DNA of 64,000 nucleotides. Origin: Candidatus Saccharimonadota bacterium. Its GTDB lineage: Bacteria > Patescibacteriota > Saccharimonadia > Saccharimonadales > Saccharimonadaceae. The notes beneath the pieces were generated by a model, which was not told where the DNA came from, did no database searches, and saw nothing but the letters and a program-made list of their open reading frames with translations. Numbering within the stretch: the first letter of the stretch is position 1; each line of letters begins with the position of its first letter. Positions 1 through 64,000 of this stretch are shown here, piece by piece. Position numbers and translations under genes: made by a program. Location of the stretch: NCBI GenBank assembly GCA_017561575.1, contig JAFZBS010000006.1, positions 1 to 64,000 on the forward strand, written 5' to 3'.

Positions 1-312
1 AGTCAATGTATAGCCAGTATAATTATTAGTACTAATACTAAAGGCTGCTTTCTCACTTGCGGATGATGTAGCAAAAGTACCAGTAGGAGAACCCATAGCG
101 AGACTAACTGAAGCTACTGGATTAGTGCTAGTAAAAGTAAGTGTAGAAGCAGTAGGCGTGCCGGCAGTAGCGTTAGCTGTGTCTGTGACAATATATACAG
201 GTACAAATACGGCAAATGATAATGCCACTAAACAAAGACAAGCCAAAAACGAACAAAACCTTAAGACATTTTGATTAAATCTAAGCCAGACTTTTGTTTT
301 TCCAATAAACAC
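1..312 (-). CDS. Secreted surface protein, N-terminal part (runs off window)
   Basis: Reading from a GTG at 312, 104 codons stay open to the window edge. A GGAGG ribosome binding site sits at 322-326, 9 nt before the GTG. The protein has a basic start (VFIGKTKVWLRF), one hydrophobic segment at about residues 19-42 that acts as a signal or anchor, then a Ser/Thr/Ala-rich extracellular stretch. That stretch ends in a NNYTGYTLT motif very like one in the FISUMP protein at 2051 (NNITGYTLT), so both share the same N-terminal beta-domain. The product is probably exported and surface-exposed. The C-terminal domains lie outside the window, so no further function is offered. Confidence 0.75.
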   Translation of the reverse strand, partial: MFIGKTKVWLRFNQNVLRFCSFLACLCLVALSFAVFVPVYIVTDTANATAGTPTASTLTFTSTNPVASVSLAMGSPTGTFATSSASEKAAFSISTNNYTGYTLT

Positions 313-375
313 TTTGTATAACCTCCAATAATTCAATTGTACATGACATTTTAAAAAAGCGCAAGCATCATTTTT

Positions 376-406
376 AAAAAAAGGCCCGCAGCTTTCGCCG
401 CAGGCC
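376..406 (-). terminator. Rho-independent terminator of the 2-TM protein gene
   Basis: On the minus strand a GC-rich hairpin (positions 406-383, stem GGCCTGCGG against CTGCGGGCC) is followed by a run of seven T. It lies just downstream of the stop codon at 422. Confidence 0.8.
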
Positions 407-421
407 ATGGGGGTTTCTCGG

Positions 422-1327
422 TCAAAGACCGAGAGCTTCGAGGATGAGAATTTTTTGTTCTGCCGCGTTGAGCGCAATCTTTTCGGCCTCAATCTCCCTC
501 CAGACGGCAGCGAAAACTTCTTCATAAGTCTCCTCTTCCGGCTGTGGCGTGGGTTCTGGGTCCAAAACAAACACCGGGTTGAAATTGGGCTCGGCAGCAC
601 CTTCGTCTTCTGCCGTTTCTGGCGTTCCAGCCCAAGCCGCATCTTCCCGAAAGATTTTAGACTTTAGCTCAGGCCACAGGACGTCTTCGTCATAGACGGT
701 GGCAGGTTTTACCCCAGCCTCTACTTCGGTCTTTGCGGGCCTCACTCTAACCTTGACCTTGGTTTTCGTCGCGGTCTCAGGCTCGGGCGGAGCGGTAGGT
801 GCTTTTGGCATTTCCTCCATCATCTTTCCGATTTCCTCTGCCAGGAAGCTTTTCATTGCTGCCTCGTCAAAACCCGCGCGCGGTTCGGGCGGAATCTCGG
901 CGCCTTTTGTGTTTTTGACCAAGCTAACGATGCTCGGCCACCTTCCACTATAGACGTTGATCCGCTCGTTTGCCAGGAACAGATAATAATACATTCGCCG
1001 GTAAAACAGATACCGTGCGATCCACATCAGGATAAACACGAGAATGGCAAGAATCGGAACTGCCACCGTATAACGAATACGGTTGATTAGCAGTACCGCG
1101 ATAATCACCACACCCACAACCATGAGCGTCATCAGGAAAAAATCGAGCAGCTTGAGTGGCGTGTTGCGCCTCTTAAACCTTTCTTCGTGCAGGACTTTGT
1201 AATCCAGATCAGACTGGCAATTTCTGAAAGCCCTCTTCCACGAGTGTCGCATCATCTCTTGTTTTTCTACGAAAAAGATTTCGCTTTTCTCTAGCCGCGA
1301 TGGTTTTTCAAGCAACCAATCTCCCAT
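422..1327 (-). CDS. Two-transmembrane protein with long acidic cytoplasmic tail, unknown function
   Basis: The protein is about 301 aa. I place the start at 1327 (or 1330) because the upstream in-frame ATG at 1345 is followed by AGGAGGAG, an excellent ribosome binding site for the ATG pair at 1330/1327. The N-terminal 60 residues are charged. Two adjacent membrane helices follow (around FFLMTLMVVGVVIIAVLL and VAVPILAILVFILMWIA). The last 170 residues are Pro/Glu/Lys-rich and look disordered. No catalytic motif is recognised. Base composition is more GC-rich than the neighbours. It may be a lineage-specific envelope protein. Confidence 0.7.
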   Translation of the reverse strand: MGDWLLEKPSRLEKSEIFFVEKQEMMRHSWKRAFRNCQSDLDYKVLHEERFKRRNTPLKLLDFFLMTLMVVGVVIIAVLLINRIRYTVAVPILAILVFILMWIARYLFYRRMYYYLFLANERINVYSGRWPSIVSLVKNTKGAEIPPEPRAGFDEAAMKSFLAEEIGKMMEEMPKAPTAPPEPETATKTKVKVRVRPAKTEVEAGVKPATVYDEDVLWPELKSKIFREDAAWAGTPETAEDEGAAEPNFNPVFVLDPEPTPQPEEETYEEVFAAVWREIEAEKIALNAAEQKILILEALGL

Positions 1328-1411
1328 CATTTTTCTCCTCCTCATTTTTTAAAGTACAAAAAATTCTCTAACCCCACTTCAATTATACCACAGTTCTATA
1401 TTTTAGTCAAA

Positions 1412-1975
1412 CTAATCACGCTTAGTTGTCAAAGCTTGGACCACAATACCAAAGGCCGAAATACCAGCGAGCATCGGGAAAAATGAGATGCCAGGGTCAA
1501 TCTGTTTTGCCCAGTGTAATACACTAAGTGTCAATACATATGCTCCCGCAATTGATGTCACAACTATGACCGCCGGCTTCATTAACATTACCGCTGTACC
1601 AGCGGCTAGCACCCCCAAAATACTACCAAGCAACATTGTCTGCATCTCGGTGCCAAAGTACTGTGCTGTAATAATCAGTACCAATGCAAATGCTGTACCT
1701 GCCACGCAAATCTTTTCGATCGTAAAACCCATAAACGCTACAAGAATACCGCCGGCGATTGGAAGTAAGTTTTGCCAAAGTGAATTATGCGCAATTTGCG
1801 GGACAGTTGTATTAATCCACGGCATCAGAAAATTAGTCAAATTAAGACCGATAATAAACCAAACAATAAAGAAAGCCACTTTCTTGATCTTGTAACCGGC
1901 AAGAAGCGCAGCAAGACCAGCTAAGGCCATTATTATTAATTGAGCATCTGTAAGTTGTTTAATTACCTCTTCCAT
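1412..1975 (-). CDS. Polytopic membrane protein, TMEM198/DUF4203-like
   Basis: A 187-aa protein that is hydrophobic throughout, with about six or seven membrane helices and short loops. The Gly/Ala-rich helices (LAGLAALLAGYKIKKVAFF and LPIAGGILVAFMGFTIEK) recall the TMEM198/DUF4203 fold, but this is pattern recognition only. The start is supported by a TATAAT on the minus strand at 1987-1982, six nt before the ATG, with no Shine-Dalgarno, so the mRNA is probably leaderless. It is divergent from the surface protein at 2051. The transported substrate, if any, is unknown. Confidence 0.65.
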   Translation of the reverse strand: MEEVIKQLTDAQLIIMALAGLAALLAGYKIKKVAFFIVWFIIGLNLTNFLMPWINTTVPQIAHNSLWQNLLPIAGGILVAFMGFTIEKICVAGTAFALVLIITAQYFGTEMQTMLLGSILGVLAAGTAVMLMKPAVIVVTSIAGAYVLTLSVLHWAKQIDPGISFFPMLAGISAFGIVVQALTTKRD

Positions 1976-2050
1976 GCTTCCATTATAACACTTTTGTTAA
2001 AAATATAAAAAATATTTACATTATAATTTTTATGCTATAATTAAACTATT
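1976..2050. promoter_or_regulatory. Divergent leaderless promoters
   Basis: The minus-strand TATAAT (1987-1982) ends 6 nt before the ATG at 1975. The plus-strand extended -10 TGCTATAAT ends at 2041, 9 nt before the ATG at 2051. Neither gene has a Shine-Dalgarno sequence, so both mRNAs should begin at or next to the start codon. Confidence 0.6.
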
Positions 2051-3556
2051 ATGACGGTCAGACAAAATATAACATTCATTTTAAACAACATAAAACGCCA
2101 TTTAACAGGGAGAGAAAAAATCATAACCTTATCTGCGTTAATCATAACCTTGCTTTTTGGTGGTGTATTGTCTTTTAATATTGTCTCCGCCATGACCTAT
2201 CAAAATGAAATTAATGTACGGTTTACCTTTGAGCCATCACTATCAATTAGTCTTTCTTCACCAAATCTCATTATTTCTAATCTCGTTCCTGGTAATTATA
2301 GTAATAGTAATACTATTACAGTAGATGTTACTACTAACAATATAACAGGCTATACCCTAACTGCTAAAGTAGGTGGTACAGGACAAACTGCAGCTAATAA
2401 TAGTCTAGTTAATACAATATCAAATACTGCATTTACTAGCCTAGGTGATAGTGATAATATTATACTTCCAAACTTTTCAGACAATAAATGGGGCTTTTCT
2501 ACTGCTGCTTCTATTACTGATGCTACTACCTTCTCAGGACTTCTATATAATGAAGATAAAGTCATTAATGCCACTACTAACTATGATGGTACTGCTGCTA
2601 CTGGCTATACTGGTACTAATTCTACTAAGTTTACCATTGGTGCTAAAGCCTCTGCCGATCAAGCTGCTGGTGACTATACTAATGTGATTACGTTTACGGC
2701 GGTGACTAACCGAGCACCAGTATCCAGCATTAATGACCTAAACTACATGCAGGACTTTGCTACATTAACAGGCTCTGAAAAAACTGCTGTGCTTGGCTCC
2801 ATGACTTTAAATCAACAATACCAGCTCATGGATAACCGTGACAATAAAACCTACTACATCTCCAAACTCGCAGACGGCAACGTCTGGATGACACAAAACC
2901 TAGACCATGATATCGTCACTACTACAGGCTTCTACACCTACGCCAATACCGATATCGGTCATGGTGCTACGCCAAATACGTCTGCTACCTGGACTGCTGA
3001 TACGGCAACGTATGCTACAAATGATACGACTTGGAACGACACGGTAGACGAGCCAGAATCCTTCAATCCAGGAGACCTCTGCTGGAACGGTACCATCCGA
3101 AATGATTATGATGGCACAATCGCTACGGATACTGTAGCTTGCGGTAACGATAAACACTACCATATTGGTAACTACTATAACTGGACTGCTGCCGTAGCGA
3201 TGAATGATAGTAGCTCTTATACTACAGATTTAATTGATGTAGATCAATCCATCTGCCCGGCTGGTTGGAGACTGCCAACTTACAGTGGCGATAAATCCTA
3301 TGACAACTTAGTCACAGCTCTCAGCTTAACCGCTGGCGCTTCTGGTAATGTCCAAAACACACCTGTGTATTTCGTGTATGGTGGGTATGGGGGCAGTGGT
3401 GAGTCTTACGCCGTTGGTCACGGTGGCCGTTACTGGTCTTCTGTAGTTAACGCTGGCCCCTTCGCGTATGGACTCGACTTCACTAGCTCTGATTTGGACC
3501 CCCAGATTGCCGGCGTTCGCATCGCCGGCCTTTCGGTGCGCTGTGTGGCTCGCTAA
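2051..3556 (+). CDS. Secreted FISUMP-domain surface protein
   Basis: A 501-aa protein. A membrane segment or signal at about residues 23-48 precedes a Ser/Thr/Asn-rich beta-domain of about 180 residues. The C-terminal 260 residues form a Fibrobacter succinogenes major paralogous (FISUMP, TIGR02145-type) domain. Its landmarks are YQLMDNRDNKTYYISKLADG, VWMTQNLDHD, the DQSICPAGWRLPTYSG block, RYWSSV and a final SVRCVAR. No LPXTG or other cell-wall sorting signal is visible. The gene has an extended -10 box directly upstream and its own terminator, so it is a single-gene unit. FISUMP proteins are expanded in episymbiotic CPR bacteria. A role in host contact is inferred. Confidence 0.85.
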   Translation: MTVRQNITFILNNIKRHLTGREKIITLSALIITLLFGGVLSFNIVSAMTYQNEINVRFTFEPSLSISLSSPNLIISNLVPGNYSNSNTITVDVTTNNITGYTLTAKVGGTGQTAANNSLVNTISNTAFTSLGDSDNIILPNFSDNKWGFSTAASITDATTFSGLLYNEDKVINATTNYDGTAATGYTGTNSTKFTIGAKASADQAAGDYTNVITFTAVTNRAPVSSINDLNYMQDFATLTGSEKTAVLGSMTLNQQYQLMDNRDNKTYYISKLADGNVWMTQNLDHDIVTTTGFYTYANTDIGHGATPNTSATWTADTATYATNDTTWNDTVDEPESFNPGDLCWNGTIRNDYDGTIATDTVACGNDKHYHIGNYYNWTAAVAMNDSSSYTTDLIDVDQSICPAGWRLPTYSGDKSYDNLVTALSLTAGASGNVQNTPVYFVYGGYGGSGESYAVGHGGRYWSSVVNAGPFAYGLDFTSSDLDPQIAGVRIAGLSVRCVAR

Positions 3557-3570
3557 ACCCCAGCCCACAA

Positions 3571-3599
3571 AATATCCCCAGTCTCCTGGGGATATTTTT
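3571..3599. terminator. Terminator between the FISUMP gene and rplA
   Basis: Perfect 11-bp stem (AATATCCCCAG against CTGGGGATATT) with a TCTC loop and a T-run on the plus strand. A-rich flanks on the other side may allow it to serve rplA as well. Confidence 0.8.
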
Positions 3600-3613
3600 A
3601 AAGATTAGACAAT

Positions 3614-4534
3614 TTAGTTATACAGATTCTCAACTTCCACCGACGGACCCATCGTAGTCGTAACGAATACGCTCTTTACATAGGTGCCTTTGAGTGAAGC
3701 AGGCTTCTGCGCTTTTAGAGAGTCAAAGAATACATTGGCATTCTCAAGCAACTTATCAGTGCCAAATGAACATTTACCGAGCCCAATATGCACAATAGAC
3801 TGCTTGTCAACACGATATTCAACCTTACCAGCCTTAGACTCTTTGACGGCTTTTTCAACATCCATCGTCACGGTACCAGCCTTTGGATTTGGCATCAAGC
3901 CCTTAGGGCCAAGGAGCCTTGCATATTTACCAAGCTTTGGCATGTAAGCAGGAGTTGAGATTAGCACGTCAAAATTAATCGTGCCTTTCTCGAGCTGTTT
4001 TAAGAATTCTTCATCTTCGGCGATATCTGCACCGGCAGCCTTAGCGGCTTTGCAAACATCAAGCGGCGCAAACACGGCTACGCGTACGGTCTTGCCGTTA
4101 CCATTTGGAAGTACAATCGTAGTACGGATGTTTTGGTCGGCTTGGCGTGGATCCACACCGAGTCTGACATGAGCTTCAACGGAAGCGTCAAACTTCACCG
4201 GGGAAGTCTTGACAGCTAACTCAATTGCATCCTTAAGATTATAAATCTTGCCCTTTTCAATCAACTTGTGAGCCTCTTGGTACTTGCGACCACGGCGTTC
4301 GAGCTTTGGACGAGTTACTGGCTTGGCACCCTTTGGCTTTTCGCCAGCTGCTTCGGCAGCGGCACGCTCAGCTTTGCGAGCTTGGCGCTCCTCCTCGGCT
4401 TTGACTTCTTCAATATGCTTTTTAGATTTTTTACCAGACTTTGCAAAAGTTTCTGGCTCAGCTGCAGCTTCTTCGGCAGCTTCGACTGGAGTCTCTACGA
4501 CTTCATCTTGAGTTTTGACCTCTTCTTCGGCCAT
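3614..4534 (-). CDS. rplA: 50S ribosomal protein L1
   Basis: A 306-aa protein. Residues from about 80 onward are a standard L1 of about 225 aa: [11 protein letters not shown], then [36 protein letters not shown] and [10 protein letters not shown] near the C-terminus. The first 78 residues are an extra acidic/basic low-complexity extension not found in most bacteria, a style seen in CPR ribosomal proteins. A Shine-Dalgarno AGAAAGGG precedes the ATG. Unlike the usual rplK-rplA operon, rplA here diverges from rplK and has its own promoter and a leader of about 55 nt, which could hold an L1 feedback site. I could not recognise that site with certainty. Confidence 0.97.
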
Positions 4535-4594
4535 AATTCCCTTTCTGTGGTGCTAGCGGACAAAAATCCTCCCACGGTTAAATTTAGTAGCTAT

Positions 4595-4645
4595 ATTATA
4601 CCAAAAAATTTCACAATTGACAAGAGCAAAAAACAGGAGTATAAT
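4595..4645. promoter_or_regulatory. Divergent sigma70-type promoters of rplA and rplK with overlapping -35 boxes
   Basis: Plus strand: TTGACA at 4617-4622, a 17-bp spacer and TATAAT at 4640-4645, a perfect consensus reading toward rplK. Minus strand: TTGTCA at 4623-4618, a 17-bp spacer and TATAAT at 4600-4595, reading toward rplA. The two -35 boxes share five bases, so polymerase can occupy only one at a time. Confidence 0.85.
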
Positions 4646-4699
4646 ATATGTGTTACGTAAAATGCTTCTAATAATATTAAAAATAATAAGGATTTTGCT

Positions 4700-5128
4700 A
4701 TGGCAGAAAAGAAAGTTATTGGGAATTTGAAACTCAGGATCCCTGGCGGCAAAGCTACCGCTGGACCTCCGGTTGGCTCTACACTTGGTCAGTGGGGTCT
4801 TAATATGATGGATTTTATCAACCCGTTCAATGAAAAGACCAAAGAATTCATGGGCAAGAATGTAATTGTCCACATCAAAGTTTACGAAGACCGCACTTTT
4901 GATTGGACTTGTCTTGGCCAGCCAGTTGATGACCTCATCCGCGAGGCTATCAAGCTAGACAAAGGTTCTGGCAAGCCAAACGTCGACAAAGTCGGTAAGA
5001 TTACTCGTGCTCAGCTTGAAGAAATCGCCAAGAAAAAGATGGACCAGCTCAACGCGGTCGATCTCGATGGCGCAGTGAAAATCGTCGCCGGCACCGCTCG
5101 TTCAATGGGTGTCACCGTCGAAGGTTAA
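4700..5128 (+). CDS. rplK: 50S ribosomal protein L11
   Basis: A 142-aa protein, the normal length. The N-terminal domain carries the conserved KLRIPGGKATAGPPVGSTLGQ block. The C-terminal rRNA-binding domain ends with the expected TARSMGVTV. An AAGGA ribosome binding site precedes the ATG, with a leader of about 50 nt from the consensus promoter at 4617-4645. It is monocistronic here, with a terminator directly after it, whereas rplK and rplA usually share one operon. L11 forms the GTPase-associated centre of the large ribosomal subunit. Confidence 0.97.
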   Translation: MAEKKVIGNLKLRIPGGKATAGPPVGSTLGQWGLNMMDFINPFNEKTKEFMGKNVIVHIKVYEDRTFDWTCLGQPVDDLIREAIKLDKGSGKPNVDKVGKITRAQLEEIAKKKMDQLNAVDLDGAVKIVAGTARSMGVTVEG

Positions 5129-5143
5129 TTCGTCTAACAAAGA

Positions 5144-5172
5144 GCAACAGCCTGCAGGGCTGTTGCTTTTTT
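5144..5172 (+). terminator. rplK terminator
   Basis: Perfect 9-bp stem GCAACAGCC / GGCTGTTGC with a 5-nt loop, followed by six T. Confidence 0.9.
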
Positions 5173-5250
5173 GGTGGTTTATGTTACAATTAAAAGACCA
5201 TCTATCAATGTGCCAAAAGATGGAAATATCTTTAGGGGAGGATATCAAAC

Positions 5251-5730
5251 ATGGCGCAGGAACATTCACAGGGGATACCAGAAGGGATACCATCAAAAAA
5301 GCAACTTAGCCACGAGGAAGAAATGGAACTTCGGCAAAGCACTATCGCCGAGGCGATGAAACTCTGGCACAGCAAAGCAGAAACCTATCGCACGGCACCA
5401 CTGGAGTACAAGTATCTCGCAGACAAACGTCGCAAGACCGGCGTCTATCCTTTAAACTTAGTGTCGAGGGCAGTCTTAAAAGAATACCCGTACATCGAAT
5501 TCTTTTATTGCCTCGACGAAGTATCGGCTAGAGAATATCTCAGTTGGCTCTCGACGTCCGAACTGGTGATTCTGCTAAACGACATTGTCGAAATGATTGA
5601 ATTAAACCCGGCCTACATCGGCATCACCAGGAAAAACATCGAATTGCGATACTTTGCAAACAGGGGCCTGCGCGACACGTATTGTTGTGGCCTCAGAATC
5701 AATCACCGTAATAAAACTAACGATGACTAA
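5251..5730 (+). CDS. Hypothetical protein, 159 aa
   Basis: A soluble, charged protein without membrane segments or a signal peptide. The ribosome binding site GGGGAGG lies 9 nt before the ATG, and codon use and the flanking terminators support a real gene. The middle region (AVLKEYPYIEFFYCLDEVSAREYLSWL) is predicted mainly helical. A late Cys pair (YCCGL) is present, but no zinc motif is complete. I do not recognise the family. It stands alone between rplK and nusG, each unit being closed by its own terminator. Confidence 0.6.
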   Translation: MAQEHSQGIPEGIPSKKQLSHEEEMELRQSTIAEAMKLWHSKAETYRTAPLEYKYLADKRRKTGVYPLNLVSRAVLKEYPYIEFFYCLDEVSAREYLSWLSTSELVILLNDIVEMIELNPAYIGITRKNIELRYFANRGLRDTYCCGLRINHRNKTNDD

Positions 5731-5746
5731 TGTGTAATCCCCCAAA

Positions 5747-5775
5747 AAGGCCGCCTTTTCTTCGAAGGCGGCCTT
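5747..5775. terminator. Bidirectional terminator between the 159-aa gene and nusG
   Basis: Stem AAGGCCGCCTT / AAGGCGGCCTT with a TTCTTCG loop. A-runs lie on the left and T residues on the right, so it can end transcription of the plus-strand gene and of nusG. Confidence 0.85.
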
Positions 5776-5783
5776 CAGCTTAT

Positions 5784-6332
5784 TTATGCTAATTGTTTTA
5801 CCTGTAAAGCATCAAGCTCAACCGGTGTTTCGCGCCCAAACATTGATACCATCACTTTGAGCTTTCCTTTCACCGGGTCAATCTCGGACACGGTACCATC
5901 AAAGCCCTTAAATGGCCCATCGGTAATCGAAACCACCTCGCCCACCTCGTAGCGTACTGAAAACTTAGGATCTTCGACACCCATACGCTTCTTAATCTTT
6001 GTAATTTCCTTTTCAGACACCGGAGTTGGCTGCGTACCAGTGCCGATAAATCCAGTGACACCCGGAGTGTTGCGGATAATATACCAAGTTTCATCTGAAA
6101 GTTTCATATCCACCAGCACATAACCCTGCAATATTTTGCGGTCTACCACTTTGCGTTTGCCATTTTTGATTTCAATTTGCTTCTCTTTTGGCACAATAGC
6201 TTCAAAAATCTTGCCGGACATCTCCACAGTGCCAGTTCTTTGATTGATTGAATCCGCTACCTTGTCCTCATAGCCACTATATGTTGAAATAGCGTACCAT
6301 GAACGAGTTGCATCATAACGGTTTACTGCCAT
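5784..6332 (-). CDS. nusG: Transcription termination/antitermination protein NusG
   Basis: A 182-aa protein. The NGN domain starts with SWYAISTYSGYEDKVADSI and contains the RKILQGYVLVDM strand and the TPGVTGFIGTGTQP loop. The C-terminal KOW domain reads VGEVVSITDGPFKGFDGTVSEID. The length is normal. NusG binds RNA polymerase and the ribosome or Rho. A GAAAGGG ribosome binding site precedes the ATG. It lies 16 bp downstream of secE in the classical secE-nusG pair, but rplK-rplA do not follow in the same direction. Confidence 0.97.
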   Translation of the reverse strand: MAVNRYDATRSWYAISTYSGYEDKVADSINQRTGTVEMSGKIFEAIVPKEKQIEIKNGKRKVVDRKILQGYVLVDMKLSDETWYIIRNTPGVTGFIGTGTQPTPVSEKEITKIKKRMGVEDPKFSVRYEVGEVVSITDGPFKGFDGTVSEIDPVKGKLKVMVSMFGRETPVELDALQVKQLA

Positions 6333-6348
6333 ATAATATAATCCCTTT

Positions 6349-6747
6349 CTATTTACTTAAAATTAAATTAAACAACCAACTAAAGAACAAATCGAGCAGC
6401 CCTATAATAATCATAAATAGAGCGGTATAAACGATAACGGCAAGCACCATTTTCCAGGTCGCTTTGCGGCTTGGCCAACGAACTTGACGAATTTCTCTCC
6501 AGGCATCTCGAAGATACCTAAAGAATGCTACGAATGGGCGGAATAGTATAAATACCTTCTTGCCACTTTTAGCTTTCTCGGCCTTCTTGGCGGCTTTTGC
6601 TGCCTTTTTGTCAGCTTTTAGCTTAGCTCTGTCTTGTTTTTTGTCTTTTACGACCACTTTTTTACGAGTAATCGGCGTCTGCTCATCGTCCACCTTCGGA
6701 GCGGCCGATTCGCCAGCCTTAATGCGAGTGATTTTTGGTTTTGCCAT
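6349..6747 (-). CDS. secE: Preprotein translocase subunit SecE with N-terminal extension
   Basis: A 132-aa protein. The last 60 residues are the SecE core: an amphipathic helix (FFRYLRDAWREIRQVRWPSRKA) followed by one membrane helix (MVLAVIVYTALFMIIIGLLDL). The first 70 residues are a Lys/Ala-rich extension, longer than a single-TM bacterial SecE needs. SecE clamps SecY in the plasma membrane. An AAAGGAG ribosome binding site lies before the ATG. Upstream there is a TTGACA box next to a 6-bp inverted repeat (AGTCTA/TAGACT, about 6779-6795), which may be an operator. Confidence 0.93.
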   Translation of the reverse strand: MAKPKITRIKAGESAAPKVDDEQTPITRKKVVVKDKKQDRAKLKADKKAAKAAKKAEKAKSGKKVFILFRPFVAFFRYLRDAWREIRQVRWPSRKATWKMVLAVIVYTALFMIIIGLLDLFFSWLFNLILSK

Positions 6748-6829
6748 TTTACTCCTTTACAATAAAAATAGTCTATTCACTAGACTTGTCAATAGTATAC
6801 TACGCATGAGACAAATAGTCAACATCTTT

Positions 6830-8581
6830 TCATGCCTTTTGACTCGGGAATAAATAATCAAGGTAGTCGTTTAACATCCTAGCGCCCGAAACGACCGGCA
6901 AATATGCTGCGAGCTGTTTTCTCACCCAAAATTCCAAATCAAAATCATTGTCCCACGCTTGAATTGCTTCCTCCATGCGACGATAAAGCTCCGAAAGCTC
7001 TTCGTTTTCATCCGCCCCACGGACATTTAAGTAGCTTTCCGTTGAGGCATCAGCTACACCGCCATCATGCGTAGAAATCAAAAGATTTAAGTTCGCCACA
7101 TCTTTCATCCAGGAAGTTCCGCAAGCCTCAAGCCCAACAATCGGGATATTAATTGCTGCGTTTGAACCACAAGACAAGGCATAAGCCAGCTTTTCGTCAT
7201 AATCCGCCAAATAATGCACATGTGTTGCCAAATAGCTATCTCTAGAAATCGTCCAAAGTAGCTCGATTAATTTTTTCATCATCGTGTTGTCGCCCGCATG
7301 TACTCTACCGGCAATAATATAGTGCGCACCCCTTGGTTCCAAAACCGCACGGAGCTTCGCCGGGTCACGAAAAGGCATTTCTGGTCTCTTATAATCAACA
7401 AAACGACGCTTAAAATCAAAAATAAAATCATTATCATCGAATCTTAGTATTTTACCATTATGGTCCGGCCTCGAAGCTAAAGTTTCATTCAAAATTCCCC
7501 GCCCGATTGCCTTTAGTGCCCTTATTTCTTGTGCACTGATTTGCTCAACCTTTTCTGCAAAACCGATTTCCGGCATAGTATTTTCGTCGAGTATCTGATC
7601 TCTCTCATATAAATTCATTATTTCTGACATTACCCAACGGTTCATGTCGATGCCGTTAGTGATAGCTTTGAATTTTACTTTATTACCAGCAATGTCGTGA
7701 TAGTTCGCAACTCTGGCATGGAGTTTTGACACACCGCTTCTTAGTTCTGCAATCTCAATCGTTACGGACGAAAGTTTTAATTTTCCATCGCAAAACTTAT
7801 CAGACAACCATTTTTTCACGGCCGGAGATTTTAGATTTGGAAAAACATAGCGCTCAAATTGTTGATAGCCAAATTCTGCCTCTGCTGCTTGAACTAAAGT
7901 GTGGTTAGTATATAAAGTGTGCTTGCGGGTATACACGACCGCTTCATAAAAATCCATCCCATTTGAAACTAGCTCATCTAGCCGTGCCAGCGCCGCAAAG
8001 AAGGTCGCTACTTCATTTAACTGCATAATTGCTGGCTTCACGCCAATCAGCTTCAAAGCCTGATAGCCTCCAAACCCGAGCGATACTTCCTGATAGAGCC
8101 GATGATCGGACCCACTCATGCCGGAGTATAGTTCACCAAAATTTGGCTCAGTCACACAAATAATTTTGGTGCTATTAAAAGTCTTTTGAATCACGTCAAG
8201 ATGGCAAACCCTGCCGTCGCATTTAATGTTGACAGTATCAACATAACGAAATCCAAAAATATTATAATCTACTAGGCGATGAGCGTCATACATTTTGCCA
8301 TCTTTAATAATCTGGTGAATCTCGCTGGGATAAAAAGGCGTAATCAGAATAAAAGGCACGTCGAGCTGGTCTGCGACTCTGCGGGTATCTGCAGCAAGCA
8401 CACCAAGACCACCGCCTCCGCGGATACCATTTTCTTGATCGTAAATCTCCAGCGTCCAGTAGGTGTATGGGCGATCTTTTGATAACGATTTGGTTAGACG
8501 TTTCCTCTCCACCGCTTCTTCAAAAACATCGACATCTTCGATATTTTCGAGCGGATGATAAAAATATTCCGTTTCTTCCAT
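6830..8581 (-). CDS. glgP: Alpha-glucan (glycogen) phosphorylase, short form, GT35
   Basis: A 583-aa protein that releases glucose 1-phosphate from alpha-1,4-glucan with a pyridoxal-phosphate cofactor. Landmarks are GGGGLGVLAADT near the N-terminus, TNGIDMNRW mid-protein, a RRFVDYKRPEMPF block and GRVHAGDN. The C-terminal GLEACGTSWMKD block contains the lysine expected to bind the cofactor. It resembles the shorter bacterial/archaeal type rather than the 800-aa muscle type. A TATAAT lies 10 nt before the ATG. The family's usual LNEGH motif reads LNEVA here, a substitution in a conserved helix. It fits with the GT4 and GH57 genes at 45.9-48.4 kb as a small alpha-glucan economy. Confidence 0.88.
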   Translation of the reverse strand: MEETEYFYHPLENIEDVDVFEEAVERKRLTKSLSKDRPYTYWTLEIYDQENGIRGGGGLGVLAADTRRVADQLDVPFILITPFYPSEIHQIIKDGKMYDAHRLVDYNIFGFRYVDTVNIKCDGRVCHLDVIQKTFNSTKIICVTEPNFGELYSGMSGSDHRLYQEVSLGFGGYQALKLIGVKPAIMQLNEVATFFAALARLDELVSNGMDFYEAVVYTRKHTLYTNHTLVQAAEAEFGYQQFERYVFPNLKSPAVKKWLSDKFCDGKLKLSSVTIEIAELRSGVSKLHARVANYHDIAGNKVKFKAITNGIDMNRWVMSEIMNLYERDQILDENTMPEIGFAEKVEQISAQEIRALKAIGRGILNETLASRPDHNGKILRFDDNDFIFDFKRRFVDYKRPEMPFRDPAKLRAVLEPRGAHYIIAGRVHAGDNTMMKKLIELLWTISRDSYLATHVHYLADYDEKLAYALSCGSNAAINIPIVGLEACGTSWMKDVANLNLLISTHDGGVADASTESYLNVRGADENEELSELYRRMEEAIQAWDNDFDLEFWVRKQLAAYLPVVSGARMLNDYLDYLFPSQKA

Positions 8582-8680
8582 TCCACTTATGATTATATCA
8601 CATGTTTTATTAAACGCGTATTATGATTTTTTTCTCCCCTGTTAAAATGCGTTTTATGTTTTTAAAACATAATGTTATGA

Positions 8681-9634
8681 TTAATACCACATTTTTTTGG
8701 GTAATTTTTCGGCAATCTTTTCATGAAAATCCCAGTCAAACTCTGGTAGCTTTTTCTCGCCTTTTTTGTAGTATTTTTTGCGAATTTCAGCGGCAGTAAA
8801 AATATCGCCCGGGATTAAAGTGTATTTTTTAAAGAAGTTCAAACCTTTTTTGTAATTATCTGGTGGTAAAATCGCCATCGGTAGAAAGTCGCAATTCATA
8901 TCTTTGTCTTTGTAGAGGTCGAGCGCGAGTACGGACATTGTCGGAATAATTGGCTCTTTTTTGTCATAAACCCCCTTAGTTTTAAAAACTGTTGCCTGAC
9001 GCGTCGCAGATGGTGCCACAAATATTACGCCGCCATCTTTAATCGTGTCGTGGCTAAGCTTGGTGTATAGGTCGCGAAATTCACGTTTGATTCTTAATGC
9101 GGATTCAAACATGGGCGTATCTTCTTTAAGTCCGATTTTTTTCCAAGTAGACGGTGTAATAGTTGGCGTAATGATAATACCAAGTTTTAAAATCCGATCA
9201 TAATCCGTCGCGAGCGCCTCATACCAAGGCAGGTTCACTGGGAATAGCATCGGCTTGTCACCCATTACGTCCATCTTCATCATCAAAATACGCGCAATCT
9301 CGCCAAGCGAAGGGTGGTTGAAACCGACCACGAGCCCATTTTTAGAGTCGTGCGGAAAGCCTTCGTAGCTGCCGGGGGTTAGTTTTTTGAGCTTTTTCAC
9401 CAACTTTGCGCGAGCCCGTTTTGAGTGCGCCTCTGGCGACTCGCCCTTAATAGTTGTACCGAGTACATAATTTATGGCGGTATTGCAAATTTTGCCGACC
9501 GGCACCATTTCTTTACGTAGCTTCTCGGCACCAAGCGTCTTTAAAAGCGAGTAGTTTTCGTGTTGGAGTTTATCAATCACCTCCTCTGCGGTCAAGGTTT
9601 CTAGCTGCTTTTTAGAAAAAACTTTCTTACTCAT
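8681..9634 (-). CDS. Acyltransferase-like protein (PlsC-type pattern), tentative
   Basis: A 317-aa protein. The start at 9634 is chosen because a minus-strand TATAAT (9647-9642) sits 7 nt upstream; the reading frame stays open further upstream but overlaps another gene and a terminator. The motif GLVVGFNHPSLGEIARIL resembles the catalytic NHxxxxD/E block of glycerolipid acyltransferases. The downstream IFVAPSATRQATVF resembles the substrate-binding FPEGTRS block. The protein is Lys-rich with no clear membrane helix. A lipid-acylating role is plausible but the motifs are imperfect. Confidence 0.5.
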   Translation of the reverse strand: MSKKVFSKKQLETLTAEEVIDKLQHENYSLLKTLGAEKLRKEMVPVGKICNTAINYVLGTTIKGESPEAHSKRARAKLVKKLKKLTPGSYEGFPHDSKNGLVVGFNHPSLGEIARILMMKMDVMGDKPMLFPVNLPWYEALATDYDRILKLGIIITPTITPSTWKKIGLKEDTPMFESALRIKREFRDLYTKLSHDTIKDGGVIFVAPSATRQATVFKTKGVYDKKEPIIPTMSVLALDLYKDKDMNCDFLPMAILPPDNYKKGLNFFKKYTLIPGDIFTAAEIRKKYYKKGEKKLPEFDWDFHEKIAEKLPKKMWY

Positions 9635-9663
9635 ACTATATATTATAGCACAACTAATTTTTG

Positions 9664-9703
9664 ACAAAAAAAGGGGGCGCCCGGGCTCAAAGCCCAGGCG
9701 CTG
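9664..9703 (-). terminator. Terminator of the 124-aa gene
   Basis: On the minus strand a strong GC hairpin (GCGCCTGGGC ... GCCCGGGCGC) is followed by a run of seven T, just before the promoter of the acyltransferase-like gene. Confidence 0.85.
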
Positions 9704-9713
9704 GTTGCTGTTG

Positions 9714-10088
9714 TCAGTTTCTCCTGAAGCGGATGGATCCCTTCCTCCGCTTCGAGTTGTAATAAGCCTCGAATTTGCAGTCTTGCAACTGCCCGAAGGC
9801 GGCGCTCTGGCAGTAGCCGTGGATATTCCACGACTCTCCACTTCCGTCTTCGTTCTCGATCCCGAGGACGCGGAAGCTGTTGCATTTGAGCAACATAGCC
9901 CAAGCGCCAGGTTCGCTCGGCGGGGCATCGTACCCCTCCACCACGTCGAAAGTCACGGGGACTATGACGGGGTCATTGGCGGCGGCGTGCAGGCACGCCT
10001 CGAACAGGGCGTACCGGTTGGGCCCGTCGATGATATCGAAGGCCCTAGAAACACGTTCTTTTACCTGAAAACTGCTGCTGTTACCCAT
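9714..10088 (-). CDS. Hypothetical small protein, 124 aa
   Basis: The start at 10088 is chosen because AAGGAGG lies 8 nt upstream; the frame remains open for 31 more codons but lacks a better start. The protein begins MGNSSSFQVKERVSRAFDI and contains Cys-bearing helices (FEACLHAAANDP) and a WNIHGYCQSAAFGQLQDC segment. There are no membrane helices. Codon use is GC-rich compared with the neighbours, like the genes at 422 and 48710. I do not recognise the family. Confidence 0.65.
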   Translation of the reverse strand: MGNSSSFQVKERVSRAFDIIDGPNRYALFEACLHAAANDPVIVPVTFDVVEGYDAPPSEPGAWAMLLKCNSFRVLGIENEDGSGESWNIHGYCQSAAFGQLQDCKFEAYYNSKRRKGSIRFRRN

Positions 10089-10299
10089 ACGAGTAACCTC
10101 CTTAAATGTGCTGCCCAGTGCATCCGCAAAGGGCTTAGATTTTGGCCATTCGAGGGGCCAATACTTACTATTATACCACACTTATGCATTTCTGTCAATA
10201 ATTTTTGATAAGAAATTACAAAAATTAGCACAATAATTATAAATGGTGTGTTATACTGGTAATAAGCAAAATGCTAAAGTCTATTATGGAGGTCATAGG

Positions 10300-10488
10300 G
10301 TGAAGATATACAGTGTGCTGAATTACATTAAATCTCAGCGATTTAACCGTATTTTTGCGCTCTCTGCTTCCCTATTTCTCCTTCTGCTACTAATTACTAC
10401 AATTGTCCCTGTATATAAAAAAATAGAGTACACCAAAGGTTTCCACTTCTTCCTGACAAAAGAAGAGGCCGAAGCCTACAAGTGCTAA
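10300..10488 (+). CDS. Small single-pass membrane protein, 62 aa
   Basis: A GTG start at 10300 has GGAGG 7 nt upstream; the longer frame from 10243 is not supported by a ribosome binding site. One strong membrane helix (FALSASLFLLLLLITTIVPVY) is followed by a short outside tail ending FHFFLTKEEAEAYKC. That tail resembles the short cell-surface repeats that end in EAEAxxC, such as excalibur/sunset-like modules, but is too short to assign. It is closed by a terminator and lies upstream of the giant surface-protein gene. Confidence 0.6.
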   Translation: MKIYSVLNYIKSQRFNRIFALSASLFLLLLLITTIVPVYKKIEYTKGFHFFLTKEEAEAYKC

Positions 10489-10500
10489 ACATTTTCAAGG

Positions 10501-10530
10501 AAAGGCTCGTCTACTGCAGGCGAGCCTTTT
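10501..10530 (+). terminator. Terminator of the 62-aa membrane protein gene
   Basis: Stem AAAGGCTCG / CGAGCCTTT with an 11-nt loop, ending in TTTT. Confidence 0.8.
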
Positions 10531-10597
10531 GCAATCAGGTAAAAAATTAATAAAAAAACTCTTCCATTTTTTATAATGATTATGTTATAATGATAAT

Positions 10598-10627
10598 ATG
10601 CGAGAGTGTAGGAGTAAGGACCTGTGA
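10598..10627 (+). CDS. Leaderless minicistron (9 codons) translationally coupled to the giant gene
   Basis: An extended -10 (TGTTATAAT, ending 10591) is followed 6 nt later by ATG and nine codons (MRECRSKDL). Its TGA (10625-10627) overlaps the GTG start of the 2013-aa gene (10624-10626). An AGGAG inside the minicistron lies about 9 nt before that GTG. This is the classical geometry for translational coupling. Whether the peptide itself matters is unknown. Confidence 0.5.
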   Translation: MRECRSKDL

Positions 10628-13600
10628 GGGGTCCGATAAAAAAATTAATAATTGTAAATATACTCGCATTTACCAGCCTACTATTTACCAGTCAGGCGGT
10701 TTTTGCTGACTCGGATTTATCAATTTCAATTTCTTCTAATTCTGTCCATATGGATCTTACCGTAGGTGTATTTGGCACTGAGAGCCAGACCATCACCGCT
10801 TCTACCACTAATTCGGCCGGTTATAAAATCAAACTAACCACAGCAGGAAGTTCTTCTGCCTTGGTCAATGAACAAGATAGTTCAAAAACCATTCCTACTT
10901 TTACCCTGCCGAGTGGTTCATCTAGTATTCCAGTTGGTTCAATTGGTGACGGCTACGGTTATAGTATAGATAGCGGTGCAAACTACTTGCCGATACCAGA
11001 ACCCTTTGCCACCCCCGCCGTGTTATTCCAGACTACAACAGCTGGCAGTAACAATCATGCATTAACATTTGGCGTTAAAGTACCCGTTTCTACTGAACCT
11101 GGTAATTATAGCAACTCTTTCAATATTATTATAGTAGCAAATCTACTCCCTTGCCCAGCAGATAGTATCTGCTATGCTGGTAATGACGATGATGGCACTG
11201 GAACAATGGCGGATCAATCCGCTAGTTCAAATTCAAGTGTTGACCTGCTAGCGTCTAATTTCTCTCGCCCAGGTTACGGTTTTGCTGGCTGGAATACCGA
11301 ACCGGATGGTTCAGGCACTAATTATGGTCCAAACCAAGCGATTACCACCGGAGATCTTTCCGTCACGGGGTTGCAACTATATGCTCATTGGATACGTTCC
11401 TCGGGAACCCTACAAAGTTGGAATGGCTGCAGCGAAATGACAGCTATTCGCTATGATGATACTACTGGCGAGTTAATTATGGGCCAAAACAGTATTACCG
11501 CTCTTACAGATTCACGTGACCAAAACACGTATGCTGTAGTCAAATTCGCCGACGATCATTGTTGGATGATCGAAAATTTGCGCCTTGATTTAAATAAACA
11601 AGATTTGTCGATTACAAATTTGAATACCAACAAGCCGACTGGAGATTTTTCGACAGCAGTCAATACTAATCATCCTGCATCATCAAATAGTTTTTGTGCT
11701 AATAATAATGCCACCTGCAATAATCAAATATTATTTAATACCAATAATACCAATCGCAACCTTACCGCTTCATATGATGCAAATACCAATTCAAGCTCTT
11801 GGTATTCTTATGGGAATTATTACAACTGGTATACCGCTACTGCCGGAAATGGCACTTATGGCCTAAGTAACGAGGGCTCATCTGCTGCTGGCGATATTTG
11901 TCCAGCCAATTGGCGGCTGCCGTCTGGTTATGGTAATGTTGGAGATTTGGCTATTCTTGATACCACAATGGGTGGAACTGGGGCCAATCAGACTTCCGGT
12001 ACTGCAGGAGGTTTAGCTGCCTCAAAGCGATGGCGTGCATATCCGTATAATTATATTCTAAGCGGTGAATATCGGAGTAATGCCGGTTATAATCGTGGCA
12101 CTTCTAGCAGCTATGCCACCATTAATGTGGTTAGTGCAACTAATACCGCCAATCTATGGTTAAAACCTGATGGCGTTCATATGAATTCTAATGGTACAGC
12201 AAAAGTACGTGGACAAACAGTGCGTTGTTTATTTAACCCAGGATATCATGTCAGTGGCAACATTCATTATGATGCCAACGGCGGCACTGGTACGATGTCG
12301 GACGAAACCAATGTTGATTTTAGCAGCGCAGTAGCCGCAAACAACGCATTCACAAGAACACATTATCAGTTTACTGGCTGGAACACCGCAGCTGATGGCA
12401 GTGGCGTAGTTGTGAGTGAAGGCGGTTCAGTAGCTACTGCTGCCGACAGGATGGGTATTTCTGAAGGCCAAACCCTTACTTTGTATGCTACTTGGCGTTC
12501 AGTATATAGCTTAGTTTATGATGGCAATGGCGCCGATGCTGGAACTATGACGAATGCTAAAGTCAATAATCTCGAACCAGGTCGAAGCAGACTTGTTGCG
12601 TCTAATTTCTCCCGCACTGGTTATGGGTTTGCTGGTTGGAGCATAGACAGCAGTGCCGGTACTAAGCTAGCAAATGGACAGGCAGTAACAATTTATGGGC
12701 CAAACCAATCCATTACTGTTGACAACAATTTTTACGCTAATGCCGATCAGGACAACCAAATCACTCTCTACGCAGTATGGATACAAGCAGATTCTAATTA
12801 TACAATGCAGTCATTTGGCTCAGCTCAATGCAATTATATGGAGTTTGGCGAGATAATTGCCCTTACGGATACTCGCAATAATGATGTTTATGCCGTTGCA
12901 AGGCTAGAAGATGGAAATTGTTGGATGATAGAAAACCTTCGTCTTGATCCTTCCACTACTACCTTCACTAGTAGCAATACCAATTCACCTACTGCCGACT
13001 TTATTACGGCTGCACCTAATTCTGCTAGCAGTAATACATTATGTAATGGCGATAATGACACCTGTATAAACACAATCCGCTTCAATACAAATGCACTAAA
13101 TCGTAATCTGACACCAGCACATAACAATAATAGCATAGACAGATCATGGTACAGCTATGGCGTGATGTACAACTGGTATACTGCTTCGGCTGGCAATGGC
13201 ACTTATAACACAAGTAATACTAACGTAGCTGGTGATATTTGCCCAGTCGGGTGGCGTTTGCCAACAGGCGGTCAGAATGGCGAATTTGTAACGCTAAATA
13301 ATTTAGCCAATAACGGCTCTACAAACTCAGATAGTGGGTTCGTGAAATTCCCCGACAACTTTATCTATTCTGGTGATTTTAACTACGATACGCCAGGTGG
13401 GCGCAATAGCTATGGTCGTTATTGGAGCGCCACACCAGACGGGAACCTCAATGCTTATCGACTTGGCATCATCTCTAGCAACCCTACACCTGCGGGATCA
13501 TATAAGAAGTGGGATGCCTTTGCTGTCCGTTGCATTAAGGAAGGTGACGAGTTTATGCCAGACGCCGTTGAGTATATTCTTGATTATGATGCTGGTTATT

Positions 13601-16600
13601 TTGCTACCGATGTACCGGAAGATGAAGCTACTACCAGCCATAATAGCTCACATAGATTTACGCTTTCCACCAGTGTCATTCCTCACGTCTTCGGTTATCA
13701 GTTCTTAGGCTACAGTTCGGCAAATGGCGATACTACACCTGAATACGCATACGATGCTGCTACAGGCACCTTCACTCCGAGCACTATAACCGTTGATTCT
13801 ACCGATGAAACCAACACTGTGACGATTTATGTTGTATTTCAAGAAGACACCTGCCCAGCTGATTACATTTGCTATTTCGATAATGGAGCAGATGGTGGCA
13901 TTGGTACCATGGAAGACCAACCCGCTACATCAAATAGTACCGCCACGCTCACCCCACCCAACTATTCCAAAACTGGTTATGGCTTTGCAGGCTGGATTAC
14001 CTCCGCCGACGCGGTCCCTTACGGCCCGAACGCGACGATTAACACTGGGGACCTTAGCTCTTCAGGCTTGAAACTCTATGCAAAATGGATACCATCTTCT
14101 GGTAATCTTCAGAATTGGAATGGCTGTAACTCCATGACTCAAGGCGATATAACAGCACTAACGGATATTCGAGATAATCAAACCTACGCCGTAGCTAAAC
14201 TAGGTGACGAAAAATGCTGGACCGTCGAAAATTTGAGATTGGATCCCGGCACAGCCACTATCACCTCTGAGAACACCAACAATCCAGATGCTAATTTCAT
14301 AGAAGCCACAAATGATAATAATACACACTCTATGAATACGCTCTGTAATGTTAGAGGTCCTGAATGTCTCAATCAAATTCAATATAATGCAAATAGTCTA
14401 AATAGGACCTTGACGCAATCATATACTAGCAACGATGCGGTAAGCGGATGGTACTCTTATGGTGTTTACTATAACTGGTATACTGCCACAGCCGGAAAAG
14501 GTACCTTTAGCACCATGGAACAAAGCGGTCCAAACCACGACGGTGTGATTGATGGGGACATCTGCCCTGCTGGCTGGCACTTGCCAACTGGTGGTGGCGG
14601 TGGCGAATATAACGCACTAAACGCGATTATTAATAATAGTTCAGACAGCTCCGACCTTGTCTGGCGCGCATACCCAAATAATTTTATCTGGTCCGGTGAT
14701 TATAATAACAACAAGAGGAGTTCGAGCTATTCTAATGGTAGAATTTGGACAGCGACAACGAAAGACAATGATAGGTCCTATCGACTCGGATATGCGGAAG
14801 GGGCCTTGCAGGCAAGTTCAAATTCCGACAATAAGTGGGATGGTTTTGCAGTCAGGTGCGTCTTAAGCGATACCGCTACAGAATATAATGATGTTACGGT
14901 AACACTACCGCAGAATGTAAACAATGTTACGTTTACCAGCAATAATTACGCCACCGCAACTGCAACTGGAGCCAACAATGTTGTCAGTCTTGCTAGGGGA
15001 GCTACATATACAATAACGGCTAGTATTGGCTCCGGCTATATATTGGATACCTGGACTGCTGGCGCAAACGGTTTCATAGGAAATTCCAACCAGAATCCAA
15101 CCACATTTACTATTACAGATGATACTACACTTACTCTTTCCGTTAATCAGGCAACCTCATATACGGTTACGGTTAACCTAGATGCTGGCACGTCTAGTGT
15201 TGACTTCTATCACGCAGACTATGGCACCCAAACGGTAACCAACAATAATGGTAATGGAGATGGCACCACAACGACAACTATAAACTTATATGCCGGCATT
15301 AATTATACCATTACACCAAACCTATCTAATGGGTATTCATTTGGCAGCTGGTCTACTACTAGTAGTGGCAATTTAGGTTCAACTTCAAGTGCGACCACTT
15401 CTTATTCCATTAGCGGTGCCGCAACACTCAGTGCTACCAGCACATCCTATTTAGGGCCAGAACCCCCAGCGTCCTGCAATACCCCTGTCCCAAATATTAC
15501 CTATATGCAACAAATTAACACGAGCAACTATACTGCAGTTCTAGGAACGCTCACCACTGAACAGGCCTACTATCTAAGAGATTCTCGTGACGGTGAACCA
15601 TATTGTGTTTCGAAACTAGCCGACGGTCGTCTATGGATGATAGATAATTTGAGGTTAGATCTAGGAGATAGTAATACCCTATCCAACGTGACCGCATCAA
15701 ACACCAACGCTACCGCCGCACAACTTCAATATCTCAAGAATGGTGGCGGCACCGCTAGTGACCAGTATCCTACTGCTGGCATCAACAGTGAAGCCTGGGT
15801 CAATAGCAATCAAGATTACTACAGCGTGCCGATGTCGGTTTCTTCTGGTACTTGCTTGAATCCAGGTTCTTGTGTTAACGAAAGTGACACCGAGTGGACC
15901 AAAGACTCTACAGTCACTGTCTATGGAAACGGCAGTGGTAAAGTAGGTGTTCTATATAACTACTGTGCTGCTTCTGCGGGCACCTATTGCTATGGCAATG
16001 GTACAAATAAAACTAATATCCCAGAGACAGATTCCAACCCATCCTCCTATTATGATCTTGATGGAGATATCTGTCCTACTGGCTGGCGTATGCCCACAGG
16101 CAATACAGCTGGCGAAATCTATGGCCTCTACAATTATTATGGCTACAGGAATGCAAGTTCTCCTTCGAGTCTGCAATACAAGACCTCAATACCATTTGCT
16201 GGAAGCTTTATGTCGGGCCAATTAAATAGTTTCCCGACTTACCAAGGTGCTATTTGGACTGCGACAAGAGGCAATGCATCAAACCCACAACAATTTATCG
16301 TAAAACAAGATACAATAACTATGAGTAATAGTCTTACTCATAATTATGCTACGGCTATAAGGTGTATACTTGAAACGCCAGTACATACTGTTACTGTCAA
16401 TTTTGCAGGCTCTGGCGTCTCTAGCGTCACTATTTCCAATCCCGCATATGACGCACAGACCGTAACAACAAGCGGTGGAACAGTTACTCTAAGACATGGC
16501 ATATCATATACGGTGACCACAACGCTAAGTGATGCTGATTATGGCTTTGTAGACTATGCCACCACGTCGAACGGTTCCTTTGATGCAACTACAAATAATC

Positions 16601-16665
16601 CTGCTAACTATGTTGTTACCGGCAATGCCACTCTGACGGCTACTGGAGAGGCGTTAAATCCGTAG
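10624..16665 (+). CDS. Giant secreted surface protein with four FISUMP domains and InlB-type repeats
   Basis: A 2013-aa protein. A signal peptide (LIIVNILAFTSLLFTSQAVFA) is cleaved near residue 29 or 30. A beta-domain follows. Four FISUMP modules lie at about residues 289-531, 742-969, 1175-1411 and 1650-1912, each with TDxRDxxTYAVxKLxD, ENLRLD, DICPxxWRLP and a final VRC/IRC. Between them are InlB B-repeats (GYGFAGWNTEPDGSGTNYGP ... LYAHW). Divergent InlB-like repeats occupy about 1425-1630 and 1925-2013. There is no LPXTG or membrane anchor at the C-terminus. The start is a GTG overlapping the minicistron. It is probably an adhesin or a host-contact fibre; this is inferred from the domain types. 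Confidence 0.88.
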   Translation: MRGPIKKLIIVNILAFTSLLFTSQAVFADSDLSISISSNSVHMDLTVGVFGTESQTITASTTNSAGYKIKLTTAGSSSALVNEQDSSKTIPTFTLPSGSSSIPVGSIGDGYGYSIDSGANYLPIPEPFATPAVLFQTTTAGSNNHALTFGVKVPVSTEPGNYSNSFNIIIVANLLPCPADSICYAGNDDDGTGTMADQSASSNSSVDLLASNFSRPGYGFAGWNTEPDGSGTNYGPNQAITTGDLSVTGLQLYAHWIRSSGTLQSWNGCSEMTAIRYDDTTGELIMGQNSITALTDSRDQNTYAVVKFADDHCWMIENLRLDLNKQDLSITNLNTNKPTGDFSTAVNTNHPASSNSFCANNNATCNNQILFNTNNTNRNLTASYDANTNSSSWYSYGNYYNWYTATAGNGTYGLSNEGSSAAGDICPANWRLPSGYGNVGDLAILDTTMGGTGANQTSGTAGGLAASKRWRAYPYNYILSGEYRSNAGYNRGTSSSYATINVVSATNTANLWLKPDGVHMNSNGTAKVRGQTVRCLFNPGYHVSGNIHYDANGGTGTMSDETNVDFSSAVAANNAFTRTHYQFTGWNTAADGSGVVVSEGGSVATAADRMGISEGQTLTLYATWRSVYSLVYDGNGADAGTMTNAKVNNLEPGRSRLVASNFSRTGYGFAGWSIDSSAGTKLANGQAVTIYGPNQSITVDNNFYANADQDNQITLYAVWIQADSNYTMQSFGSAQCNYMEFGEIIALTDTRNNDVYAVARLEDGNCWMIENLRLDPSTTTFTSSNTNSPTADFITAAPNSASSNTLCNGDNDTCINTIRFNTNALNRNLTPAHNNNSIDRSWYSYGVMYNWYTASAGNGTYNTSNTNVAGDICPVGWRLPTGGQNGEFVTLNNLANNGSTNSDSGFVKFPDNFIYSGDFNYDTPGGRNSYGRYWSATPDGNLNAYRLGIISSNPTPAGSYKKWDAFAVRCIKEGDEFMPDAVEYILDYDAGYFATDVPEDEATTSHNSSHRFTLSTSVIPHVFGYQFLGYSSANGDTTPEYAYDAATGTFTPSTITVDSTDETNTVTIYVVFQEDTCPADYICYFDNGADGGIGTMEDQPATSNSTATLTPPNYSKTGYGFAGWITSADAVPYGPNATINTGDLSSSGLKLYAKWIPSSGNLQNWNGCNSMTQGDITALTDIRDNQTYAVAKLGDEKCWTVENLRLDPGTATITSENTNNPDANFIEATNDNNTHSMNTLCNVRGPECLNQIQYNANSLNRTLTQSYTSNDAVSGWYSYGVYYNWYTATAGKGTFSTMEQSGPNHDGVIDGDICPAGWHLPTGGGGGEYNALNAIINNSSDSSDLVWRAYPNNFIWSGDYNNNKRSSSYSNGRIWTATTKDNDRSYRLGYAEGALQASSNSDNKWDGFAVRCVLSDTATEYNDVTVTLPQNVNNVTFTSNNYATATATGANNVVSLARGATYTITASIGSGYILDTWTAGANGFIGNSNQNPTTFTITDDTTLTLSVNQATSYTVTVNLDAGTSSVDFYHADYGTQTVTNNNGNGDGTTTTTINLYAGINYTITPNLSNGYSFGSWSTTSSGNLGSTSSATTSYSISGAATLSATSTSYLGPEPPASCNTPVPNITYMQQINTSNYTAVLGTLTTEQAYYLRDSRDGEPYCVSKLADGRLWMIDNLRLDLGDSNTLSNVTASNTNATAAQLQYLKNGGGTASDQYPTAGINSEAWVNSNQDYYSVPMSVSSGTCLNPGSCVNESDTEWTKDSTVTVYGNGSGKVGVLYNYCAASAGTYCYGNGTNKTNIPETDSNPSSYYDLDGDICPTGWRMPTGNTAGEIYGLYNYYGYRNASSPSSLQYKTSIPFAGSFMSGQLNSFPTYQGAIWTATRGNASNPQQFIVKQDTITMSNSLTHNYATAIRCILETPVHTVTVNFAGSGVSSVTISNPAYDAQTVTTSGGTVTLRHGISYTVTTTLSDADYGFVDYATTSNGSFDATTNNPANYVVTGNATLTATGEALNP

Positions 16666-16702
16666 GGATTGGAGAGGGATTGGAGAGGGATTGGAGAGGG
16701 AT
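16666..16702. repeat. Tandem 11-bp repeat directly after the giant gene
   Basis: Three exact copies of GGATTGGAGAG (16666-16676, 16677-16687, 16688-16698) and a partial fourth begin at the base after the stop codon. A 6-bp hairpin (AGGGAT/ATCCCT, 16697-16712) follows. There is no reading frame through it. Confidence 0.9.
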
Positions 16703-16742
16703 TAGGATCCCTATATCCCCTGCGAGCCAGAAAATTTAGATA

Positions 16743-16861
16743 AGATAAAACTAGAAACTTCGTTTCTATGCCACTCCTGAAATAAAAAATATGAGAGCAA
16801 GCTCTCAATTTTGTTATTTCAGTCGTGTCATACGAAAAGCTGCGCTTTTCTAGTTTTATCT
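16743..16861. other. 119-nt four-way-junction (cloverleaf-like) inverted-repeat element
   Basis: Outer arms AGATAAAAC / GTTTTATCT (16743-16751, 16853-16861) enclose three hairpins. The first is TAGAAAC/GTTTCTA (16752-16768). The second is a long imperfect stem of about 20 bp at 16777-16822, capped by a perfect 7-bp TGAGAGC/GCTCTCA. The third is GAAAAGC/GCTTTTC (16834-16850). Alternatively the outer arms extend to a perfect 15-bp inverted repeat. It is not a tRNA. It could be a structured RNA, a small inverted-repeat element, or a replication/recombination site of the adjacent mobile element. Nothing in this 500-bp stretch between genes is clearly coding. Confidence 0.7.
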
Positions 16862-17075
16862 GGTTCGAACAATTTTCGTGGCTGGAACTTAAGTACATTG
16901 ATAGGAACCGAAGAAGATGACAAATTCTGCATAATTAAGTCGCGAATTACGATTCTGAAGCCACTATTACAGAGGTGCGACGCACAAGAGCTAAATCCAT
17001 GGAATCCATGGCTCTGGTTGGAGCCGGACTACAAACGCTAGCCATTGGCGATTTTGGCGAAAAATAGACGATTAT

Positions 17076-17099
17076 ACGACCCCTGTAGGGCCGTTTTTT
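17076..17099 (+). terminator. Probable terminator in the intergenic region
   Basis: Stem ACG-CCC / GGG-CGT with one mismatch and a CTGTA loop, followed by TTTTTT. It may close transcripts reading out of the structured region, or a degraded frame that ends with a stop at 17065-17067 (tail QTLAIGDFGEK) and lacks a start. Confidence 0.55.
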
Positions 17100-17163
17100 G
17101 ACTTTATGCTCGAACCGCGTTGTAATATGAAAACTTGCGCCGGATGATATAATTAGAGTAAGT

Positions 17164-17943
17164 ATGGCATTCGATTTCAAAAAAGAATACAAAGAGTTTT
17201 ATATGCCGAAGAATAAACCGGCGATTATCGAAGTGCCAAAGATGAACTATATCGCCGTTAGAGGTAAAGGCAACCCAAACGAAGAAAACGGAGACTATCA
17301 GAATACTTTAGGTCTATTATACGGTATAGCTTACACGCTAAAAATGAGTTATAAGGGCGATCATAAGATAGATGGGTTCTTTGAATACGTTGTGCCGCCA
17401 TTAGAGGGCTTTTGGTGGCAAGATGGAAAAGATGATATAGATTACGATCATAAAGAAGCTCTAAATTTCATTTCAATTATTCGTTTACCAGACTTTGTAA
17501 CAAAAGAAGACTTTGACTGGGCGATAGAAGAAGCCACCAAAAAGAAGAAACAAGACTTCTCTAGGGTGGAGTTTTTAACCTATGACGAGGGTTTATGCGT
17601 TCAATGTATGCATATCGGAAGCTACGATGATGAGCCGGCCACCGTTGAATTAATGCATAAATACATGCAAGATAACGGATATGAACTAGATATAACTGAT
17701 AAAAGATATCACCATGAGATTTATCTAAGCGATCCAAGAAAATGTGACGCAAGCAAGCTTAAAACCGTAATCAGGCACCCAATTAAGAAAAGTGGCTGGT
17801 CGGAAGAAGCTTGTAAAAACATGATGGAATTAATAGAAACCGTTAAGAAGATCGAGAAAGAGCAAGCTAGAATGACGCCGGAAGAAAAGAAACGCAACGA
17901 GTGGGCAGCTTGGGACGGCGACACTATGCTGTTCAAATATTGA
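17164..17943 (+). CDS. GyrI-like small-molecule-binding domain protein
   Basis: A 259-aa protein. The N-terminal half matches the GyrI/YdeE-like effector-binding fold: VPKMNYIAVRGKGNPNEENG, LGLLYGIAYTLKM and FFEYVVPPLEGFWW. The second half repeats the alpha/beta pattern (EFLTYDEGLCVQCMHIGSYDDEP). No DNA-binding domain is attached, so it is a stand-alone ligand-binding protein. A TATAAT at 17148-17153 lies 10 nt before the ATG without a Shine-Dalgarno. It is probably co-transcribed with the gene at 17985, 41 bp away. The ligand is unknown, and it is unclear whether this gene belongs to the chromosome or to the mobile element. Confidence 0.8.
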   Translation: MAFDFKKEYKEFYMPKNKPAIIEVPKMNYIAVRGKGNPNEENGDYQNTLGLLYGIAYTLKMSYKGDHKIDGFFEYVVPPLEGFWWQDGKDDIDYDHKEALNFISIIRLPDFVTKEDFDWAIEEATKKKKQDFSRVEFLTYDEGLCVQCMHIGSYDDEPATVELMHKYMQDNGYELDITDKRYHHEIYLSDPRKCDASKLKTVIRHPIKKSGWSEEACKNMMELIETVKKIEKEQARMTPEEKKRNEWAAWDGDTMLFKY

Positions 17944-17984
17944 TACCGCCTCAATGGCGCAACCTCAAAAGAAACGAGGTGATT

Positions 17985-18425
17985 ATGGCAAAACGCCGAT
18001 TATACAAGAAGCCGAAGAATGGCGAACCTATCAAGGTAACCGCCAGACAGCTCCATCAACTCTATGTTAAACACGAAGGCATCCTTACTTCGCGAGAATA
18101 TTGCGATCTAAAGAATATGGAGCTGATAGATTCAAACATTAGAGACGCCAAATGGGCGCTTAGGGAATTTGATGACGAAACATTACTCGGGACCTGGGAT
18201 AAAGAGATGCGCTTTGGCTATGGAAAACGCGTCTATATTCATTACGACGGCGAGGATAAGGATAAATACTTCTTCTCTCTCGCCTACATTCCACGTGCTT
18301 TAAACGACCGCGACGTAAACGAAGCGATCCTGCGTATGTATTTCGTACGACGCTGGACGGTAACGAAACTCTGGCTTTGGGCTGAGCCGGTAGATATTAC
18401 GCCAAGCTACGGCCGCGAATTCTAG
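17985..18425 (+). CDS. Hypothetical protein, 146 aa
   Basis: The start at 17985 has GAGGTG 5 nt upstream; a longer frame overlapping the GyrI-like gene is less likely. The N-terminus is basic (MAKRRLYKKPKNGEPIKV). The rest contains aromatic-rich strands (YGKRVYIHYDGEDKDKYFFS; VRRWTVTKLWLWAEP). There is no membrane helix or known motif. It follows the GyrI-like gene and ends before the promoter of the envelope operon. Confidence 0.6.
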   Translation: MAKRRLYKKPKNGEPIKVTARQLHQLYVKHEGILTSREYCDLKNMELIDSNIRDAKWALREFDDETLLGTWDKEMRFGYGKRVYIHYDGEDKDKYFFSLAYIPRALNDRDVNEAILRMYFVRRWTVTKLWLWAEPVDITPSYGREF

Positions 18426-18553
18426 AAAATAAAGCGCCAGAAAGTCAATAGATAGCATCCACTTGATCACAATCGGACTTTTGACCTTTTTCGTGCAGAA
18501 AACAGGGATAAAGTTTTTTCTTGACACCAAATGGTGAAATATGCCCAAAATGC

Positions 18554-18582
18554 TTGACTTTTTATTCCTATTATGCTATAAT
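18554..18582 (+). promoter_or_regulatory. Sigma70-type promoter of the five-gene envelope operon
   Basis: TTGACT (18554-18559), a 17-bp spacer, and the extended -10 TGCTATAAT (TATAAT at 18577-18582). A 60-nt leader with AAGGAG leads to the ATG at 18643. A 5-bp inverted repeat (CACCA/TGGTG) lies about 20 nt upstream of the -35. Confidence 0.75.
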
Positions 18583-18642
18583 GAAAGATAACCTTGCAAA
18601 CAATTGATAAAATTTGTTGGGAAAGTAATAAAGGAGAAAGAT

Positions 18643-19926
18643 ATGTCTTCCAGGAGACGACAAAAACAACAAGAACGTATGATGCGAAATTTCGTTTATA
18701 CTGTTGGTGCTGCGGTAATTGCCGTTCCTTTATTATTTCTTGGTTTTTCTTCTATCATAAAAACAGGCAACCCGTGTGATTTATATGGGAATAGAGATGA
18801 AATAAGCGGAAGATCGGGCTGGTGTTCTACCAGGTATGGCTATGATAAAGTTGCAATCGTCGTAGGCAATACCCAAAATTCCCCTGTTCCAAAATTGGAT
18901 GAGAAAAGTAAAGAAATTATTACGGATGCGTTCTTTTCTGCGAATCCAGATGAGGACGAATTAAACTTGCCAATCATATCCGCAAGTACTGGGAATGATT
19001 TGATTGACCTCAAAGGTGAAGTTCAAGCGCCCGGTAGCAATATGACGGCAACTAAGAATATATTGACGAGCAATTTTTCGATTATTGAAGAAAAAATAGG
19101 TACAGCTCCAAATAAAGATGGCGCTGATTATCTTAATGCCATCTTAAAAGCATCAGATCTAGTCAAAGGCGGCACAAAACCTGCAATTATTATAATCGGT
19201 TCTGGCTATTCAGATAGTGGAAAGCTAAACTTCAGTACTGACAAACTACTAGAAAATTACACGGCTGCAAGAAAATATAGCAAAGAACACGACTATATTT
19301 CGAGTATCTTTAACTCAGATACAAGATATTATGGTAACGAATTAGAGAATGTCGATATTCATTGGGTAAACCTAGGCTATGTCACTAGTCCGCAGATGCC
19401 ACTTCAGGAGTACAAACAAACCGAAGAAAACATTTATAATGACGTATTTAAATACCTTGGCGTTAGTAAATTCGAAACAGGCGCAGGTACACTTTTATCT
19501 TATTCTATTGACACAGATCGCACAGTAAAAACGGTAATACCTGATAATGTAGTTATCAAAGGCAAAACATTTGATATTAACGAAAAAGTTGGAAGGTTCC
19601 ATCCTGATCAGTTCATCCTTATAAATGAGCAAGAAGTCAAAAAATATCTGAAAGAGAATATCGTCGACAATTACGGCGGAGAGAAACTAGTTATAACTGG
19701 CTATATTGCATATTGTGTGGAAACCGGATCGTTAAGTACCGATCGTGCTAATACGATTAAAAACATTCTTATTTCATTAGGCATACCAGCCGACAAAATT
19801 GAAACCAAAGGTATGCCTGGCTCGCCAGTTACGGATGATAAAAAAGAAGACGACAGAGGCGGATATACCTGCAATAGTGTTTTACCAGATACCGAGAGAC
19901 GCACAGTTAGAATTGAGGTGCAATAG
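18643..19926 (+). CDS. Membrane-anchored protein with C-terminal OmpA-like domain
   Basis: A 427-aa protein. The start at 18643 follows AAGGAG. One N-terminal membrane helix (FVYTVGAAVIAVPLLFLGFS) anchors a large outside part. Residues about 65-260 have an alpha/beta layout with hydrophobic strands (VAIVVGN and KPAIIIIGSGYSDSG), like a von Willebrand A or phosphatase-like fold but without a clear MIDAS. The last 115 residues follow the OmpA pattern (LVITGYIAYC, STDRANTIKNILISLGIPADKIETKGMPG, ERRTVRIEVQ) and may bind peptidoglycan or its teichoic decoration. It is the first gene of a five-gene operon. The membrane helix has no acidic residue, so a MotB/ZorB-type proton channel is unlikely. Confidence 0.7.
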   Translation: MSSRRRQKQQERMMRNFVYTVGAAVIAVPLLFLGFSSIIKTGNPCDLYGNRDEISGRSGWCSTRYGYDKVAIVVGNTQNSPVPKLDEKSKEIITDAFFSANPDEDELNLPIISASTGNDLIDLKGEVQAPGSNMTATKNILTSNFSIIEEKIGTAPNKDGADYLNAILKASDLVKGGTKPAIIIIGSGYSDSGKLNFSTDKLLENYTAARKYSKEHDYISSIFNSDTRYYGNELENVDIHWVNLGYVTSPQMPLQEYKQTEENIYNDVFKYLGVSKFETGAGTLLSYSIDTDRTVKTVIPDNVVIKGKTFDINEKVGRFHPDQFILINEQEVKKYLKENIVDNYGGEKLVITGYIAYCVETGSLSTDRANTIKNILISLGIPADKIETKGMPGSPVTDDKKEDDRGGYTCNSVLPDTERRTVRIEVQ

Positions 19927-19927
19927 T

Positions 19928-20806
19928 ATGGCTACTTTTCAGACATATCAAAACTATGCGAACCATGGCCGCACATTTAATACTTACTTTTTGACTTCTC
20001 TATCGGTGCTCGCTTCGATTCTAGTTGGTATGTTTTTATACAACATAAAAGCTCTGGACACTAACAATGCCGGATGGATTCTTACAATCCTAATAGCTGT
20101 TCCAGTATTAGTGTTTATTGCTAATTGGAATAATTACAGCTTAAGAACGGCTTATTATAAAACATGGAGAGATATATTACAGGGCAGGGTTGATAGAAAA
20201 AAACTACTGAGAGAGTTTGCGAGAACCTATCACATAAAAACATGGCGGAAAAAAGTTGAGCATATTGAAGCAGACGGTAGATGGAATTTTAAAGCTAACA
20301 CTCCGTATATTAGAAGCTTAACCGAAGAAAGAGATTCTTGGATAAGTTTGCTTTATCAAGAGTGCATTGATAGAATTGCTGACATTGATAAACAAATTAT
20401 TACCGCAAAAAGCAATAACGACAGCGACAATAGAGATCTCTATTTAGCAACACGAGTGGCTGACGAAGCGGAGGATATGTTAAATAATGCGAAATCAGCA
20501 GCTGAGACTTATTTTCAAAGACAGAAGGTTGCTATGAAGAGAACCGCAAAAAAAGACTCGGAACAAAATGTTTTGAACTCACAGCATTCTATACATACTC
20601 TACAGGTTGAACGCAAAAACGTAATCGATGATTTTTGTCAGTCAGCCACTAGAATAATTGACTCATATAATGGACGTCACGAAAAATATGCCGAATCAGC
20701 GGTTAAGATTTTGAATAAGATTAATAATTTGCATTATGAAATCCAACCTATACCAGAATCTTCGTTAGTTAATTTTAGAAAGGATTTAACAAATGGGAAT
20801 GTTTAA
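19928..20806 (+). CDS. Two-TM protein with long helical cytoplasmic domain
   Basis: A 292-aa protein starting one base after the previous stop codon. Two membrane helices (FLTSLSVLASILVGMFLY and GWILTILIAVPVLVFIANW, about residues 19-62) are followed by about 225 residues of charged helix and probable coiled coil (QECIDRIADIDKQI; RVADEAEDMLNNAKSAAETY). No enzymatic motif is seen. It overlaps the next gene by 14 bp, so the two are likely translationally coupled. With its neighbours it may form a membrane complex. I do not recognise the family. Confidence 0.65.
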   Translation: MATFQTYQNYANHGRTFNTYFLTSLSVLASILVGMFLYNIKALDTNNAGWILTILIAVPVLVFIANWNNYSLRTAYYKTWRDILQGRVDRKKLLREFARTYHIKTWRKKVEHIEADGRWNFKANTPYIRSLTEERDSWISLLYQECIDRIADIDKQIITAKSNNDSDNRDLYLATRVADEAEDMLNNAKSAAETYFQRQKVAMKRTAKKDSEQNVLNSQHSIHTLQVERKNVIDDFCQSATRIIDSYNGRHEKYAESAVKILNKINNLHYEIQPIPESSLVNFRKDLTNGNV

Positions 20807-21278
20807 TTTTTTCCATAAGAAGAAGGATGAATCTCCGGATTGGAGAAAACCAGAAGCTATTCCTAAAGAGGTTCTATCAAAAAAAGAACTTGACGATTTA
20901 GAACATCAGGTAATAGCGGAATTGCGCGAAAATGATACTCTACATCCTCAAGCGCTTTTCTATATCCATAAGTATATCGATGCGAAATTCGACAAAAGAG
21001 ATTTTGATGTTGACACTGCGTATGCAAAGAAGCAAAGTGTCATCGATGAACTATATGCGGAAGGATTAAGCGATATTTACTCCTCTTTTACTGGATACAA
21101 AGGTCTTGTTGATGAAATTACGGCAGCGCGTGAAAATTTAGAAAGAATTGCAAAAAATTTAGATATGGATAACGCAGAAGTTAATACCAAAGAATATGAC
21201 GATACTGAAGAGATGCTCAAAGAGATCGAGTCCCTTCCTACAAGCTTGAATTGGAACACGAAGAAAGGAGACAGATAA
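20793..21278 (+). CDS. Soluble helical partner protein, 161 aa
   Basis: The ATG lies within the end of the upstream gene and has AAAGGA before it. The start is amphipathic and basic (MGMFNFFHKKK), possibly lying on the membrane. The rest is acidic and helical (KELDDLEHQVIAELREN; LVDEITAARENLERIAKN). There are no Cys pairs, P-loop or catalytic motif. Its position between two membrane proteins suggests a cytoplasmic subunit of the same complex. Confidence 0.6.
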   Translation: MGMFNFFHKKKDESPDWRKPEAIPKEVLSKKELDDLEHQVIAELRENDTLHPQALFYIHKYIDAKFDKRDFDVDTAYAKKQSVIDELYAEGLSDIYSSFTGYKGLVDEITAARENLERIAKNLDMDNAEVNTKEYDDTEEMLKEIESLPTSLNWNTKKGDR

Positions 21279-21279
21279 T

Positions 21280-22101
21280 ATGAACTCCGAACGAAACAAG
21301 AAGAGGTCTTTTATCCCAAAAATAACTCGACCGAACAAAGGCTTTCACTTCCCTAAAATAGCGTATTTCTTCACTATCGTTGGAATTTTGAGTGAAGTTG
21401 TTGATGCGATATTTCTAGCAACAACATTAGCCGGAAACAGTGGTCGCGCAATGGAAGATTGGCAAGCTTGGGCTATTTCATTTATCATCGGTGCTACATG
21501 TTATGCGTCTATGGCCTTAATCGGTTATCAGCGCGGTAAACATAATGTTGAAAAGCAAAAAGGTGAGTGGATCGGGTACTTGACCTGGGCAGCAGCCGGT
21601 ATATCGCTAGTGCTCGTCCGTCTGTGGGTCAGTGGCCTAGGAACCTTGGTCATGGGTGGCTCGATGTCCGGAACCGTCTTAAAACAGTTTTTAATGGGCG
21701 CCGGCGTTGCGTTTTTGCAATTAGTCTTGTATTTTGGCACTGGCTTCATGTCTAGAGATAGTGCCGAGATACTGTCCGATAACAATATTTGGGAATACAG
21801 GCGCGCAAAAAGACATTACGAGGATTTATTAGATGAACTTGAAGACAGAAGAAAAGAACTTAAAGAAGGTATTTCTATACTTCAGATTTACCCTACTTAT
21901 GCTGAGCGCCTTTCAAAATCAAAAGATTCTGTAAGTGATAATATTTCACAATATAATGAATCAGCTCGTGCAATGATTGAGGCTAAAATGGCCATCAACG
22001 TGGAACCAGACTTAATGAATGACATGTATGATAAGGCGATGACAAAGTCTGGTCGCAATCCAGTTCGTAGCCGTTCGAAAAAACATAATTTAGAAGATTA
22101 A
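21280..22101 (+). CDS. Four-TM protein with C-terminal coiled coil
   Basis: A 273-aa protein with AAAGGAG before the ATG. It has four membrane helices: IAYFFTIVGILSEVVDAIFL, AWAISFIIGATCYASMALIGY, WAAAGISLVLVRLWVSGLG and FLMGAGVAFLQLVLYFGTG. A charged helical tail (YEDLLDELEDRRKELKEG) follows, ending in a basic cluster. A 4-TM plus coiled-coil layout next to a 2-TM plus coiled-coil protein and an OmpA-like anchor suggests an envelope-spanning assembly. The family is not recognised. Confidence 0.65.
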   Translation: MNSERNKKRSFIPKITRPNKGFHFPKIAYFFTIVGILSEVVDAIFLATTLAGNSGRAMEDWQAWAISFIIGATCYASMALIGYQRGKHNVEKQKGEWIGYLTWAAAGISLVLVRLWVSGLGTLVMGGSMSGTVLKQFLMGAGVAFLQLVLYFGTGFMSRDSAEILSDNNIWEYRRAKRHYEDLLDELEDRRKELKEGISILQIYPTYAERLSKSKDSVSDNISQYNESARAMIEAKMAINVEPDLMNDMYDKAMTKSGRNPVRSRSKKHNLED

Positions 22102-22104
22102 TCT

Positions 22105-22989
22105 ATGTATAGGAAGTCAAGTGACGGGATAGTGGCTTTTCTAACAGTTATCGGCATTTTGATTGCAGTATTTTCTCTCGTAAGAGTCAACAACGTTACT
22201 TTCGGTGCTAATAATACATACCAAACAAACAGTACAAAACAAGAAAACGCACACGCCGACGAAATGAATTCATCGGCTCAATCAGGTGATGAATCAAAAA
22301 ATCGCCCAACAGAAACAATTAAACTTAGCGATACTGAAAAATTAGATAATAATTTTTATAAAGTTGAATCCGTTGTTGATGGTGATACTATCAAGATTAC
22401 CTATAATGGTTCTTTAACGTCTGTCAGAATTATTGGGGTAAATACTCCTGAGACAGTAGATCCAAGAACAACGGTCGAATGTTTTGGGACTGAAGCATCA
22501 GAATACTTAAAGCAAAAACTAGATGGAAAGTCGATCCGTATAGCCACGGATTCCACCCAAGCGGATAGAGATAAGTACAATAGGCTTCTTAGATATGTAT
22601 ATTTAGATGGCGAAGATGTAGGCTTATCGATAATTGCAAACGGGTATGGTTACGAATATACATACAATATACCATATGCGCACCAGTCGGATTATAAAAA
22701 AGCTCAAGTCGATGCAGAAAATCAGAATAAGGGCCTTTGGGCTCCAGAAGCATGTAACGAAACCGGTTCCATAAACAATAATGATATCTCGCCGTCAATG
22801 ACTCAGTCGACTCAAAACCAAAGTGATTGTAATATCAAGGGAAATATTAGCTGGAGTGGAGAAAAAATCTACCACATGCCTGGGCAACAATATTATGAAT
22901 CAACAATAATAGATACAGCTTATGGTGAAAGATGGTTTTGCTCGGAAGCTGAGGCGCAAAGTGCAGGTTGGAGAAAATCTAAAGTCTAA
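22105..22989 (+). CDS. Membrane-anchored/secreted thermonuclease (SNase) with C-terminal surface module
   Basis: A 294-aa protein. A signal or anchor helix (VAFLTVIGILIAVFSLVRV) and a linker of about 50 residues precede an SNase domain at about 85-215: VESVVDGDTIKI, VRIIGVNTPET (catalytic Arg and Glu), DKYNRLLRYVYLDG (second Arg) and AENQNKGLWAPEAC. The final 55 residues (CNIKGNISWSGEKIYHMPG ... CSEAEAQSAGWRKS) match the short sunset/excalibur-type module common on CPR and Gram-positive surface nucleases. It cleaves DNA or RNA outside the cell. It is the last gene of the operon, 3 bp after the 4-TM gene. It may feed nucleotides to a nucleotide-requiring symbiont, or help an element move. Confidence 0.88.
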   Translation: MYRKSSDGIVAFLTVIGILIAVFSLVRVNNVTFGANNTYQTNSTKQENAHADEMNSSAQSGDESKNRPTETIKLSDTEKLDNNFYKVESVVDGDTIKITYNGSLTSVRIIGVNTPETVDPRTTVECFGTEASEYLKQKLDGKSIRIATDSTQADRDKYNRLLRYVYLDGEDVGLSIIANGYGYEYTYNIPYAHQSDYKKAQVDAENQNKGLWAPEACNETGSINNNDISPSMTQSTQNQSDCNIKGNISWSGEKIYHMPGQQYYESTIIDTAYGERWFCSEAEAQSAGWRKSKV

Positions 22990-23033
22990 AGGATTTAAAA
23001 TCTCGCTTACAGTGACGAGTAATAAACAGTACG

Positions 23034-23065
23034 AATACCGCAATCTAATAACTTGCGGTATTTTT
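23034..23065 (+). terminator. Terminator of the envelope operon
   Basis: Perfect 10-bp stem AATACCGCAA / TTGCGGTATT, a 9-nt loop and a T-run. Confidence 0.9.
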
Positions 23066-23170
23066 CTGATAATTATAAAAATCGTTTAGCGAAAGATGAA
23101 GTAAATAGCTTTTAGATCTGGTATTATTCTAGATTTGGAATATAATAGTTAATAGAATAAGTGAGGTAAA

Positions 23171-24235
23171 ATGAATTATATTTCAGCAAAAGAAACGGCT
23201 ACAAAATGGGATATCTCTCAGCGAAGAGTAGCTACTTTGTGCTCTGAAGGTCGTATTATCGGCGCTATGTTCGTCGGGAATTCATGGGTAATTCCATGCG
23301 ATGCCGCAAAACCAATAGATGCACGAACGAAAGCCGCATCGTTAGTCAATACCGAAGCAAAACCATTTCTAAAATGGGCTGGCGGAAAAGGCCAATTACT
23401 TAAGGAAATCGAACAATACTACCCTTTCACCAAGGATACTACCATAACAAAATACGCAGAGCCGTTCGTCGGTGGTGGCGCAGTCTTATTCGATATTTTA
23501 AATAAGTTCGAACCTCAGCAAGTCTATATTAGCGACATTAACGCAGAACTGATAAACACATATACGATAATTCGAGATGATATCGATACACTATTGGACG
23601 TTTTAAGACGATTTGAGACCGATTACTTAGCATTAGACAATGATAACCGCAAGGAAGCCTATCTCGCCAAACGTGCGCGATTTAACGAGCTTAAGAGCAA
23701 ACAAGAAAATGGAGTCGAGCTAGCCGCCCTGATGATATTCCTTAACAAGACTTGCTTTAACGGGTTATACCGCGTAAATCGCAAAGGCGAATACAATGTA
23801 CCAATGGGCGCTTATAAGAATCCACTTATTTGTAATGAATATAACTTGAAAGCAGTATCTAAGAAACTACGGAACGTAAAGATAGTATGTGGCGACTATA
23901 AGGAATCTGGTGACTTCATAGATAGCAAAACGTTTGTCTACTTCGATCCGCCATACCGCCCATTAACACCGACTGCCAACTTTACGTCATACACAGAGGG
24001 CATGTTTGACGATAAAAACCAGTTAGAGCTTGCAAAATTCGTTCAAGAACTAGACAAAAAAGGCGCCAAGATAGTCGCAAGCAATTCCGATCCAAAGAAC
24101 GCCAACGAAGATGATAATTTCTTCGATGACGCATACGCAAAACAGAATATCAAACGCGTCTCCGCAACGCGCATGATAAATAGAAATAGTGATAAACGCG
24201 GAAAAATTAACGAATTATTAATATCAAACTTCTAA
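23171..24235 (+). CDS. Dam-type DNA adenine methyltransferase with N-terminal HTH
   Basis: A 354-aa protein. Residues 1-50 (YISAKETATKWDISQRRVATLCSEGRI) form a helix-turn-helix like those of excisionase or MerR-type proteins. The rest is a D12-class adenine-N6 methylase with FLKWAGGKGQLL (SAM-binding FxGxG), a YAEPFVGGGAVLFDIL block, LNKTCFNGLYRVNRKGEYNVP, and the catalytic DPPY at about residue 259. The GATC-type Dam/DpnM family is closest in pattern, but the target site is not proven. A GAGGT ribosome binding site precedes the ATG, and a TATAAT is upstream. It leads a three-gene restriction-modification operon. The HTH might let it regulate that operon. Confidence 0.87.
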   Translation: MNYISAKETATKWDISQRRVATLCSEGRIIGAMFVGNSWVIPCDAAKPIDARTKAASLVNTEAKPFLKWAGGKGQLLKEIEQYYPFTKDTTITKYAEPFVGGGAVLFDILNKFEPQQVYISDINAELINTYTIIRDDIDTLLDVLRRFETDYLALDNDNRKEAYLAKRARFNELKSKQENGVELAALMIFLNKTCFNGLYRVNRKGEYNVPMGAYKNPLICNEYNLKAVSKKLRNVKIVCGDYKESGDFIDSKTFVYFDPPYRPLTPTANFTSYTEGMFDDKNQLELAKFVQELDKKGAKIVASNSDPKNANEDDNFFDDAYAKQNIKRVSATRMINRNSDKRGKINELLISNF

Positions 24236-24252
24236 GAAAGGAGAAGAAAAAA

Positions 24253-24792
24253 ATGAAAAAAGGCGGTATCTATGGTGGCAATACAAGAACGGGTTTAATT
24301 TTTGAGGGTAAAACCGATTTAGCAACGTTTCTGTCGAAACAGGATGGTTATCGTGTAGAAAATGACGAAGAAATCTTCTACAACGACGAATTGGTTGCAA
24401 GAGTATTTAAAAAACACAAATTTTATAATGTATTTCTTAAAGAACTTGGGATTGATTGGAAGCAGTACATCTCAAAGCAACTCTTACCAGACGATAGTAT
24501 TTATGTAATTTTGAATAATATTTTGTTTATCATCGAATGTAAGCACCAGGAAGTTGCTGGCTCGGTAGATGAAAAACTTCAAACTTGTGACTTTAAGAAA
24601 AAACAATATCAAAAGCTCATGTCCAAAGCGAACATTGATGTTGAATATATCTATCTTCTCGATAATTGGTTCAGGGATCCAAAATACAAAGACGTTCTAG
24701 ACTACATCCAAAGCGTAGATTGCGATTATTATTTTGAATATATCCCACTAACAAGACTCGGCTTGCCAGTTCCAGAAACCGAGGGAGAATAA
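24253..24792 (+). CDS. PD-(D/E)XK restriction endonuclease
   Basis: A 179-aa protein. The catalytic core is visible as PDD (residues 79-81) and ECK (95-97) separated by two hydrophobic strands (SIYVILNNILFIIECKHQE), the standard PD-(D/E)XK nuclease pattern. The N-terminal GGNTRTGLIFEGKTDL block is seen in several type II restriction enzymes. An AAAGGAG ribosome binding site precedes the ATG. It lies between two methylases, which supports a restriction role. It is much shorter than DpnII/MboI (about 280 aa), so it may have a different specificity or need a partner. Confidence 0.83.
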   Translation: MKKGGIYGGNTRTGLIFEGKTDLATFLSKQDGYRVENDEEIFYNDELVARVFKKHKFYNVFLKELGIDWKQYISKQLLPDDSIYVILNNILFIIECKHQEVAGSVDEKLQTCDFKKKQYQKLMSKANIDVEYIYLLDNWFRDPKYKDVLDYIQSVDCDYYFEYIPLTRLGLPVPETEGE

Positions 24793-24799
24793 AACATTC

Positions 24800-25561
24800 A
24801 TGCCCGATAAAAAGAAAGAAATAAAGAAATGGGAGCCAGACGATTTTGAGTTAGAAATGACTAGCGTCTGGAGTTTCCCTAATCGTGGCAACTGGGCTAC
24901 CCACGATGCAAAATGGCGCGGAAACTGGTCGCCATATATTCCAAGAAATATCCTGCTCCGCTATTCAAAAGAGGGAGACTGGGTATTGGACCAATTTGCT
25001 GGTGGCGGCACTACATTAGTAGAGGTAAAACTACTGAACCGCAACATCATTGGAATGGATATTAACCCGGTCGCACTTAAAAGATGTCGCGAAAAAGTAA
25101 AATTCAAGCACGAGGGCGCAGACGGTATAGTCAAGGTGTCAAAATGTGATGCGCGCAACCTAAAACCAATTCCGGACGAAAGCATCGACCTAATCTGTAC
25201 GCATCCCCCATATGCGAATATTATCCATTACAGCGAGGGTCAAGATATTCCACAGGATTTATCAAACTTTAAAGTCAATGATTTCATAGAACAGATGAAA
25301 AGCGTGGCATCAGAAAGCTATCGCGTATTAAAGTTTGGCAAATTCTGTGCAATTTTAATGGGCGACACGCGCCAAAAAGGTCACGTAATTCCATTGAGCT
25401 TTAAGACAATGAAAGTTTTCGAAGAGGCCGGCTTTAAACTAAAAGAAATAATTATGAAAGAACAACATAATTGTCGAGCGACTGGATATTGGAAAACAAA
25501 TAGCATCAAATATAATTTCTTATTACTTGCACACGAATATTTATTCATATTCGAAAAATAA
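24800..25561 (+). CDS. Second DNA methyltransferase of the RM locus, N6/N4 amino type
   Basis: A 253-aa protein. The SAM-binding motif DQFAGGGTTLVE is preceded by the block FPNRGNWATHDAKWRGNWSP typical of beta-class N4-cytosine/N6-adenine methylases. The catalytic loop reads HPPYANI instead of DPPY or SPPY and comes after motif I, so the order is permuted relative to beta-class enzymes. It starts 7 bp after the nuclease stop codon. Two methylases around one nuclease recall DpnII-like loci, or systems with an asymmetric target needing one enzyme per strand. Confidence 0.82.
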   Translation: MPDKKKEIKKWEPDDFELEMTSVWSFPNRGNWATHDAKWRGNWSPYIPRNILLRYSKEGDWVLDQFAGGGTTLVEVKLLNRNIIGMDINPVALKRCREKVKFKHEGADGIVKVSKCDARNLKPIPDESIDLICTHPPYANIIHYSEGQDIPQDLSNFKVNDFIEQMKSVASESYRVLKFGKFCAILMGDTRQKGHVIPLSFKTMKVFEEAGFKLKEIIMKEQHNCRATGYWKTNSIKYNFLLLAHEYLFIFEK

Positions 25562-25587
25562 AAATGGCTGAATGCTATAATATAAAC

Positions 25588-27612
25588 ATGGATCAAGGTG
25601 TATTCCAAGATAAAGCACGCGGTATGCTTGTCGGCCTAGCGGTCGGCGATGCCTTGGGCGCACCGGTTGAATTCGGATACACGAGCCATGGTATTCGCCA
25701 GATGGGCGACGAAATTGAAAACCTTAGAGAATCGATGATTCTCCCTGCTGGTGCTTGGACAGACGACACCTCGATGGCGCTTTGTTTAGCCGACAGTCTT
25801 TTGGAAAAGGGCGGATATGACTCGTATGATATTATGGATAAATTTCGCAGTTGGGTGGTATATGGATACAGAAGCTTCGATAATAAACCCGCCTTCGATG
25901 TGGGAACACAAACCGCAAATGCAATAGGCCTTTACCATAGGGACCCTATCATTCATAAGAATGAACCAAAAACGGAATCAGCTGGAAACGGTACGATAAT
26001 GAGATTGGCTCCGGTCGTAATCGCTAATTGCCATAACAAAACAAACACTAGACAAGACGATATGGAGAAAGCTTGTTATATGGCCACTCTTTCTTGTCGC
26101 GAAACCCACAATTCCGATATAGCAATAGATATCACAGGCATGTTTGCTACAGTACTCTGTCTGGCTTTCTATGGACTAAATAAAAAAGAGATACTTTCAC
26201 GGCGTGACGAGCTATACAGATATTACAAAATCGACGGGTTGAGTCGAATTAACGACAAAAGCGGTGATACTTTGGCTGATCTTGGCGGCTACGTAGTTGA
26301 CTGTTTTACCATAGCATTATGGGGATTGATAAATTTTAACACCTTCAGGGAAGGTATGTTAGCCGTCATACGTTTGGGTGGCGATACGGATACGAATGCA
26401 GCTTGCTATGGCCAATTAGCAGGCGCTTATTACGGCTACAAGGCTATTCCAAAAGAATGGAGCAAAAACGTTCTTAACTCAGAGGAATTAATAGAAATAG
26501 CTGATGAACTTTTAAATATGAAAGAGTGCCCAATCATACAAACACGTTTTGAAGGTAATCGCTTCTTCAAAAAACCAAACGATTTTCAAGAAAGAATTGT
26601 ATTTGCAGATCCCTTGAAAAAAGAGGAAGAAAATGAGCAAGCTTTTGATGAGGATAAGCCAGAAGAAATTCAGAGTATTGGCGAAATATTAAAGAGCTAT
26701 ATAAGGGAAGGTCAATCGAAGAGCAAGAAGGATCCATTTAATAGAAACAATGCACCAGCCAATCGAAGTGATAGGCGCGAAAGATTAAAGAGTATATTCG
26801 ACGATACAAGATCGTTTATTAGAAAAAATCAGAAAATATCAGATGAAACTATTAAGGCTAGCAAAGAAGCTCGATTTTATGATTATGCCGATTTCGAAGC
26901 CTTTTCTAAAGTAAAGCCCAAGAAAACAATATTATCGGTTACAAGTGAACGTTCTCTTGAGGCCGCAAAGAGAATGTTAAACGAAAAAACCGATAAGGTT
27001 GCCGTCCTTAACTTTGCGAACTGTTCAACCCCAGGTGGCGGTGTATTTGGTGGAAGCGGTGCCCAAGAGGAAAGCTTATGTCGTTGCTCTAATCTTTATC
27101 CAATCATATCGCAAGAACGTTTCCAACATTTATATTACGATCCAAATAGAGCTCGTTGGGATCCACGCGCCACAGACGCCCTAATCTATGCGAGGGATGT
27201 GACCGTTTTTAAGAGCGATACGGATTATCCAGAACTCATACCAGAAGACGAATGGTATAAAGTAGATATCATTACTTGTGCGGCTCCAAATCTTAGACAT
27301 GGAACCATAATTTACGACGATCGTTTAGACGAAGAAATTGAAATGACGCATAAGCGGCAATATGATATTCATTTAAGCCGAGCTCGACATATTTATAATG
27401 TGGCGTTAGCGAATGGTGCTCGCAGGTTAGTACTAGGAGCATTTGGATGTGGCGCATTCAGAAATGACCCAGATGCAGTCGCAAGGGCATTCAAGGATGC
27501 ATTGTCTGATTATGAGGGTCAATTTGACGAAATTGTCTTTGCTATATATCACCAACCATATGAACTCGATAATTACGAGACATTCAAAAAGGTTTTTAAT
27601 AATAAGGAATAG
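25588..27612 (+). CDS. Fusion: ADP-ribosylglycohydrolase (ARH/DraG) + microbial PARG (TIGR02452-like)
   Basis: A 674-aa protein starting at 25588, because TATAAT (25576-25581) ends 6 nt before this ATG; an in-frame ATG at 25564 lies upstream of that box. Residues about 8-310 are an ARH fold: ARGMLVGLAVGDALGAPVEF, the magnesium-binding TDDTSM (58-63), GNGTIMRLAPV and GGDTDTNA (about 264-271). A charged linker of about 100 residues follows. Residues about 400-670 match microbial PARG, with the signature GGGVFGGSGAQEES (about 484-498) and a closing LVLGAFGCGAFRND. Both halves keep their catalytic residues. They should remove ADP-ribose from protein, nucleic acid or ADP-ribose chains. It is followed 3 bp later by a macro-like protein. 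Confidence 0.9.
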   Translation: MDQGVFQDKARGMLVGLAVGDALGAPVEFGYTSHGIRQMGDEIENLRESMILPAGAWTDDTSMALCLADSLLEKGGYDSYDIMDKFRSWVVYGYRSFDNKPAFDVGTQTANAIGLYHRDPIIHKNEPKTESAGNGTIMRLAPVVIANCHNKTNTRQDDMEKACYMATLSCRETHNSDIAIDITGMFATVLCLAFYGLNKKEILSRRDELYRYYKIDGLSRINDKSGDTLADLGGYVVDCFTIALWGLINFNTFREGMLAVIRLGGDTDTNAACYGQLAGAYYGYKAIPKEWSKNVLNSEELIEIADELLNMKECPIIQTRFEGNRFFKKPNDFQERIVFADPLKKEEENEQAFDEDKPEEIQSIGEILKSYIREGQSKSKKDPFNRNNAPANRSDRRERLKSIFDDTRSFIRKNQKISDETIKASKEARFYDYADFEAFSKVKPKKTILSVTSERSLEAAKRMLNEKTDKVAVLNFANCSTPGGGVFGGSGAQEESLCRCSNLYPIISQERFQHLYYDPNRARWDPRATDALIYARDVTVFKSDTDYPELIPEDEWYKVDIITCAAPNLRHGTIIYDDRLDEEIEMTHKRQYDIHLSRARHIYNVALANGARRLVLGAFGCGAFRNDPDAVARAFKDALSDYEGQFDEIVFAIYHQPYELDNYETFKKVFNNKE

Positions 27613-27615
27613 GTA

Positions 27616-27999
27616 ATGGCTAGATACGATGAAAAAGGCTATATAACAGAATTAGAAAAAAACGAAGTGTTCGTCTTTGGAAGCAATGGTCACGGTGCGC
27701 ATCTGGGCGGCGCTGCGGCAACTGCTGTCCGTAAGTTTGGTGCGATAATGGGCAAATCTGAAGGACTGCAAGGACAAAGTTACGCAATCAACACTATGGA
27801 TTCAAAAGACGAAATGCTTAGCCAAATTGAAAGATTTCTGGAATTTGCAAAAAATCATCCGGAGCTTACATTTTATGTTACAGAAATTGGGTGCGGTATT
27901 GCAGGATATACGCAAAGCGAGATTGCTCCATACTTCGGAAACGTTCCAAATAACGTCATATTGCCAAAATTGTTTTTGGAAGTTTTACGAAGAAGTTAA
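27616..27999 (+). CDS. Macro-like phage-type protein (A1S_2505 family pattern)
   Basis: A 127-aa protein. The signature VFVFGSNGHGAHLGGAAATA followed by FGAIMGKSEGLQGQSYAINT is that of a small phage non-structural family with a macrodomain-like loop that probably binds ADP-ribose or NAD derivatives. A GCGIAGYTQSEIAPYF block near the end supports this. It starts 3 bp after the ARH-PARG fusion with a short GGAATAGG ribosome binding site, so the two are co-translated. It overlaps the convergent gene at 27996 by 4 bp. Confidence 0.78.
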   Translation: MARYDEKGYITELEKNEVFVFGSNGHGAHLGGAAATAVRKFGAIMGKSEGLQGQSYAINTMDSKDEMLSQIERFLEFAKNHPELTFYVTEIGCGIAGYTQSEIAPYFGNVPNNVILPKLFLEVLRRS

Positions 28000-28340
28000 C
28001 TATTGATGTAAGCCTGAATAGCTTCTTTGACTCCGCACTCCGGACAAATCTCCGTCTCGTTATCCTCGCGAGATAAGGCGGGGTGCTCCGTAAACTCTTT
28101 CGTACATTTCGGACAACGCTGAAGCTCTAGAATCTTATATGTCAATGTCTTAGGCAAAGATTCAAGCTCCTCTCGCAGAATATCTTCGTCATTGTAACGC
28201 TTAGCATCAACTAAAAACGAAGAATATTGCTCGTTCGGCTTAAGTTTCATGCCATTGGCGTCGTATCTGCCGACATAGTACCAGATATCTTTATCGTGAA
28301 TTACGCCGATAACGTATTCACATATACCAATATTACTCAT
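27996..28340 (-). CDS. Small zinc-ribbon protein, phage/plasmid style
   Basis: A 114-aa protein from the ATG at 28340, which has AAGGAG 7 nt upstream; the longer frame is unsupported. The C-terminus holds a four-cysteine zinc site: CPKC, then ALSREDNETEICPECGVKEAI. That last block is common in small phage and plasmid proteins. The N-terminal part (NIGICEYVIGVIHDKDIWYYVG) is unrecognised. It is the only gene in the element known to point left, and it converges on the macro-like gene. Confidence 0.68.
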   Translation of the reverse strand: MSNIGICEYVIGVIHDKDIWYYVGRYDANGMKLKPNEQYSSFLVDAKRYNDEDILREELESLPKTLTYKILELQRCPKCTKEFTEHPALSREDNETEICPECGVKEAIQAYINS

Positions 28341-28560
28341 ATAAATACTCCTTAAACCCTGCAAGGTCTTTTCTAACACCGACCATTAAAGAGCAACTTT
28401 GGATTAAAGTTAATATTCAGTTGTGGGTTAGTTAAAATTGCGGCATCCCTTTGCAGGGTTGTCCAATTTAACCTTACTTTGGGATATTTTGCAAGTCACT
28501 CTAACACCTTACGACCCCAAGAAGATATGGTATAATATAGATAACTAATTGGAAGTTGTA
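28341..28560. promoter_or_regulatory. Divergent intergenic region with inverted and direct repeats
   Basis: It contains a 10-bp inverted repeat (AACCCTGCAA near 28355 and TTGCAGGGTT near 28453), two copies of TCTAACACC about 130 bp apart, and an extended -10 TATGGTATAAT (TATAAT at 28531-28536) for the rightward gene. It may be a control region or part of a replication origin. No iteron array is clear. Confidence 0.4.
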
Positions 28561-29322
28561 ATGCCTGAAAATGTAACAGAATTAGTAACCGACTTGATTG
28601 ATCTTCACCGCGAAGGAGTCGACTTTGCTAATTTATTTCATGAAACTTCCGAACTCTCGAAATCGGGCAAAGACGATCAAGCTATCTTAGAACACATCGA
28701 TTACGAACTTATTTATCTCGGCGACAAGCACGAAGATATAATCAGTCCTAAAGAAAAAGCCAAAAAGTACTACGACGACTGGGGTCTAAAGTGCCTAGAT
28801 CTGCTCTGTAATATCGTGCCGCAACGATTCATCTTCAATTTTATGAATTCAAAAGCCCAAATTCAAAATGACACAGATTACTACGAAATAATCGCATTAT
28901 GTTTTGATGCTGAGACGAAGACGTTGGCCGAGATTATTCCAGAAATCGAGCGAGAATACGAAGGCGGCCATAAACAACTATTCTACGACGACGATAAAGA
29001 TATTAAAGTAAGCTACGATCCAAAAACTCGCACAATCCACGTCGGCAATAAGGTGGTACGCTTCCGCGAGGATGCACCGTTCACTCCTGCCCTTTGCGAA
29101 ATTATGTTTAAGAACCCAACAAAACTTTACGAATTACGCGATTTCCAGACCGTCTGGGATGATTTGTATGATTACATAGGTAATGAACGCCCTTCGGACT
29201 GGCACCGCGTCTACGAGGTCTTAAAACGCCTTAATGAGCGCATTCGTAATATCGCCGGAATAGATGATCTATTTGAACTCAATACAAAATCAGTCAAAAT
29301 CAACCCGAAATACCTAAAATAG
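28561..29322 (+). CDS. Hypothetical protein with C-terminal winged-helix-like region
   Basis: A 253-aa protein. I use the ATG at 28561 (weak GGAAG upstream) rather than the TTG at 28549. The N-terminal 140 residues are acidic and helical with no motif. The last 85 residues (FTPALCEIMFKNPTKLYELRD, YEVLKRLNERIRNIAGIDDLFEL) have the shape of an OmpR-type winged helix that binds DNA. It lies upstream of the spoVG-rep pair, so a regulatory or replication-accessory role is possible. Confidence 0.6.
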   Translation: MPENVTELVTDLIDLHREGVDFANLFHETSELSKSGKDDQAILEHIDYELIYLGDKHEDIISPKEKAKKYYDDWGLKCLDLLCNIVPQRFIFNFMNSKAQIQNDTDYYEIIALCFDAETKTLAEIIPEIEREYEGGHKQLFYDDDKDIKVSYDPKTRTIHVGNKVVRFREDAPFTPALCEIMFKNPTKLYELRDFQTVWDDLYDYIGNERPSDWHRVYEVLKRLNERIRNIAGIDDLFELNTKSVKINPKYLK

Positions 29323-29401
29323 CGCAGTATTATTGCAATAATAACGCTGAACTCTCTTTTTGTATCCTTGAAATATGGAATGAAGAGGTAATATAACGTA
29401 T

Positions 29402-29510
29402 CAGAAAGACAAGAAACTAGAGCAACAAGCGCTCGTAAAGTTTCTAGAAATATTAATCGATATAGACAAGCGCGAGCATGTCGTCAATAAGGATGACGAC
29501 AATGAATAGC
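29402..29510 (+). CDS. Possible small ORF without standard start codon
   Basis: An open frame of about 36 codons (KKLEQQALVKFLEILIDIDK ... DDDNE) ends in TAG at 29508-29510 and overlaps the SpoVG-like gene start by 9 nt. An AGAGG lies upstream, but the frame offers only ACG or ATA as a start after the preceding stop. The sequence is helix-like and charged, as in a real small protein. It is either a non-canonical start or a decayed gene. Confidence 0.25.
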
Positions 29511-29819
29511 TTTATATCGGAAATTGAAATAATGCCAGTAAAGCCGCATGGCGGACTGGTAGCCTTCGCAAGCTTTGTGCTATACGGAACGATCTACTGC
29601 AGTTCCGTCGGCATTATGACGCGACTAGATGGCTCATATAGACTCACCTTTCCAACCAAAAAGGTCGGATTGAATAGCTTCGGAATATTCTACCCTATAG
29701 ACAGATATGTCGGGCAAGAAATAGAAGAAGCAGTGATTAGTAAATATGAAGATGTAATGAGAGCTAGCGATGATCGATACTGTGATTCTCCGAGTGAACT
29801 ACCCCAATTTCAGGATTAG
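29502..29819 (+). CDS. SpoVG-like protein
   Basis: A 105-aa protein from the ATG at 29502 with AAGGATG upstream. The SpoVG pattern is clear: ISEIEIMPVKPHGGLVAFAS, then IYCSSVGIMTRLDGSYRLTFPTKK, and IFYPIDRYVGQEIEEAVISKYED. SpoVG proteins are small DNA/RNA-binding regulators that are frequent on phages and plasmids. Its end overlaps the following replication-protein gene by 50 bp, which suggests coupled expression. Confidence 0.82.
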   Translation: MNSFISEIEIMPVKPHGGLVAFASFVLYGTIYCSSVGIMTRLDGSYRLTFPTKKVGLNSFGIFYPIDRYVGQEIEEAVISKYEDVMRASDDRYCDSPSELPQFQD

Positions 29820-30981
29820 CCCGAGCGTTTATCGTAAGTTCTCTCCTTCTGCTCATGGCATCTTCGGACCGCCATACTATTCTTTTGGATCCGGCAAGGT
29901 TATTAAATGTGTATTGCAACTAAAAGCGAAAGACAAGAAGCTAGGCGTATATCAGCCACGCGTAACGCTCATGAAAGCCATACGAGCCGGCGGCGTTTCT
30001 GTATTCTTGCATATCGAATTCTCGGCACCAAAGATTCTTTACAATAATAACTTCGATGAGCTTAGCTCTAATGACTTTAAAGCAGTCTGCGCAGAACTCT
30101 ATCGCAAACTATACAAGCTTGGAATTGAGATTAAAAGAAACCAGATAGAAAGAGCCGAGGTTAAGACGGTTCACTTTGGTAAGAATATTATTTTTGACGA
30201 TTACCGGACTGCGGCAAGCGTAATTGGCGATATAGCGAAAGCTAACGTATCAACCAGAAAGCAAGCCGATATGCGCGTTTACCGAAACGATGGCGAGGCT
30301 CTGCATTTTTACAGCGCAAGTCAGGCCATAGCGATTTATGATAAACGAAGAGAACTAGCTAAGTCTCGCGTCAGCGAGCGCGGACTACTCGAGAAAGATA
30401 ACTACTGCCAACTCACGCTATTTGATAATATCCGTAGCAAGAAGCCTTTTGAAGTGGTGCGTGTTGAAGCGCGATACAACACGAAACGTGCGTTCAATAC
30501 AGCGCTGAAGCACGCTCTCGAGTACGGCCGCGCGAGCGACAGCGTCGCAAGACTAGCTACAAAGCAGAAGCTTGTATTCGTAGACATCTTTAATGAAGAA
30601 CTAGCCAAGACGCTATTAGAATATGAATTCGCGCAGATCGAGGCGAAAAATCTAGACCTCAACGAAACAATCACAAATACAGCTACCAGCTTTCTTCACG
30701 AGATCAATACATTAAATCCAAAAGCGACCTTGGCGCAACGGCTAGAGACTTTGGCAATATGGAGTCTAATGCGCGAAACCGGAAGCCGAGACGTGCGAAA
30801 GATGACCGGCGCCAACTCGGCGCAATGGTCTAGGCTTACGAAGAAAATATCAAAGATCTACTTTAGAACGAGAAAGAGTAGCTCTACTAGCTACATAGAA
30901 GATAAACTGGCCGAGTTTAAGCCAGTACGATTACTTGAATACTTCACAGAATTAAATAAGGTGCGCGCTGGGCCAGACTAG
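29770..30981 (+). CDS. Putative replication initiator, phage/plasmid gene II/X-like
   Basis: A 403-aa protein. The central block AIAIYDKRRELAKSRVSERGLL (YDK at about residue 190) followed by FEVVRVEARYNTKRAF is the pattern of phage/plasmid rolling-circle proteins (gene II/X, CRI type), where a tyrosine nicks the origin and a lysine assists. The paired His motif of HUH enzymes is not obvious, so the assignment is tentative. The C-terminal half is helical and may bind DNA or a helicase. It starts 50 bp inside the SpoVG-like gene and lies 98 bp before the recombinase, a typical replication-integration end of an element. Confidence 0.55.
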   Translation: MIDTVILRVNYPNFRISPSVYRKFSPSAHGIFGPPYYSFGSGKVIKCVLQLKAKDKKLGVYQPRVTLMKAIRAGGVSVFLHIEFSAPKILYNNNFDELSSNDFKAVCAELYRKLYKLGIEIKRNQIERAEVKTVHFGKNIIFDDYRTAASVIGDIAKANVSTRKQADMRVYRNDGEALHFYSASQAIAIYDKRRELAKSRVSERGLLEKDNYCQLTLFDNIRSKKPFEVVRVEARYNTKRAFNTALKHALEYGRASDSVARLATKQKLVFVDIFNEELAKTLLEYEFAQIEAKNLDLNETITNTATSFLHEINTLNPKATLAQRLETLAIWSLMRETGSRDVRKMTGANSAQWSRLTKKISKIYFRTRKSSSTSYIEDKLAEFKPVRLLEYFTELNKVRAGPD

Positions 30982-31079
30982 CGCTATCGTAGGGTGGTTC
31001 TTTACGGCTATTTTAGTTGCGAATAGCCCAACTCCAAAGATCCATTTATGATATGGACTTATGAAAGGTTTAGGGTATT

Positions 31080-32660
31080 ATGTTTGATAACATGGGAAAC
31101 TCTACCCCTGTAAATACCGGCAAAACTAATGAGCCGCAACTAACTAGAAAAGCCGTTCTATTCGCTCGCGTATCAACGGCGCGACAAGAAAAAGAAGGCT
31201 TATCTCTCGATGAAATTCAGCTACCGCGAATGCGAGATTACGCGATCGAGCAAAACTTAAAAATCGTGCGCGAATACGCCATTGGCGAAACTGGTGGTAG
31301 CTATAAAGAGCGTAAACGTTTCAACGAGATGATCCAATTCTTAAAGGATAATCCGGATGTAACAGATATTATCGCCTTTCGTGTAGATCGCATTACTAGA
31401 AACTTCCGTGACGCTGTAACTATCGAAGATTTACGCATTAAATACGGCAAGCGCATCCACTGCGTTGATGAAAGGCTGATTCTCTCGGAGAATAGCCGCG
31501 CGACCGACCTCACATCCTGGAATGTGAAGGTTTTTGTGGGCCAGGAATACTTAAACCGCATTAAAGAAGACGGCCTTAATACGAAGATTAATAAACTGTC
31601 GCGCGGCGAGCTACCATGGAGCGCGCCTTATGGCTATGAATTTAGAACTATCAGCGTCAGGCCGAAGGTTAAAAACGTCGTTCCGGTAGAGCCGGCCGCG
31701 TCGATCGTAAAAGAGGTATTCTTGCTCTTCTCGACCGGAACATATTCATGTAGAACCTTAGCAAGACTAATGAACAAGAAATACGGCACTAAATTCTCGC
31801 AAGGAATCATCCACAAATTCCTAAGATGCGAGTTTTACGTCGGATTTATTATCGATAAAAAAGGCGGAAAGAAATATCCACATAATTACGAGAAGATAAT
31901 AGATCGAGAGTTGTTTGATATGGTTAATCAGATACTCGACAAGAGAAACCTTAAGGGCGACGACCAAGTACCAAAATATGGTGGCATAGAATCGGCTTAT
32001 CGTGGATTAATCCGCTGTGAAGAGTGCGGATGTACAATAACGCCAGAATTTAAGAAGCGTAAGCTACGACATGGCGGCTACAATTATCACAAATACTACC
32101 ACTGCACGAATAGACGAGGAGCGCATAAGAGTATGAAAAGTTACACCGAAGAGTATCTTGATGACAAGGTAAAAGAATTCCTGCGAGGCCTAAGATTAAC
32201 TGAGGCTGAATTAGACGAGATTAGAAAGGCGTTAGCCGAAGCGCATGCCGGAAAGATAGATTTCTATCGCGAGCAACGCCGAAGTTTATCTCAAAAGCGT
32301 AAGAAACTAGAAGCAAGACAGCAGGAAGCTTACGATATGCTAATGGACAAGAGTATTACTCTGGAACTTTATAACCAAAATAACGAGCGATATCGCAACG
32401 AACTGGCTGAGATCCAGGCGCAAGAAGCCGCGCTAGATCGTGCCGACGACAACTTCTATACGAACGCTGGCTACATCTTAAAAGTCTTTAAATATGCCGA
32501 TAAATTATTCGACGTCGCCACAACGGCCGAAAAAAGAGACCTCATTGGTCTCGTCACGTGCTCGAACCGAACTTTAGGACCTAGCGGACTGATATTACAG
32601 GGGTCAGGACCGTTCGCTCGGAACCTTTTGGACTCAAAAACAAAAAATGGCTGGGGATGA
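31080..32660 (+). CDS. Large serine recombinase (integrase)
   Basis: A 526-aa protein. The resolvase domain starts KAVLFARVSTARQ (catalytic Ser32) and includes IIAFRVDRITRNFRD. A recombinase domain follows (GELPWSAPYGYEFR, YVGFIIDKKGGKKYPH). Next comes a zinc ribbon (CEECGCTITPEF ... YHCTN) and a long coiled coil (FYREQRRSLSQKRKKLEARQ), as in phage and ICE integrases. An AAAGG precedes the ATG. The stop codon (32658-32660) lies inside the 3' end of the convergent tRNA-Gln gene, so the gene's last codons come from the attachment site. Confidence 0.95.
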   Translation: MFDNMGNSTPVNTGKTNEPQLTRKAVLFARVSTARQEKEGLSLDEIQLPRMRDYAIEQNLKIVREYAIGETGGSYKERKRFNEMIQFLKDNPDVTDIIAFRVDRITRNFRDAVTIEDLRIKYGKRIHCVDERLILSENSRATDLTSWNVKVFVGQEYLNRIKEDGLNTKINKLSRGELPWSAPYGYEFRTISVRPKVKNVVPVEPAASIVKEVFLLFSTGTYSCRTLARLMNKKYGTKFSQGIIHKFLRCEFYVGFIIDKKGGKKYPHNYEKIIDRELFDMVNQILDKRNLKGDDQVPKYGGIESAYRGLIRCEECGCTITPEFKKRKLRHGGYNYHKYYHCTNRRGAHKSMKSYTEEYLDDKVKEFLRGLRLTEAELDEIRKALAEAHAGKIDFYREQRRSLSQKRKKLEARQQEAYDMLMDKSITLELYNQNNERYRNELAEIQAQEAALDRADDNFYTNAGYILKVFKYADKLFDVATTAEKRDLIGLVTCSNRTLGPSGLILQGSGPFARNLLDSKTKNGWG

Positions 32661-32722
32661 GGGATTCGAACCCCCGAATGGTGGGACCAGAACCCACTGC
32701 CTTACCACTTGGCGAATCCCCA
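32648..32722 (-). tRNA. tRNA-Gln (anticodon CTG)
   Basis: A full cloverleaf on the minus strand: acceptor TGGGGAT / ATCCCCA, anticodon stem GTGGG / CCCAC with loop TTCTGGT, T-loop TTCGAAT, and an encoded CCA at 32650-32648. Its 3' end overlaps the stop codon of the convergent recombinase and is the likely attachment site. Confidence 0.95.
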
Positions 32723-32746
32723 ACGTGCTTTAATTATACCACAAAC

Positions 32747-35737
32747 CTATTCAGAACGCAACGCTTCAACTGGATCTTTCTTAGCTGCAGCTCTTGCAGG
32801 TATGAGCCCACCAATCAAGGTCAAAATAACCGAGAGCGCGATTAGTATGAAGGCGGCATTTGGTAGTAAAATTGCCCTGATATCACCGGGCGCGTCGGCC
32901 GTAAAGTGCGCCAATACTAGGTTTATAATTGGAATAATGCTGTACGATAAACCAATACCAATCAGGCCAGAAAGTAAGCCCACAATAAAGGTTTCCGCGT
33001 TGAAAATTGAAGAGATATTATGCTTTGATGCACCAATTGCGCGCAAAATACCAATTTCTTTCGTACGTTCATATACTGAAATATAAGTAATAATGCCAAT
33101 CATGATTGATGACACTACTAGGGAGATTGATACAAAAGCAATCAAAACATAAGATACGGCATCTACAATCACCTTCACACTTGTCATCAAGATACCAGTA
33201 GTATCACTATATTCAATCACCGAATCTTCCTGATTATAAGATTTCATCATATCATTATAACGGTCAATAAAATTCAAAAATCTCGTCTTTCCTTCAAATG
33301 TTTTGAAGTAGAACGCAATATAAGTTGGGTCATCGAGTGCCTGATAGCCAAGTATTGCCAGATTGGAGGCTAGAGTTTTCTCAGTCTTGTTAAACATCGC
33401 CGAAAAAATTCTTGCAAGCTCATCGTCGTCAAAATTCATCTTAAAAGCACTCGCGAGCATAGCCTGATCGACCGAAAATGAACCGCGTACGACTGTAGAA
33501 AGATAATTAATTAAACCATCAATCTTTTGATTGATTCTCTTTTCTATGTCAAACTCTAGTATTTCTTTTTTCAAATCCTCAAAATCTGTTTCTTTAATTA
33601 TCTCGTCAGCAGTTTCTTTAAACAGCTCCAATATTTCTTCCTCGGTCATTTTACTAAAGTCAATCTCTTCATTTTCTAACATTTCGTTTAGCTTTTTTAA
33701 TATTTTTTCACGCAGCTCCTCGGCTTTTTCTTTAAACATCGGTTCTAGTTCTTTAAATTCGTCAACTACCTGTTTGATTAAATCCTTCGAAGCAGAAATA
33801 ATATAATCTTTTGCTTTTGTTTTAAGTTCATTTTTATCCAAATTAAAAGAAAAGGCGCGCTCAATCTTAGAACGGTCTATTGACACTAAATTCTCAAATT
33901 TAAGTTTCGAGAGCTCGCTGGTTTTATCGGAAAACTTTGTATTAGAAAAGATATCGATTGATGGATTCGCAAGTTGGTTTTTTACAATATCGGTGTTTTT
34001 TGCTCGATTTATAATATGCTCGACTAGCTCTGGCATATAAGCGACGCCAGACATAGCGCTCACCAAATCATCCTTTGGTGTCACTACGCCAACAATTTTT
34101 AACTCCTCCGCCTCATCATAGAGCTTCCGCATATATTCTTTATTCTCACTTAAGTTTTCATATATATTATATGTAGCGTTATACTTATACATATCAGTTG
34201 TATTGATGAGCCGAAGCTTAACATTCATTAAGTCTTCGTAAGTCAGCGTCAGTGGTTCTTCATTTAGTGTCACGCTCTCATTATTAATTAGTTTTGCGAG
34301 AACCGCTGAAAGCTCACCCGTATCGCGCAAACCGAGCGAGTAGGTCACAAGGTCGGCGATTCTTCCCTCTTTGGTTAGAATAATTACCATTTCATTATAC
34401 TTTTCCGGTAAACGTCCACTCAAAATTCGCATATCATCTTCAAGTAAACTCTTATCGTATTGGCGATAGATGGACGTCATAGTCGAATAAGAACTAAGAA
34501 TTGAAGAATCACCGAGCAGTGTCGTAAAAAGCGTGCTTGGGTTTAGTTGTACCAATTCTCCGGCCGTATCTATACTATAAATTGCCGGATCAACACTATA
34601 AAAGTTTTCCATAAGCCGAACATCGCCATCGATTTCGCTACGATGGTTGTCGATATACATGTTGAACTTTTTTAAATCATTGTTTGCAATGCTACCGAGT
34701 GCTTTTGTTAGAATAGGATTTTCATGAACAAGCCCGTCATTCTCACTAGTAGTGCTTTCAAGCACGGCGCCAAGAATTGTTCCAGTCATATTAGTAGACT
34801 CTTTTTGGATATATAAAGGATACGACGTTAAGGTGTCCGCTTGAATTGTATCAATATAAGACTGAAATCCAGTCGAAACAGCCAAAATCAGTGCGATACC
34901 AATAATCCCAATTGAACCGGCAAAAGCTACTAGAATGGTGCGCAGTTTTTTTGTAAAAAGATTATTTAGCGACAAAGAAAGCGCGGTGAAAAACGTCATT
35001 TTTGTTTTACGGCGTTTTTTGCTGTCTTCTTCTTTTAGAAGCTTAGTGTTAATCTTGCCGTTATATTTCTTTGAATCAGTTGTAATTTTCCCGTCTTTTA
35101 AGTTAATAATTCTCGTCGCATATTTATTGGCAAGATCTGGATTATGCGTCACCATGATAACGAGACGTTTTCTAGATATCTTTTTTAAGATTCGCATGAT
35201 TTGCAAACTAGTTACCGAATCAAGTGCACCGGTTGGTTCATCGGCAAGCAAAATATCTGGATTATTTACGAGTGCGCGAGCGATAGCGACGCGTTGCATC
35301 TGGCCACCAGAAAGTTGGTTCGGCTTTTTATAAAATTGGTCGCCAAGCCCAACATCGCTAAGTGCTTGCTTCGCTCGTCTTGTCGCTTCCTTTTTTGAAA
35401 TACCAGATAAAGTTAGTGCGAGTTTTACATTGGATAAAACGGTTTGATGAGGTATCAAGTTGTAAGACTGAAAAACAAAACCAATCCGATGGTTGCGATA
35501 AGCGTCCCAATCTTTGTCTTTAAATCTTTTTGTAGAAATTTCATTAATCTTTAAATCACCATCAGTATATTGGTCTAGACCGCCAATAATGTTGAGAAGA
35601 GTTGTTTTACCGGAGCCAGACGGACCAAGTATCGCAACAAATTCACTCTTGCGAAAATTAACCGACACTTTATCAAGCGCTAACTTCACCAACCCACCGG
35701 TCTTATAGACCTTGGTCACTCCACTAAGCTCTAACAT
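32747..35737 (-). CDS. MacB-like ABC transporter: fused ATPase and FtsX-type permease
   Basis: A 996-aa protein. Residues 1-225 are an ABC ATPase of the LolD/MacB type: Walker [10 protein letters not shown]-loop FQSYNL, signature [15 protein letters not shown], Walker [13 protein letters not shown] and H-loop VTHNP. A membrane helix at about 265-290 is followed by an outside domain of more than 500 residues, including a long Glu/Lys-rich coiled coil (about 640-740). A three-helix FtsX permease lies at about 860-985. A TATAAT lies 10 nt before the ATG. Such proteins usually work mechanically on envelope substrates or export peptides. The substrate here is unknown. Confidence 0.92.
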
Positions 35738-35790
35738 ATACTCTTATATTATATCACAAACAAACAAGAAAAGAAAAAACTAATGATAAT

Positions 35791-37389
35791 TTATTTGCGC
35801 ATTTGTGGGCCAGCTCCGCCTGGTATTGTTGGCGGCATAGTCCCATTATTAAAGTTTCGATTACTAGAACCAATAGTGCTAGTAATTGATGAGATAGTAA
35901 ATTTCTCATATTTCTTGCCATCGATATAAATCGTGTATGTCTCACCCAGCTTAAACAGCGGCGAACCAACCGCCATATGGTTAAATGATTTTGCGGAAGT
36001 ATGGTTAATAATCGACTTGTCGTCAGAGTCTTTTATTTCAATTTTGGTTTCAGCCGCTAGGGTTGAATCGAAATAAACACTCACATTATAGACACTTGAG
36101 TCTTCACCAATTCCATTCGCCATGCCAGATGCCCCAACTGCTATGACGGTACCATTATTTTGCAAAATTCCAGCACCGGCATCGAGAGCGCCGTTCCCAT
36201 TGTTTGCGGGACCATCAACGACGATATTGCCGCCATTTATGTAGATGTAGCCATTACTGTCAAGTCCATCCCCAGAAGAATTTATATAAATATCGCCACC
36301 ATTAATACTTAAAACACAATCCGTATTTGCATCAAAAACGCCAGCACCAGGACGATTGCTCGCTGAAGCGTCCGTGCCGCCACCAGCATTCATTCCGTCA
36401 TCAAATGCGTAGACACTTATATCCCCACCATTAATTGCGATTGCTTGCGCTTCAAGACCCTCATAGCTCTTTTTTATATCAATTGTGCCCCCATCAACAA
36501 CAAGTTTTTTGTCAGCATGGATACCGTCATCTCCTGATGCTATATTAATGTCTCCATCAAATATCCCAACATAGCTATTTGAATGAATCGCATCGTCTGA
36601 AGTGGTAATATCAAAATTCCCATTATAAATCGCGATGCTATTTATTGCTTTGATGCCTTTTGCCTCAGCATTAATAGTAAAATTACCTTTTTCTATTAAA
36701 ACAAACCCTTTTCCATTGGTCGTCTCATTAGTCGATTTTATAGCATCGGCTTTTGAATTGATTGTATAGTTGCCATCAACAATATAAACTGAATCGGTGC
36801 CACGAATTCCATCGTCAGTAGCATTAATAATGTAGGTACCGGAATTAAATTTTAAATCGTCTTTGCTCACGATGCCATCCAGGTGGTTAGCCGTGACTTG
36901 CAGTATTCCATCCCCCTGGAATGTTAAATCTCCTTTTGAATAAATAGTACCGCTTACGTCATTGTCGTAATAAGAAATATATTCTGTCCCGTCTGAAAGC
37001 TTATTCTTTCCAATCAGTTCAATTACTAAATCGTCCGCAGCAGAACAGTAAATTGCCGGCCCATCTGGATTATTAATCGTTATGTTATCAAGTATAAGTT
37101 TAACTTTTCCATCAATGGCATTGATTTTAATATTACCATTGCTTAGCGAACCAGTTAGATAATAAACGCCAGAATTTGTAATATTAAGCGTGTCCGAAAG
37201 CGCAATGTTTATTTTATTATATTTCCCCCAATTAATTTTTTGGTCACCATTATCCGGGATAATTGTTCCCATAACAACTTCCGAATCCGAAAGATTGTGC
37301 GTATCATTTAAGTACCAACAAAGAACAAACACACCAGCTAAAGCGAGCAAAGAAAACAGACCGGCGAGTATACGGCTGACTTTTGACAT
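35791..37389 (-). CDS. Cthe_2159-like carbohydrate-binding beta-helix protein
   Basis: A 532-aa protein from the ATG at 37389, with GAGGAG before it. An N-terminal anchor helix (ILAGLFSLLALAGVFVLCWYL) is followed by a repetitive right-handed beta-helix: GVYYLTGSLSNGNIKI, LILDNITINNPDGPAIY, GDLTFQGDGILQVTA, DGIRGTDSVYIVDGNYTINS and further turns with DDG/SSGDGLDSNG motifs. This matches the Cthe_2159 family, which binds acidic polysaccharides. It is the last gene of the CapA-hydrolase-VTC-DUF4956 operon, and its ATG overlaps the previous stop by one base. Confidence 0.87.
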   Translation of the reverse strand: MSKVSRILAGLFSLLALAGVFVLCWYLNDTHNLSDSEVVMGTIIPDNGDQKINWGKYNKINIALSDTLNITNSGVYYLTGSLSNGNIKINAIDGKVKLILDNITINNPDGPAIYCSAADDLVIELIGKNKLSDGTEYISYYDNDVSGTIYSKGDLTFQGDGILQVTANHLDGIVSKDDLKFNSGTYIINATDDGIRGTDSVYIVDGNYTINSKADAIKSTNETTNGKGFVLIEKGNFTINAEAKGIKAINSIAIYNGNFDITTSDDAIHSNSYVGIFDGDINIASGDDGIHADKKLVVDGGTIDIKKSYEGLEAQAIAINGGDISVYAFDDGMNAGGGTDASASNRPGAGVFDANTDCVLSINGGDIYINSSGDGLDSNGYIYINGGNIVVDGPANNGNGALDAGAGILQNNGTVIAVGASGMANGIGEDSSVYNVSVYFDSTLAAETKIEIKDSDDKSIINHTSAKSFNHMAVGSPLFKLGETYTIYIDGKKYEKFTISSITSTIGSSNRNFNNGTMPPTIPGGAGPQMRK

Positions 37390-38060
37390 TAAATCTCCTC
37401 TTCGGCGCAAGGTTCAGAGAGTAAAACTTTTAAATTCATATTTTTTACACGTATTTCATCAAGAAAATCTTTTTCTTTTACACCATGTTTAATTTTAACG
37501 TCGTAGGTCAGTTTATAAAGACTTCCCATGTTCATAGTCTTCATGCGGACAAGATGGTGTCTGGAAGTGTATTTTTTAAAAGTATCTTCAAATACGTCTT
37601 CATAATCTAAATCCTCAGGAATAACCACTTTTAAAACTCTCTCATGACAATCTGGCTCAAGTATATGTGTATAAGAAAAGAACACTACTGTAACAATATA
37701 AATAGCCATAATGACGGCCGCAAACAAAACATGACCCATTCCACAGGCAAGACCAATCATCATTGCTGCAAATACAGCTAGTAAATCCTTTGCCCTACCG
37801 GCAATCGAACGAAAACGAATCAAAGAAAATGCACCGAGAATTGCAATCGATGTACCCAAATTACCATTAATCATAATCATTACCGCCATTACGAGTACTG
37901 GCAATACAGCAAGAGTAATCATCATACCTTTAGTAGTTTGAGATGTTTTTGCCTGGGTGATTGCTAGTGCAATACCTAAAGCAAGCGCAACACCTGCAGA
38001 TATTAAAGCCGTCGTTATTTCGAGCCCGGCCGTATTTGTATCAAATATACTATTAAACAT
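37389..38060 (-). CDS. DUF4956 membrane protein
   Basis: A 223-aa protein with four or five membrane helices in the first 135 residues, including the conserved NGNLGTSIAILGAFSLIRFRS block of DUF4956, then a soluble alpha/beta tail (VLKVVIPEDLDYEDVFEDTF). DUF4956 genes usually sit beside VTC-domain polyphosphate polymerases, as here: it overlaps the VTC gene by 8 bp. It may be the membrane channel or anchor of that enzyme. This is inferred from context. Confidence 0.87.
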   Translation of the reverse strand: MFNSIFDTNTAGLEITTALISAGVALALGIALAITQAKTSQTTKGMMITLAVLPVLVMAVMIMINGNLGTSIAILGAFSLIRFRSIAGRAKDLLAVFAAMMIGLACGMGHVLFAAVIMAIYIVTVVFFSYTHILEPDCHERVLKVVIPEDLDYEDVFEDTFKKYTSRHHLVRMKTMNMGSLYKLTYDVKIKHGVKEKDFLDEIRVKNMNLKVLLSEPCAEEEI

Positions 38061-38820
38061 TGTGCTCCTTTCTTAGCTGTTCGTATATTTTGCCAATTTT
38101 GCTAAATTGTTCAGGATAGATATGTTCAGCTGATAAAACCTTTGTTAGCCATAGTGGCATTGCTGTACCAGCTTTAATTTCCATTATAATATTTTTTTCG
38201 TTAGAAAACAAAAATTTATCCTTTGCATTTTTGCTAAATTTTAATTTAGTATTACGATATTTCAAACCAGAGTCAAAAGTTATACGAAGATCATCGCCAT
38301 TTTCATAACTTTTTCTCTTATAATATAACAATATTTTTGGTCGTAAATTAAAATGCGAAATTAGATAATCGATCTCTTTTGCAATTTGGAAATCGGTTTT
38401 TTCCTCGATCTCGCGCTTTGCAAGTACATCAGTGGTAGTCTTTCCCTTCACTAGCTCATTAAAGTCCTTATGAGTAACCAAAACTCGCCTTTTAAAACCA
38501 ACATTGTTATTTTTGTCGCCATCTGAATCAACCAAAAAACCATTTCGATAAGCTTCGCCAAGAATTTTAGTCTTTATTTCTAAAAACACTTTGTCAAAGC
38601 CACCGTAGCTTCTCGCCCGAAGTTTTTCTTTAAACAGTGGTTGATCAATGGATTGAATAATCAAATCGTAATTATCCGTATCAAAATATACGTTATATAC
38701 TTCAGATTCGAAATATTTGCTTTTTTTAAGATGAGTTTCAATTATTTCTATCAATCTGCGTTGTTGCTCTTTATCAATCAGATACTTTTTTTCGACGCGA
38801 TTAAAAATCTTCTCATCCAT
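38053..38820 (-). CDS. VTC-domain polyphosphate polymerase-like protein
   Basis: A 255-aa protein. The tunnel-fold pattern is visible: NRVEKKYLIDKEQQRRL, YFDTDNYDLI, KEKLRARSYG, VFLEIKTKI, KREIEEKTD, YYKRKSYEN, LRITFDSGLKYR and IIMEIKAG. Alternating Lys/Arg and Glu residues would line the tunnel for ATP, metal and polyphosphate. VTC enzymes make polyphosphate from ATP at the membrane. It overlaps the DUF4956 gene, its usual partner. The real polymer in bacteria is not always known, so the product is inferred. Confidence 0.87.
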   Translation of the reverse strand: MDEKIFNRVEKKYLIDKEQQRRLIEIIETHLKKSKYFESEVYNVYFDTDNYDLIIQSIDQPLFKEKLRARSYGGFDKVFLEIKTKILGEAYRNGFLVDSDGDKNNNVGFKRRVLVTHKDFNELVKGKTTTDVLAKREIEEKTDFQIAKEIDYLISHFNLRPKILLYYKRKSYENGDDLRITFDSGLKYRNTKLKFSKNAKDKFLFSNEKNIIMEIKAGTAMPLWLTKVLSAEHIYPEQFSKIGKIYEQLRKEHNV

Positions 38821-38831
38821 ATCAGTGCTGT

Positions 38832-39755
38832 TTAAGACTGGCCTTTTACCAGGTTTTCAATTCTCGTGCCAAGATTTGTAATCTGCTGAAATGGAACACC
38901 GCTGGTCATCACTACAACAATAAAGTGGCGATTAAGCTCTGGAAATTCGACAATTGCCGCGTCATCATAAATAGTCCAAATACTTCCGTTCCAATTCCAA
39001 CCAACCTTATTATACACAAGTACGTCACTAGAAAAACCACTCGGCAAGCCTTGACGCCAATTGTAAGTTGTGACGGGTTGATTTAAGAAAGAATCTTTCA
39101 TTGTCGCGACAATACTTTCGTCGATAATATCACTATGATAATAATAAATTTTCATCATTTCCATTATCTCGCGTGGAGTTGCGGAAAGGCTGCCGACCGT
39201 TACGTTTGGTAGGCCAAAATCATTTTGTACCACAGCATCAAGTTGCATTCGACCTATCATTGCCCATAAAGTCTCTGCGCACGGCGAATGAGACTCGCGA
39301 ATCGCAAGATCAAGACATTTTGAAATTGAATAACCAGTAGAGCCGGCGTTTGCATTTCCGTCCCAATCGCCATTAATAATATTGCGATAACCTTCATATA
39401 CCACAAACAATTTGTAAAGCGATGCAGTTGCAAACTTTGAATCAGCATTATATTCGCCGTCTACTTCATCTAAATCTAAATCATATATTATAACGCCTGT
39501 TGCGCCAGGAATTGAATCACCCCACTCCTGGACTAATGGCTCAAAATCAACTTTGTTAATAATGACTTCAGGTTCATCGGGAACGTCGCCTTGGTCCTCA
39601 GAAGGGGCAACGCTGCCATCGTCGGCAGGGACATCAGCACCGGTACCTTTTGTTACATACAAAATAGCTAAAGCAATAGAAAAAGAAATAAAGAAGATGC
39701 CTATAGCGGTTAGAGCAACTAAGGCCTTACGTTTACTAGCCGTTTTATAAACCAT
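38832..39755 (-). CDS. Secreted class-A-beta-lactamase-like serine hydrolase
   Basis: A 307-aa protein. A membrane anchor (ALVALTAIGIFFISFSIALAIL) and an acidic Pro-rich linker lead to a penicillin-binding/beta-lactamase fold. It has SLYK (catalytic SxxK, in FATASLYKLFVVYEG), RESHSPCAE at the SxN position and YNKVGWNW at the KTG position. The changed second and third motifs suggest a cell-wall or lipid-linked substrate rather than antibiotic breakdown. GAGGAG precedes the ATG, which lies 37 bp inside the CapA-like gene. Confidence 0.83.
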   Translation of the reverse strand: MVYKTASKRKALVALTAIGIFFISFSIALAILYVTKGTGADVPADDGSVAPSEDQGDVPDEPEVIINKVDFEPLVQEWGDSIPGATGVIIYDLDLDEVDGEYNADSKFATASLYKLFVVYEGYRNIINGDWDGNANAGSTGYSISKCLDLAIRESHSPCAETLWAMIGRMQLDAVVQNDFGLPNVTVGSLSATPREIMEMMKIYYYHSDIIDESIVATMKDSFLNQPVTTYNWRQGLPSGFSSDVLVYNKVGWNWNGSIWTIYDDAAIVEFPELNRHFIVVVMTSGVPFQQITNLGTRIENLVKGQS

Positions 39756-41212
39756 TCCGCGGTCTCCTCGTCCATTAATCTTGTTTGCATCTCATCCCCA
39801 TACACCGTGGGAACGATTTCAGTTTGAAGTAACTTGTCTTGATAAATGTGATGTACGAGTACCAGACTTCGAGTAGTTCCTGGCCACCAAACTTGGTCAA
39901 AGAAGAGATTACCGAGACCATAGTAAATCACGCCATTACCATACAATTCGAATGTCTGAGGTTGATGCGCAGCAGTGCCGACAACAATGTCGGCGCCAAG
40001 ATCGATTAAATGCCTAAAGAAGCCAACTTGATTACCAGCGGAGGAATTGGCGTAGTCGCATGCGGGATCCTCATAGGTAGACGCGTAAGCATTGCATTCG
40101 TAGTACTGGATATCTACAATTACAAGGTCACCACGCTCTTTTGCATCGCGAATATTGGCAGCGGCAACATCTTCATAGTATTGATTTGCTCCAGGAGTAT
40201 TATCGTATGTGGCTCCACCGGTAGACTGGTTATAAGCTAGCATAGTCACACCATTATCTTTTTCATTTATTTCAAGCGGGACGGCGGCTTCAGTAGCTGT
40301 TTTGCCACCACCGACCATTTTGATGTTATTTTGAATATAAGTATCAATAGTCTCTCTCGCGGCCTGATCACCACAATCTTGATTATGGTTGCCTGTGAGC
40401 TCAACAATATCGAGACCAATCGAGAGAAGTGTGTTGATAAAACGCTTATCTGAACAAATATTTCTCGTCGTGGCATAATCTGTAAACGATGATTCATTGG
40501 ATGTATGAGTTAAATCAAACGAGGATAAGAAATCTTTAATGTTTTCGGCAAAATACTCAGCATTGCCAACATTATATAATTTTGCATTCATACCACGCGA
40601 TAGTGCCGTTACACCAGTTTGAGCTAGTGTCAAAACTTTATCTTTTGTTGGGAAATCTTTCGAGAAATGTTCAAAAACGAGTGGTTTGATTTCTTCGTCG
40701 TACTTTTCCGATTCAAAACTAATGACATTAAACACCGCGCCAGAATTAAAAGTGTCCAAATAGTAATCACCATTAATACTGAGCAATTTTTGTTTAAAAT
40801 CCAAATCGCCAATCTTAATTAATTGATAATCACAATCCAGACAGTTATTAAAAACCTGATATGCATTTTCGATTACCAAATCTTTTTTGGTACTATAAAA
40901 ATCTGTCACTGGCACTAAAATCTCATAAACAAACTCGTTATTCTGAAGCTCCGGAAGCTTTAATTCGTGTCTTAGCGAAATAGTAACATTTTTGTCAAGA
41001 TCAACTTCATCAGTAAATATGCTACCAAGCTCAGTAATTAATTCGTCGTTCAGACTTTCATCGTAAATCACAACGCCGGGGATTCTAAAAATACCAGTTT
41101 TTGTAAAAAACTGTACTCCGAAGAATACAGCTGCAAATGCTACTATAAAACCTAAAATGCTAGAAAATATTTTCTTACTATGTTTTTTGTTCCGCCCATT
41201 ATAGTTATCCAT
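39719..41212 (-). CDS. CapA-family (PgsA-like) metallophosphatase-fold protein
   Basis: A 497-aa protein. An anchor helix (IFSSILGFIVAFAAVFFGVQF) is followed by an unassigned domain of about 220 residues and then a CapA domain: IVELTGNHNQDCGD, VIVDIQYYECNA, GADIVVGTAAHQPQTFELY and GVIYYGLGNLFFDQ. The usual metal-binding residues (GNHN and HQPQ) are present; the common HWG motif reads IQYYE. CapA proteins act in poly-gamma-glutamate or other envelope polymer synthesis. It is the first gene of a five-gene envelope operon, and is leaderless from a TATAAT 6 nt upstream. Confidence 0.83.
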   Translation of the reverse strand: MDNYNGRNKKHSKKIFSSILGFIVAFAAVFFGVQFFTKTGIFRIPGVVIYDESLNDELITELGSIFTDEVDLDKNVTISLRHELKLPELQNNEFVYEILVPVTDFYSTKKDLVIENAYQVFNNCLDCDYQLIKIGDLDFKQKLLSINGDYYLDTFNSGAVFNVISFESEKYDEEIKPLVFEHFSKDFPTKDKVLTLAQTGVTALSRGMNAKLYNVGNAEYFAENIKDFLSSFDLTHTSNESSFTDYATTRNICSDKRFINTLLSIGLDIVELTGNHNQDCGDQAARETIDTYIQNNIKMVGGGKTATEAAVPLEINEKDNGVTMLAYNQSTGGATYDNTPGANQYYEDVAAANIRDAKERGDLVIVDIQYYECNAYASTYEDPACDYANSSAGNQVGFFRHLIDLGADIVVGTAAHQPQTFELYGNGVIYYGLGNLFFDQVWWPGTTRSLVLVHHIYQDKLLQTEIVPTVYGDEMQTRLMDEETAEWFIKRLVNVRP

Positions 41213-41250
41213 GTTTTCATTATATCATAATTAGTGATATAATTATTATT
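41213..41250. promoter_or_regulatory. 38-bp divergent leaderless promoter pair with perfect inverted repeat
   Basis: ATTATATCA (41219-41227) and TGATATAAT (41235-41243) are exact mirror arms separated by 7 bp. Each arm contains a -10 box, one 6 nt before the minus ATG at 41212 and one 7 nt before the plus ATG at 41251. The whole region between the two start codons is 38 bp, so the -35 region of each promoter would lie inside the opposite gene. Confidence 0.7.
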
Positions 41251-43212
41251 ATGTTCAAGTGGGCAAACTTATTTGGTAGCAAAAACAATCTCGAAAAAGA
41301 GATTGTCTCTCCGAACGGACGAAATACGTGCAAATTTATTCTAAAAAATGGCGAAGTTTTTTACCAAGTGCTGTGTGATGGTAAAGTTATTATAGATGAA
41401 TCAAGACTCGGTTTTTTAATATGTGGAGAAGAGCCTATTGGTAATAACCTAAAACTTATTCGAACCACGATGAAGAAACATGACGAAATCTTTGAAATGC
41501 CGTGGGGTGAAGACCACTATATTCCTAACAAATTTAGAGAAGGAGCTTTTTATTTGACAGAGAGCACTAGCGCTAAGCGCATTCTGACTCTCAGATTTAG
41601 AGTTTTTGATAACGCGGTTGCCTTTCGCTATGAAATCCCAGCACAGCCGAAGTTCCAACGCATTACAATTGCCGATGAATTAACTGAGTTTAATATAAAT
41701 TTAAATTCTGTGGCGTGGAAGATTCCCGCTTACGAACCAGACCGTTACGAATATAACTACGAGAAGGCGACGGTGTCCGAACTCACAAATTCTGTTCATA
41801 CACCTTTAACAATCAAAACACCGACTGGATATTATTTATCACTTCATGAGGCAGCACTTTACAATTATGGATCAATGACTATCAAATTGCAGAATCAAAA
41901 ATTAAAAACGGATATTACTCCGTTGTCAGATGGCACAAAAGCGCATTTAGCTTTGCCATTTGAAACACCTTGGCGATTAATAATGATCGATAATTCAGCC
42001 ATCAGTTTGACGACAAATCGAGTGATGTATGCATTAAATGAAGCACCAAGACAAGACTTCTCTTGGGTAAAAACTCTAAAATTTATCGGCATCTGGTGGG
42101 CAATGTATGTTGGCGAATGGACCTGGGCGCCAGGTGAACGTCATGGTGCTACTACGAGACATGCCAAAGAATATATCGATGCGGCCGTGCGTCTAGGAAT
42201 TGGCGGTCTCTTAATAGAAGGTTGGAATAATGGCTGGGAGGGTGATTGGCTTCAGAACGGTATCAATAATAGTTTCACCGAGCCTACACCAGATTTTAAT
42301 TTTACCGAAATAGCAAGTTATGCTAGGATTCGCAACATCGAGCTAGTCGGGCATCACGAAACAGTGGGCTTCATTGATAATTACGAACGTCAGCTCGAAG
42401 CGGCGTATGACTATTACGCTAAAAACGGAGTTCACTACATTAAAACAGGCTATGCTGGTAGCCAAATGATGATAAACGGACGACGCGAATATCACCATTC
42501 TCAACTTGGCGTTTTGCACTATCAAAAAACGATTGAACTTGCCGCCAAAAAACAAATTATGTTAGATATACATGAGCCAATTAAAGGTACCGGTATAGAA
42601 CGCACCTGGCCAAATCTTCTTACGCGCGAAGGCGCAAGAGGACAAGAATATGAAGGTGGTGCAATATTGCCATCTCATGCCTGTTTTCTGCCATATACTA
42701 GATTGCTCTCTGGCGGTATGGACTACACAAATGGTATTTTTGATATCACGAACAATGTTAAACGCGTATCAACTACTTTGGCGCGACAACTTGCCTATTT
42801 TGTAACTATTTATTCCGGTATGACGATGGCGGCCGACCGGCCATTCATGTACGAAAATAATTATCCAGATATGTTTAAGTTTATCCATGACGTGCCGACA
42901 AACTTTGAAATGACAATTCCCCTCGCCGGCGAAATTGGAGAGTATTATGTTGTAGCCAGAAAATCTCGTGATTTAAAAACCTGGTTTATCGGCGGAGTAA
43001 CCAATGAATTTCCAAGGCGGATGCATATAGATTTAGATTTTCTCGAAAACTTTGTTTATGAAGCTACTATCTATGCCGACTCGCCAGATGCTCATTTCCG
43101 CGATAAACCATTTGGATACGAAATAACAACTCGCAAAATTCAAAAGACCGACTCCCTGGACATCTATATGGCACCAGGTGGTGGATTTGCTATTGAATTG
43201 AAGCAGTTATAA
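41251..43212 (+). CDS. Glycoside hydrolase family 97-like alpha-glycosidase
   Basis: A 653-aa protein. The N-terminal beta-sandwich includes EIFEMPWGEDHYIPNKF and FRVFDNAVAFRYEIP. The catalytic barrel reads IGIWWAMYVGEWTWAPG, GIGGLLIEGWNNGWEGDW and IELVGHHETVGFIDNYE, then HYIKTGYAGS and IMLDIHEPIKGTGIERTWPN, all typical of GH97. No signal peptide is visible, so it would act inside the cell, unlike the periplasmic Bacteroides enzymes. The mRNA is leaderless. The last 23 bp overlap the convergent sortase gene. Alpha-glucosides or alpha-galactosides are likely substrates. Confidence 0.9.
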   Translation: MFKWANLFGSKNNLEKEIVSPNGRNTCKFILKNGEVFYQVLCDGKVIIDESRLGFLICGEEPIGNNLKLIRTTMKKHDEIFEMPWGEDHYIPNKFREGAFYLTESTSAKRILTLRFRVFDNAVAFRYEIPAQPKFQRITIADELTEFNINLNSVAWKIPAYEPDRYEYNYEKATVSELTNSVHTPLTIKTPTGYYLSLHEAALYNYGSMTIKLQNQKLKTDITPLSDGTKAHLALPFETPWRLIMIDNSAISLTTNRVMYALNEAPRQDFSWVKTLKFIGIWWAMYVGEWTWAPGERHGATTRHAKEYIDAAVRLGIGGLLIEGWNNGWEGDWLQNGINNSFTEPTPDFNFTEIASYARIRNIELVGHHETVGFIDNYERQLEAAYDYYAKNGVHYIKTGYAGSQMMINGRREYHHSQLGVLHYQKTIELAAKKQIMLDIHEPIKGTGIERTWPNLLTREGARGQEYEGGAILPSHACFLPYTRLLSGGMDYTNGIFDITNNVKRVSTTLARQLAYFVTIYSGMTMAADRPFMYENNYPDMFKFIHDVPTNFEMTIPLAGEIGEYYVVARKSRDLKTWFIGGVTNEFPRRMHIDLDFLENFVYEATIYADSPDAHFRDKPFGYEITTRKIQKTDSLDIYMAPGGGFAIELKQL

Positions 43213-43681
43213 TCAAACGCTCAGTAGCATCAAATCCATCTAACATTTCACCAGCGCAGGTCATTATTATAAGAGTTTCCTTCTCTTCTGGGATTAACAA
43301 ATTGTCCATTCTGACATCGGTTTTTGGTAGGATTTCAACACTTGTTATTCTATAACTCTCTAAATCGTATAGAATTTCATCGCCAACAGTAAGAAGCGAA
43401 AGGTCACTAAAAACCCCACTAGAATGTCCAACCAAAAAAGTTTTGTTTCGTGATCTCGAAAACGCACCAACTACAGAATCCGGAGTTATAAATTTACCAT
43501 CCTCAAGTTTTAATGTAGTAACGCCAGAAGACAGACCAATTTTAGGGATTTCAATGTCGGTAATAATGTCGACAGATGTAGCACCAGCAGGCAGTAAGCC
43601 AACAACAAGGTAAACGGCAAGCAGTACAAAATATGATACTATTACAATCTTACGAAAATCAAATGTTTTCTTAAGTTCCAC
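43190..43681 (-). CDS. Sortase-family transpeptidase
   Basis: A 163-aa protein with a GTG start just after AGGAGG. A membrane anchor (IVIVSYFVLLAVYLVVGLL) is followed by the sortase fold: IPKIGLSSGV, FLVGHSSG (catalytic His), TLIIMTCAG (catalytic Cys in TLxxTC context) and ATERLIITA (catalytic Arg). It resembles the short class D/E-type sortases. No LPXTG-type substrate is visible among the surface proteins in this window, so its targets must be encoded elsewhere or use another motif. Confidence 0.88.
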   Translation of the reverse strand: MELKKTFDFRKIVIVSYFVLLAVYLVVGLLPAGATSVDIITDIEIPKIGLSSGVTTLKLEDGKFITPDSVVGAFSRSRNKTFLVGHSSGVFSDLSLLTVGDEILYDLESYRITSVEILPKTDVRMDNLLIPEEKETLIIMTCAGEMLDGFDATERLIITASIQ

Positions 43682-43723
43682 ACTCCTCCTTTTATATTAT
43701 TATAGCACAAGAACTATAAAAAT

Positions 43724-44269
43724 TTAAACACCAGGATTGAACATTTTTAATTTTTTTTCATGGTTTTTATAATTTTTGTCGTGTAGACCAACTTCCGCCC
43801 AAAAATCTTTAGAATGATCCATATGGTTTAAATGCGCTAGCTCGTGTAAAATCACGTAATCCCGCAAAACTTCCGGCACTTTCATCAACCCAATATTCAG
43901 TGAAATGGTGCGATTCGATGAGCAACTACCCCATCTAGTATTGGCGTGTGTCAGCCGGCATTTTTCATACGAATAGCCATATAATTTCGCATAATATTCT
44001 AATCTGTACGGAAGATACTCACGCGCTTTCTTCATGAGTATTTTCTTTTGATAATCGCGGGCGCGCTGCTCTTTTGGGTCCTTAAGGGGCAGTTTTTCAC
44101 GAATTATTTCGCGATTTGAATTTAAAAATCTTTTAGCAAGAAAAGTTGAAGTGTAGGTTGGCACACTCATAGTAAGACGCCCCGAAGTCGAAACTGTAAA
44201 ACGAACACCACGAGAAAGAGGGCTTTTTCTAACAATTACTTCACCAAATTCTTTATCTTCGATAATCAT
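43724..44269 (-). CDS. YgjP-like (DUF45) zinc metallopeptidase
   Basis: A 181-aa protein. The zinc site HELAHLNHMDHSKDFW contains HExxH plus a third His, and the preceding block RLTHANTRWGSCSSNRTISLN is the DUF45/YgjP signature (also WRNIP-associated SprT-like). It is cytoplasmic with no signal. Its ATG overlaps the stop codon of the upstream P-loop protein, so the two form an operon. The physiological substrate is unknown. Confidence 0.9.
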   Translation of the reverse strand: MIIEDKEFGEVIVRKSPLSRGVRFTVSTSGRLTMSVPTYTSTFLAKRFLNSNREIIREKLPLKDPKEQRARDYQKKILMKKAREYLPYRLEYYAKLYGYSYEKCRLTHANTRWGSCSSNRTISLNIGLMKVPEVLRDYVILHELAHLNHMDHSKDFWAEVGLHDKNYKNHEKKLKMFNPGV

Positions 44270-44769
44270 TATTTTGTTTGCTCGGAATCGGCAAGACCAG
44301 CAAGAATGTGACGAGCTTGGGTTTCGAATGTGTGTTTACCGGACAAAATCACTGGCTTTTCAACTTCGGTTGGGGCCTCTAGGCTTGCAACGGCCGTATC
44401 ATAAGCCTCTCTTGCCGCAGAAACAGATTTATAAAGACGCTTCATTCTAAGTCTAATTGTCGAAATATCAGTTTGAATCCAAACCAGAGTCGGCTCATAA
44501 CCGCATGCTCTCAAAACATTACGGACCTCAGCGCGTTCCTTTTCTGTGCCAAGACCACCCTCGATAATCAAGTTTTTTCCTGTACGAGTTAATAGCTCAA
44601 TTAAAAGAAGGACATTTTTTCGCGACAGACGATACTGCTCGGATATTTCGTCGAAGTTATAATATGCAAGATCAAATCTCCATGAAAATTTTTCGCTGAA
44701 TGTTGTTTTTCCACTACAGGGTGCCCCAAATATCAGAAGAGCGCGTGGTTTAGACTTTTTACCTTCCAT
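44269..44769 (-). CDS. Small P-loop kinase/NTPase
   Basis: A 166-aa protein. Walker A is GAPCSGKT near the N-terminus (ALLIFGAPCSGKTTFSEKF). There is a hydrophobic strand ending LIIEGG and an Arg-rich lid (IRLRMKRLYKSVSAAREAYD), the layout of the Zeta-toxin/adenylate-kinase-like AAA_33 group. It is likely a small-molecule kinase. It overlaps the DUF45 gene by one base. A TACAAT box lies 11 nt upstream of the ATG and no Shine-Dalgarno is seen. Confidence 0.75.
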   Translation of the reverse strand: MEGKKSKPRALLIFGAPCSGKTTFSEKFSWRFDLAYYNFDEISEQYRLSRKNVLLLIELLTRTGKNLIIEGGLGTEKERAEVRNVLRACGYEPTLVWIQTDISTIRLRMKRLYKSVSAAREAYDTAVASLEAPTEVEKPVILSGKHTFETQARHILAGLADSEQTK

Positions 44770-44842
44770 AATGATTTAATTGTATCACAAATGAATAAAA
44801 TAGTGCAAGTAAAAAACCTGTTATATGTTAAAATAATAATGG

Positions 44843-45835
44843 ATGAAGGTAAAATACAGCCAAATTAAACCACAAATTCCGGTTGTTTTATTGTATTTGC
44901 TGATTTTTGTCAGCGTTATTCATATTATCGGGATAATTGTTCTATTTGCGCTACCGATACCTGATTCAAATATTGACACGACACCACCCGCAATTAGCTT
45001 AAACGGTGAAAAAAGAATAATTCTCTACGATAATGAAACCTTTGAAGACCCTGGCGTGACGGCATATGACGGTGAACGCGAAGTAGAAGTCGAAGTGACC
45101 GGCAAGATTAATAAAGATGATTCAGAAAACTATCTTATTGAATACACGGCAAAAGATGACGTCGGAAATATCGCCGTTGAATCGCGAATTGTCACAGTAC
45201 TCCATCGCTATACAGGAAAAATTTACTTGACTTTTGATGATGGCCCCAGTGCATATACCGCAAAACTGCTTGACATCTTAAAAAAGTACAATGTAAAGGC
45301 AACATTTTTCGTGACAGGATACGGTAGTGATGAAATGATTGCGCGCGAGTATAATGAGGGGCACGCCGTGGCGCTCCATTCCTTTACGCATGACTACGCA
45401 AATATTTATTCGAGTATAGATAATTATTTTGCAGATTTATATCGCATTCAAGAACGCGTTAAAAGTATTACCGGATATACATCATATTTGATGCGCTTCC
45501 CCGGCGGTAGTTCCAACACCGTAAGCGCGAAACATGATGGAGGAATTCATATTATGTCGAAGCTCGTCAAGGAAGTTGGTGCACGCGGTTTTACCTATTT
45601 TGATTGGAATGTGACTTCTGGAGATGCTGGTGGTACCACAAGTTCGGATGGGGTATATCAAAATGTAATCAACAGAGTATATCGTGACGGCAAGTCCATA
45701 GTGTTACAACATGACAGTAAAGGTTTTTCGGTTGATGCAGTTGAACGCATCATTCAATGGGGACTAGCAAACGGATTTACTTTCGACAAACTTGATGCGA
45801 ACTCATTCACCGCCCACCATGGTGTAAATAATTAA
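44843..45835 (+). CDS. Secreted polysaccharide deacetylase with DUF5011 Ig-like domain
   Basis: A 330-aa protein. A membrane anchor (VVLLYLLIFVSVIHIIGIIVLFAL) is followed by a DUF5011 bacterial Ig-like domain (DTTPPAISLNGEKRIILY ... DDVGNIAVESRIVTV) and a NodB deacetylase domain: KIYLTFDDGPSAYT (catalytic Asp pair), VALHSFTHDYA (metal His pair HxxxxH), MRFPGGSSN and a late His (SIVLQHDSK). It removes N-acetyl groups from peptidoglycan or a related polymer outside the cell. A -10-like TAAAAT lies 8 nt upstream of the chosen ATG. Confidence 0.92.
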   Translation: MKVKYSQIKPQIPVVLLYLLIFVSVIHIIGIIVLFALPIPDSNIDTTPPAISLNGEKRIILYDNETFEDPGVTAYDGEREVEVEVTGKINKDDSENYLIEYTAKDDVGNIAVESRIVTVLHRYTGKIYLTFDDGPSAYTAKLLDILKKYNVKATFFVTGYGSDEMIAREYNEGHAVALHSFTHDYANIYSSIDNYFADLYRIQERVKSITGYTSYLMRFPGGSSNTVSAKHDGGIHIMSKLVKEVGARGFTYFDWNVTSGDAGGTTSSDGVYQNVINRVYRDGKSIVLQHDSKGFSVDAVERIIQWGLANGFTFDKLDANSFTAHHGVNN

Positions 45836-45856
45836 AAAAGCTCCTAATGGAGTTTT
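45836..45856. terminator. Bidirectional terminator between deacetylase and tRNA-Trp
   Basis: Stem AAAA-CTCC / GGAG-TTTT with a bulged G and a TAAT loop, with A and T runs on the two sides. Confidence 0.6.
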
Positions 45857-45860
45857 AAAA

Positions 45861-45936
45861 TGGCAGGGGTGACAGGACTTGAACCCATGACACGCGGTTT
45901 TGGAGACCGCTGCTCTACCAACTGAGCTACACCCCT
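45861..45936 (-). tRNA. tRNA-Trp (anticodon CCA)
   Basis: Acceptor AGGGGTG / CACCCCT, D-arm TAGCTCAGTTGGTAGAGCA, anticodon stem GCGGT / ACCGC with loop CTCCAAA, T-loop TTCAAGT, discriminator G and an encoded CCA. Confidence 0.95.
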
Positions 45937-45986
45937 TCAAAAGTTATACTACCATTTTATCATAAAACGTGATAAAATGGAATACA

Positions 45987-47207
45987 ATGAAAATACTAAT
46001 GCTTGGCTGGGAACTTCCGCCCCACAATAGTGGTGGGCTTGGTGTTGCATGCCTCAATATGGCTCGCGCACTCGCACGTGAAGGCGCGAAAATCGAATTT
46101 GTCTTACCATATGAAGCGGATTATTCTGATATAAAATTCATGGATATACTTCCTGCCACACATCTCGACCCAATATATCGTTATGGTGGCGGCTCATATG
46201 AATCTCTAAAAATTCTAGAAAAAATTATTCCGCAAAATGGCCAAGATTTATTATCTATTCGCGACGTACAAGCTTCATATTGCGAATTCGTTGACAAACA
46301 TCTAAAAAAAGACAGACCAGAACTCGTACATGCACATGATTGGCTAACTTATGAAGCCGGAATGTTGGCAAAGAAAAAATACGATCTTCCTTTTGTTGCA
46401 CACGTACATGCAACAGAATATGATCGCGCCGGCATGAACACGGGAAATCCGCTGATACATGAAATAGAATATGAAGGTCTGATGCTTGCAGATAAAATTA
46501 TCGCTGTCTCAGAAGCTACAAAACGAATAGTACATGAAAAATATAATATTCCACTAGGTAAAATTGACGTAATATATAATTCACTTGACGAAAACTATGA
46601 GAAATCCGACTACTATTTTTCAAGCAATACCTATAAGTATCTGATTGGATTAAAAGAGCAAGGTTACACTATAATCTCTACCGTAGGTCGCTTCACTATT
46701 CAGAAAGGCCTGAGTAGACTGGTCTACGCAGCAGCTAAAGCTATAGAAAAGAACTCAAAACTCATTTTTGTCCTCGCCGGAGATGGCGAAGAGCGCAACA
46801 AGCTAGTCTCTTTGGTAGCGGAACTTGGTATTGCCAAAAATGTTATTTTCACGGGCTTCATTCGAGGCAAAAAACTCCGTGATATTTATTCGGTTTCGGA
46901 TATATTTGTGATGAGCTCAATCTCAGAGCCATTTGGGTTAACTGCACTTGAAGCGGCACACCACGGAGATGCACTAATTTTGACGAAACAATCAGGAGTA
47001 TCGGAAATCGTTTGGTCGGCTTTGACATATGATTTTTGGGACGAGAAGAAACTCGCCGATGAAATCCTAGCCGTTGCTGGCAGCAAGGCCCTACGTGAAT
47101 CGCTGCAAGAAAACATTAAAAATGAGTATCACAGAATTTCATGGGACCAAGTTGCTAAAAAATGTATGAAGGTGTATAATAAAACCATAAAAAGTAAGAG
47201 GCACTAG
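45987..47207 (+). CDS. GT4 glycosyltransferase, glycogen-synthase-like
   Basis: A 406-aa protein. I use the ATG at 45987, 8 nt after TAAAAT (45973-45978), rather than the GTG at 45969 that overlaps this box. The N-terminal GT-B domain begins MKILMLGWELPPHNSGGLGV with HAHDWLTYEAG. The C-terminal domain has STVGRFTIQKGLSRLVYAA, FVLAGDGEERNKL and the nucleotide-sugar-binding SISEPFGLTALEAA. It uses NDP-glucose to extend a glucan or transfers a sugar to a lipid. The neighbouring GH57 gene, one base away, supports alpha-glucan synthesis. Confidence 0.88.
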   Translation: MKILMLGWELPPHNSGGLGVACLNMARALAREGAKIEFVLPYEADYSDIKFMDILPATHLDPIYRYGGGSYESLKILEKIIPQNGQDLLSIRDVQASYCEFVDKHLKKDRPELVHAHDWLTYEAGMLAKKKYDLPFVAHVHATEYDRAGMNTGNPLIHEIEYEGLMLADKIIAVSEATKRIVHEKYNIPLGKIDVIYNSLDENYEKSDYYFSSNTYKYLIGLKEQGYTIISTVGRFTIQKGLSRLVYAAAKAIEKNSKLIFVLAGDGEERNKLVSLVAELGIAKNVIFTGFIRGKKLRDIYSVSDIFVMSSISEPFGLTALEAAHHGDALILTKQSGVSEIVWSALTYDFWDEKKLADEILAVAGSKALRESLQENIKNEYHRISWDQVAKKCMKVYNKTIKSKRH

Positions 47208-47208
47208 G

Positions 47209-48405
47209 GTGAGAGCTATTTGTTTGTATCTGCATATTCATCAGCCTGTTCGCTATCGCGAATACTCCATTTTTGATGTAGGAAATAACTCAAATTACTT
47301 TAACGACAATTATAACAGCAAGCAAAACAACGAAAGAATATTCCGAAAAGTTGCAAAAAAATCCTATTATCCAACCTTAGAACTACTTAAAGCTAAAATG
47401 CTGACACATCCAGACTTTAAAGTCTCTTTTAGCATTACTGGAACTTGGCTCGAACAGGCGGCCACATGGGAGCCAGACCTTATACGAATCATCCGCGAAA
47501 TGGTTAAACGTGGCCAAGCTGAAATTGTCGGAGAAACCTATTATCATTCCCTTGCCTATTTCTATAATCTTGACGAATTTAATGACCAAGTTAATCTTCA
47601 CGAAGAAACCATTAATAGATTGTTTGGCGTCAAACCAAAGGTGTTCCGCAACACGGAACTGTCCTACAACGATTATCTCGCAAAATGGGCAGAAGAAAAA
47701 GGATACAAAGGTATTTTAGCGGAAGGCTGGGATAAAATATTAGGATGGCGTAGCCCAAATCATGTTTACAGCCCAGTTGGGTGTAAGAACCTTAGATTAC
47801 TGCTCAAGAATTATCGCTTGTCAGATGATATAGCCTTCCGTTTCAGTAATCGTAGCTGGAAAGAATGGCCACTCACTGTGCCAAAATACCAAAATTGGCT
47901 GAATGAATCATGCCTAAATGGCAATCTTATTAATCTCTTTATGGATTTTGAAACCTTTGGCGAGCATCAATGGCAAGACACTGGGATATTTAATTTTCTA
48001 AGCACTTTTATCGATTCCTGGTTAGCTGAATACGAGAATAAATTTGTTACCGTATCGGAAGCCACAGAAATAGAAGAACCGGTTGGCGAAATATCAATGC
48101 CGGAAACTGTTACATGGGCAGATACGGAACGCGATTTGTCGGCATGGGCATCAAATAAAATGCAAATCTCCGCTGAAACAGACCTATACGCAATGAGAAA
48201 GGAAGTTTTAGCTACAAATAACAAAAGACTAATCTCGGATTGGCGCCATATGACCACATCGGATCATCCATATGCGATGTGTACTAAATACTGGAGCGAC
48301 GGAGACGTGCATGCTTACTTTTCTGCATACAATAGTCCATACGAGGCATTTATGTACTATATGAACGTTTTACGAGATATAGAATACAGAAGCTCACAAA
48401 AATAA
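47209..48405 (+). CDS. Glycoside hydrolase family 57 protein (alpha-amylase/4-alpha-glucanotransferase type)
   Basis: A 398-aa protein with a GTG start and an AAGAGG ribosome binding site inside the end of the GT4 gene. GH57 signatures are YLHIHQPVR near the N-terminus, VSFSITGTWLEQ, GQAEIVGETYYHSLA, VFRNTELSYND (nucleophile Glu region) and LFMDFETFGEHQW (acid/base Asp region). The length fits the short amylase-like GH57 group found with GT4 glycogen synthases. It acts in the cytoplasm on alpha-glucan, probably with the GT4 and the phosphorylase at 6.8 kb. Confidence 0.92.
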   Translation: MRAICLYLHIHQPVRYREYSIFDVGNNSNYFNDNYNSKQNNERIFRKVAKKSYYPTLELLKAKMLTHPDFKVSFSITGTWLEQAATWEPDLIRIIREMVKRGQAEIVGETYYHSLAYFYNLDEFNDQVNLHEETINRLFGVKPKVFRNTELSYNDYLAKWAEEKGYKGILAEGWDKILGWRSPNHVYSPVGCKNLRLLLKNYRLSDDIAFRFSNRSWKEWPLTVPKYQNWLNESCLNGNLINLFMDFETFGEHQWQDTGIFNFLSTFIDSWLAEYENKFVTVSEATEIEEPVGEISMPETVTWADTERDLSAWASNKMQISAETDLYAMRKEVLATNNKRLISDWRHMTTSDHPYAMCTKYWSDGDVHAYFSAYNSPYEAFMYYMNVLRDIEYRSSQK

Positions 48406-48421
48406 CCCCCGATAATGGGGG
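48406..48421. terminator. Hairpin between GH57 and rpmG, probably bidirectional
   Basis: Stem CCCCC / GGGGG with a 6-nt loop directly after the GH57 stop. It is flanked by TATTTTA on one side and by an AT-rich stretch on the other, where rpmG transcripts end. Confidence 0.6.
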
Positions 48422-48426
48422 ATATT

Positions 48427-48636
48427 TTAACGCTTTTTTTCCTTAACTTCGTTTCTACCGAGATTCTTTTTGGTTTCAGTAAAGACTACATGTTTTCTAA
48501 GAATTGGATCGTATTTTTTAAGCGAAAGTTTATCAGGGGTGTTCATGGTGTTTTTCTTGGTATAATAAGCACGCACGCCCGATTCTTCGGATACGAGACC
48601 AACAAGTTTGCGTTTAGTATTATTCTTCTTTGCCAT
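48427..48636 (-). CDS. rpmG: 50S ribosomal protein L33
   Basis: A 69-aa protein from the ATG at 48636; the frame stays open upstream but a TATAAT lies 10 nt before this ATG. The L33 pattern is [20 protein letters not shown] followed by [20 protein letters not shown]. The zinc-binding Cys pairs of the C+ type are absent, so this is a C- type L33, with a slightly longer basic tail. Confidence 0.88.
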
Positions 48637-48663
48637 AATTAACGTCATTATATCACAGATAAT

Positions 48664-48692
48664 AAAAAAAGGCAAGACTAAAAGCCTTGCCT
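48664..48692 (-). terminator. Terminator of the 56-aa gene
   Basis: Stem AGGCAAGGC-T / A-GTCTTGCCT on the minus strand, followed by a run of seven T. Confidence 0.8.
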
Positions 48693-48709
48693 GTAGCCGG
48701 CCGGTGTCC

Positions 48710-48880
48710 TTAGACACCGAAATACGCATAGACCTTCCCCACGTCGCCCTCGGCTCTACCGCCGCGGTCGATAATCGCCCGGATGTACGCATACGCCGCA
48801 GCGTAGCCACTTTTGTCGGTGTTAAAGCTCTTGGAACCCATATAGACACCGCCAGACGAGTATTCTTTGATGATAATCAC
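48710..48880 (-). CDS. Small protein, 56 aa, unknown
   Basis: A GTG start at 48880 has a G-rich AGGGGGTG ribosome binding site about 7 nt upstream, and a terminator follows the stop. The sequence begins [20 protein letters not shown] and continues with a Gly/Ala/Tyr-rich helix ([17 protein letters not shown]). GC content is clearly higher than in the flanking genes, and codon choice is like the GC-rich genes at 422 and 9714. An overlapping ATG frame of 20 codons is less likely. The family is not recognised. Confidence 0.5.
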
Positions 48881-48926
48881 TCATTTCACCCCCTTTTTTT
48901 AAAGTACTCGGAAGATTATACTATCG

Positions 48927-51900
48927 CTAGAGATTTTTTGCAAGCAGTAGCTCGATGAAGTTTTTTATATCACGAATGCCTAGGCTATTATCTGCAGGAA
49001 TAAGTATAGCGGGATCGTCAAGAAAATCTAAAGTCACGATTTGTTTATAAACAGCTTGCATCAAAGATAGTAGTTCTTTTTCATCATCATCAGTAAATTC
49101 ATAAATTTTATCATGGACATCCCCATCTTTATCGGGTGTCACAAACAATATATGTGCTCTTGTTACTTTATATTTTGAGTATTTAGGTGAATTATTGAGA
49201 AGTTGCTTATAAAACAAAAGTTGCAACATATACTTATAAAGCGTAGCATTTGATTGCCATTTTTCTTTATGATAGGCACCAGTTTTAAAATCATAAATCT
49301 CAATTGTTTTATTATCATCGTCAACCAGAATGTGATCAATTTTTCCAGTGACGGGCACGCCATCTATTACCAGCTTTTCTGGACCAAAATCAACCTCTGC
49401 CTGCCCCCGTCTTAGCATATCACCAAAACGTTCTAGCGCTACAGCCAAATTGGCGATACCTTTTTCGCGCAAGGTTGTTATAGTATCCATTTGTAATTCT
49501 TTTCGTGATAATTCCGTCAAGAATACATCAACTGCATCAGAATTCGATATCTTATCATTTGTAACCTTCTCGAAAACTTTGTGGATTAAATCACCATAAG
49601 CTAGAGCTTCGGTCTCAGGCTCGCGTGGTGCCTGCAAAATATAAGACTTGAAAAAGCTCTCTGGCCCAGCATATGCAATATCTATGAAAGAAGTTAAAGC
49701 CGAGGCACTCATTCGGAACTTTTTTACGCGCTCCCTATATAACGCTCTCATATCCGGAGAATCTGCAAAATATGGTAAAAGCCAGTTTTTTAAGTTAAGT
49801 TCATTTTGTTTGTTAACAGTTGCATTATAGCAAAGCTCAACTTTTTTGGTTGGTAAAAACGGCGACACAACCTCGTCGTTCTCAAGATACTCATCGAAGT
49901 ATTCTAATCTGTCCGGGGATTTACCATTGAAATCATAAAGAGAGTTAGTAATATATAATGCCTGTTTTGCACGAGTTAAAGCCACATATAGAATTCTTAG
50001 CTTTTCACTATCAGTGGTGCCGGTATGGCGTATTTGCATTAAATTTTTTGGCAAAGCAAGTAAATTATTATTTCCCTTTCCGCGCCCCCAAGCCACATGG
50101 TCGGCAGAAATAATAAAAACGTATTCAAACTCTAACCCCTTAGCTTTATGTGCTGATAGTATTTGTACCGCTTCGTCCGCATCACGATAGGGGCTAGTAG
50201 CCACAAGCGGCATATCTGCAGCAATATAATCGTCAATCATTTCAATTAGATTAGATAATTTTAGTGGTTTATCGCCAAAATGCTTTTTTAGCTTACCCTT
50301 TAGAGAAGCTAAATTTTCATAAAACCTAAATCTTGTATAAGTATCCAAGCTTTCGATATCCATCTTTCGATAAATATTAGCTATTACAACTTCAAGCGGT
50401 TCATTTAGTGCCAACTTCACAAAATCGGCAATACATAAAGCAACTCGAGAAATCTCAGGCGATTCAGATTCGGCAAGACACTCAAGTATTGGTTTGTGCT
50501 CATTTCTAGCTCGACCAGCATCTTTAATTACTTGTAGCATTGGCAAATTCCAGAATGGATAAGAAAGAACTTCAAGTATTTGGACAGATAATTTCTTTTC
50601 TGTTGATAGTTCGTAGGCTAATCGAGAGATTGTGAGTAGTTGATGAATTTGCTCGTCCTCAAACAAATCATCTCTTTTTTCGTAAGCTATTTTGATTTCG
50701 GAGTGCGATTTAAGATATGGCAAAAGCGGCTCAAAATATTTGCGTTTGTAAGAGATTACAGCAATTTCGCTTTGGGGCACCCCACTTTTAATTAAATGAG
50801 ATATTTCATCGGCAATAAAGCCATACTCTGCATCTGACGAATTAAACTCGATGCGTCTAATCTGGGATTTTTTAGGGTCTTTCTTATTAGCGGATAAAAC
50901 TTTGTCAGCAAATCTGTCTGGCGCCTGAGCAATTATATTATAAGAAAAATCGAGTATCTCGCCAGTACTGCGATAGTTCTCTGTGAGCGTAATCACCTCA
51001 GCGCCATAATGTGCCTGAAAATCAGACAAGTTTGAACTCAGTGCCCCCTGAAATTCGTAAATTGCCTGGTCGTCATCGCCCACCGCCATAATCATCGGTT
51101 TCTCATAATCAGTCAAAGCCTTAACTATTGCAAGTTGAGAAGGATTGGTGTCCTGGAACTCGTCAAGCATGATAAACTGATATTTTTCTTCGAGAGTCAA
51201 TTTAAAGCCCGTATCATTCTTTAAGACTTTTACCGCCTCTTCGACCATATCGTCAAAATCATACCAACCGTTTTCTCTCAATTTTTCGTCATATTTTGAC
51301 ATAACAGTAGCAATAGAGACAAGTTTTTTGTTGGCAATACGGTCTTTCAAACGATAATTATTGTTTTCATCTTTCTCGAAATACTTATCTTTCCAATCTG
51401 ATAAAGGTTTGATTTTTTGTAATGATTCTGCCTCGGCAATCGCATCTTTTAAATCCCGTGCCAAACCAGCAATGGAACGTTCGACGTTTTTTAAAATGGG
51501 TTTACTTTCCGCATAGTTTTTTAGTAAATCAAATATCGGAAGATATGCATTCTCGTATGACTCTCTAAAAGCACGCGGAACTATATTTTTTAAAAGAGGC
51601 GAAATACTTTTAGATAGCACAAGCGAATCTTCTATGTTTTGTTTTGCTACTGTTTCAAGATCTTTTGCCGTCAAATCAGCAGATTTAGCCTCACTAATAA
51701 CACTAATAATATCCTTAACTGAATCGCCTCTTAAAATGTCAGTTGCAGGCAAACTTTCCTGGATTTCGTTAATTATTTTAAACTGCATGATTTCATCAAT
51801 TGGCGTATCAATTTGTCGGTCATAAGCGTCACTGTAGTTCTTATAAAGAGCCAGTATTTCCGAACCAAAAGAATGGTAAGTACCAATATTGACTTTTAAA

Positions 51901-52124
51901 GCATCTTTGCCAATAATCGTTTTTAAGCGCTCTCGCATATTTGAGGCGCCAGTTTCGGTAAAAGTTAGGCACAATATATTCTCGGGATTCGTATCGGTAT
52001 TATTTAATATATATGCAACTTTATGCGACAATAGTTGAGTTTTGCCAGTACCCGGGCCGGCCAAAACTAAAAGAGGGCCATCCAAGTATTCTACAGCACG
52101 TTTTTGGGCTGGATTTAATCCCAT
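48927..52124 (-). CDS. UvrD/Rep-type helicase with C-terminal RecB-like nuclease
   Basis: A 1065-aa protein. Helicase motifs are LNPAQKRAVEY (Q motif), VLAGPGTGKTQLL (Walker A), FDDMVEEAV, MLDEFQDTNPSQ (Walker B), AVGDDDQAIYEFQGA (motif III), TLTENYRSTGEIL (IV), LSAHKAKGLEFEYVFI (V) and LYVALTRAKQAL (VI). The final 250 residues form a PD-(D/E)XK nuclease (GDLIHKVFEKV, VTGKIDHILVDDDNKTIEIYDFKTG). The architecture is that of single-chain AddA/RecB-like repair enzymes. It overlaps gpsA by 10 bp, so they are co-transcribed. Confidence 0.93.
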   Translation of the reverse strand: MGLNPAQKRAVEYLDGPLLVLAGPGTGKTQLLSHKVAYILNNTDTNPENILCLTFTETGASNMRERLKTIIGKDALKVNIGTYHSFGSEILALYKNYSDAYDRQIDTPIDEIMQFKIINEIQESLPATDILRGDSVKDIISVISEAKSADLTAKDLETVAKQNIEDSLVLSKSISPLLKNIVPRAFRESYENAYLPIFDLLKNYAESKPILKNVERSIAGLARDLKDAIAEAESLQKIKPLSDWKDKYFEKDENNNYRLKDRIANKKLVSIATVMSKYDEKLRENGWYDFDDMVEEAVKVLKNDTGFKLTLEEKYQFIMLDEFQDTNPSQLAIVKALTDYEKPMIMAVGDDDQAIYEFQGALSSNLSDFQAHYGAEVITLTENYRSTGEILDFSYNIIAQAPDRFADKVLSANKKDPKKSQIRRIEFNSSDAEYGFIADEISHLIKSGVPQSEIAVISYKRKYFEPLLPYLKSHSEIKIAYEKRDDLFEDEQIHQLLTISRLAYELSTEKKLSVQILEVLSYPFWNLPMLQVIKDAGRARNEHKPILECLAESESPEISRVALCIADFVKLALNEPLEVVIANIYRKMDIESLDTYTRFRFYENLASLKGKLKKHFGDKPLKLSNLIEMIDDYIAADMPLVATSPYRDADEAVQILSAHKAKGLEFEYVFIISADHVAWGRGKGNNNLLALPKNLMQIRHTGTTDSEKLRILYVALTRAKQALYITNSLYDFNGKSPDRLEYFDEYLENDEVVSPFLPTKKVELCYNATVNKQNELNLKNWLLPYFADSPDMRALYRERVKKFRMSASALTSFIDIAYAGPESFFKSYILQAPREPETEALAYGDLIHKVFEKVTNDKISNSDAVDVFLTELSRKELQMDTITTLREKGIANLAVALERFGDMLRRGQAEVDFGPEKLVIDGVPVTGKIDHILVDDDNKTIEIYDFKTGAYHKEKWQSNATLYKYMLQLLFYKQLLNNSPKYSKYKVTRAHILFVTPDKDGDVHDKIYEFTDDDEKELLSLMQAVYKQIVTLDFLDDPAILIPADNSLGIRDIKNFIELLLAKNL

Positions 52125-52894
52125 TTTGCACTCCTTTCAACCAAACCTTTTAATAATTTAGCTGAATCAGGCACAATAAGCTCTCCAGCTCGAATTTTTT
52201 TCAAAATAGTAAATCCTTCAACGGTTTTCTCAGGACGAGAATTAGGGTTCTTACGAATTTTTTGCCCAAATTCAAAGTTTCTTGAAGGTGGGCTGCAGGT
52301 TAAAATCAAATCGCTCTTGCCACAGGCAAGCCAGACTGTTTCTGGATCTGCCCCATTTGCCTTAAGTAAATCATACATCTCCCTAGTCGCATGCGTCAAA
52401 TAATCATTGTATTCAAAAGAATCCGGCTCAAAACCAGACAAACCAGCCAAAATCGCATAGACATTTTTTAGGGCACCACAAAGAAGCATGCCTTTAGGGT
52501 CGTCAGAATAATCAAAAGTGATATAATCGGTTCCAAATAATTTATCGAGTCTTTTGTCGCTAATCGTCAAAAAAGTGTGCTTATGTGCTTTGATATCATC
52601 AGCAAAGCCAGGCCCAGATAACACCATTACATCTTTAAAGTTTTTGAAAATTTCGTAGTTCAAGATGCCTTTTGTAGTGACCACAAGAGGTACATCCTTA
52701 GGAAGTTTTGGCAATGTTTCGTCGACGGCAGCCGAAGGCACGGCAAGAACAACTAATTCCGCATCCTGAAGCGTATCTTGTAGAGAGTTTTTTAACAAAA
52801 ACGGATCGTAATATTTTACACTATGCCCGTTTTCAACTAAAATTTGTCCTAGCGCTGTGCCAAATGCGCCCGCACCTATAATCACTATATTCAT
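52115..52894 (-). CDS. gpsA: NAD(P)H-dependent glycerol-3-phosphate dehydrogenase, short
   Basis: A 259-aa protein from the ATG at 52894, 7 nt after a minus-strand TATAAT. The Rossmann motif GAGAFGTALGQIL opens the protein. VVLAVPSAAV, VTTKGI, VLSGPGFADDI and the catalytic lysine block LLCGALKNVYAILAG follow. The C-terminal KSDLILTCSPPSRNFEFG block is the GpsA substrate site. It is about 70 residues shorter than typical GpsA. It makes glycerol 3-phosphate for lipid head groups, which fits a minimal symbiont that still builds phospholipid from host fatty acids. Confidence 0.9.
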   Translation of the reverse strand: MNIVIIGAGAFGTALGQILVENGHSVKYYDPFLLKNSLQDTLQDAELVVLAVPSAAVDETLPKLPKDVPLVVTTKGILNYEIFKNFKDVMVLSGPGFADDIKAHKHTFLTISDKRLDKLFGTDYITFDYSDDPKGMLLCGALKNVYAILAGLSGFEPDSFEYNDYLTHATREMYDLLKANGADPETVWLACGKSDLILTCSPPSRNFEFGQKIRKNPNSRPEKTVEGFTILKKIRAGELIVPDSAKLLKGLVERSAKWD

Positions 52895-52945
52895 ATATAT
52901 TATTATAGCATACGCCAAATATCAGATTGTGCTATAATAGTTAGG

Positions 52946-53341
52946 ATGGTAAACCAAGATTGGGTATATAGTGATATTGTAAAAGAGCATTTTTTGAACC
53001 CACGTAATTTTCTCATGGGTGACGAATCGAGTTTTGAATTCGACGCTGTTGGGGTAGTTGGAAACCCGATTTGTGGCGACCAAATGAAGATGTATATTAA
53101 AGTTGAGGACAATAAAATCAAAGACATTCGTTGGAAAACCTACGGTTGTGCCTCAGCTATTGCTTCTACCTCAGCTTTATCTGAGATTGCTAAAGGCAAA
53201 ACACTGGACGAAGCGCTTGAAATATCTGCAAAAGATATTGATGACTATTTAGGTAATCTACCAAAACACAAGTTTCATTGTTCGATTCTAGGCCACGATG
53301 CATTGAAGGAAGCAATTAAAAACTATCGCGACGCGAAATAG
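52946..53341 (+). CDS. iscU: Iron-sulfur cluster scaffold protein IscU/SufU-like
   Basis: A 131-aa protein. The three cluster-binding cysteines are seen in VVGNPICGDQM, TYGCASAIASTSALSE and KHKFHCSILGHDAL. A TATAAT lies 7 nt before the ATG with no Shine-Dalgarno (leaderless). It is divergent from gpsA and convergent with the cysteine desulfurase; their 3' ends overlap by 26 bp. It accepts sulfur from IscS and builds the clusters that, for example, NrdG needs. Confidence 0.93.
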   Translation: MVNQDWVYSDIVKEHFLNPRNFLMGDESSFEFDAVGVVGNPICGDQMKMYIKVEDNKIKDIRWKTYGCASAIASTSALSEIAKGKTLDEALEISAKDIDDYLGNLPKHKFHCSILGHDALKEAIKNYRDAK

Positions 53342-54374
53342 TACTAATTCCCTGCAATCTTCTTATAATACCTGGCAAAACCCCCATTACATAATCAATA
53401 TCTTCACTATCATTATCTAAACCAAAAGAAAAGCGAATTGAAGAATGCGCAACTTCTGCGTCACCTGATTTTGCCATTAAGACATGAGAAGGTTTTGCAT
53501 CACCGGCGGCACAGGCGGAACCAGTAGAAACGATTACGCCTTCAGCATCAAGATAAAGCTGAATTGATTCACCCTCGGCACCTTCAAAAGAAACATTGAG
53601 AATATTAGGTAAAGAGTTATTGAGGTCTGTATTAAGTGAACTGCCAGGTATTTCAGCGATAATTCGCTCGGCAAGCTTATTCCGTAGTTTTAAAACCTTT
53701 GTAGCGTAAATCGAGGGGGTATCATTATCTACTATATTTTTTAAAGCTTGGAGAAAGCCGATTATCCCAATCGTATTATAAGTACCACCACGCCTTTTCT
53801 TTTCTTGATTGCCACCGATAATCAAAGGTTTAAAAGGAGCGCCATTTCGAACATAAAGCGCCCCCACGCCGATGGGGCCACCGATTTTGTGGGCCGAAAA
53901 AGTCGCATAATCAAGATCTAAAGCCTTAACATCTATTGGTATTTTGCCTAAAACCTGAGTTAAATCTGAGTGTAAAAAATCCTCACCTTTCTCCGGCAGT
54001 GACAATAAATCACCAATTTCATTATTTGCAAGCATAAATGAATAAAGTATTGGTAATTTATCGCCACGATAAATCTTAGCCGCTTCTAGGATGGAATGGT
54101 GTTCCATTGGTGAAGCCACAATCTTATGGCCTTCAAAAGTCCTAATGACAGTATTGTTGCTCTCGCTGGCACCAGAAGTAAATATGATCTCATCAGGAGA
54201 GCAATTGATTAATTTGGCCAACAATTCGCGGCACTCCTCAATTTTATTTCGTGCTAAATGCCCGGGCGTGTGTAAAGCTGAAGCATTGGCATAGAGCTTC
54301 TTTTCGGCTTCATGCATAGATTTAAGCACGCTGGGTAACATCGGAACCGTCGCGGCATTATCTAGATAGATCAT
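53316..54374 (-). CDS. iscS: Cysteine desulfurase (NifS/IscS family)
   Basis: A 352-aa protein. Motifs are MIYLDNAATVPM, FTSGASESNNTVI, PMEHHSILEAA, YSFMLANNEIG, the PLP-lysine block FSAHKIGGPIGVGALY, RRGGTYNTIGIIG and the catalytic cysteine loop VSTGSACAAGD. It takes sulfur from cysteine with pyridoxal phosphate. It is slightly shorter than the usual 400 aa. It starts directly after the stop of the upstream membrane-anchored gene and converges on iscU, an unusual arrangement for partners normally in one operon. Confidence 0.93.
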   Translation of the reverse strand: MIYLDNAATVPMLPSVLKSMHEAEKKLYANASALHTPGHLARNKIEECRELLAKLINCSPDEIIFTSGASESNNTVIRTFEGHKIVASPMEHHSILEAAKIYRGDKLPILYSFMLANNEIGDLLSLPEKGEDFLHSDLTQVLGKIPIDVKALDLDYATFSAHKIGGPIGVGALYVRNGAPFKPLIIGGNQEKKRRGGTYNTIGIIGFLQALKNIVDNDTPSIYATKVLKLRNKLAERIIAEIPGSSLNTDLNNSLPNILNVSFEGAEGESIQLYLDAEGVIVSTGSACAAGDAKPSHVLMAKSGDAEVAHSSIRFSFGLDNDSEDIDYVMGVLPGIIRRLQGISTISRRDSF

Positions 54375-55229
54375 TTAAAATACTTTTCGTTTTAGGTGAT
54401 GCTTTTTAACTCTTGTCACAATGGCAAGAATAATGGCGATAATAGTTATAATAGATAGAGCCATGAACCAAATCGGGCAAGAAACCACTGTTTGTGTAAT
54501 TTGATGATTTTGTCCAAGATAATTAATCGTCTGGGTAACCTCATATACACCGAGCGATGAAATTCCCGTGATATCACGAGTCACAAAACGTGTACTCTCA
54601 GGCATAATAACTTCATTAATTATGCCGCTATCGCCAGGTTGCGGGTAAATTAACTGAGAAGAGAAGAAATTTTTAACCTCAAGACCGATTCTAGCGACTT
54701 CGTGGACATTTCCCTCATTCGTCAACATAGCGCTGACGGTAATTGGTGCAGAAGTAACAAAACCAGGAATATTGTTTTCCTTCACCTCGCCTGAGCGGAC
54801 TGTTTCCCCACCAATATTAGCATAGATAATACTAGCCATTTCAAAAACATTGTTCACTGCTACACCGCTATTGGTACTATTTTCATTATTCGAGCTGATA
54901 AGTAACGCAGCATACTGACCCCCCGATGGGGCATACTCAGGAACCTTAATTTTAAATTTAATCTCTGCCGTTTCGTTTGGTTTTAGTACGCCAGTAGGAT
55001 TTTCTACTACAATCCACTCAGCAATCTGCGACCGTGACGAATCGTCGGAAAAATTGGCAGTATACTCTTCGCCAACCACCGCGTATGGTGATATTTCTAC
55101 TTTATAATTAAAGTTTTCTGTTGCATTTGCCGGATTGGCAATTATTAGTTTGTCTTCATAAATCTCACCAGAATCAAGGCTGACATTAAAGCTCATTGGT
55201 GTGACGGTAAAAATGTTAGTAGTATCCAT
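54375..55229 (-). CDS. DUF916/WxL-like beta-domain protein with C-terminal membrane anchor
   Basis: A 284-aa protein. The ribosome binding site TTGGAGG lies just before the ATG. The body contains two Ig-like beta-domains (FTVTPMSFNVSLDSGEIYEDKLIIANPANATENFNY, in shorter pieces; PSGGQYAALLISSNN) similar to the N-terminal domain of cell-wall WxL/DUF916 proteins. One membrane helix (IWFMALSIITIIAIILAIVT) precedes a basic tail. No signal peptide is seen at the N-terminus, so export would need an unusual route or a missed upstream start. It lies between nrdG and iscS. Confidence 0.65.
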   Translation of the reverse strand: MDTTNIFTVTPMSFNVSLDSGEIYEDKLIIANPANATENFNYKVEISPYAVVGEEYTANFSDDSSRSQIAEWIVVENPTGVLKPNETAEIKFKIKVPEYAPSGGQYAALLISSNNENSTNSGVAVNNVFEMASIIYANIGGETVRSGEVKENNIPGFVTSAPITVSAMLTNEGNVHEVARIGLEVKNFFSSQLIYPQPGDSGIINEVIMPESTRFVTRDITGISSLGVYEVTQTINYLGQNHQITQTVVSCPIWFMALSIITIIAIILAIVTRVKKHHLKRKVF

Positions 55230-55261
55230 ATTCCTCCAATACTTTTAGTATAACACAAAAT

Positions 55262-55813
55262 CTACTCTTGACTCAAAATTTTGCCAGTCCCAAGTTCCAG
55301 ATGTAATAATCTTTGGTTCTTTGAGCCTCTATATTTTAATCCCAAATCCTTTTGCGACAATATAAATGGACCATCAATTAACGCATCAAGAGATTTAAGG
55401 AATTCCCACGCATCCCCACCAGCTGCTTTTATTTGTTCATACTTAAATCCTGAGAAACTCCAAACGTTCCAGCCAAGATTTTCTCGGACCCAGTCAGCGA
55501 TTGCCTTGCATGCCTTTGGTTGGACAAACGGTTCGCCGCCACAAAATGTAACACCTGCTTGACCTGGAAACTTCGAAAGTCGATCGCAAATTTCCTTGAT
55601 TTCAACCTCAAACCCACCGCCAAAATCCCACGTCTCAGGGTTTTGACAGCCTTTGCAGTGATTGGGACAACCTTGTGTCCAAACCACTGCACGAAGACCA
55701 TCGCCATTTACGATATTGTCGTGTTCAAGAGGGCCAGAAAGGCGAATAAATCCGTCAGCAGGTTGTGGTGCCGTCTGAATATTTTTTATTGCTTTTTTGT
55801 CCCACTCGTTCAT
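55262..55813 (-). CDS. nrdG: Anaerobic ribonucleotide reductase activating protein (radical SAM)
   Basis: A 183-aa protein. The radical-SAM motif CPNHCKGC (CxxxCxxC) follows LRAVVWTQG, and the glycine-rich VTFCGGEPFVQP block binds S-adenosylmethionine. The length is normal. It uses an iron-sulfur cluster to put a glycyl radical on NrdD. It lies two bases after the nrdD stop, so they form one operon. All expected catalytic residues are present here, in contrast to the odd C-terminus of NrdD. Confidence 0.93.
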   Translation of the reverse strand: MNEWDKKAIKNIQTAPQPADGFIRLSGPLEHDNIVNGDGLRAVVWTQGCPNHCKGCQNPETWDFGGGFEVEIKEICDRLSKFPGQAGVTFCGGEPFVQPKACKAIADWVRENLGWNVWSFSGFKYEQIKAAGGDAWEFLKSLDALIDGPFILSQKDLGLKYRGSKNQRLLHLELGTGKILSQE

Positions 55814-55815
55814 TC

Positions 55816-58008
55816 TTAATTACCTTTCGCGCAATTACAGATTTTTTCGAACGGAACATCGCCCTCAAGTCTACCACAATGTGGACATCTCTCGCCAGTG
55901 ATGATACCCGAAAAGCCACAGATTGGATCGCGATCCACTGGGTGGTTCACTGAGCCATAACCAATTCCAGCATCATGCATTTTGCGAATTACCGCCTCGA
56001 AAGCCGCAATATTTTGAGAAGGATCACCATCGAGCTCAATGTATGTAATGTGTCCAGCATTGCAGAGATTATGGTAAGGCGCCTCAATATCAATCTTGTC
56101 AAATGCAGATATTGGGAAATAAACTGGCACATGGAAGGAATTTGTATAAAATTCCCTGTCTGTAACACCTTTAATTTTGCCATACTCTTTACGATCCATC
56201 TTGGTAAAGCGCCCCGCAATACCTTCTGCCGGAGTCGCGAGCAATGAAAAGTTCAATTTGTATTTCTTACAATATTCATCACACTTTTCACGCATGTGAG
56301 TTACAATATCAAGACCAAGTTCCCTAGAATCTTCATCTTCACCATGGTGCTTACCGGTCATCGCGACAAGTGTTTCGGCGAGGCCAATAAAACCAATGGA
56401 GAGAGTGCCGTGTTTAATTACATCTCTAAGTGTATCATTCATTCCTAACTTTTCTGAGCCAAACCAGTTGCCTTGCCCCATTAAAAATGGGAAATTACGG
56501 ACATGCTGATTAGCCTGGAATTCGAAACGCTCAAGTAGTTCATCTTTTACGAGATCCATCTTCTCGTCTAATTCTCTGTAAAAGCCTTCCCAATCCGCTT
56601 CTTTGCGTTCTCCAAGGCAAATACCATGTTTAATACCAATACGTACTAAATTGACTGTCGTAAACGATAAATTACCGCGACCAGTAACAATACCATCAGA
56701 CTCTGGAAATACCGATGCAAATACCCTCGTGCGACAACCCATCGTTGCAATTTCTGTTCTATAGTCGCCCTTTTTATAATATTTTAAATTATATGGTGCA
56801 TCTACAAAGCAAAAATTTGGAAAAAGCCTTTTAGCTGAAACTTCCATAGATTTTTTAAACAAATCATAATTTGGGTCATCTGGCTCATAATTGACGCCTG
56901 ATTTAACTTTAAAGATAGAGATTGGGAAAATTGGCGTCTCACCTTTGCCAAGACCATTTTCAGTAGCCTGGAGAAGACATTTTGAAACCAAACGTCCAGA
57001 AGGTGTCGTGTCGGTACCAAAGTTAATTGAAGTGAACGGCACTTGTGCACCAGCACGAGAATGCATGGTGTTAAGATTATGTACAAATCCCTCCATCGCC
57101 TGCATCGTTTCACGTTCAACATCTTCGTTAGATGACTGAACTATAGTTTTTGGCCACTTGGCTTTTTCGAGCTTATCGTCATCACCATATTTGTAACTAT
57201 CTTTAACGTCAAGTTCAAGTTTTTTACCAGTAAATTTATTATACTTATCCAAATTTCGTTTCAAGGCCTTACGGAAAGACTTATCAACGCCTGGTGCCAT
57301 TGCGTAATCAAAATTCGGGATAGATTGACCGCCATGTTGCTCGTTTTGATTTGCCTGAAGGAGAATAGCCGCGAGCGCACCATAAGAACTTATTGAATTA
57401 GGAGTCCTAAGATGGCCATGACCAGTATTAAAGCCTTTTTCAAACAACACAAACGGATCGCTTTGGCAGCAAGTCAAAGTACCAGTTGCGTAAAAGTCTA
57501 AATCATGAATATGGATATCACCATTGTCGTGTGCTGCTGCGATATCGGGGCGAAGCAGAAGCGTCTTGGCAAAAACTTTTGAACCTTCTGCGCCAAACTG
57601 CAACATTTTGCCCATCGCCGAGTTACCGTCGACATTTGCATTTGAACGCTTCACATCAGAATCTTCACTCGCATCAGCATGACTAATCGTCTTATAGATT
57701 GTCATAAGATCGGACTTTGCTTCTCGCCTGCGAGAACGCTCTTGTCGGTATTGAATATATTCCTTTGCAGTTTTCTTAAAACTGGATTCCATCAAAACAT
57801 CTTCAACAATATCTTGGATTTGCTCGACATGTGGAGTACGTTCCTTGATTGTTTCCTCAGCCCTTTTCAGAACTTTGTCGGCAATTGCTTTGGCGCGGTC
57901 AAACTTAAATTCTTCCGTAACAAGACCAGCTTTGGCAATCGCGTTAGCGATCTTCTCTGGGTCAAACTTTACAATCTTCCCATCCCGCTTAATAATTCTT
58001 TTAAACAT
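55816..58008 (-). CDS. nrdD: Anaerobic ribonucleoside-triphosphate reductase (class III), C-terminus lacks the glycyl loop
   Basis: A 730-aa protein. An ATP-cone (MFKRIIKRDGKIVKFDPEKI) opens it. The core contains LTCCQSDPFVLFEKGF, NEQHGGQSIPNFDYAMAPG, the active-site MGCRTRVFAS and GFIGLAETLVAM. The C-terminal zinc region reads NHPVDRDPICGFSG then CPHCGR, with one expected Cys replaced by Asp. Family members continue from PFEKI/PFERI into an RRITGYLVG-type glycyl-radical loop; here PFEKI is followed by CNCAKGN and the stop. GGAGG precedes the ATG. It reduces NTPs to dNTPs without oxygen, if the radical site can be supplied. Confidence 0.9.
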   Translation of the reverse strand: MFKRIIKRDGKIVKFDPEKIANAIAKAGLVTEEFKFDRAKAIADKVLKRAEETIKERTPHVEQIQDIVEDVLMESSFKKTAKEYIQYRQERSRRREAKSDLMTIYKTISHADASEDSDVKRSNANVDGNSAMGKMLQFGAEGSKVFAKTLLLRPDIAAAHDNGDIHIHDLDFYATGTLTCCQSDPFVLFEKGFNTGHGHLRTPNSISSYGALAAILLQANQNEQHGGQSIPNFDYAMAPGVDKSFRKALKRNLDKYNKFTGKKLELDVKDSYKYGDDDKLEKAKWPKTIVQSSNEDVERETMQAMEGFVHNLNTMHSRAGAQVPFTSINFGTDTTPSGRLVSKCLLQATENGLGKGETPIFPISIFKVKSGVNYEPDDPNYDLFKKSMEVSAKRLFPNFCFVDAPYNLKYYKKGDYRTEIATMGCRTRVFASVFPESDGIVTGRGNLSFTTVNLVRIGIKHGICLGERKEADWEGFYRELDEKMDLVKDELLERFEFQANQHVRNFPFLMGQGNWFGSEKLGMNDTLRDVIKHGTLSIGFIGLAETLVAMTGKHHGEDEDSRELGLDIVTHMREKCDEYCKKYKLNFSLLATPAEGIAGRFTKMDRKEYGKIKGVTDREFYTNSFHVPVYFPISAFDKIDIEAPYHNLCNAGHITYIELDGDPSQNIAAFEAVIRKMHDAGIGYGSVNHPVDRDPICGFSGIITGERCPHCGRLEGDVPFEKICNCAKGN

Positions 58009-58099
58009 TGAAATATACCTCCTTCAAATGTATTTCAATTTATCTGTTATTATATGACCTATTTTAGGGCAACTACGTGGTAATGCTAGTTTTAGCACC

Positions 58100-58142
58100 C
58101 TACATTTAGCGTCTTAAATAAATAATACACCACTACATTTAG
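58100..58142 (-). promoter_or_regulatory. Candidate NrdR-box pair upstream of nrdD
   Basis: Two copies of CTACATTTAG (58100-58109 and 58133-58142; minus-strand CTAAATGTAG) lie 33 bp apart, about three helical turns, as is usual for paired NrdR boxes. They lie upstream of a -10-like CATATAAT (minus strand, near 58060). NrdR would repress nrdDG when dATP is high. The assignment rests on similarity and spacing only. Confidence 0.5.
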
Positions 58143-58190
58143 TATTTCAAGACTTTTATGTTAAAAAAGTAAAAATTACAACACTAACGA

Positions 58191-61169
58191 TTAATCATCA
58201 TATGGCAACCACATATCAGGGTTGAGCTGGTTGTTAACAAGATAATACTTGAACACGTCGAGGATCATACCATACTTAATATATAAGTACTTGCCTTCCG
58301 CTACACGTAAATCGTCAAACATACGACGAGGCATACCGATATCCTCGAAGTCAGCATAAGTGTAAAGATTATCAGGATTAGAAATAATCTCATTGCGAAG
58401 TTCTGGCCATTTAATATTATCCTCAAATCCATATAGATTAGAGAGCATGACCGTACCATCCGTGGTTAACAAATCGTTTGCAATCACATTATAGTATTTT
58501 GCAGATACGACGTGGTAGACGCTCACTTCTTCTCTTACATATTCGATACTTTCAACTGTAACTGGCACTAGTTCGTCATCAACTACTTTGTAGACATTTA
58601 CACCAACATAGAATCGTTCTGGATTATCGACCGAGATAAATTCATTTGAATCGGCGTCAAATACACCATGCCACCCAAAGGTTTTTAGCTCTGTGCCATC
58701 ACTAAATTTAGTCAACTGATAGCCAACTGTTTTTCGCTCCTTTTCAATCCACGCCGGATATTCAGCTCCAACGCTTCCGGTCTCGTAATCCCAAACTTTA
58801 AGGAGATCATGATATGTTATTTGTTCAATTGGTTTATTAGTGCCGTCAGCAAGTGCAATGATAGTGCCTTCAAGTAAGCAGGATGACGGACAAGTTGCAG
58901 TAATAGTTATATTGCCGCTAGCATTTGGCACGCGTACGGTACCAGCATTAGTGCCGCTCGAAGTGTAAGAATATTCATCTGAAGTCAGCGTCCTGCCATC
59001 CATTTGTACAGTAATACTTTCAGGATAAGTGAAGTTTTCGAACAAACCACCCGAATTAGGGTTAATTCTACCTTGATATGTACCACCGGCCGTAACAGTA
59101 CTACCCGAAGTATGTGACAAAGAACCATTTGTAATGTCGCCACTTACATTATAGGTCCAGGTGAGAGCAGTATTTTGAGAAGCCGAAGCAGGGCCAGGCT
59201 GACCGCGATTAGCTATTGCGTCATCGATATCTGATTGAGATGCGGTATTAGGAACATCATCGTAGCCGACTACGACAAAGTAATATGTAGCAGGAGAAAG
59301 TCCAGTAAATGTATATGAAGTCGTAAGACCACTAATATTAGTAATCGGGTCATCACATCCAGAAGTAGTAGTACATTTGTATAAGCTGTAGCTCGCTATG
59401 CCTACATTATCAGATCCACTCCAACTGACCGTCGCCTCACCACTAACGGTTTTATTCTTAGCAATAGTTACACCGCTAATCACCGGGGATTGACTATCAA
59501 CAAACCCAGGGTCTCGGTCTACAGTTATTTGCACTTCACCACAGTTCACATACATCGTGTCATAAGAAATAACAATGCCAGCAGTAGCAGTTTCTGAAGC
59601 AAAGGAAGCGCCAGCAGCTTTCTTTAAGTAAAAAGTATATGTGCCAGTGGTATTTGCCGCTATTGTTTGATTACCAAGAGGGGCACCAGTTGAGTCAACA
59701 ACCTCAAAATCAGGATCGAGCGAATCAATTGTAAAGGACTTAGTTTCATCAAAAGTGCTTTCAACATTTAATGAAAATGCCGTCAAAGTATTGCTGCCAG
59801 ACAAATCACCAACGTTGCTGCCATTTATGGTGCCAAGAATACTACTCGAGTCTTGATCCATTGGGTCTACGCCGATTTCACCTTCTACACCGTGCTCACC
59901 AGAAACATAATCTGCGCTAAGTACTAAATCAAATGTCACGCTACCTCCAGCTGGAATCGTATCTCCAACGGCAATATTCCTCAAGGAATAATACACATCC
60001 CTTCTCTCATTATTTGAAATAATCAGAGCCAAATTAGATTCTGGGGCAGTAAAAGTATAATCGCTGGAAGTAGTATTGGTGATGGTAATTCTATATGTGG
60101 CCTCAAGAGTTGTTGTGTTATCTTCGCCTCCTAAGAATGTTAAGTCAAAATCAACCGTACCATCATTATTAATTGTGGGGTTAGGTGTGCCCTTAACATT
60201 AATACCGGAGATATATTGAACATTAGTTAACTCAACTGAACCAGTCTCAAGAAAAGTAAAACCGTTTGGAATTGTATAGGATAACCCTAATGAGCTCACA
60301 TTTACAACAACATTAGTAGCACCCGGATAATGTGCTGGCGTAGTACAAGTAATAACGAGTACCCCAGTAGCAATGCTAGTCGAAGGAGAAGTGCAAGCCT
60401 GGCCACCCAAGGTAACGCTAATACCACTAGGAATAAAATCTGCCATCATAGATGTGGTAATTGTCACCGTGTCGCCACCAGCCTTTGGTCCAGAAGTCGG
60501 CGTAATGGTCGCTTCCCCGCCAGGTACATCGCTGGCGTTAGCTACAATATGGTAGTCAATATTGGTCTGGTAAGTCCCTGGATTTTCCATAATAGTATTA
60601 TCTAGCCTGACGCCATAATAAACGTCAAAAGTATCAGCACCAGTAGCATTTGTAATGGTCCTAATTAACGTATATGAGGGCTCAATCGTGTAGCCAGAAT
60701 AAGTACTGCTAGAAGCTGGCACCCCCTCAATATAAGTGTTGCTAAAGGAGTTGGTGGGCAAGCCCATCGTACCACTCGGAATACCAAAGCCCCAACTATT
60801 AATACCAAGCGTGGTTGCTGTGCTCGGCGTAGCACTAACCTGAGAAATATAAGGCGTAGAACCTCCAACATAATTGAGATTCCCATTCATATTTGAAGGA
60901 ATATTTGCAAAAATTTTATATTCTGATAGTCCTGTCGAATTAACAGTAATAGTTTGTTTAGCACTAACATAGACATCAGAAATAGATGTAACCGGAACTA
61001 CATCAATATCAATTTCGTCATCCATGTCAAACTCAGCAGCATAACTACTTGGATCAATCGTAGCATAAGCAGGAAAACCTAACAGGGCTGGCGCAAAAAA
61101 CCCGCACACTGCTATAACCACAGTTTGCCACAAAAAAACATTATTTTTAGTACAACTCCACTCACTCAT
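58191..61169 (-). CDS. Large secreted surface protein with TIG/IPT, FN3-like and Hint domains
   Basis: A 992-aa protein. A signal peptide (VVIAVCGFFAPALLGFPAYA) is followed by an N-terminal beta-domain, an IPT/TIG domain (about residues 220-300; EATITPTSGPKAGGDTVTI), several Ig-like domains and a fibronectin-like repeat (SWSGSDNVGIASYSLYKC). From Cys764 onward, CLLEGTIIALADGTNKPIEQ through VYHVVSAKYYNVIANDLLTT is a Hint (hedgehog/intein) domain with the usual cysteine and an internal TFGWHGVF histidine block. A unique 80-residue tail follows. The Hint domain could cut or attach the upstream part. Confidence 0.83.
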   Translation of the reverse strand: MSEWSCTKNNVFLWQTVVIAVCGFFAPALLGFPAYATIDPSSYAAEFDMDDEIDIDVVPVTSISDVYVSAKQTITVNSTGLSEYKIFANIPSNMNGNLNYVGGSTPYISQVSATPSTATTLGINSWGFGIPSGTMGLPTNSFSNTYIEGVPASSSTYSGYTIEPSYTLIRTITNATGADTFDVYYGVRLDNTIMENPGTYQTNIDYHIVANASDVPGGEATITPTSGPKAGGDTVTITTSMMADFIPSGISVTLGGQACTSPSTSIATGVLVITCTTPAHYPGATNVVVNVSSLGLSYTIPNGFTFLETGSVELTNVQYISGINVKGTPNPTINNDGTVDFDLTFLGGEDNTTTLEATYRITITNTTSSDYTFTAPESNLALIISNNERRDVYYSLRNIAVGDTIPAGGSVTFDLVLSADYVSGEHGVEGEIGVDPMDQDSSSILGTINGSNVGDLSGSNTLTAFSLNVESTFDETKSFTIDSLDPDFEVVDSTGAPLGNQTIAANTTGTYTFYLKKAAGASFASETATAGIVISYDTMYVNCGEVQITVDRDPGFVDSQSPVISGVTIAKNKTVSGEATVSWSGSDNVGIASYSLYKCTTTSGCDDPITNISGLTTSYTFTGLSPATYYFVVVGYDDVPNTASQSDIDDAIANRGQPGPASASQNTALTWTYNVSGDITNGSLSHTSGSTVTAGGTYQGRINPNSGGLFENFTYPESITVQMDGRTLTSDEYSYTSSGTNAGTVRVPNASGNITITATCPSSCLLEGTIIALADGTNKPIEQITYHDLLKVWDYETGSVGAEYPAWIEKERKTVGYQLTKFSDGTELKTFGWHGVFDADSNEFISVDNPERFYVGVNVYKVVDDELVPVTVESIEYVREEVSVYHVVSAKYYNVIANDLLTTDGTVMLSNLYGFEDNIKWPELRNEIISNPDNLYTYADFEDIGMPRRMFDDLRVAEGKYLYIKYGMILDVFKYYLVNNQLNPDMWLPYDD

Positions 61170-61246
61170 ACAATGTACCTAATATAAGTATAACGATTAT
61201 GTATTAAAAACACAATATTTTTTTAAAAAAAGTTTATAATTATTAT

Positions 61247-61990
61247 ATGAAAATACTACAAATCAATGGTTGGACCGGCAGAATAAAAGATGGCTTAAGT
61301 CGTTTTATTGCTGAAGAAAAATACGATGTAGTATGTATGCAGGAAGCAATCTGGAGTGATAATTGCAATGATTATTTAGAATTATATGTGGACACAGTAG
61401 ACAAGATCGCAAAAACAGCTGAATTCAATCATATTTTTAAAACGCCACATTATGGCACAAAAACACTAGACGGTAGTGTTCAATTTGAGATAGGAAATGT
61501 AATTTTAAGTAGGGTACCTTTTACCGACACGATAGAAGAAAAAATATTGGGTGAATATATGATAATCGAGAATATTTCAGACTGTTCCAGCGCAACAAAC
61601 CATTGCTACATGGCCCAAAAAGCCATCTTAGACAACGGATTAGCAATCGTAAACTATCATGGATACTGGCAAAAAAATTGCCTTGGCAATAAGATATCAG
61701 TAGAATGTATGCGAAAAGTAGCAGAGCTCATTAAAAATGATTATCGCCCCACGGTAATGTGCGGAGATTTGAATGTAATTTCAGAATCACCCGCCATGCG
61801 AGAACTCGATTTTATGCAAGATTTAACTGCAACGAATCACATTAAAACTACTTTAAGAAATGTTCGTTTTGTGAAAGATGTGGCCTGTGATCATATTTTA
61901 ATAACTAACGAGCTAAAATGTAAAGAATTTCAGGTTATCAATGCGGCTATTTCAGATCACATGGCCCTAGTTACTAAAATAATTCTTTAA
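61247..61990 (+). CDS. Endonuclease/exonuclease/phosphatase (EEP) family protein
   Basis: A 247-aa protein. EEP motifs are ILQINGWTG, VVCMQEAIW (metal-binding Glu), GNVILSRVP, VNYHGYWQ, VMCGDLNVISESPAMRELD (Asp/Asn pair), CDHILITNE and SDHMALVTKI (Asp/His). There is no signal peptide, so it is intracellular. It may cut phosphodiester or phosphomonoester bonds of DNA, RNA or a lipid head group. A TATAAT ends 6 nt before the ATG (leaderless). It stands alone. Confidence 0.88.
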   Translation: MKILQINGWTGRIKDGLSRFIAEEKYDVVCMQEAIWSDNCNDYLELYVDTVDKIAKTAEFNHIFKTPHYGTKTLDGSVQFEIGNVILSRVPFTDTIEEKILGEYMIIENISDCSSATNHCYMAQKAILDNGLAIVNYHGYWQKNCLGNKISVECMRKVAELIKNDYRPTVMCGDLNVISESPAMRELDFMQDLTATNHIKTTLRNVRFVKDVACDHILITNELKCKEFQVINAAISDHMALVTKIIL

Positions 61991-62447
61991 TAAAATAAAT
62001 AATCTTATCGTTAATAATCAACTTGGGCAAATTATTCGTGGTGGGAGTAAATTGGGCAGGTATTAACAGTATATAAAAATGATATAATTAACAAAGAAAA
62101 GGCATGAGGCATTTGACGAGAATAATCCATTTGGATTTACACGCACTGATACGGAAGATAGCGAACCAGAGGATAATATAGATGACACCATCGATGACTG
62201 GAATGATGCTGATTGGGGATAGCCTCCATGCATTGTTTAGGGTATTAAAAGACAAATTAATAGAGGCAAAAAACGGCACAAAATAGCACTCTAGAATCTG
62301 CAAAGTATTTAACAAGATTTTACTACTAAAAAATCGGCTTTAAATGCCGACTCATTTAAAATCTGGTGGGACTTAATTAATCAGGTTTTAACAATATATA
62401 GGAGTGATACCAAAGAAAGAACGATAATAAAATGCTATAATGATAAT
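61991..62447. pseudogene. Gene-poor stretch with a decayed acidic reading frame
   Basis: A TATAAT at 62082-62087 is followed by an open frame (TRTDTEDSEPEDNIDD, then WNDADWG and TAG at 62219-62221) that has no start codon; the nearby ATG at 62103 is in another frame. The remainder, 62236-62330, resembles the region after the HExxH gene (63595-63712). This suggests a duplicated and degraded copy of a gene plus its downstream sequence. A hairpin AAAATCGGC/GCCGAC-like segment occurs near 62328-62350. Confidence 0.4.
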
Positions 62448-63560
62448 ATGCCAGACATTAAAGAAACTACACCAGATCCGGGAACCTGGTTGCGCGTAAA
62501 CGGCGAAAAAGGTATTTATAAAAACGGCAATGAGGGGATAATTAACCCATGGGCCAAAATGGCAGAAGATATGGGCTCTTTTGATCAACATTTAGAACGT
62601 GATATCGAGAAAAATTCGATAAAAGTGCTTGATTCGGAATTAAACGAAATAGACGATCCGGCCTCGGTAGAAAGAGTAGGATCCGTACTTGAAAAACAGA
62701 TTGATTTTCTTTCAGATAACTATGGTATAGATAGACGTTTACTTCAGTCTAGATTGGATAATATATCAATTGTTAAGTGGAAACCTGGAACTGGACACTC
62801 GGTTTTTTATAATGGTGTAAAGTATCAAATAGCAGGTGGTAGAGGAGATCCAGGTGCATTCGTGACACGCATGGAGCAGTCTTTTGATGGAGACTCCTGG
62901 AGTTTTAAAGAAGCTATATTTTTTGATGATGCAGTTGATAATCACGTTTTGAGCCATGAATTATTTCACGCTTTTTCAGCAAAAGATAGTATGGGATTCA
63001 ACGACGAAGGTGTCGGATATAACAAAAATGGCGTATCCATTGACGGATATAATAGACAAGACGAAAAAATTGACGCATCGCTATACGCTAAAGGCTTAAA
63101 TGAAGGTATAACTGAACTTTTAGCAACAAAATTTAGTTCTGATGAAAGGCCAGTTCAATATGAGCCACAAGCTTATTTATCGGATATTTTGATAAGCCCA
63201 AATAATAATAGGTTGCTGACTGCTTATTTTTCAAATGACGAGGATGATTTTAGAAGTTTCTTGAGCGACTTCGAGCGTAGGCAAGGAACATTGCCGAGCA
63301 GTAGTTTGGTAGAATTACCGATCCGCACTAACGAACCAATTTCTAAAGATTTAATAAAAGCTTGCGTAGAATACACGATAAGTTATTGCGATGATGTGGA
63401 GCAATTAACTGAAGAAAGAAAAAGACTTATTCCAGTTTTTAACAAAATACTAAAACACAATCGACTTAATGGTAATGAAGGCAATTCTCAGGAAATAATT
63501 GACACAATCAACAGTGTTTTATTATCAAAAAGAGAAGAATTGAGTTCAAACAAAAATTAA
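62448..63560 (+). CDS. Putative zinc metalloprotease-like protein (HExxH)
   Basis: A 370-aa protein. A leaderless start: TATAAT (62436-62441) ends 6 nt before the ATG. At about residues 168-176 the sequence HELFHAF contains HExxH, and about 45 residues later GLNEGITELLATKF offers a third ligand Glu, as in gluzincins. There is no signal peptide or membrane helix. The C-terminal 120 residues are helical and unassigned. It sits alone in an AT-rich island next to a duplicated tRNA end. An effector or an anti-host protein is possible but not shown. Confidence 0.68.
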   Translation: MPDIKETTPDPGTWLRVNGEKGIYKNGNEGIINPWAKMAEDMGSFDQHLERDIEKNSIKVLDSELNEIDDPASVERVGSVLEKQIDFLSDNYGIDRRLLQSRLDNISIVKWKPGTGHSVFYNGVKYQIAGGRGDPGAFVTRMEQSFDGDSWSFKEAIFFDDAVDNHVLSHELFHAFSAKDSMGFNDEGVGYNKNGVSIDGYNRQDEKIDASLYAKGLNEGITELLATKFSSDERPVQYEPQAYLSDILISPNNNRLLTAYFSNDEDDFRSFLSDFERRQGTLPSSSLVELPIRTNEPISKDLIKACVEYTISYCDDVEQLTEERKRLIPVFNKILKHNRLNGNEGNSQEIIDTINSVLLSKREELSSNKN

Positions 63561-63594
63561 TAGTATACAAAATATTATAGCCTTGGATAACCAA

Positions 63595-63712
63595 ATTGTT
63601 AGGGATTTAACCAACAAAATTATAGAGGTAAATTACGGTTTTTGGCATGTTTTTATCGCAGAAATGGTATAAAAATAGCCCTCTATTTTCGTGAGGGATT
63701 TAACAGGCACTT
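63595..63712. repeat. Degenerate repeat of the region at 62236-62315
   Basis: Blocks ATTGTT-AGGG, ATTATAGAGG, ACGG, AAAATAGC-CTCTA and ATTTAACA-G occur in the same order in both places, with more sequence between them here. They lie after the HExxH gene and after the decayed frame, respectively. They contain no convincing gene. Confidence 0.5.
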
Positions 63713-63717
63713 ATAGA

Positions 63718-63746
63718 TTATAAAATAGTTGAAAACTATTTTATAA
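63718..63746. terminator. Perfect AT-rich 13-bp palindrome
   Basis: TTATAAAATAGTT - GAA - AACTATTTTATAA forms a perfect hairpin with a 3-nt loop. It may terminate transcription from the HExxH gene, or from tRNA-Val on the other strand, or be an element end. Confidence 0.5.
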
Positions 63747-63752
63747 CCCGTT

Positions 63753-63777
63753 TGGTGAATCTTACTGGGCTCGCACC
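63753..63777. repeat. Partial duplicate of the tRNA-Val 3' end
   Basis: These 25 bases match 63829-63853 (the CCA, acceptor and T-arm end of tRNA-Val) at 23 positions, in the same orientation, 76 bp away. A truncated tRNA 3' end beside the intact gene is the usual scar of an element that integrated there. Confidence 0.75.
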
Positions 63778-63828
63778 GAGCGAAGTGAGGTCCGATGCCC
63801 ATGCTTTTTGTGCGCATTTTTAAATGCG

Positions 63829-63905
63829 TGGTGGATCTTACTGGGCTCGAACCAGTGACCTTACGAATGTGAATCGTACGCTCTAGCCAACTGAGCTAAA
63901 GATCC
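63829..63905 (-). tRNA. tRNA-Val (anticodon CAC)
   Basis: Acceptor GGATCTT / AAGATCC, D-arm TAGCTCAGTTGGCTAGAGC, anticodon stem TACGA / TCGTA with loop TTCACAT, T-loop TTCGAGC, discriminator A and an encoded CCA. Confidence 0.95.
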
Positions 63906-63927
63906 AAAAATATGATATAATTATATC

Positions 63928-64000
63928 ATGGATTTAAAAAAAATAAAAGCAGAGCTCGTAGAAATAGAGCAGTTCCTAGCGGAGCCAAATAGCTATAGCG
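63928..64000 (+). CDS. Start of a gene, possibly peptide chain release factor 1 (partial)
   Basis: A TATAAT (63916-63921) ends 6 nt before the ATG, as in other leaderless genes here. The first 24 residues (MDLKKIKAELVEIEQFLAEP, then NSYS) are helical, and the EIEQFLAEPNSYS part resembles the N-terminus of release factor 1 (LEELLSDPEVIS). The window ends here, so the call is weak. Confidence 0.45.
   Translation, partial: MDLKKIKAELVEIEQFLAEPNSYS

Follow-up and report, generated by a model that had tools for sequence, protein, structure and literature searches.

The 64,000-nucleotide stretch of DNA analysed here (the window) carries five adjacent genes, g1 to g5, that form a conserved, envelope-facing set ending in a putatively exported nuclease. 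Their standing as a unit is well supported, and three of the protein families in it are unnamed. Its function can be proposed more tentatively: we favour, at somewhat less than an even chance, a mobile accessory envelope complex that would hold or trigger a nuclease outside the cell, with defence against phage or plasmid DNA as its likeliest purpose.

Layout and conservation of the unit

The host genome of the window comprises 622,696 bases in 11 contigs and is 79.7% complete. Successive genes from g1 to g5 are joined by a 1 bp gap, a 14-bp overlap, a 1 bp gap, and a 3 bp gap (Table 1). The promoter is the top match of the region (11 of 12 positions) and sits 12 bp inside the 18542 edge, where the integrated element described below diverges from its copy in a relative; promoter-like sites numbered 22 against 16.4 +/- 4.4 in shuffled sequences, which makes the top match the only notable one. 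The terminator hairpin, with arms GAAUACCGCAA and UUGCGGUAUUUUU, was overlooked by a simple scan because its loop measures 9 nt. The initial annotation had described five tightly packed genes between a promoter and a terminator, and all of these parts are present as claimed, including frames, spacing, and the 11-bp hairpin.

Table 1. Features of the operon and of the integrated element that carries it, in window coordinates
Feature	Position	Strand	Details
Leftmost stretch common to the G136 element	16879..17127	.	94.8%; left border close by
Cargo slot of integrated element	18542..28030	+	Type I restriction-modification system in G136
Sigma-70-type promoter	18554..18582	+	TTGACT-17-TATAAT, extended -10 TG; 11/12 match
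g1	18643..19926	+	427 aa; N-terminal TM, vWA-like (about 60-290), C-terminal OmpA-like (about 305-427)
g2	19928..20806	+	292 aa; 2 TM and cytoplasmic coiled coil
g3	20793..21278	+	161 aa; small helical cytoplasmic protein
g4	21280..22101	+	273 aa; 4 TM and cytoplasmic coiled coil, invariant Asp42 in TM1
g5	22105..22989	+	294 aa; TM-anchored extracellular SNase (predicted), C-terminal sunset domain
Intrinsic terminator	about 23033..23063	+	11-bp hairpin and U-tract, just 3' of g5; z -2.8
Large serine recombinase of element	31080..32660	+	Overlaps tRNA-Gln 3' end
tRNA-Gln	32648..32722	-	Right border of element

Conservation of gene order in other genomes was a check set beforehand, and it came out in favour of the unit: across 17 loci, g1 is followed by g4 in every one. 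Searches with g4 alone and with g2 alone against 295 genomes of the class returned the identical four other genomes as clear matches, with the operon genes next to one another in each. Of 394 family genomes scanned with a g4 profile, 20 had matches, and inspection of the locus confirmed 17 of these, the window included. Such profile searches place the operon in another 16 species of this Saccharibacteria-like family, nearly all at different chromosomal sites, and its carriers make up approximately 5% of the sampled family. Full-length g1 was confined to this family in a 380-genome sample of the phylum. The g2 gene is found in 16 of the 17 loci, while g3 stands as its own gene in 14; in two genus g6 genomes (L051 and L052) it instead forms the N-terminal part of a fusion with g4. 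A single unmatched 169-aa gene lies at the g2/g3 position of G348 (L053). The fusion suggests that g3 and g4 probably touch. That 17 loci have the same order is far beyond chance.

Architecture of the g1 to g4 proteins

The product of g1 had been taken for an OmpA-like anchored protein; the fold assignment stands, but this is not a simple anchor, since a vWA-like domain is added. The wall-binding Asp of the OmpA motif is not conserved in this family. The window protein scores 21.5 bits against PF00691 (OmpA), below the cut-off of 27.2, and all seven members of the first g1 alignment match that family (best 2.8e-8). AlphaFold2 models built on 17-member alignments give residues 307-427 an OmpA-like fold (Foldseek E 8e-7; Z about 12 to TagL, OmpA, and Pal domains), with TagL (5m38_C, Z 12.5), ZorB (8vvn_B, Z 10.2), and MotB domains (Z about 10-11) as structural neighbours. 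OmpA-like domains bind diaminopimelate through the Asp of a GHTD motif and the Arg of an LSxxRA motif. Arg368 of g1 is invariant in the 17 copies, whereas the GHTD Asp is not kept in Saccharibacteria-type copies, most of which have GYxA, and for this reason wall binding by g1 is uncertain.

In the middle part of g1, the predicted order of strands and helices fits a vWA domain, and the GADY and GSGxSD positions are conserved. The canonical DxSxS MIDAS is absent, with G-N/D-T-x-N-S/T instead in nearly all 17 copies, and a sequence search of solved structures (PDB) returned no relative of this region. The TM segments of g1 homologues contain no conserved acidic residue. With one N-terminal TM segment and conserved cysteines, g1 is predicted to face outward.

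Transmembrane counts of 1, 2, 0, 4, and 1 for g1 to g5 are consistent with the hydropathy of closer homologues, and those for g3 and g4 agree with their earlier description as a soluble protein and a 4-TM coiled coil, respectively. The proposed 2-TM coiled coil of g2 holds for the window copy but not throughout: the hairpin is found in 8 of 16 copies, and the other eight are soluble. In g4, four TM helices with short loops accompany a cytoplasmic coiled coil, and the Asp in TM1 is invariant in 17 of 17 copies as well as in three aligned Actinobacterial relatives. No match of g4 to PF01618 (MotA/ExbB) was found at E<=1, nor was this family among the best 25 listed for the 17 members; fold searches with g4 gave no clear relative among the families that they covered. 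None of the family libraries searched puts a name to g2, g3, or g4. Weak Pfam matches of g2 and g3 (8xMP, DUF6526, and TelA) were set aside, those of g2 failing to recur among its homologues. Comparison of the five genes with the PADLOC defence families gave nothing beyond a match to a generic SNase model and one marginal match, that of g2.

The nuclease and its link to the operon

The SNase domain of g5 matches PF00565 (E=6e-20; 72.1 bits against a cut-off of 21) and aligns with S. aureus nuclease across the whole domain, with the catalytic residues Arg35, Glu43, and Arg87 kept and the metal ligand Asp40 (S. aureus numbering) replaced by Asn. An N-terminal hydrophobic anchor preceded by positive residues, together with two cysteines conserved in operon copies, suggests that g5 lies outside the cell. 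A C-terminal sunset domain is present in five operon SNases (the window, L017, L018, L019, and L044).

An SNase gene directly follows g4 in 13 of the 17 loci and is missing from four, such that the earlier description of a set ending in a surface SNase captures a regular part of the unit but not an obligatory one. Twelve of the 16 other operon genomes contain an SNase, in every case with a copy immediately downstream of g4; of 148 sampled relatives that lack the operon, only 11 have any SNase at all (Fisher p = 3.6e-9, window copy left out). Four operon genomes (G197, G486, G187, and G041) have no SNase anywhere. Among the solo SNases of relatives that were listed, none had operon-like neighbours, and no divergent operons were found. 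In two loci the SNase slot is occupied by another secreted protein, namely a G5-domain protein (L046) and a 153-aa protein (L052) that has no Pfam match and a C-terminus that looks Excalibur-like. The conserved set, with g1 and g5 both outward by predicted topology, agrees with the initial view of one envelope-facing unit with a nuclease.

Carriage on an integrated element and horizontal movement

An integrated element at tRNA-Gln carries the window operon as its cargo, and carriage on a mobile element is in this respect borne out. The same element occurs at tRNA-Gln in another species, G136, with a recombinase that is 98.9% identical. Identity between the two is 93.9% over 32745-28030, 91.5% over 18542-17943, and 94.8% over 17127-16879, while between 18542 and 28030 a type I restriction-modification system replaces the operon and its neighbouring genes in G136. 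Several relatives have the tRNA-Gln locus without the element.

Elsewhere, the operons of G207 and G348 adjoin serine recombinases that abut tRNA-Arg, and methyltransferase genes beside the window operon have related ones near the operon of G480. For most of the 17 copies the flanking genes are of the housekeeping kind, not defence genes, and a site-marking flanking gene was common to only one pair (G049 and G403) of the 16 fetched loci. The differing sites and the recombinase-linked copies together point to repeated horizontal movement of the operon. Transfer of the element itself, which had been raised as a possible function, is unlikely, and we reject it as the principal role given that most copies sit in ordinary chromosomal sites rather than in elements.

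Relatives in Actinomycetota

In a plasmid search, a Rhodococcus plasmid proved to carry a relative of g1 (E 7e-30 over 345 columns in profile comparison) with a g4 relative close to it (E 1.4e-9). Both relatives are also present on a second Rhodococcus plasmid, and a g1 relative is found on a Nocardia plasmid. Neighbouring genes on the Rhodococcus plasmids encode TPR proteins, to which one plasmid adds a CHAT-domain protein, and no nuclease was seen; one Actinobacterial plasmid homologue lies near a relaxase.

In Candidatus Ancillula (Bifidobacteriales), homologues of g1 (E 5e-36) and g4 (E 3e-13) lie on a contig of 4.4 kb. An HNH lipoprotein gene precedes the g1 homologue, a 225-aa gene separates the pair, and a coiled-coil gene follows the g4 homologue. 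The nuclease in this case is a secreted lipoprotein with an HNH/GmrSD_C domain, unrelated to the SNase, and a non-homologous secreted nuclease therefore accompanies the same core pair. The contig could be misbinned, although its tetranucleotide composition fits the bin (r 0.92-0.97). Homology of the coiled-coil gene to g2 (probability 17%) and of the 225-aa gene to g3 (probability 0.2%) was not demonstrable.

Matches to g1 that include the vWA-like region were found in only 4 of 396 Actinomycetota genomes, and those in G1067, G937, and G1232 were discarded as operons for want of a convincing adjacent g4. A scan of genome contigs with the window g1 returned nothing, and the same scan with an Actinobacterial alignment returned Ancillula only; phage and viral collections yielded no homologue of g1 or g4.

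Comparison with known systems

The closest known layout is that of the anti-phage system Zorya, made up of a nuclease, an OmpA-like wall anchor, and a membrane protein whose tail reaches into the cytoplasm (PMC11890865). The present unit likewise pairs an inner-membrane helical protein bearing a cytoplasmic tail with a single-TM protein that ends in an OmpA-like domain, and adds a nuclease; the C-terminal domain of g1, moreover, has ZorB as one of its structural neighbours. We interpret this likeness as one of layout, not of descent. In contrast to Zorya, g4 has neither a PF01618 match nor a clear fold match, the g1 TM segment is without an Asp or Glu for ion flow, the invariant membrane Asp lies instead in TM1 of g4, g1 includes a vWA-like domain, and the nuclease is a predicted exported SNase rather than a cytoplasmic nickase, ZorE (HNH), or the ZorCD effectors. 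None of the five genes matched the PADLOC Zorya models. On three counts the unit falls outside Zorya: the TM segment of the anchor lacks the Asp that would carry ions, no sequence search matched any gene to a Zorya or MotA type, and the nuclease is of an exported type.

The MotAB and ExbBD stators share the combination of a membrane protein and an OmpA-like wall anchor, yet g1 carries no TM Asp, no MotA-type protein was found, and g4 has instead a block of four TM helices joined by short loops. Secreted thermonucleases (S. aureus NucI/Nuc and sunset-domain forms) resemble g5 in the SNase domain, the Arg/Glu/Arg residues, the N-terminal anchor, and the sunset domain; g5 differs from them in closing a conserved envelope operon and in its Asp40 to Asn exchange. 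The C-terminal OmpA-like domain also recalls TssL/TagL of T6SS and the Dot/Icm anchors, but the operon contains no further secretion-system component. Family searches of the operon found no ATPase, channel, pilin, or sheath component of competence or of type II, IV, or VI secretion. A match to a secretion or competence system had been named as grounds for abandoning the original interpretation; it was looked for and none was found. No paper in the literature collection searched gives a description of the five-gene set. The earlier statement that no named system has this composition is upheld to this extent, with the addition that relatives exist in Actinomycetota.

Possible functions of the unit

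We hypothesize that g1 would be tethered to the wall, where its vWA-like domain may sense contact or a ligand, and that the resulting state would be passed via g4 to g2 and g3 inside the cell. The complex would keep the nuclease where foreign DNA enters, and its purpose may be to cut phage or plasmid DNA during envelope crossing. A broader version, in which a 4-TM protein that depends on its membrane Asp and a wall-tethered sensor of vWA-OmpA type would constitute a new mobile envelope defence with interchangeable nucleases in both Saccharibacteria and Actinomycetota, is more doubtful. An extracellular nuclease would be unusual as a defence effector.

The most serious rival is nutritional: the complex might hold the nuclease at the host-contact face, where it would cut released host DNA and RNA for a nucleotide auxotroph. 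Saccharibacteria are without nucleotide synthesis (PMC10633639), an external micrococcal nuclease has been proposed to degrade outside DNA and RNA in one Saccharibacterium (PMC6031116), and both the SNase and HNH proteins look secreted. Auxotrophy is general, however, and the operon is restricted to a small fraction of the sampled family; solo SNases could serve without g1 to g4, and the slot in the window is swapped with a restriction system. We consider scavenging a possibility, if a rather unlikely one. Defence is slightly likelier in view of the rarity and mobility of the unit and of its exchange, in this element, with a restriction system; the preference is modest because most copies lie in housekeeping surroundings.

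The remaining explanations are each improbable. Contact-dependent attack, with the nuclease delivered or exposed against neighbour or host cells, would suit the envelope-spanning layout, the outward effector, the episymbiotic lifestyle, and the variable effector position (SNase, HNH, or G5 protein), but no immunity gene, injection or tube component, or toxin-type delivery domain was found, and we give it a low probability. A similarly small likelihood attaches to g1 to g4 being an envelope-maintenance or sensing complex with the nuclease as a frequent passenger: absence of the SNase from four of 17 copies, in genomes without any, and the nuclease-free TPR and CHAT neighbourhoods of the Rhodococcus homologues favour this reading, whereas the very strong linkage of nuclease and unit, and the replacement by an unrelated nuclease, oppose it. 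Least probable is a role in DNA uptake or element transfer, for which the recombinase-bearing element and the plasmid-borne Actinobacterial homologues, one near a relaxase, may be cited; the operon is without ATPase, channel, pilin, or relaxase, and most copies lie outside elements. In addition, the com machinery of Southlakia was tested for transformation and is dispensable for growth (PMC10633639), which weighs against this role.

A conserved, mobile, nuclease-linked envelope unit offers a concrete target in a setting, the surface of ultra-small episymbionts, where the handling of foreign DNA is little understood. The copies in Actinomycetota, a known host phylum of Saccharibacteria, raise the question of whether parasite and host phyla exchange it. 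Were the defence reading true, the cutting step would take place outside the membrane, unlike in the known systems compared here.

Element backbone and cargo

The tRNA-Gln element that carries the operon recurs in a related genome, G136, where the backbone is near-identical to the window copy while the cargo is different. Of the GyrI-like gene found in the window element, this second copy retains just a remnant (L087 6098-6286). One backbone gene was read as Rep-like, and family searches with it returned no match (window 29770-30981). Close to the left border of the element lies an imperfect palindrome with 76% identity to its own reverse complement (window 16743-16861), and a 150-bp stretch similar to it adjoins tRNA-Gln in the genome G453 (L086).

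The cargo genes that adjoin the operon (window 23171-25561) are probable restriction-modification genes, two of which have close relatives near the operon of G480 (L050). Elsewhere in the window, the C-terminal part (CLLEGTIIALADGTNKPIEQI) of a 992-aa secreted protein looks like a Hint/intein-type domain.

Features of the window and of the G207 operon region (L017)
Feature	Coordinates	Remarks
Integrated mobile element at tRNA-Gln	window 16879-32722	large serine recombinase, Rep-like, SpoVG-like and Zn-ribbon genes
D12-class adenine methyltransferase with HTH; PD-(D/E)XK protein; N4/N6 methyltransferase	window 23171-25561	
ADP-ribosylglycohydrolase fused to microbial PARG domain, then 127-aa gene	window 25564-27999	same cargo slot as operon
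Secreted repeat protein, 2013 aa	window 10624-16665	just beyond element
Secreted protein, 992 aa	window 58191-61169	
Two serine recombinases	L017 2232-3884 and 18641-19900	

Surroundings of related operons

In G207, the operon region is flanked on both sides by serine recombinases, two different ones, at tRNA-Arg and tRNA-Lys. Among Actinomycetota, large TPR proteins surround the g1 and g4 homologues on Rhodococcus plasmids (L091 7830-16506 and L092 8857-16725), the former additionally carrying a CHAT-domain gene, and on a short Candidatus Ancillula contig a g1 homologue is adjoined by a putative secreted HNH nuclease lipoprotein (L094 85-2228).
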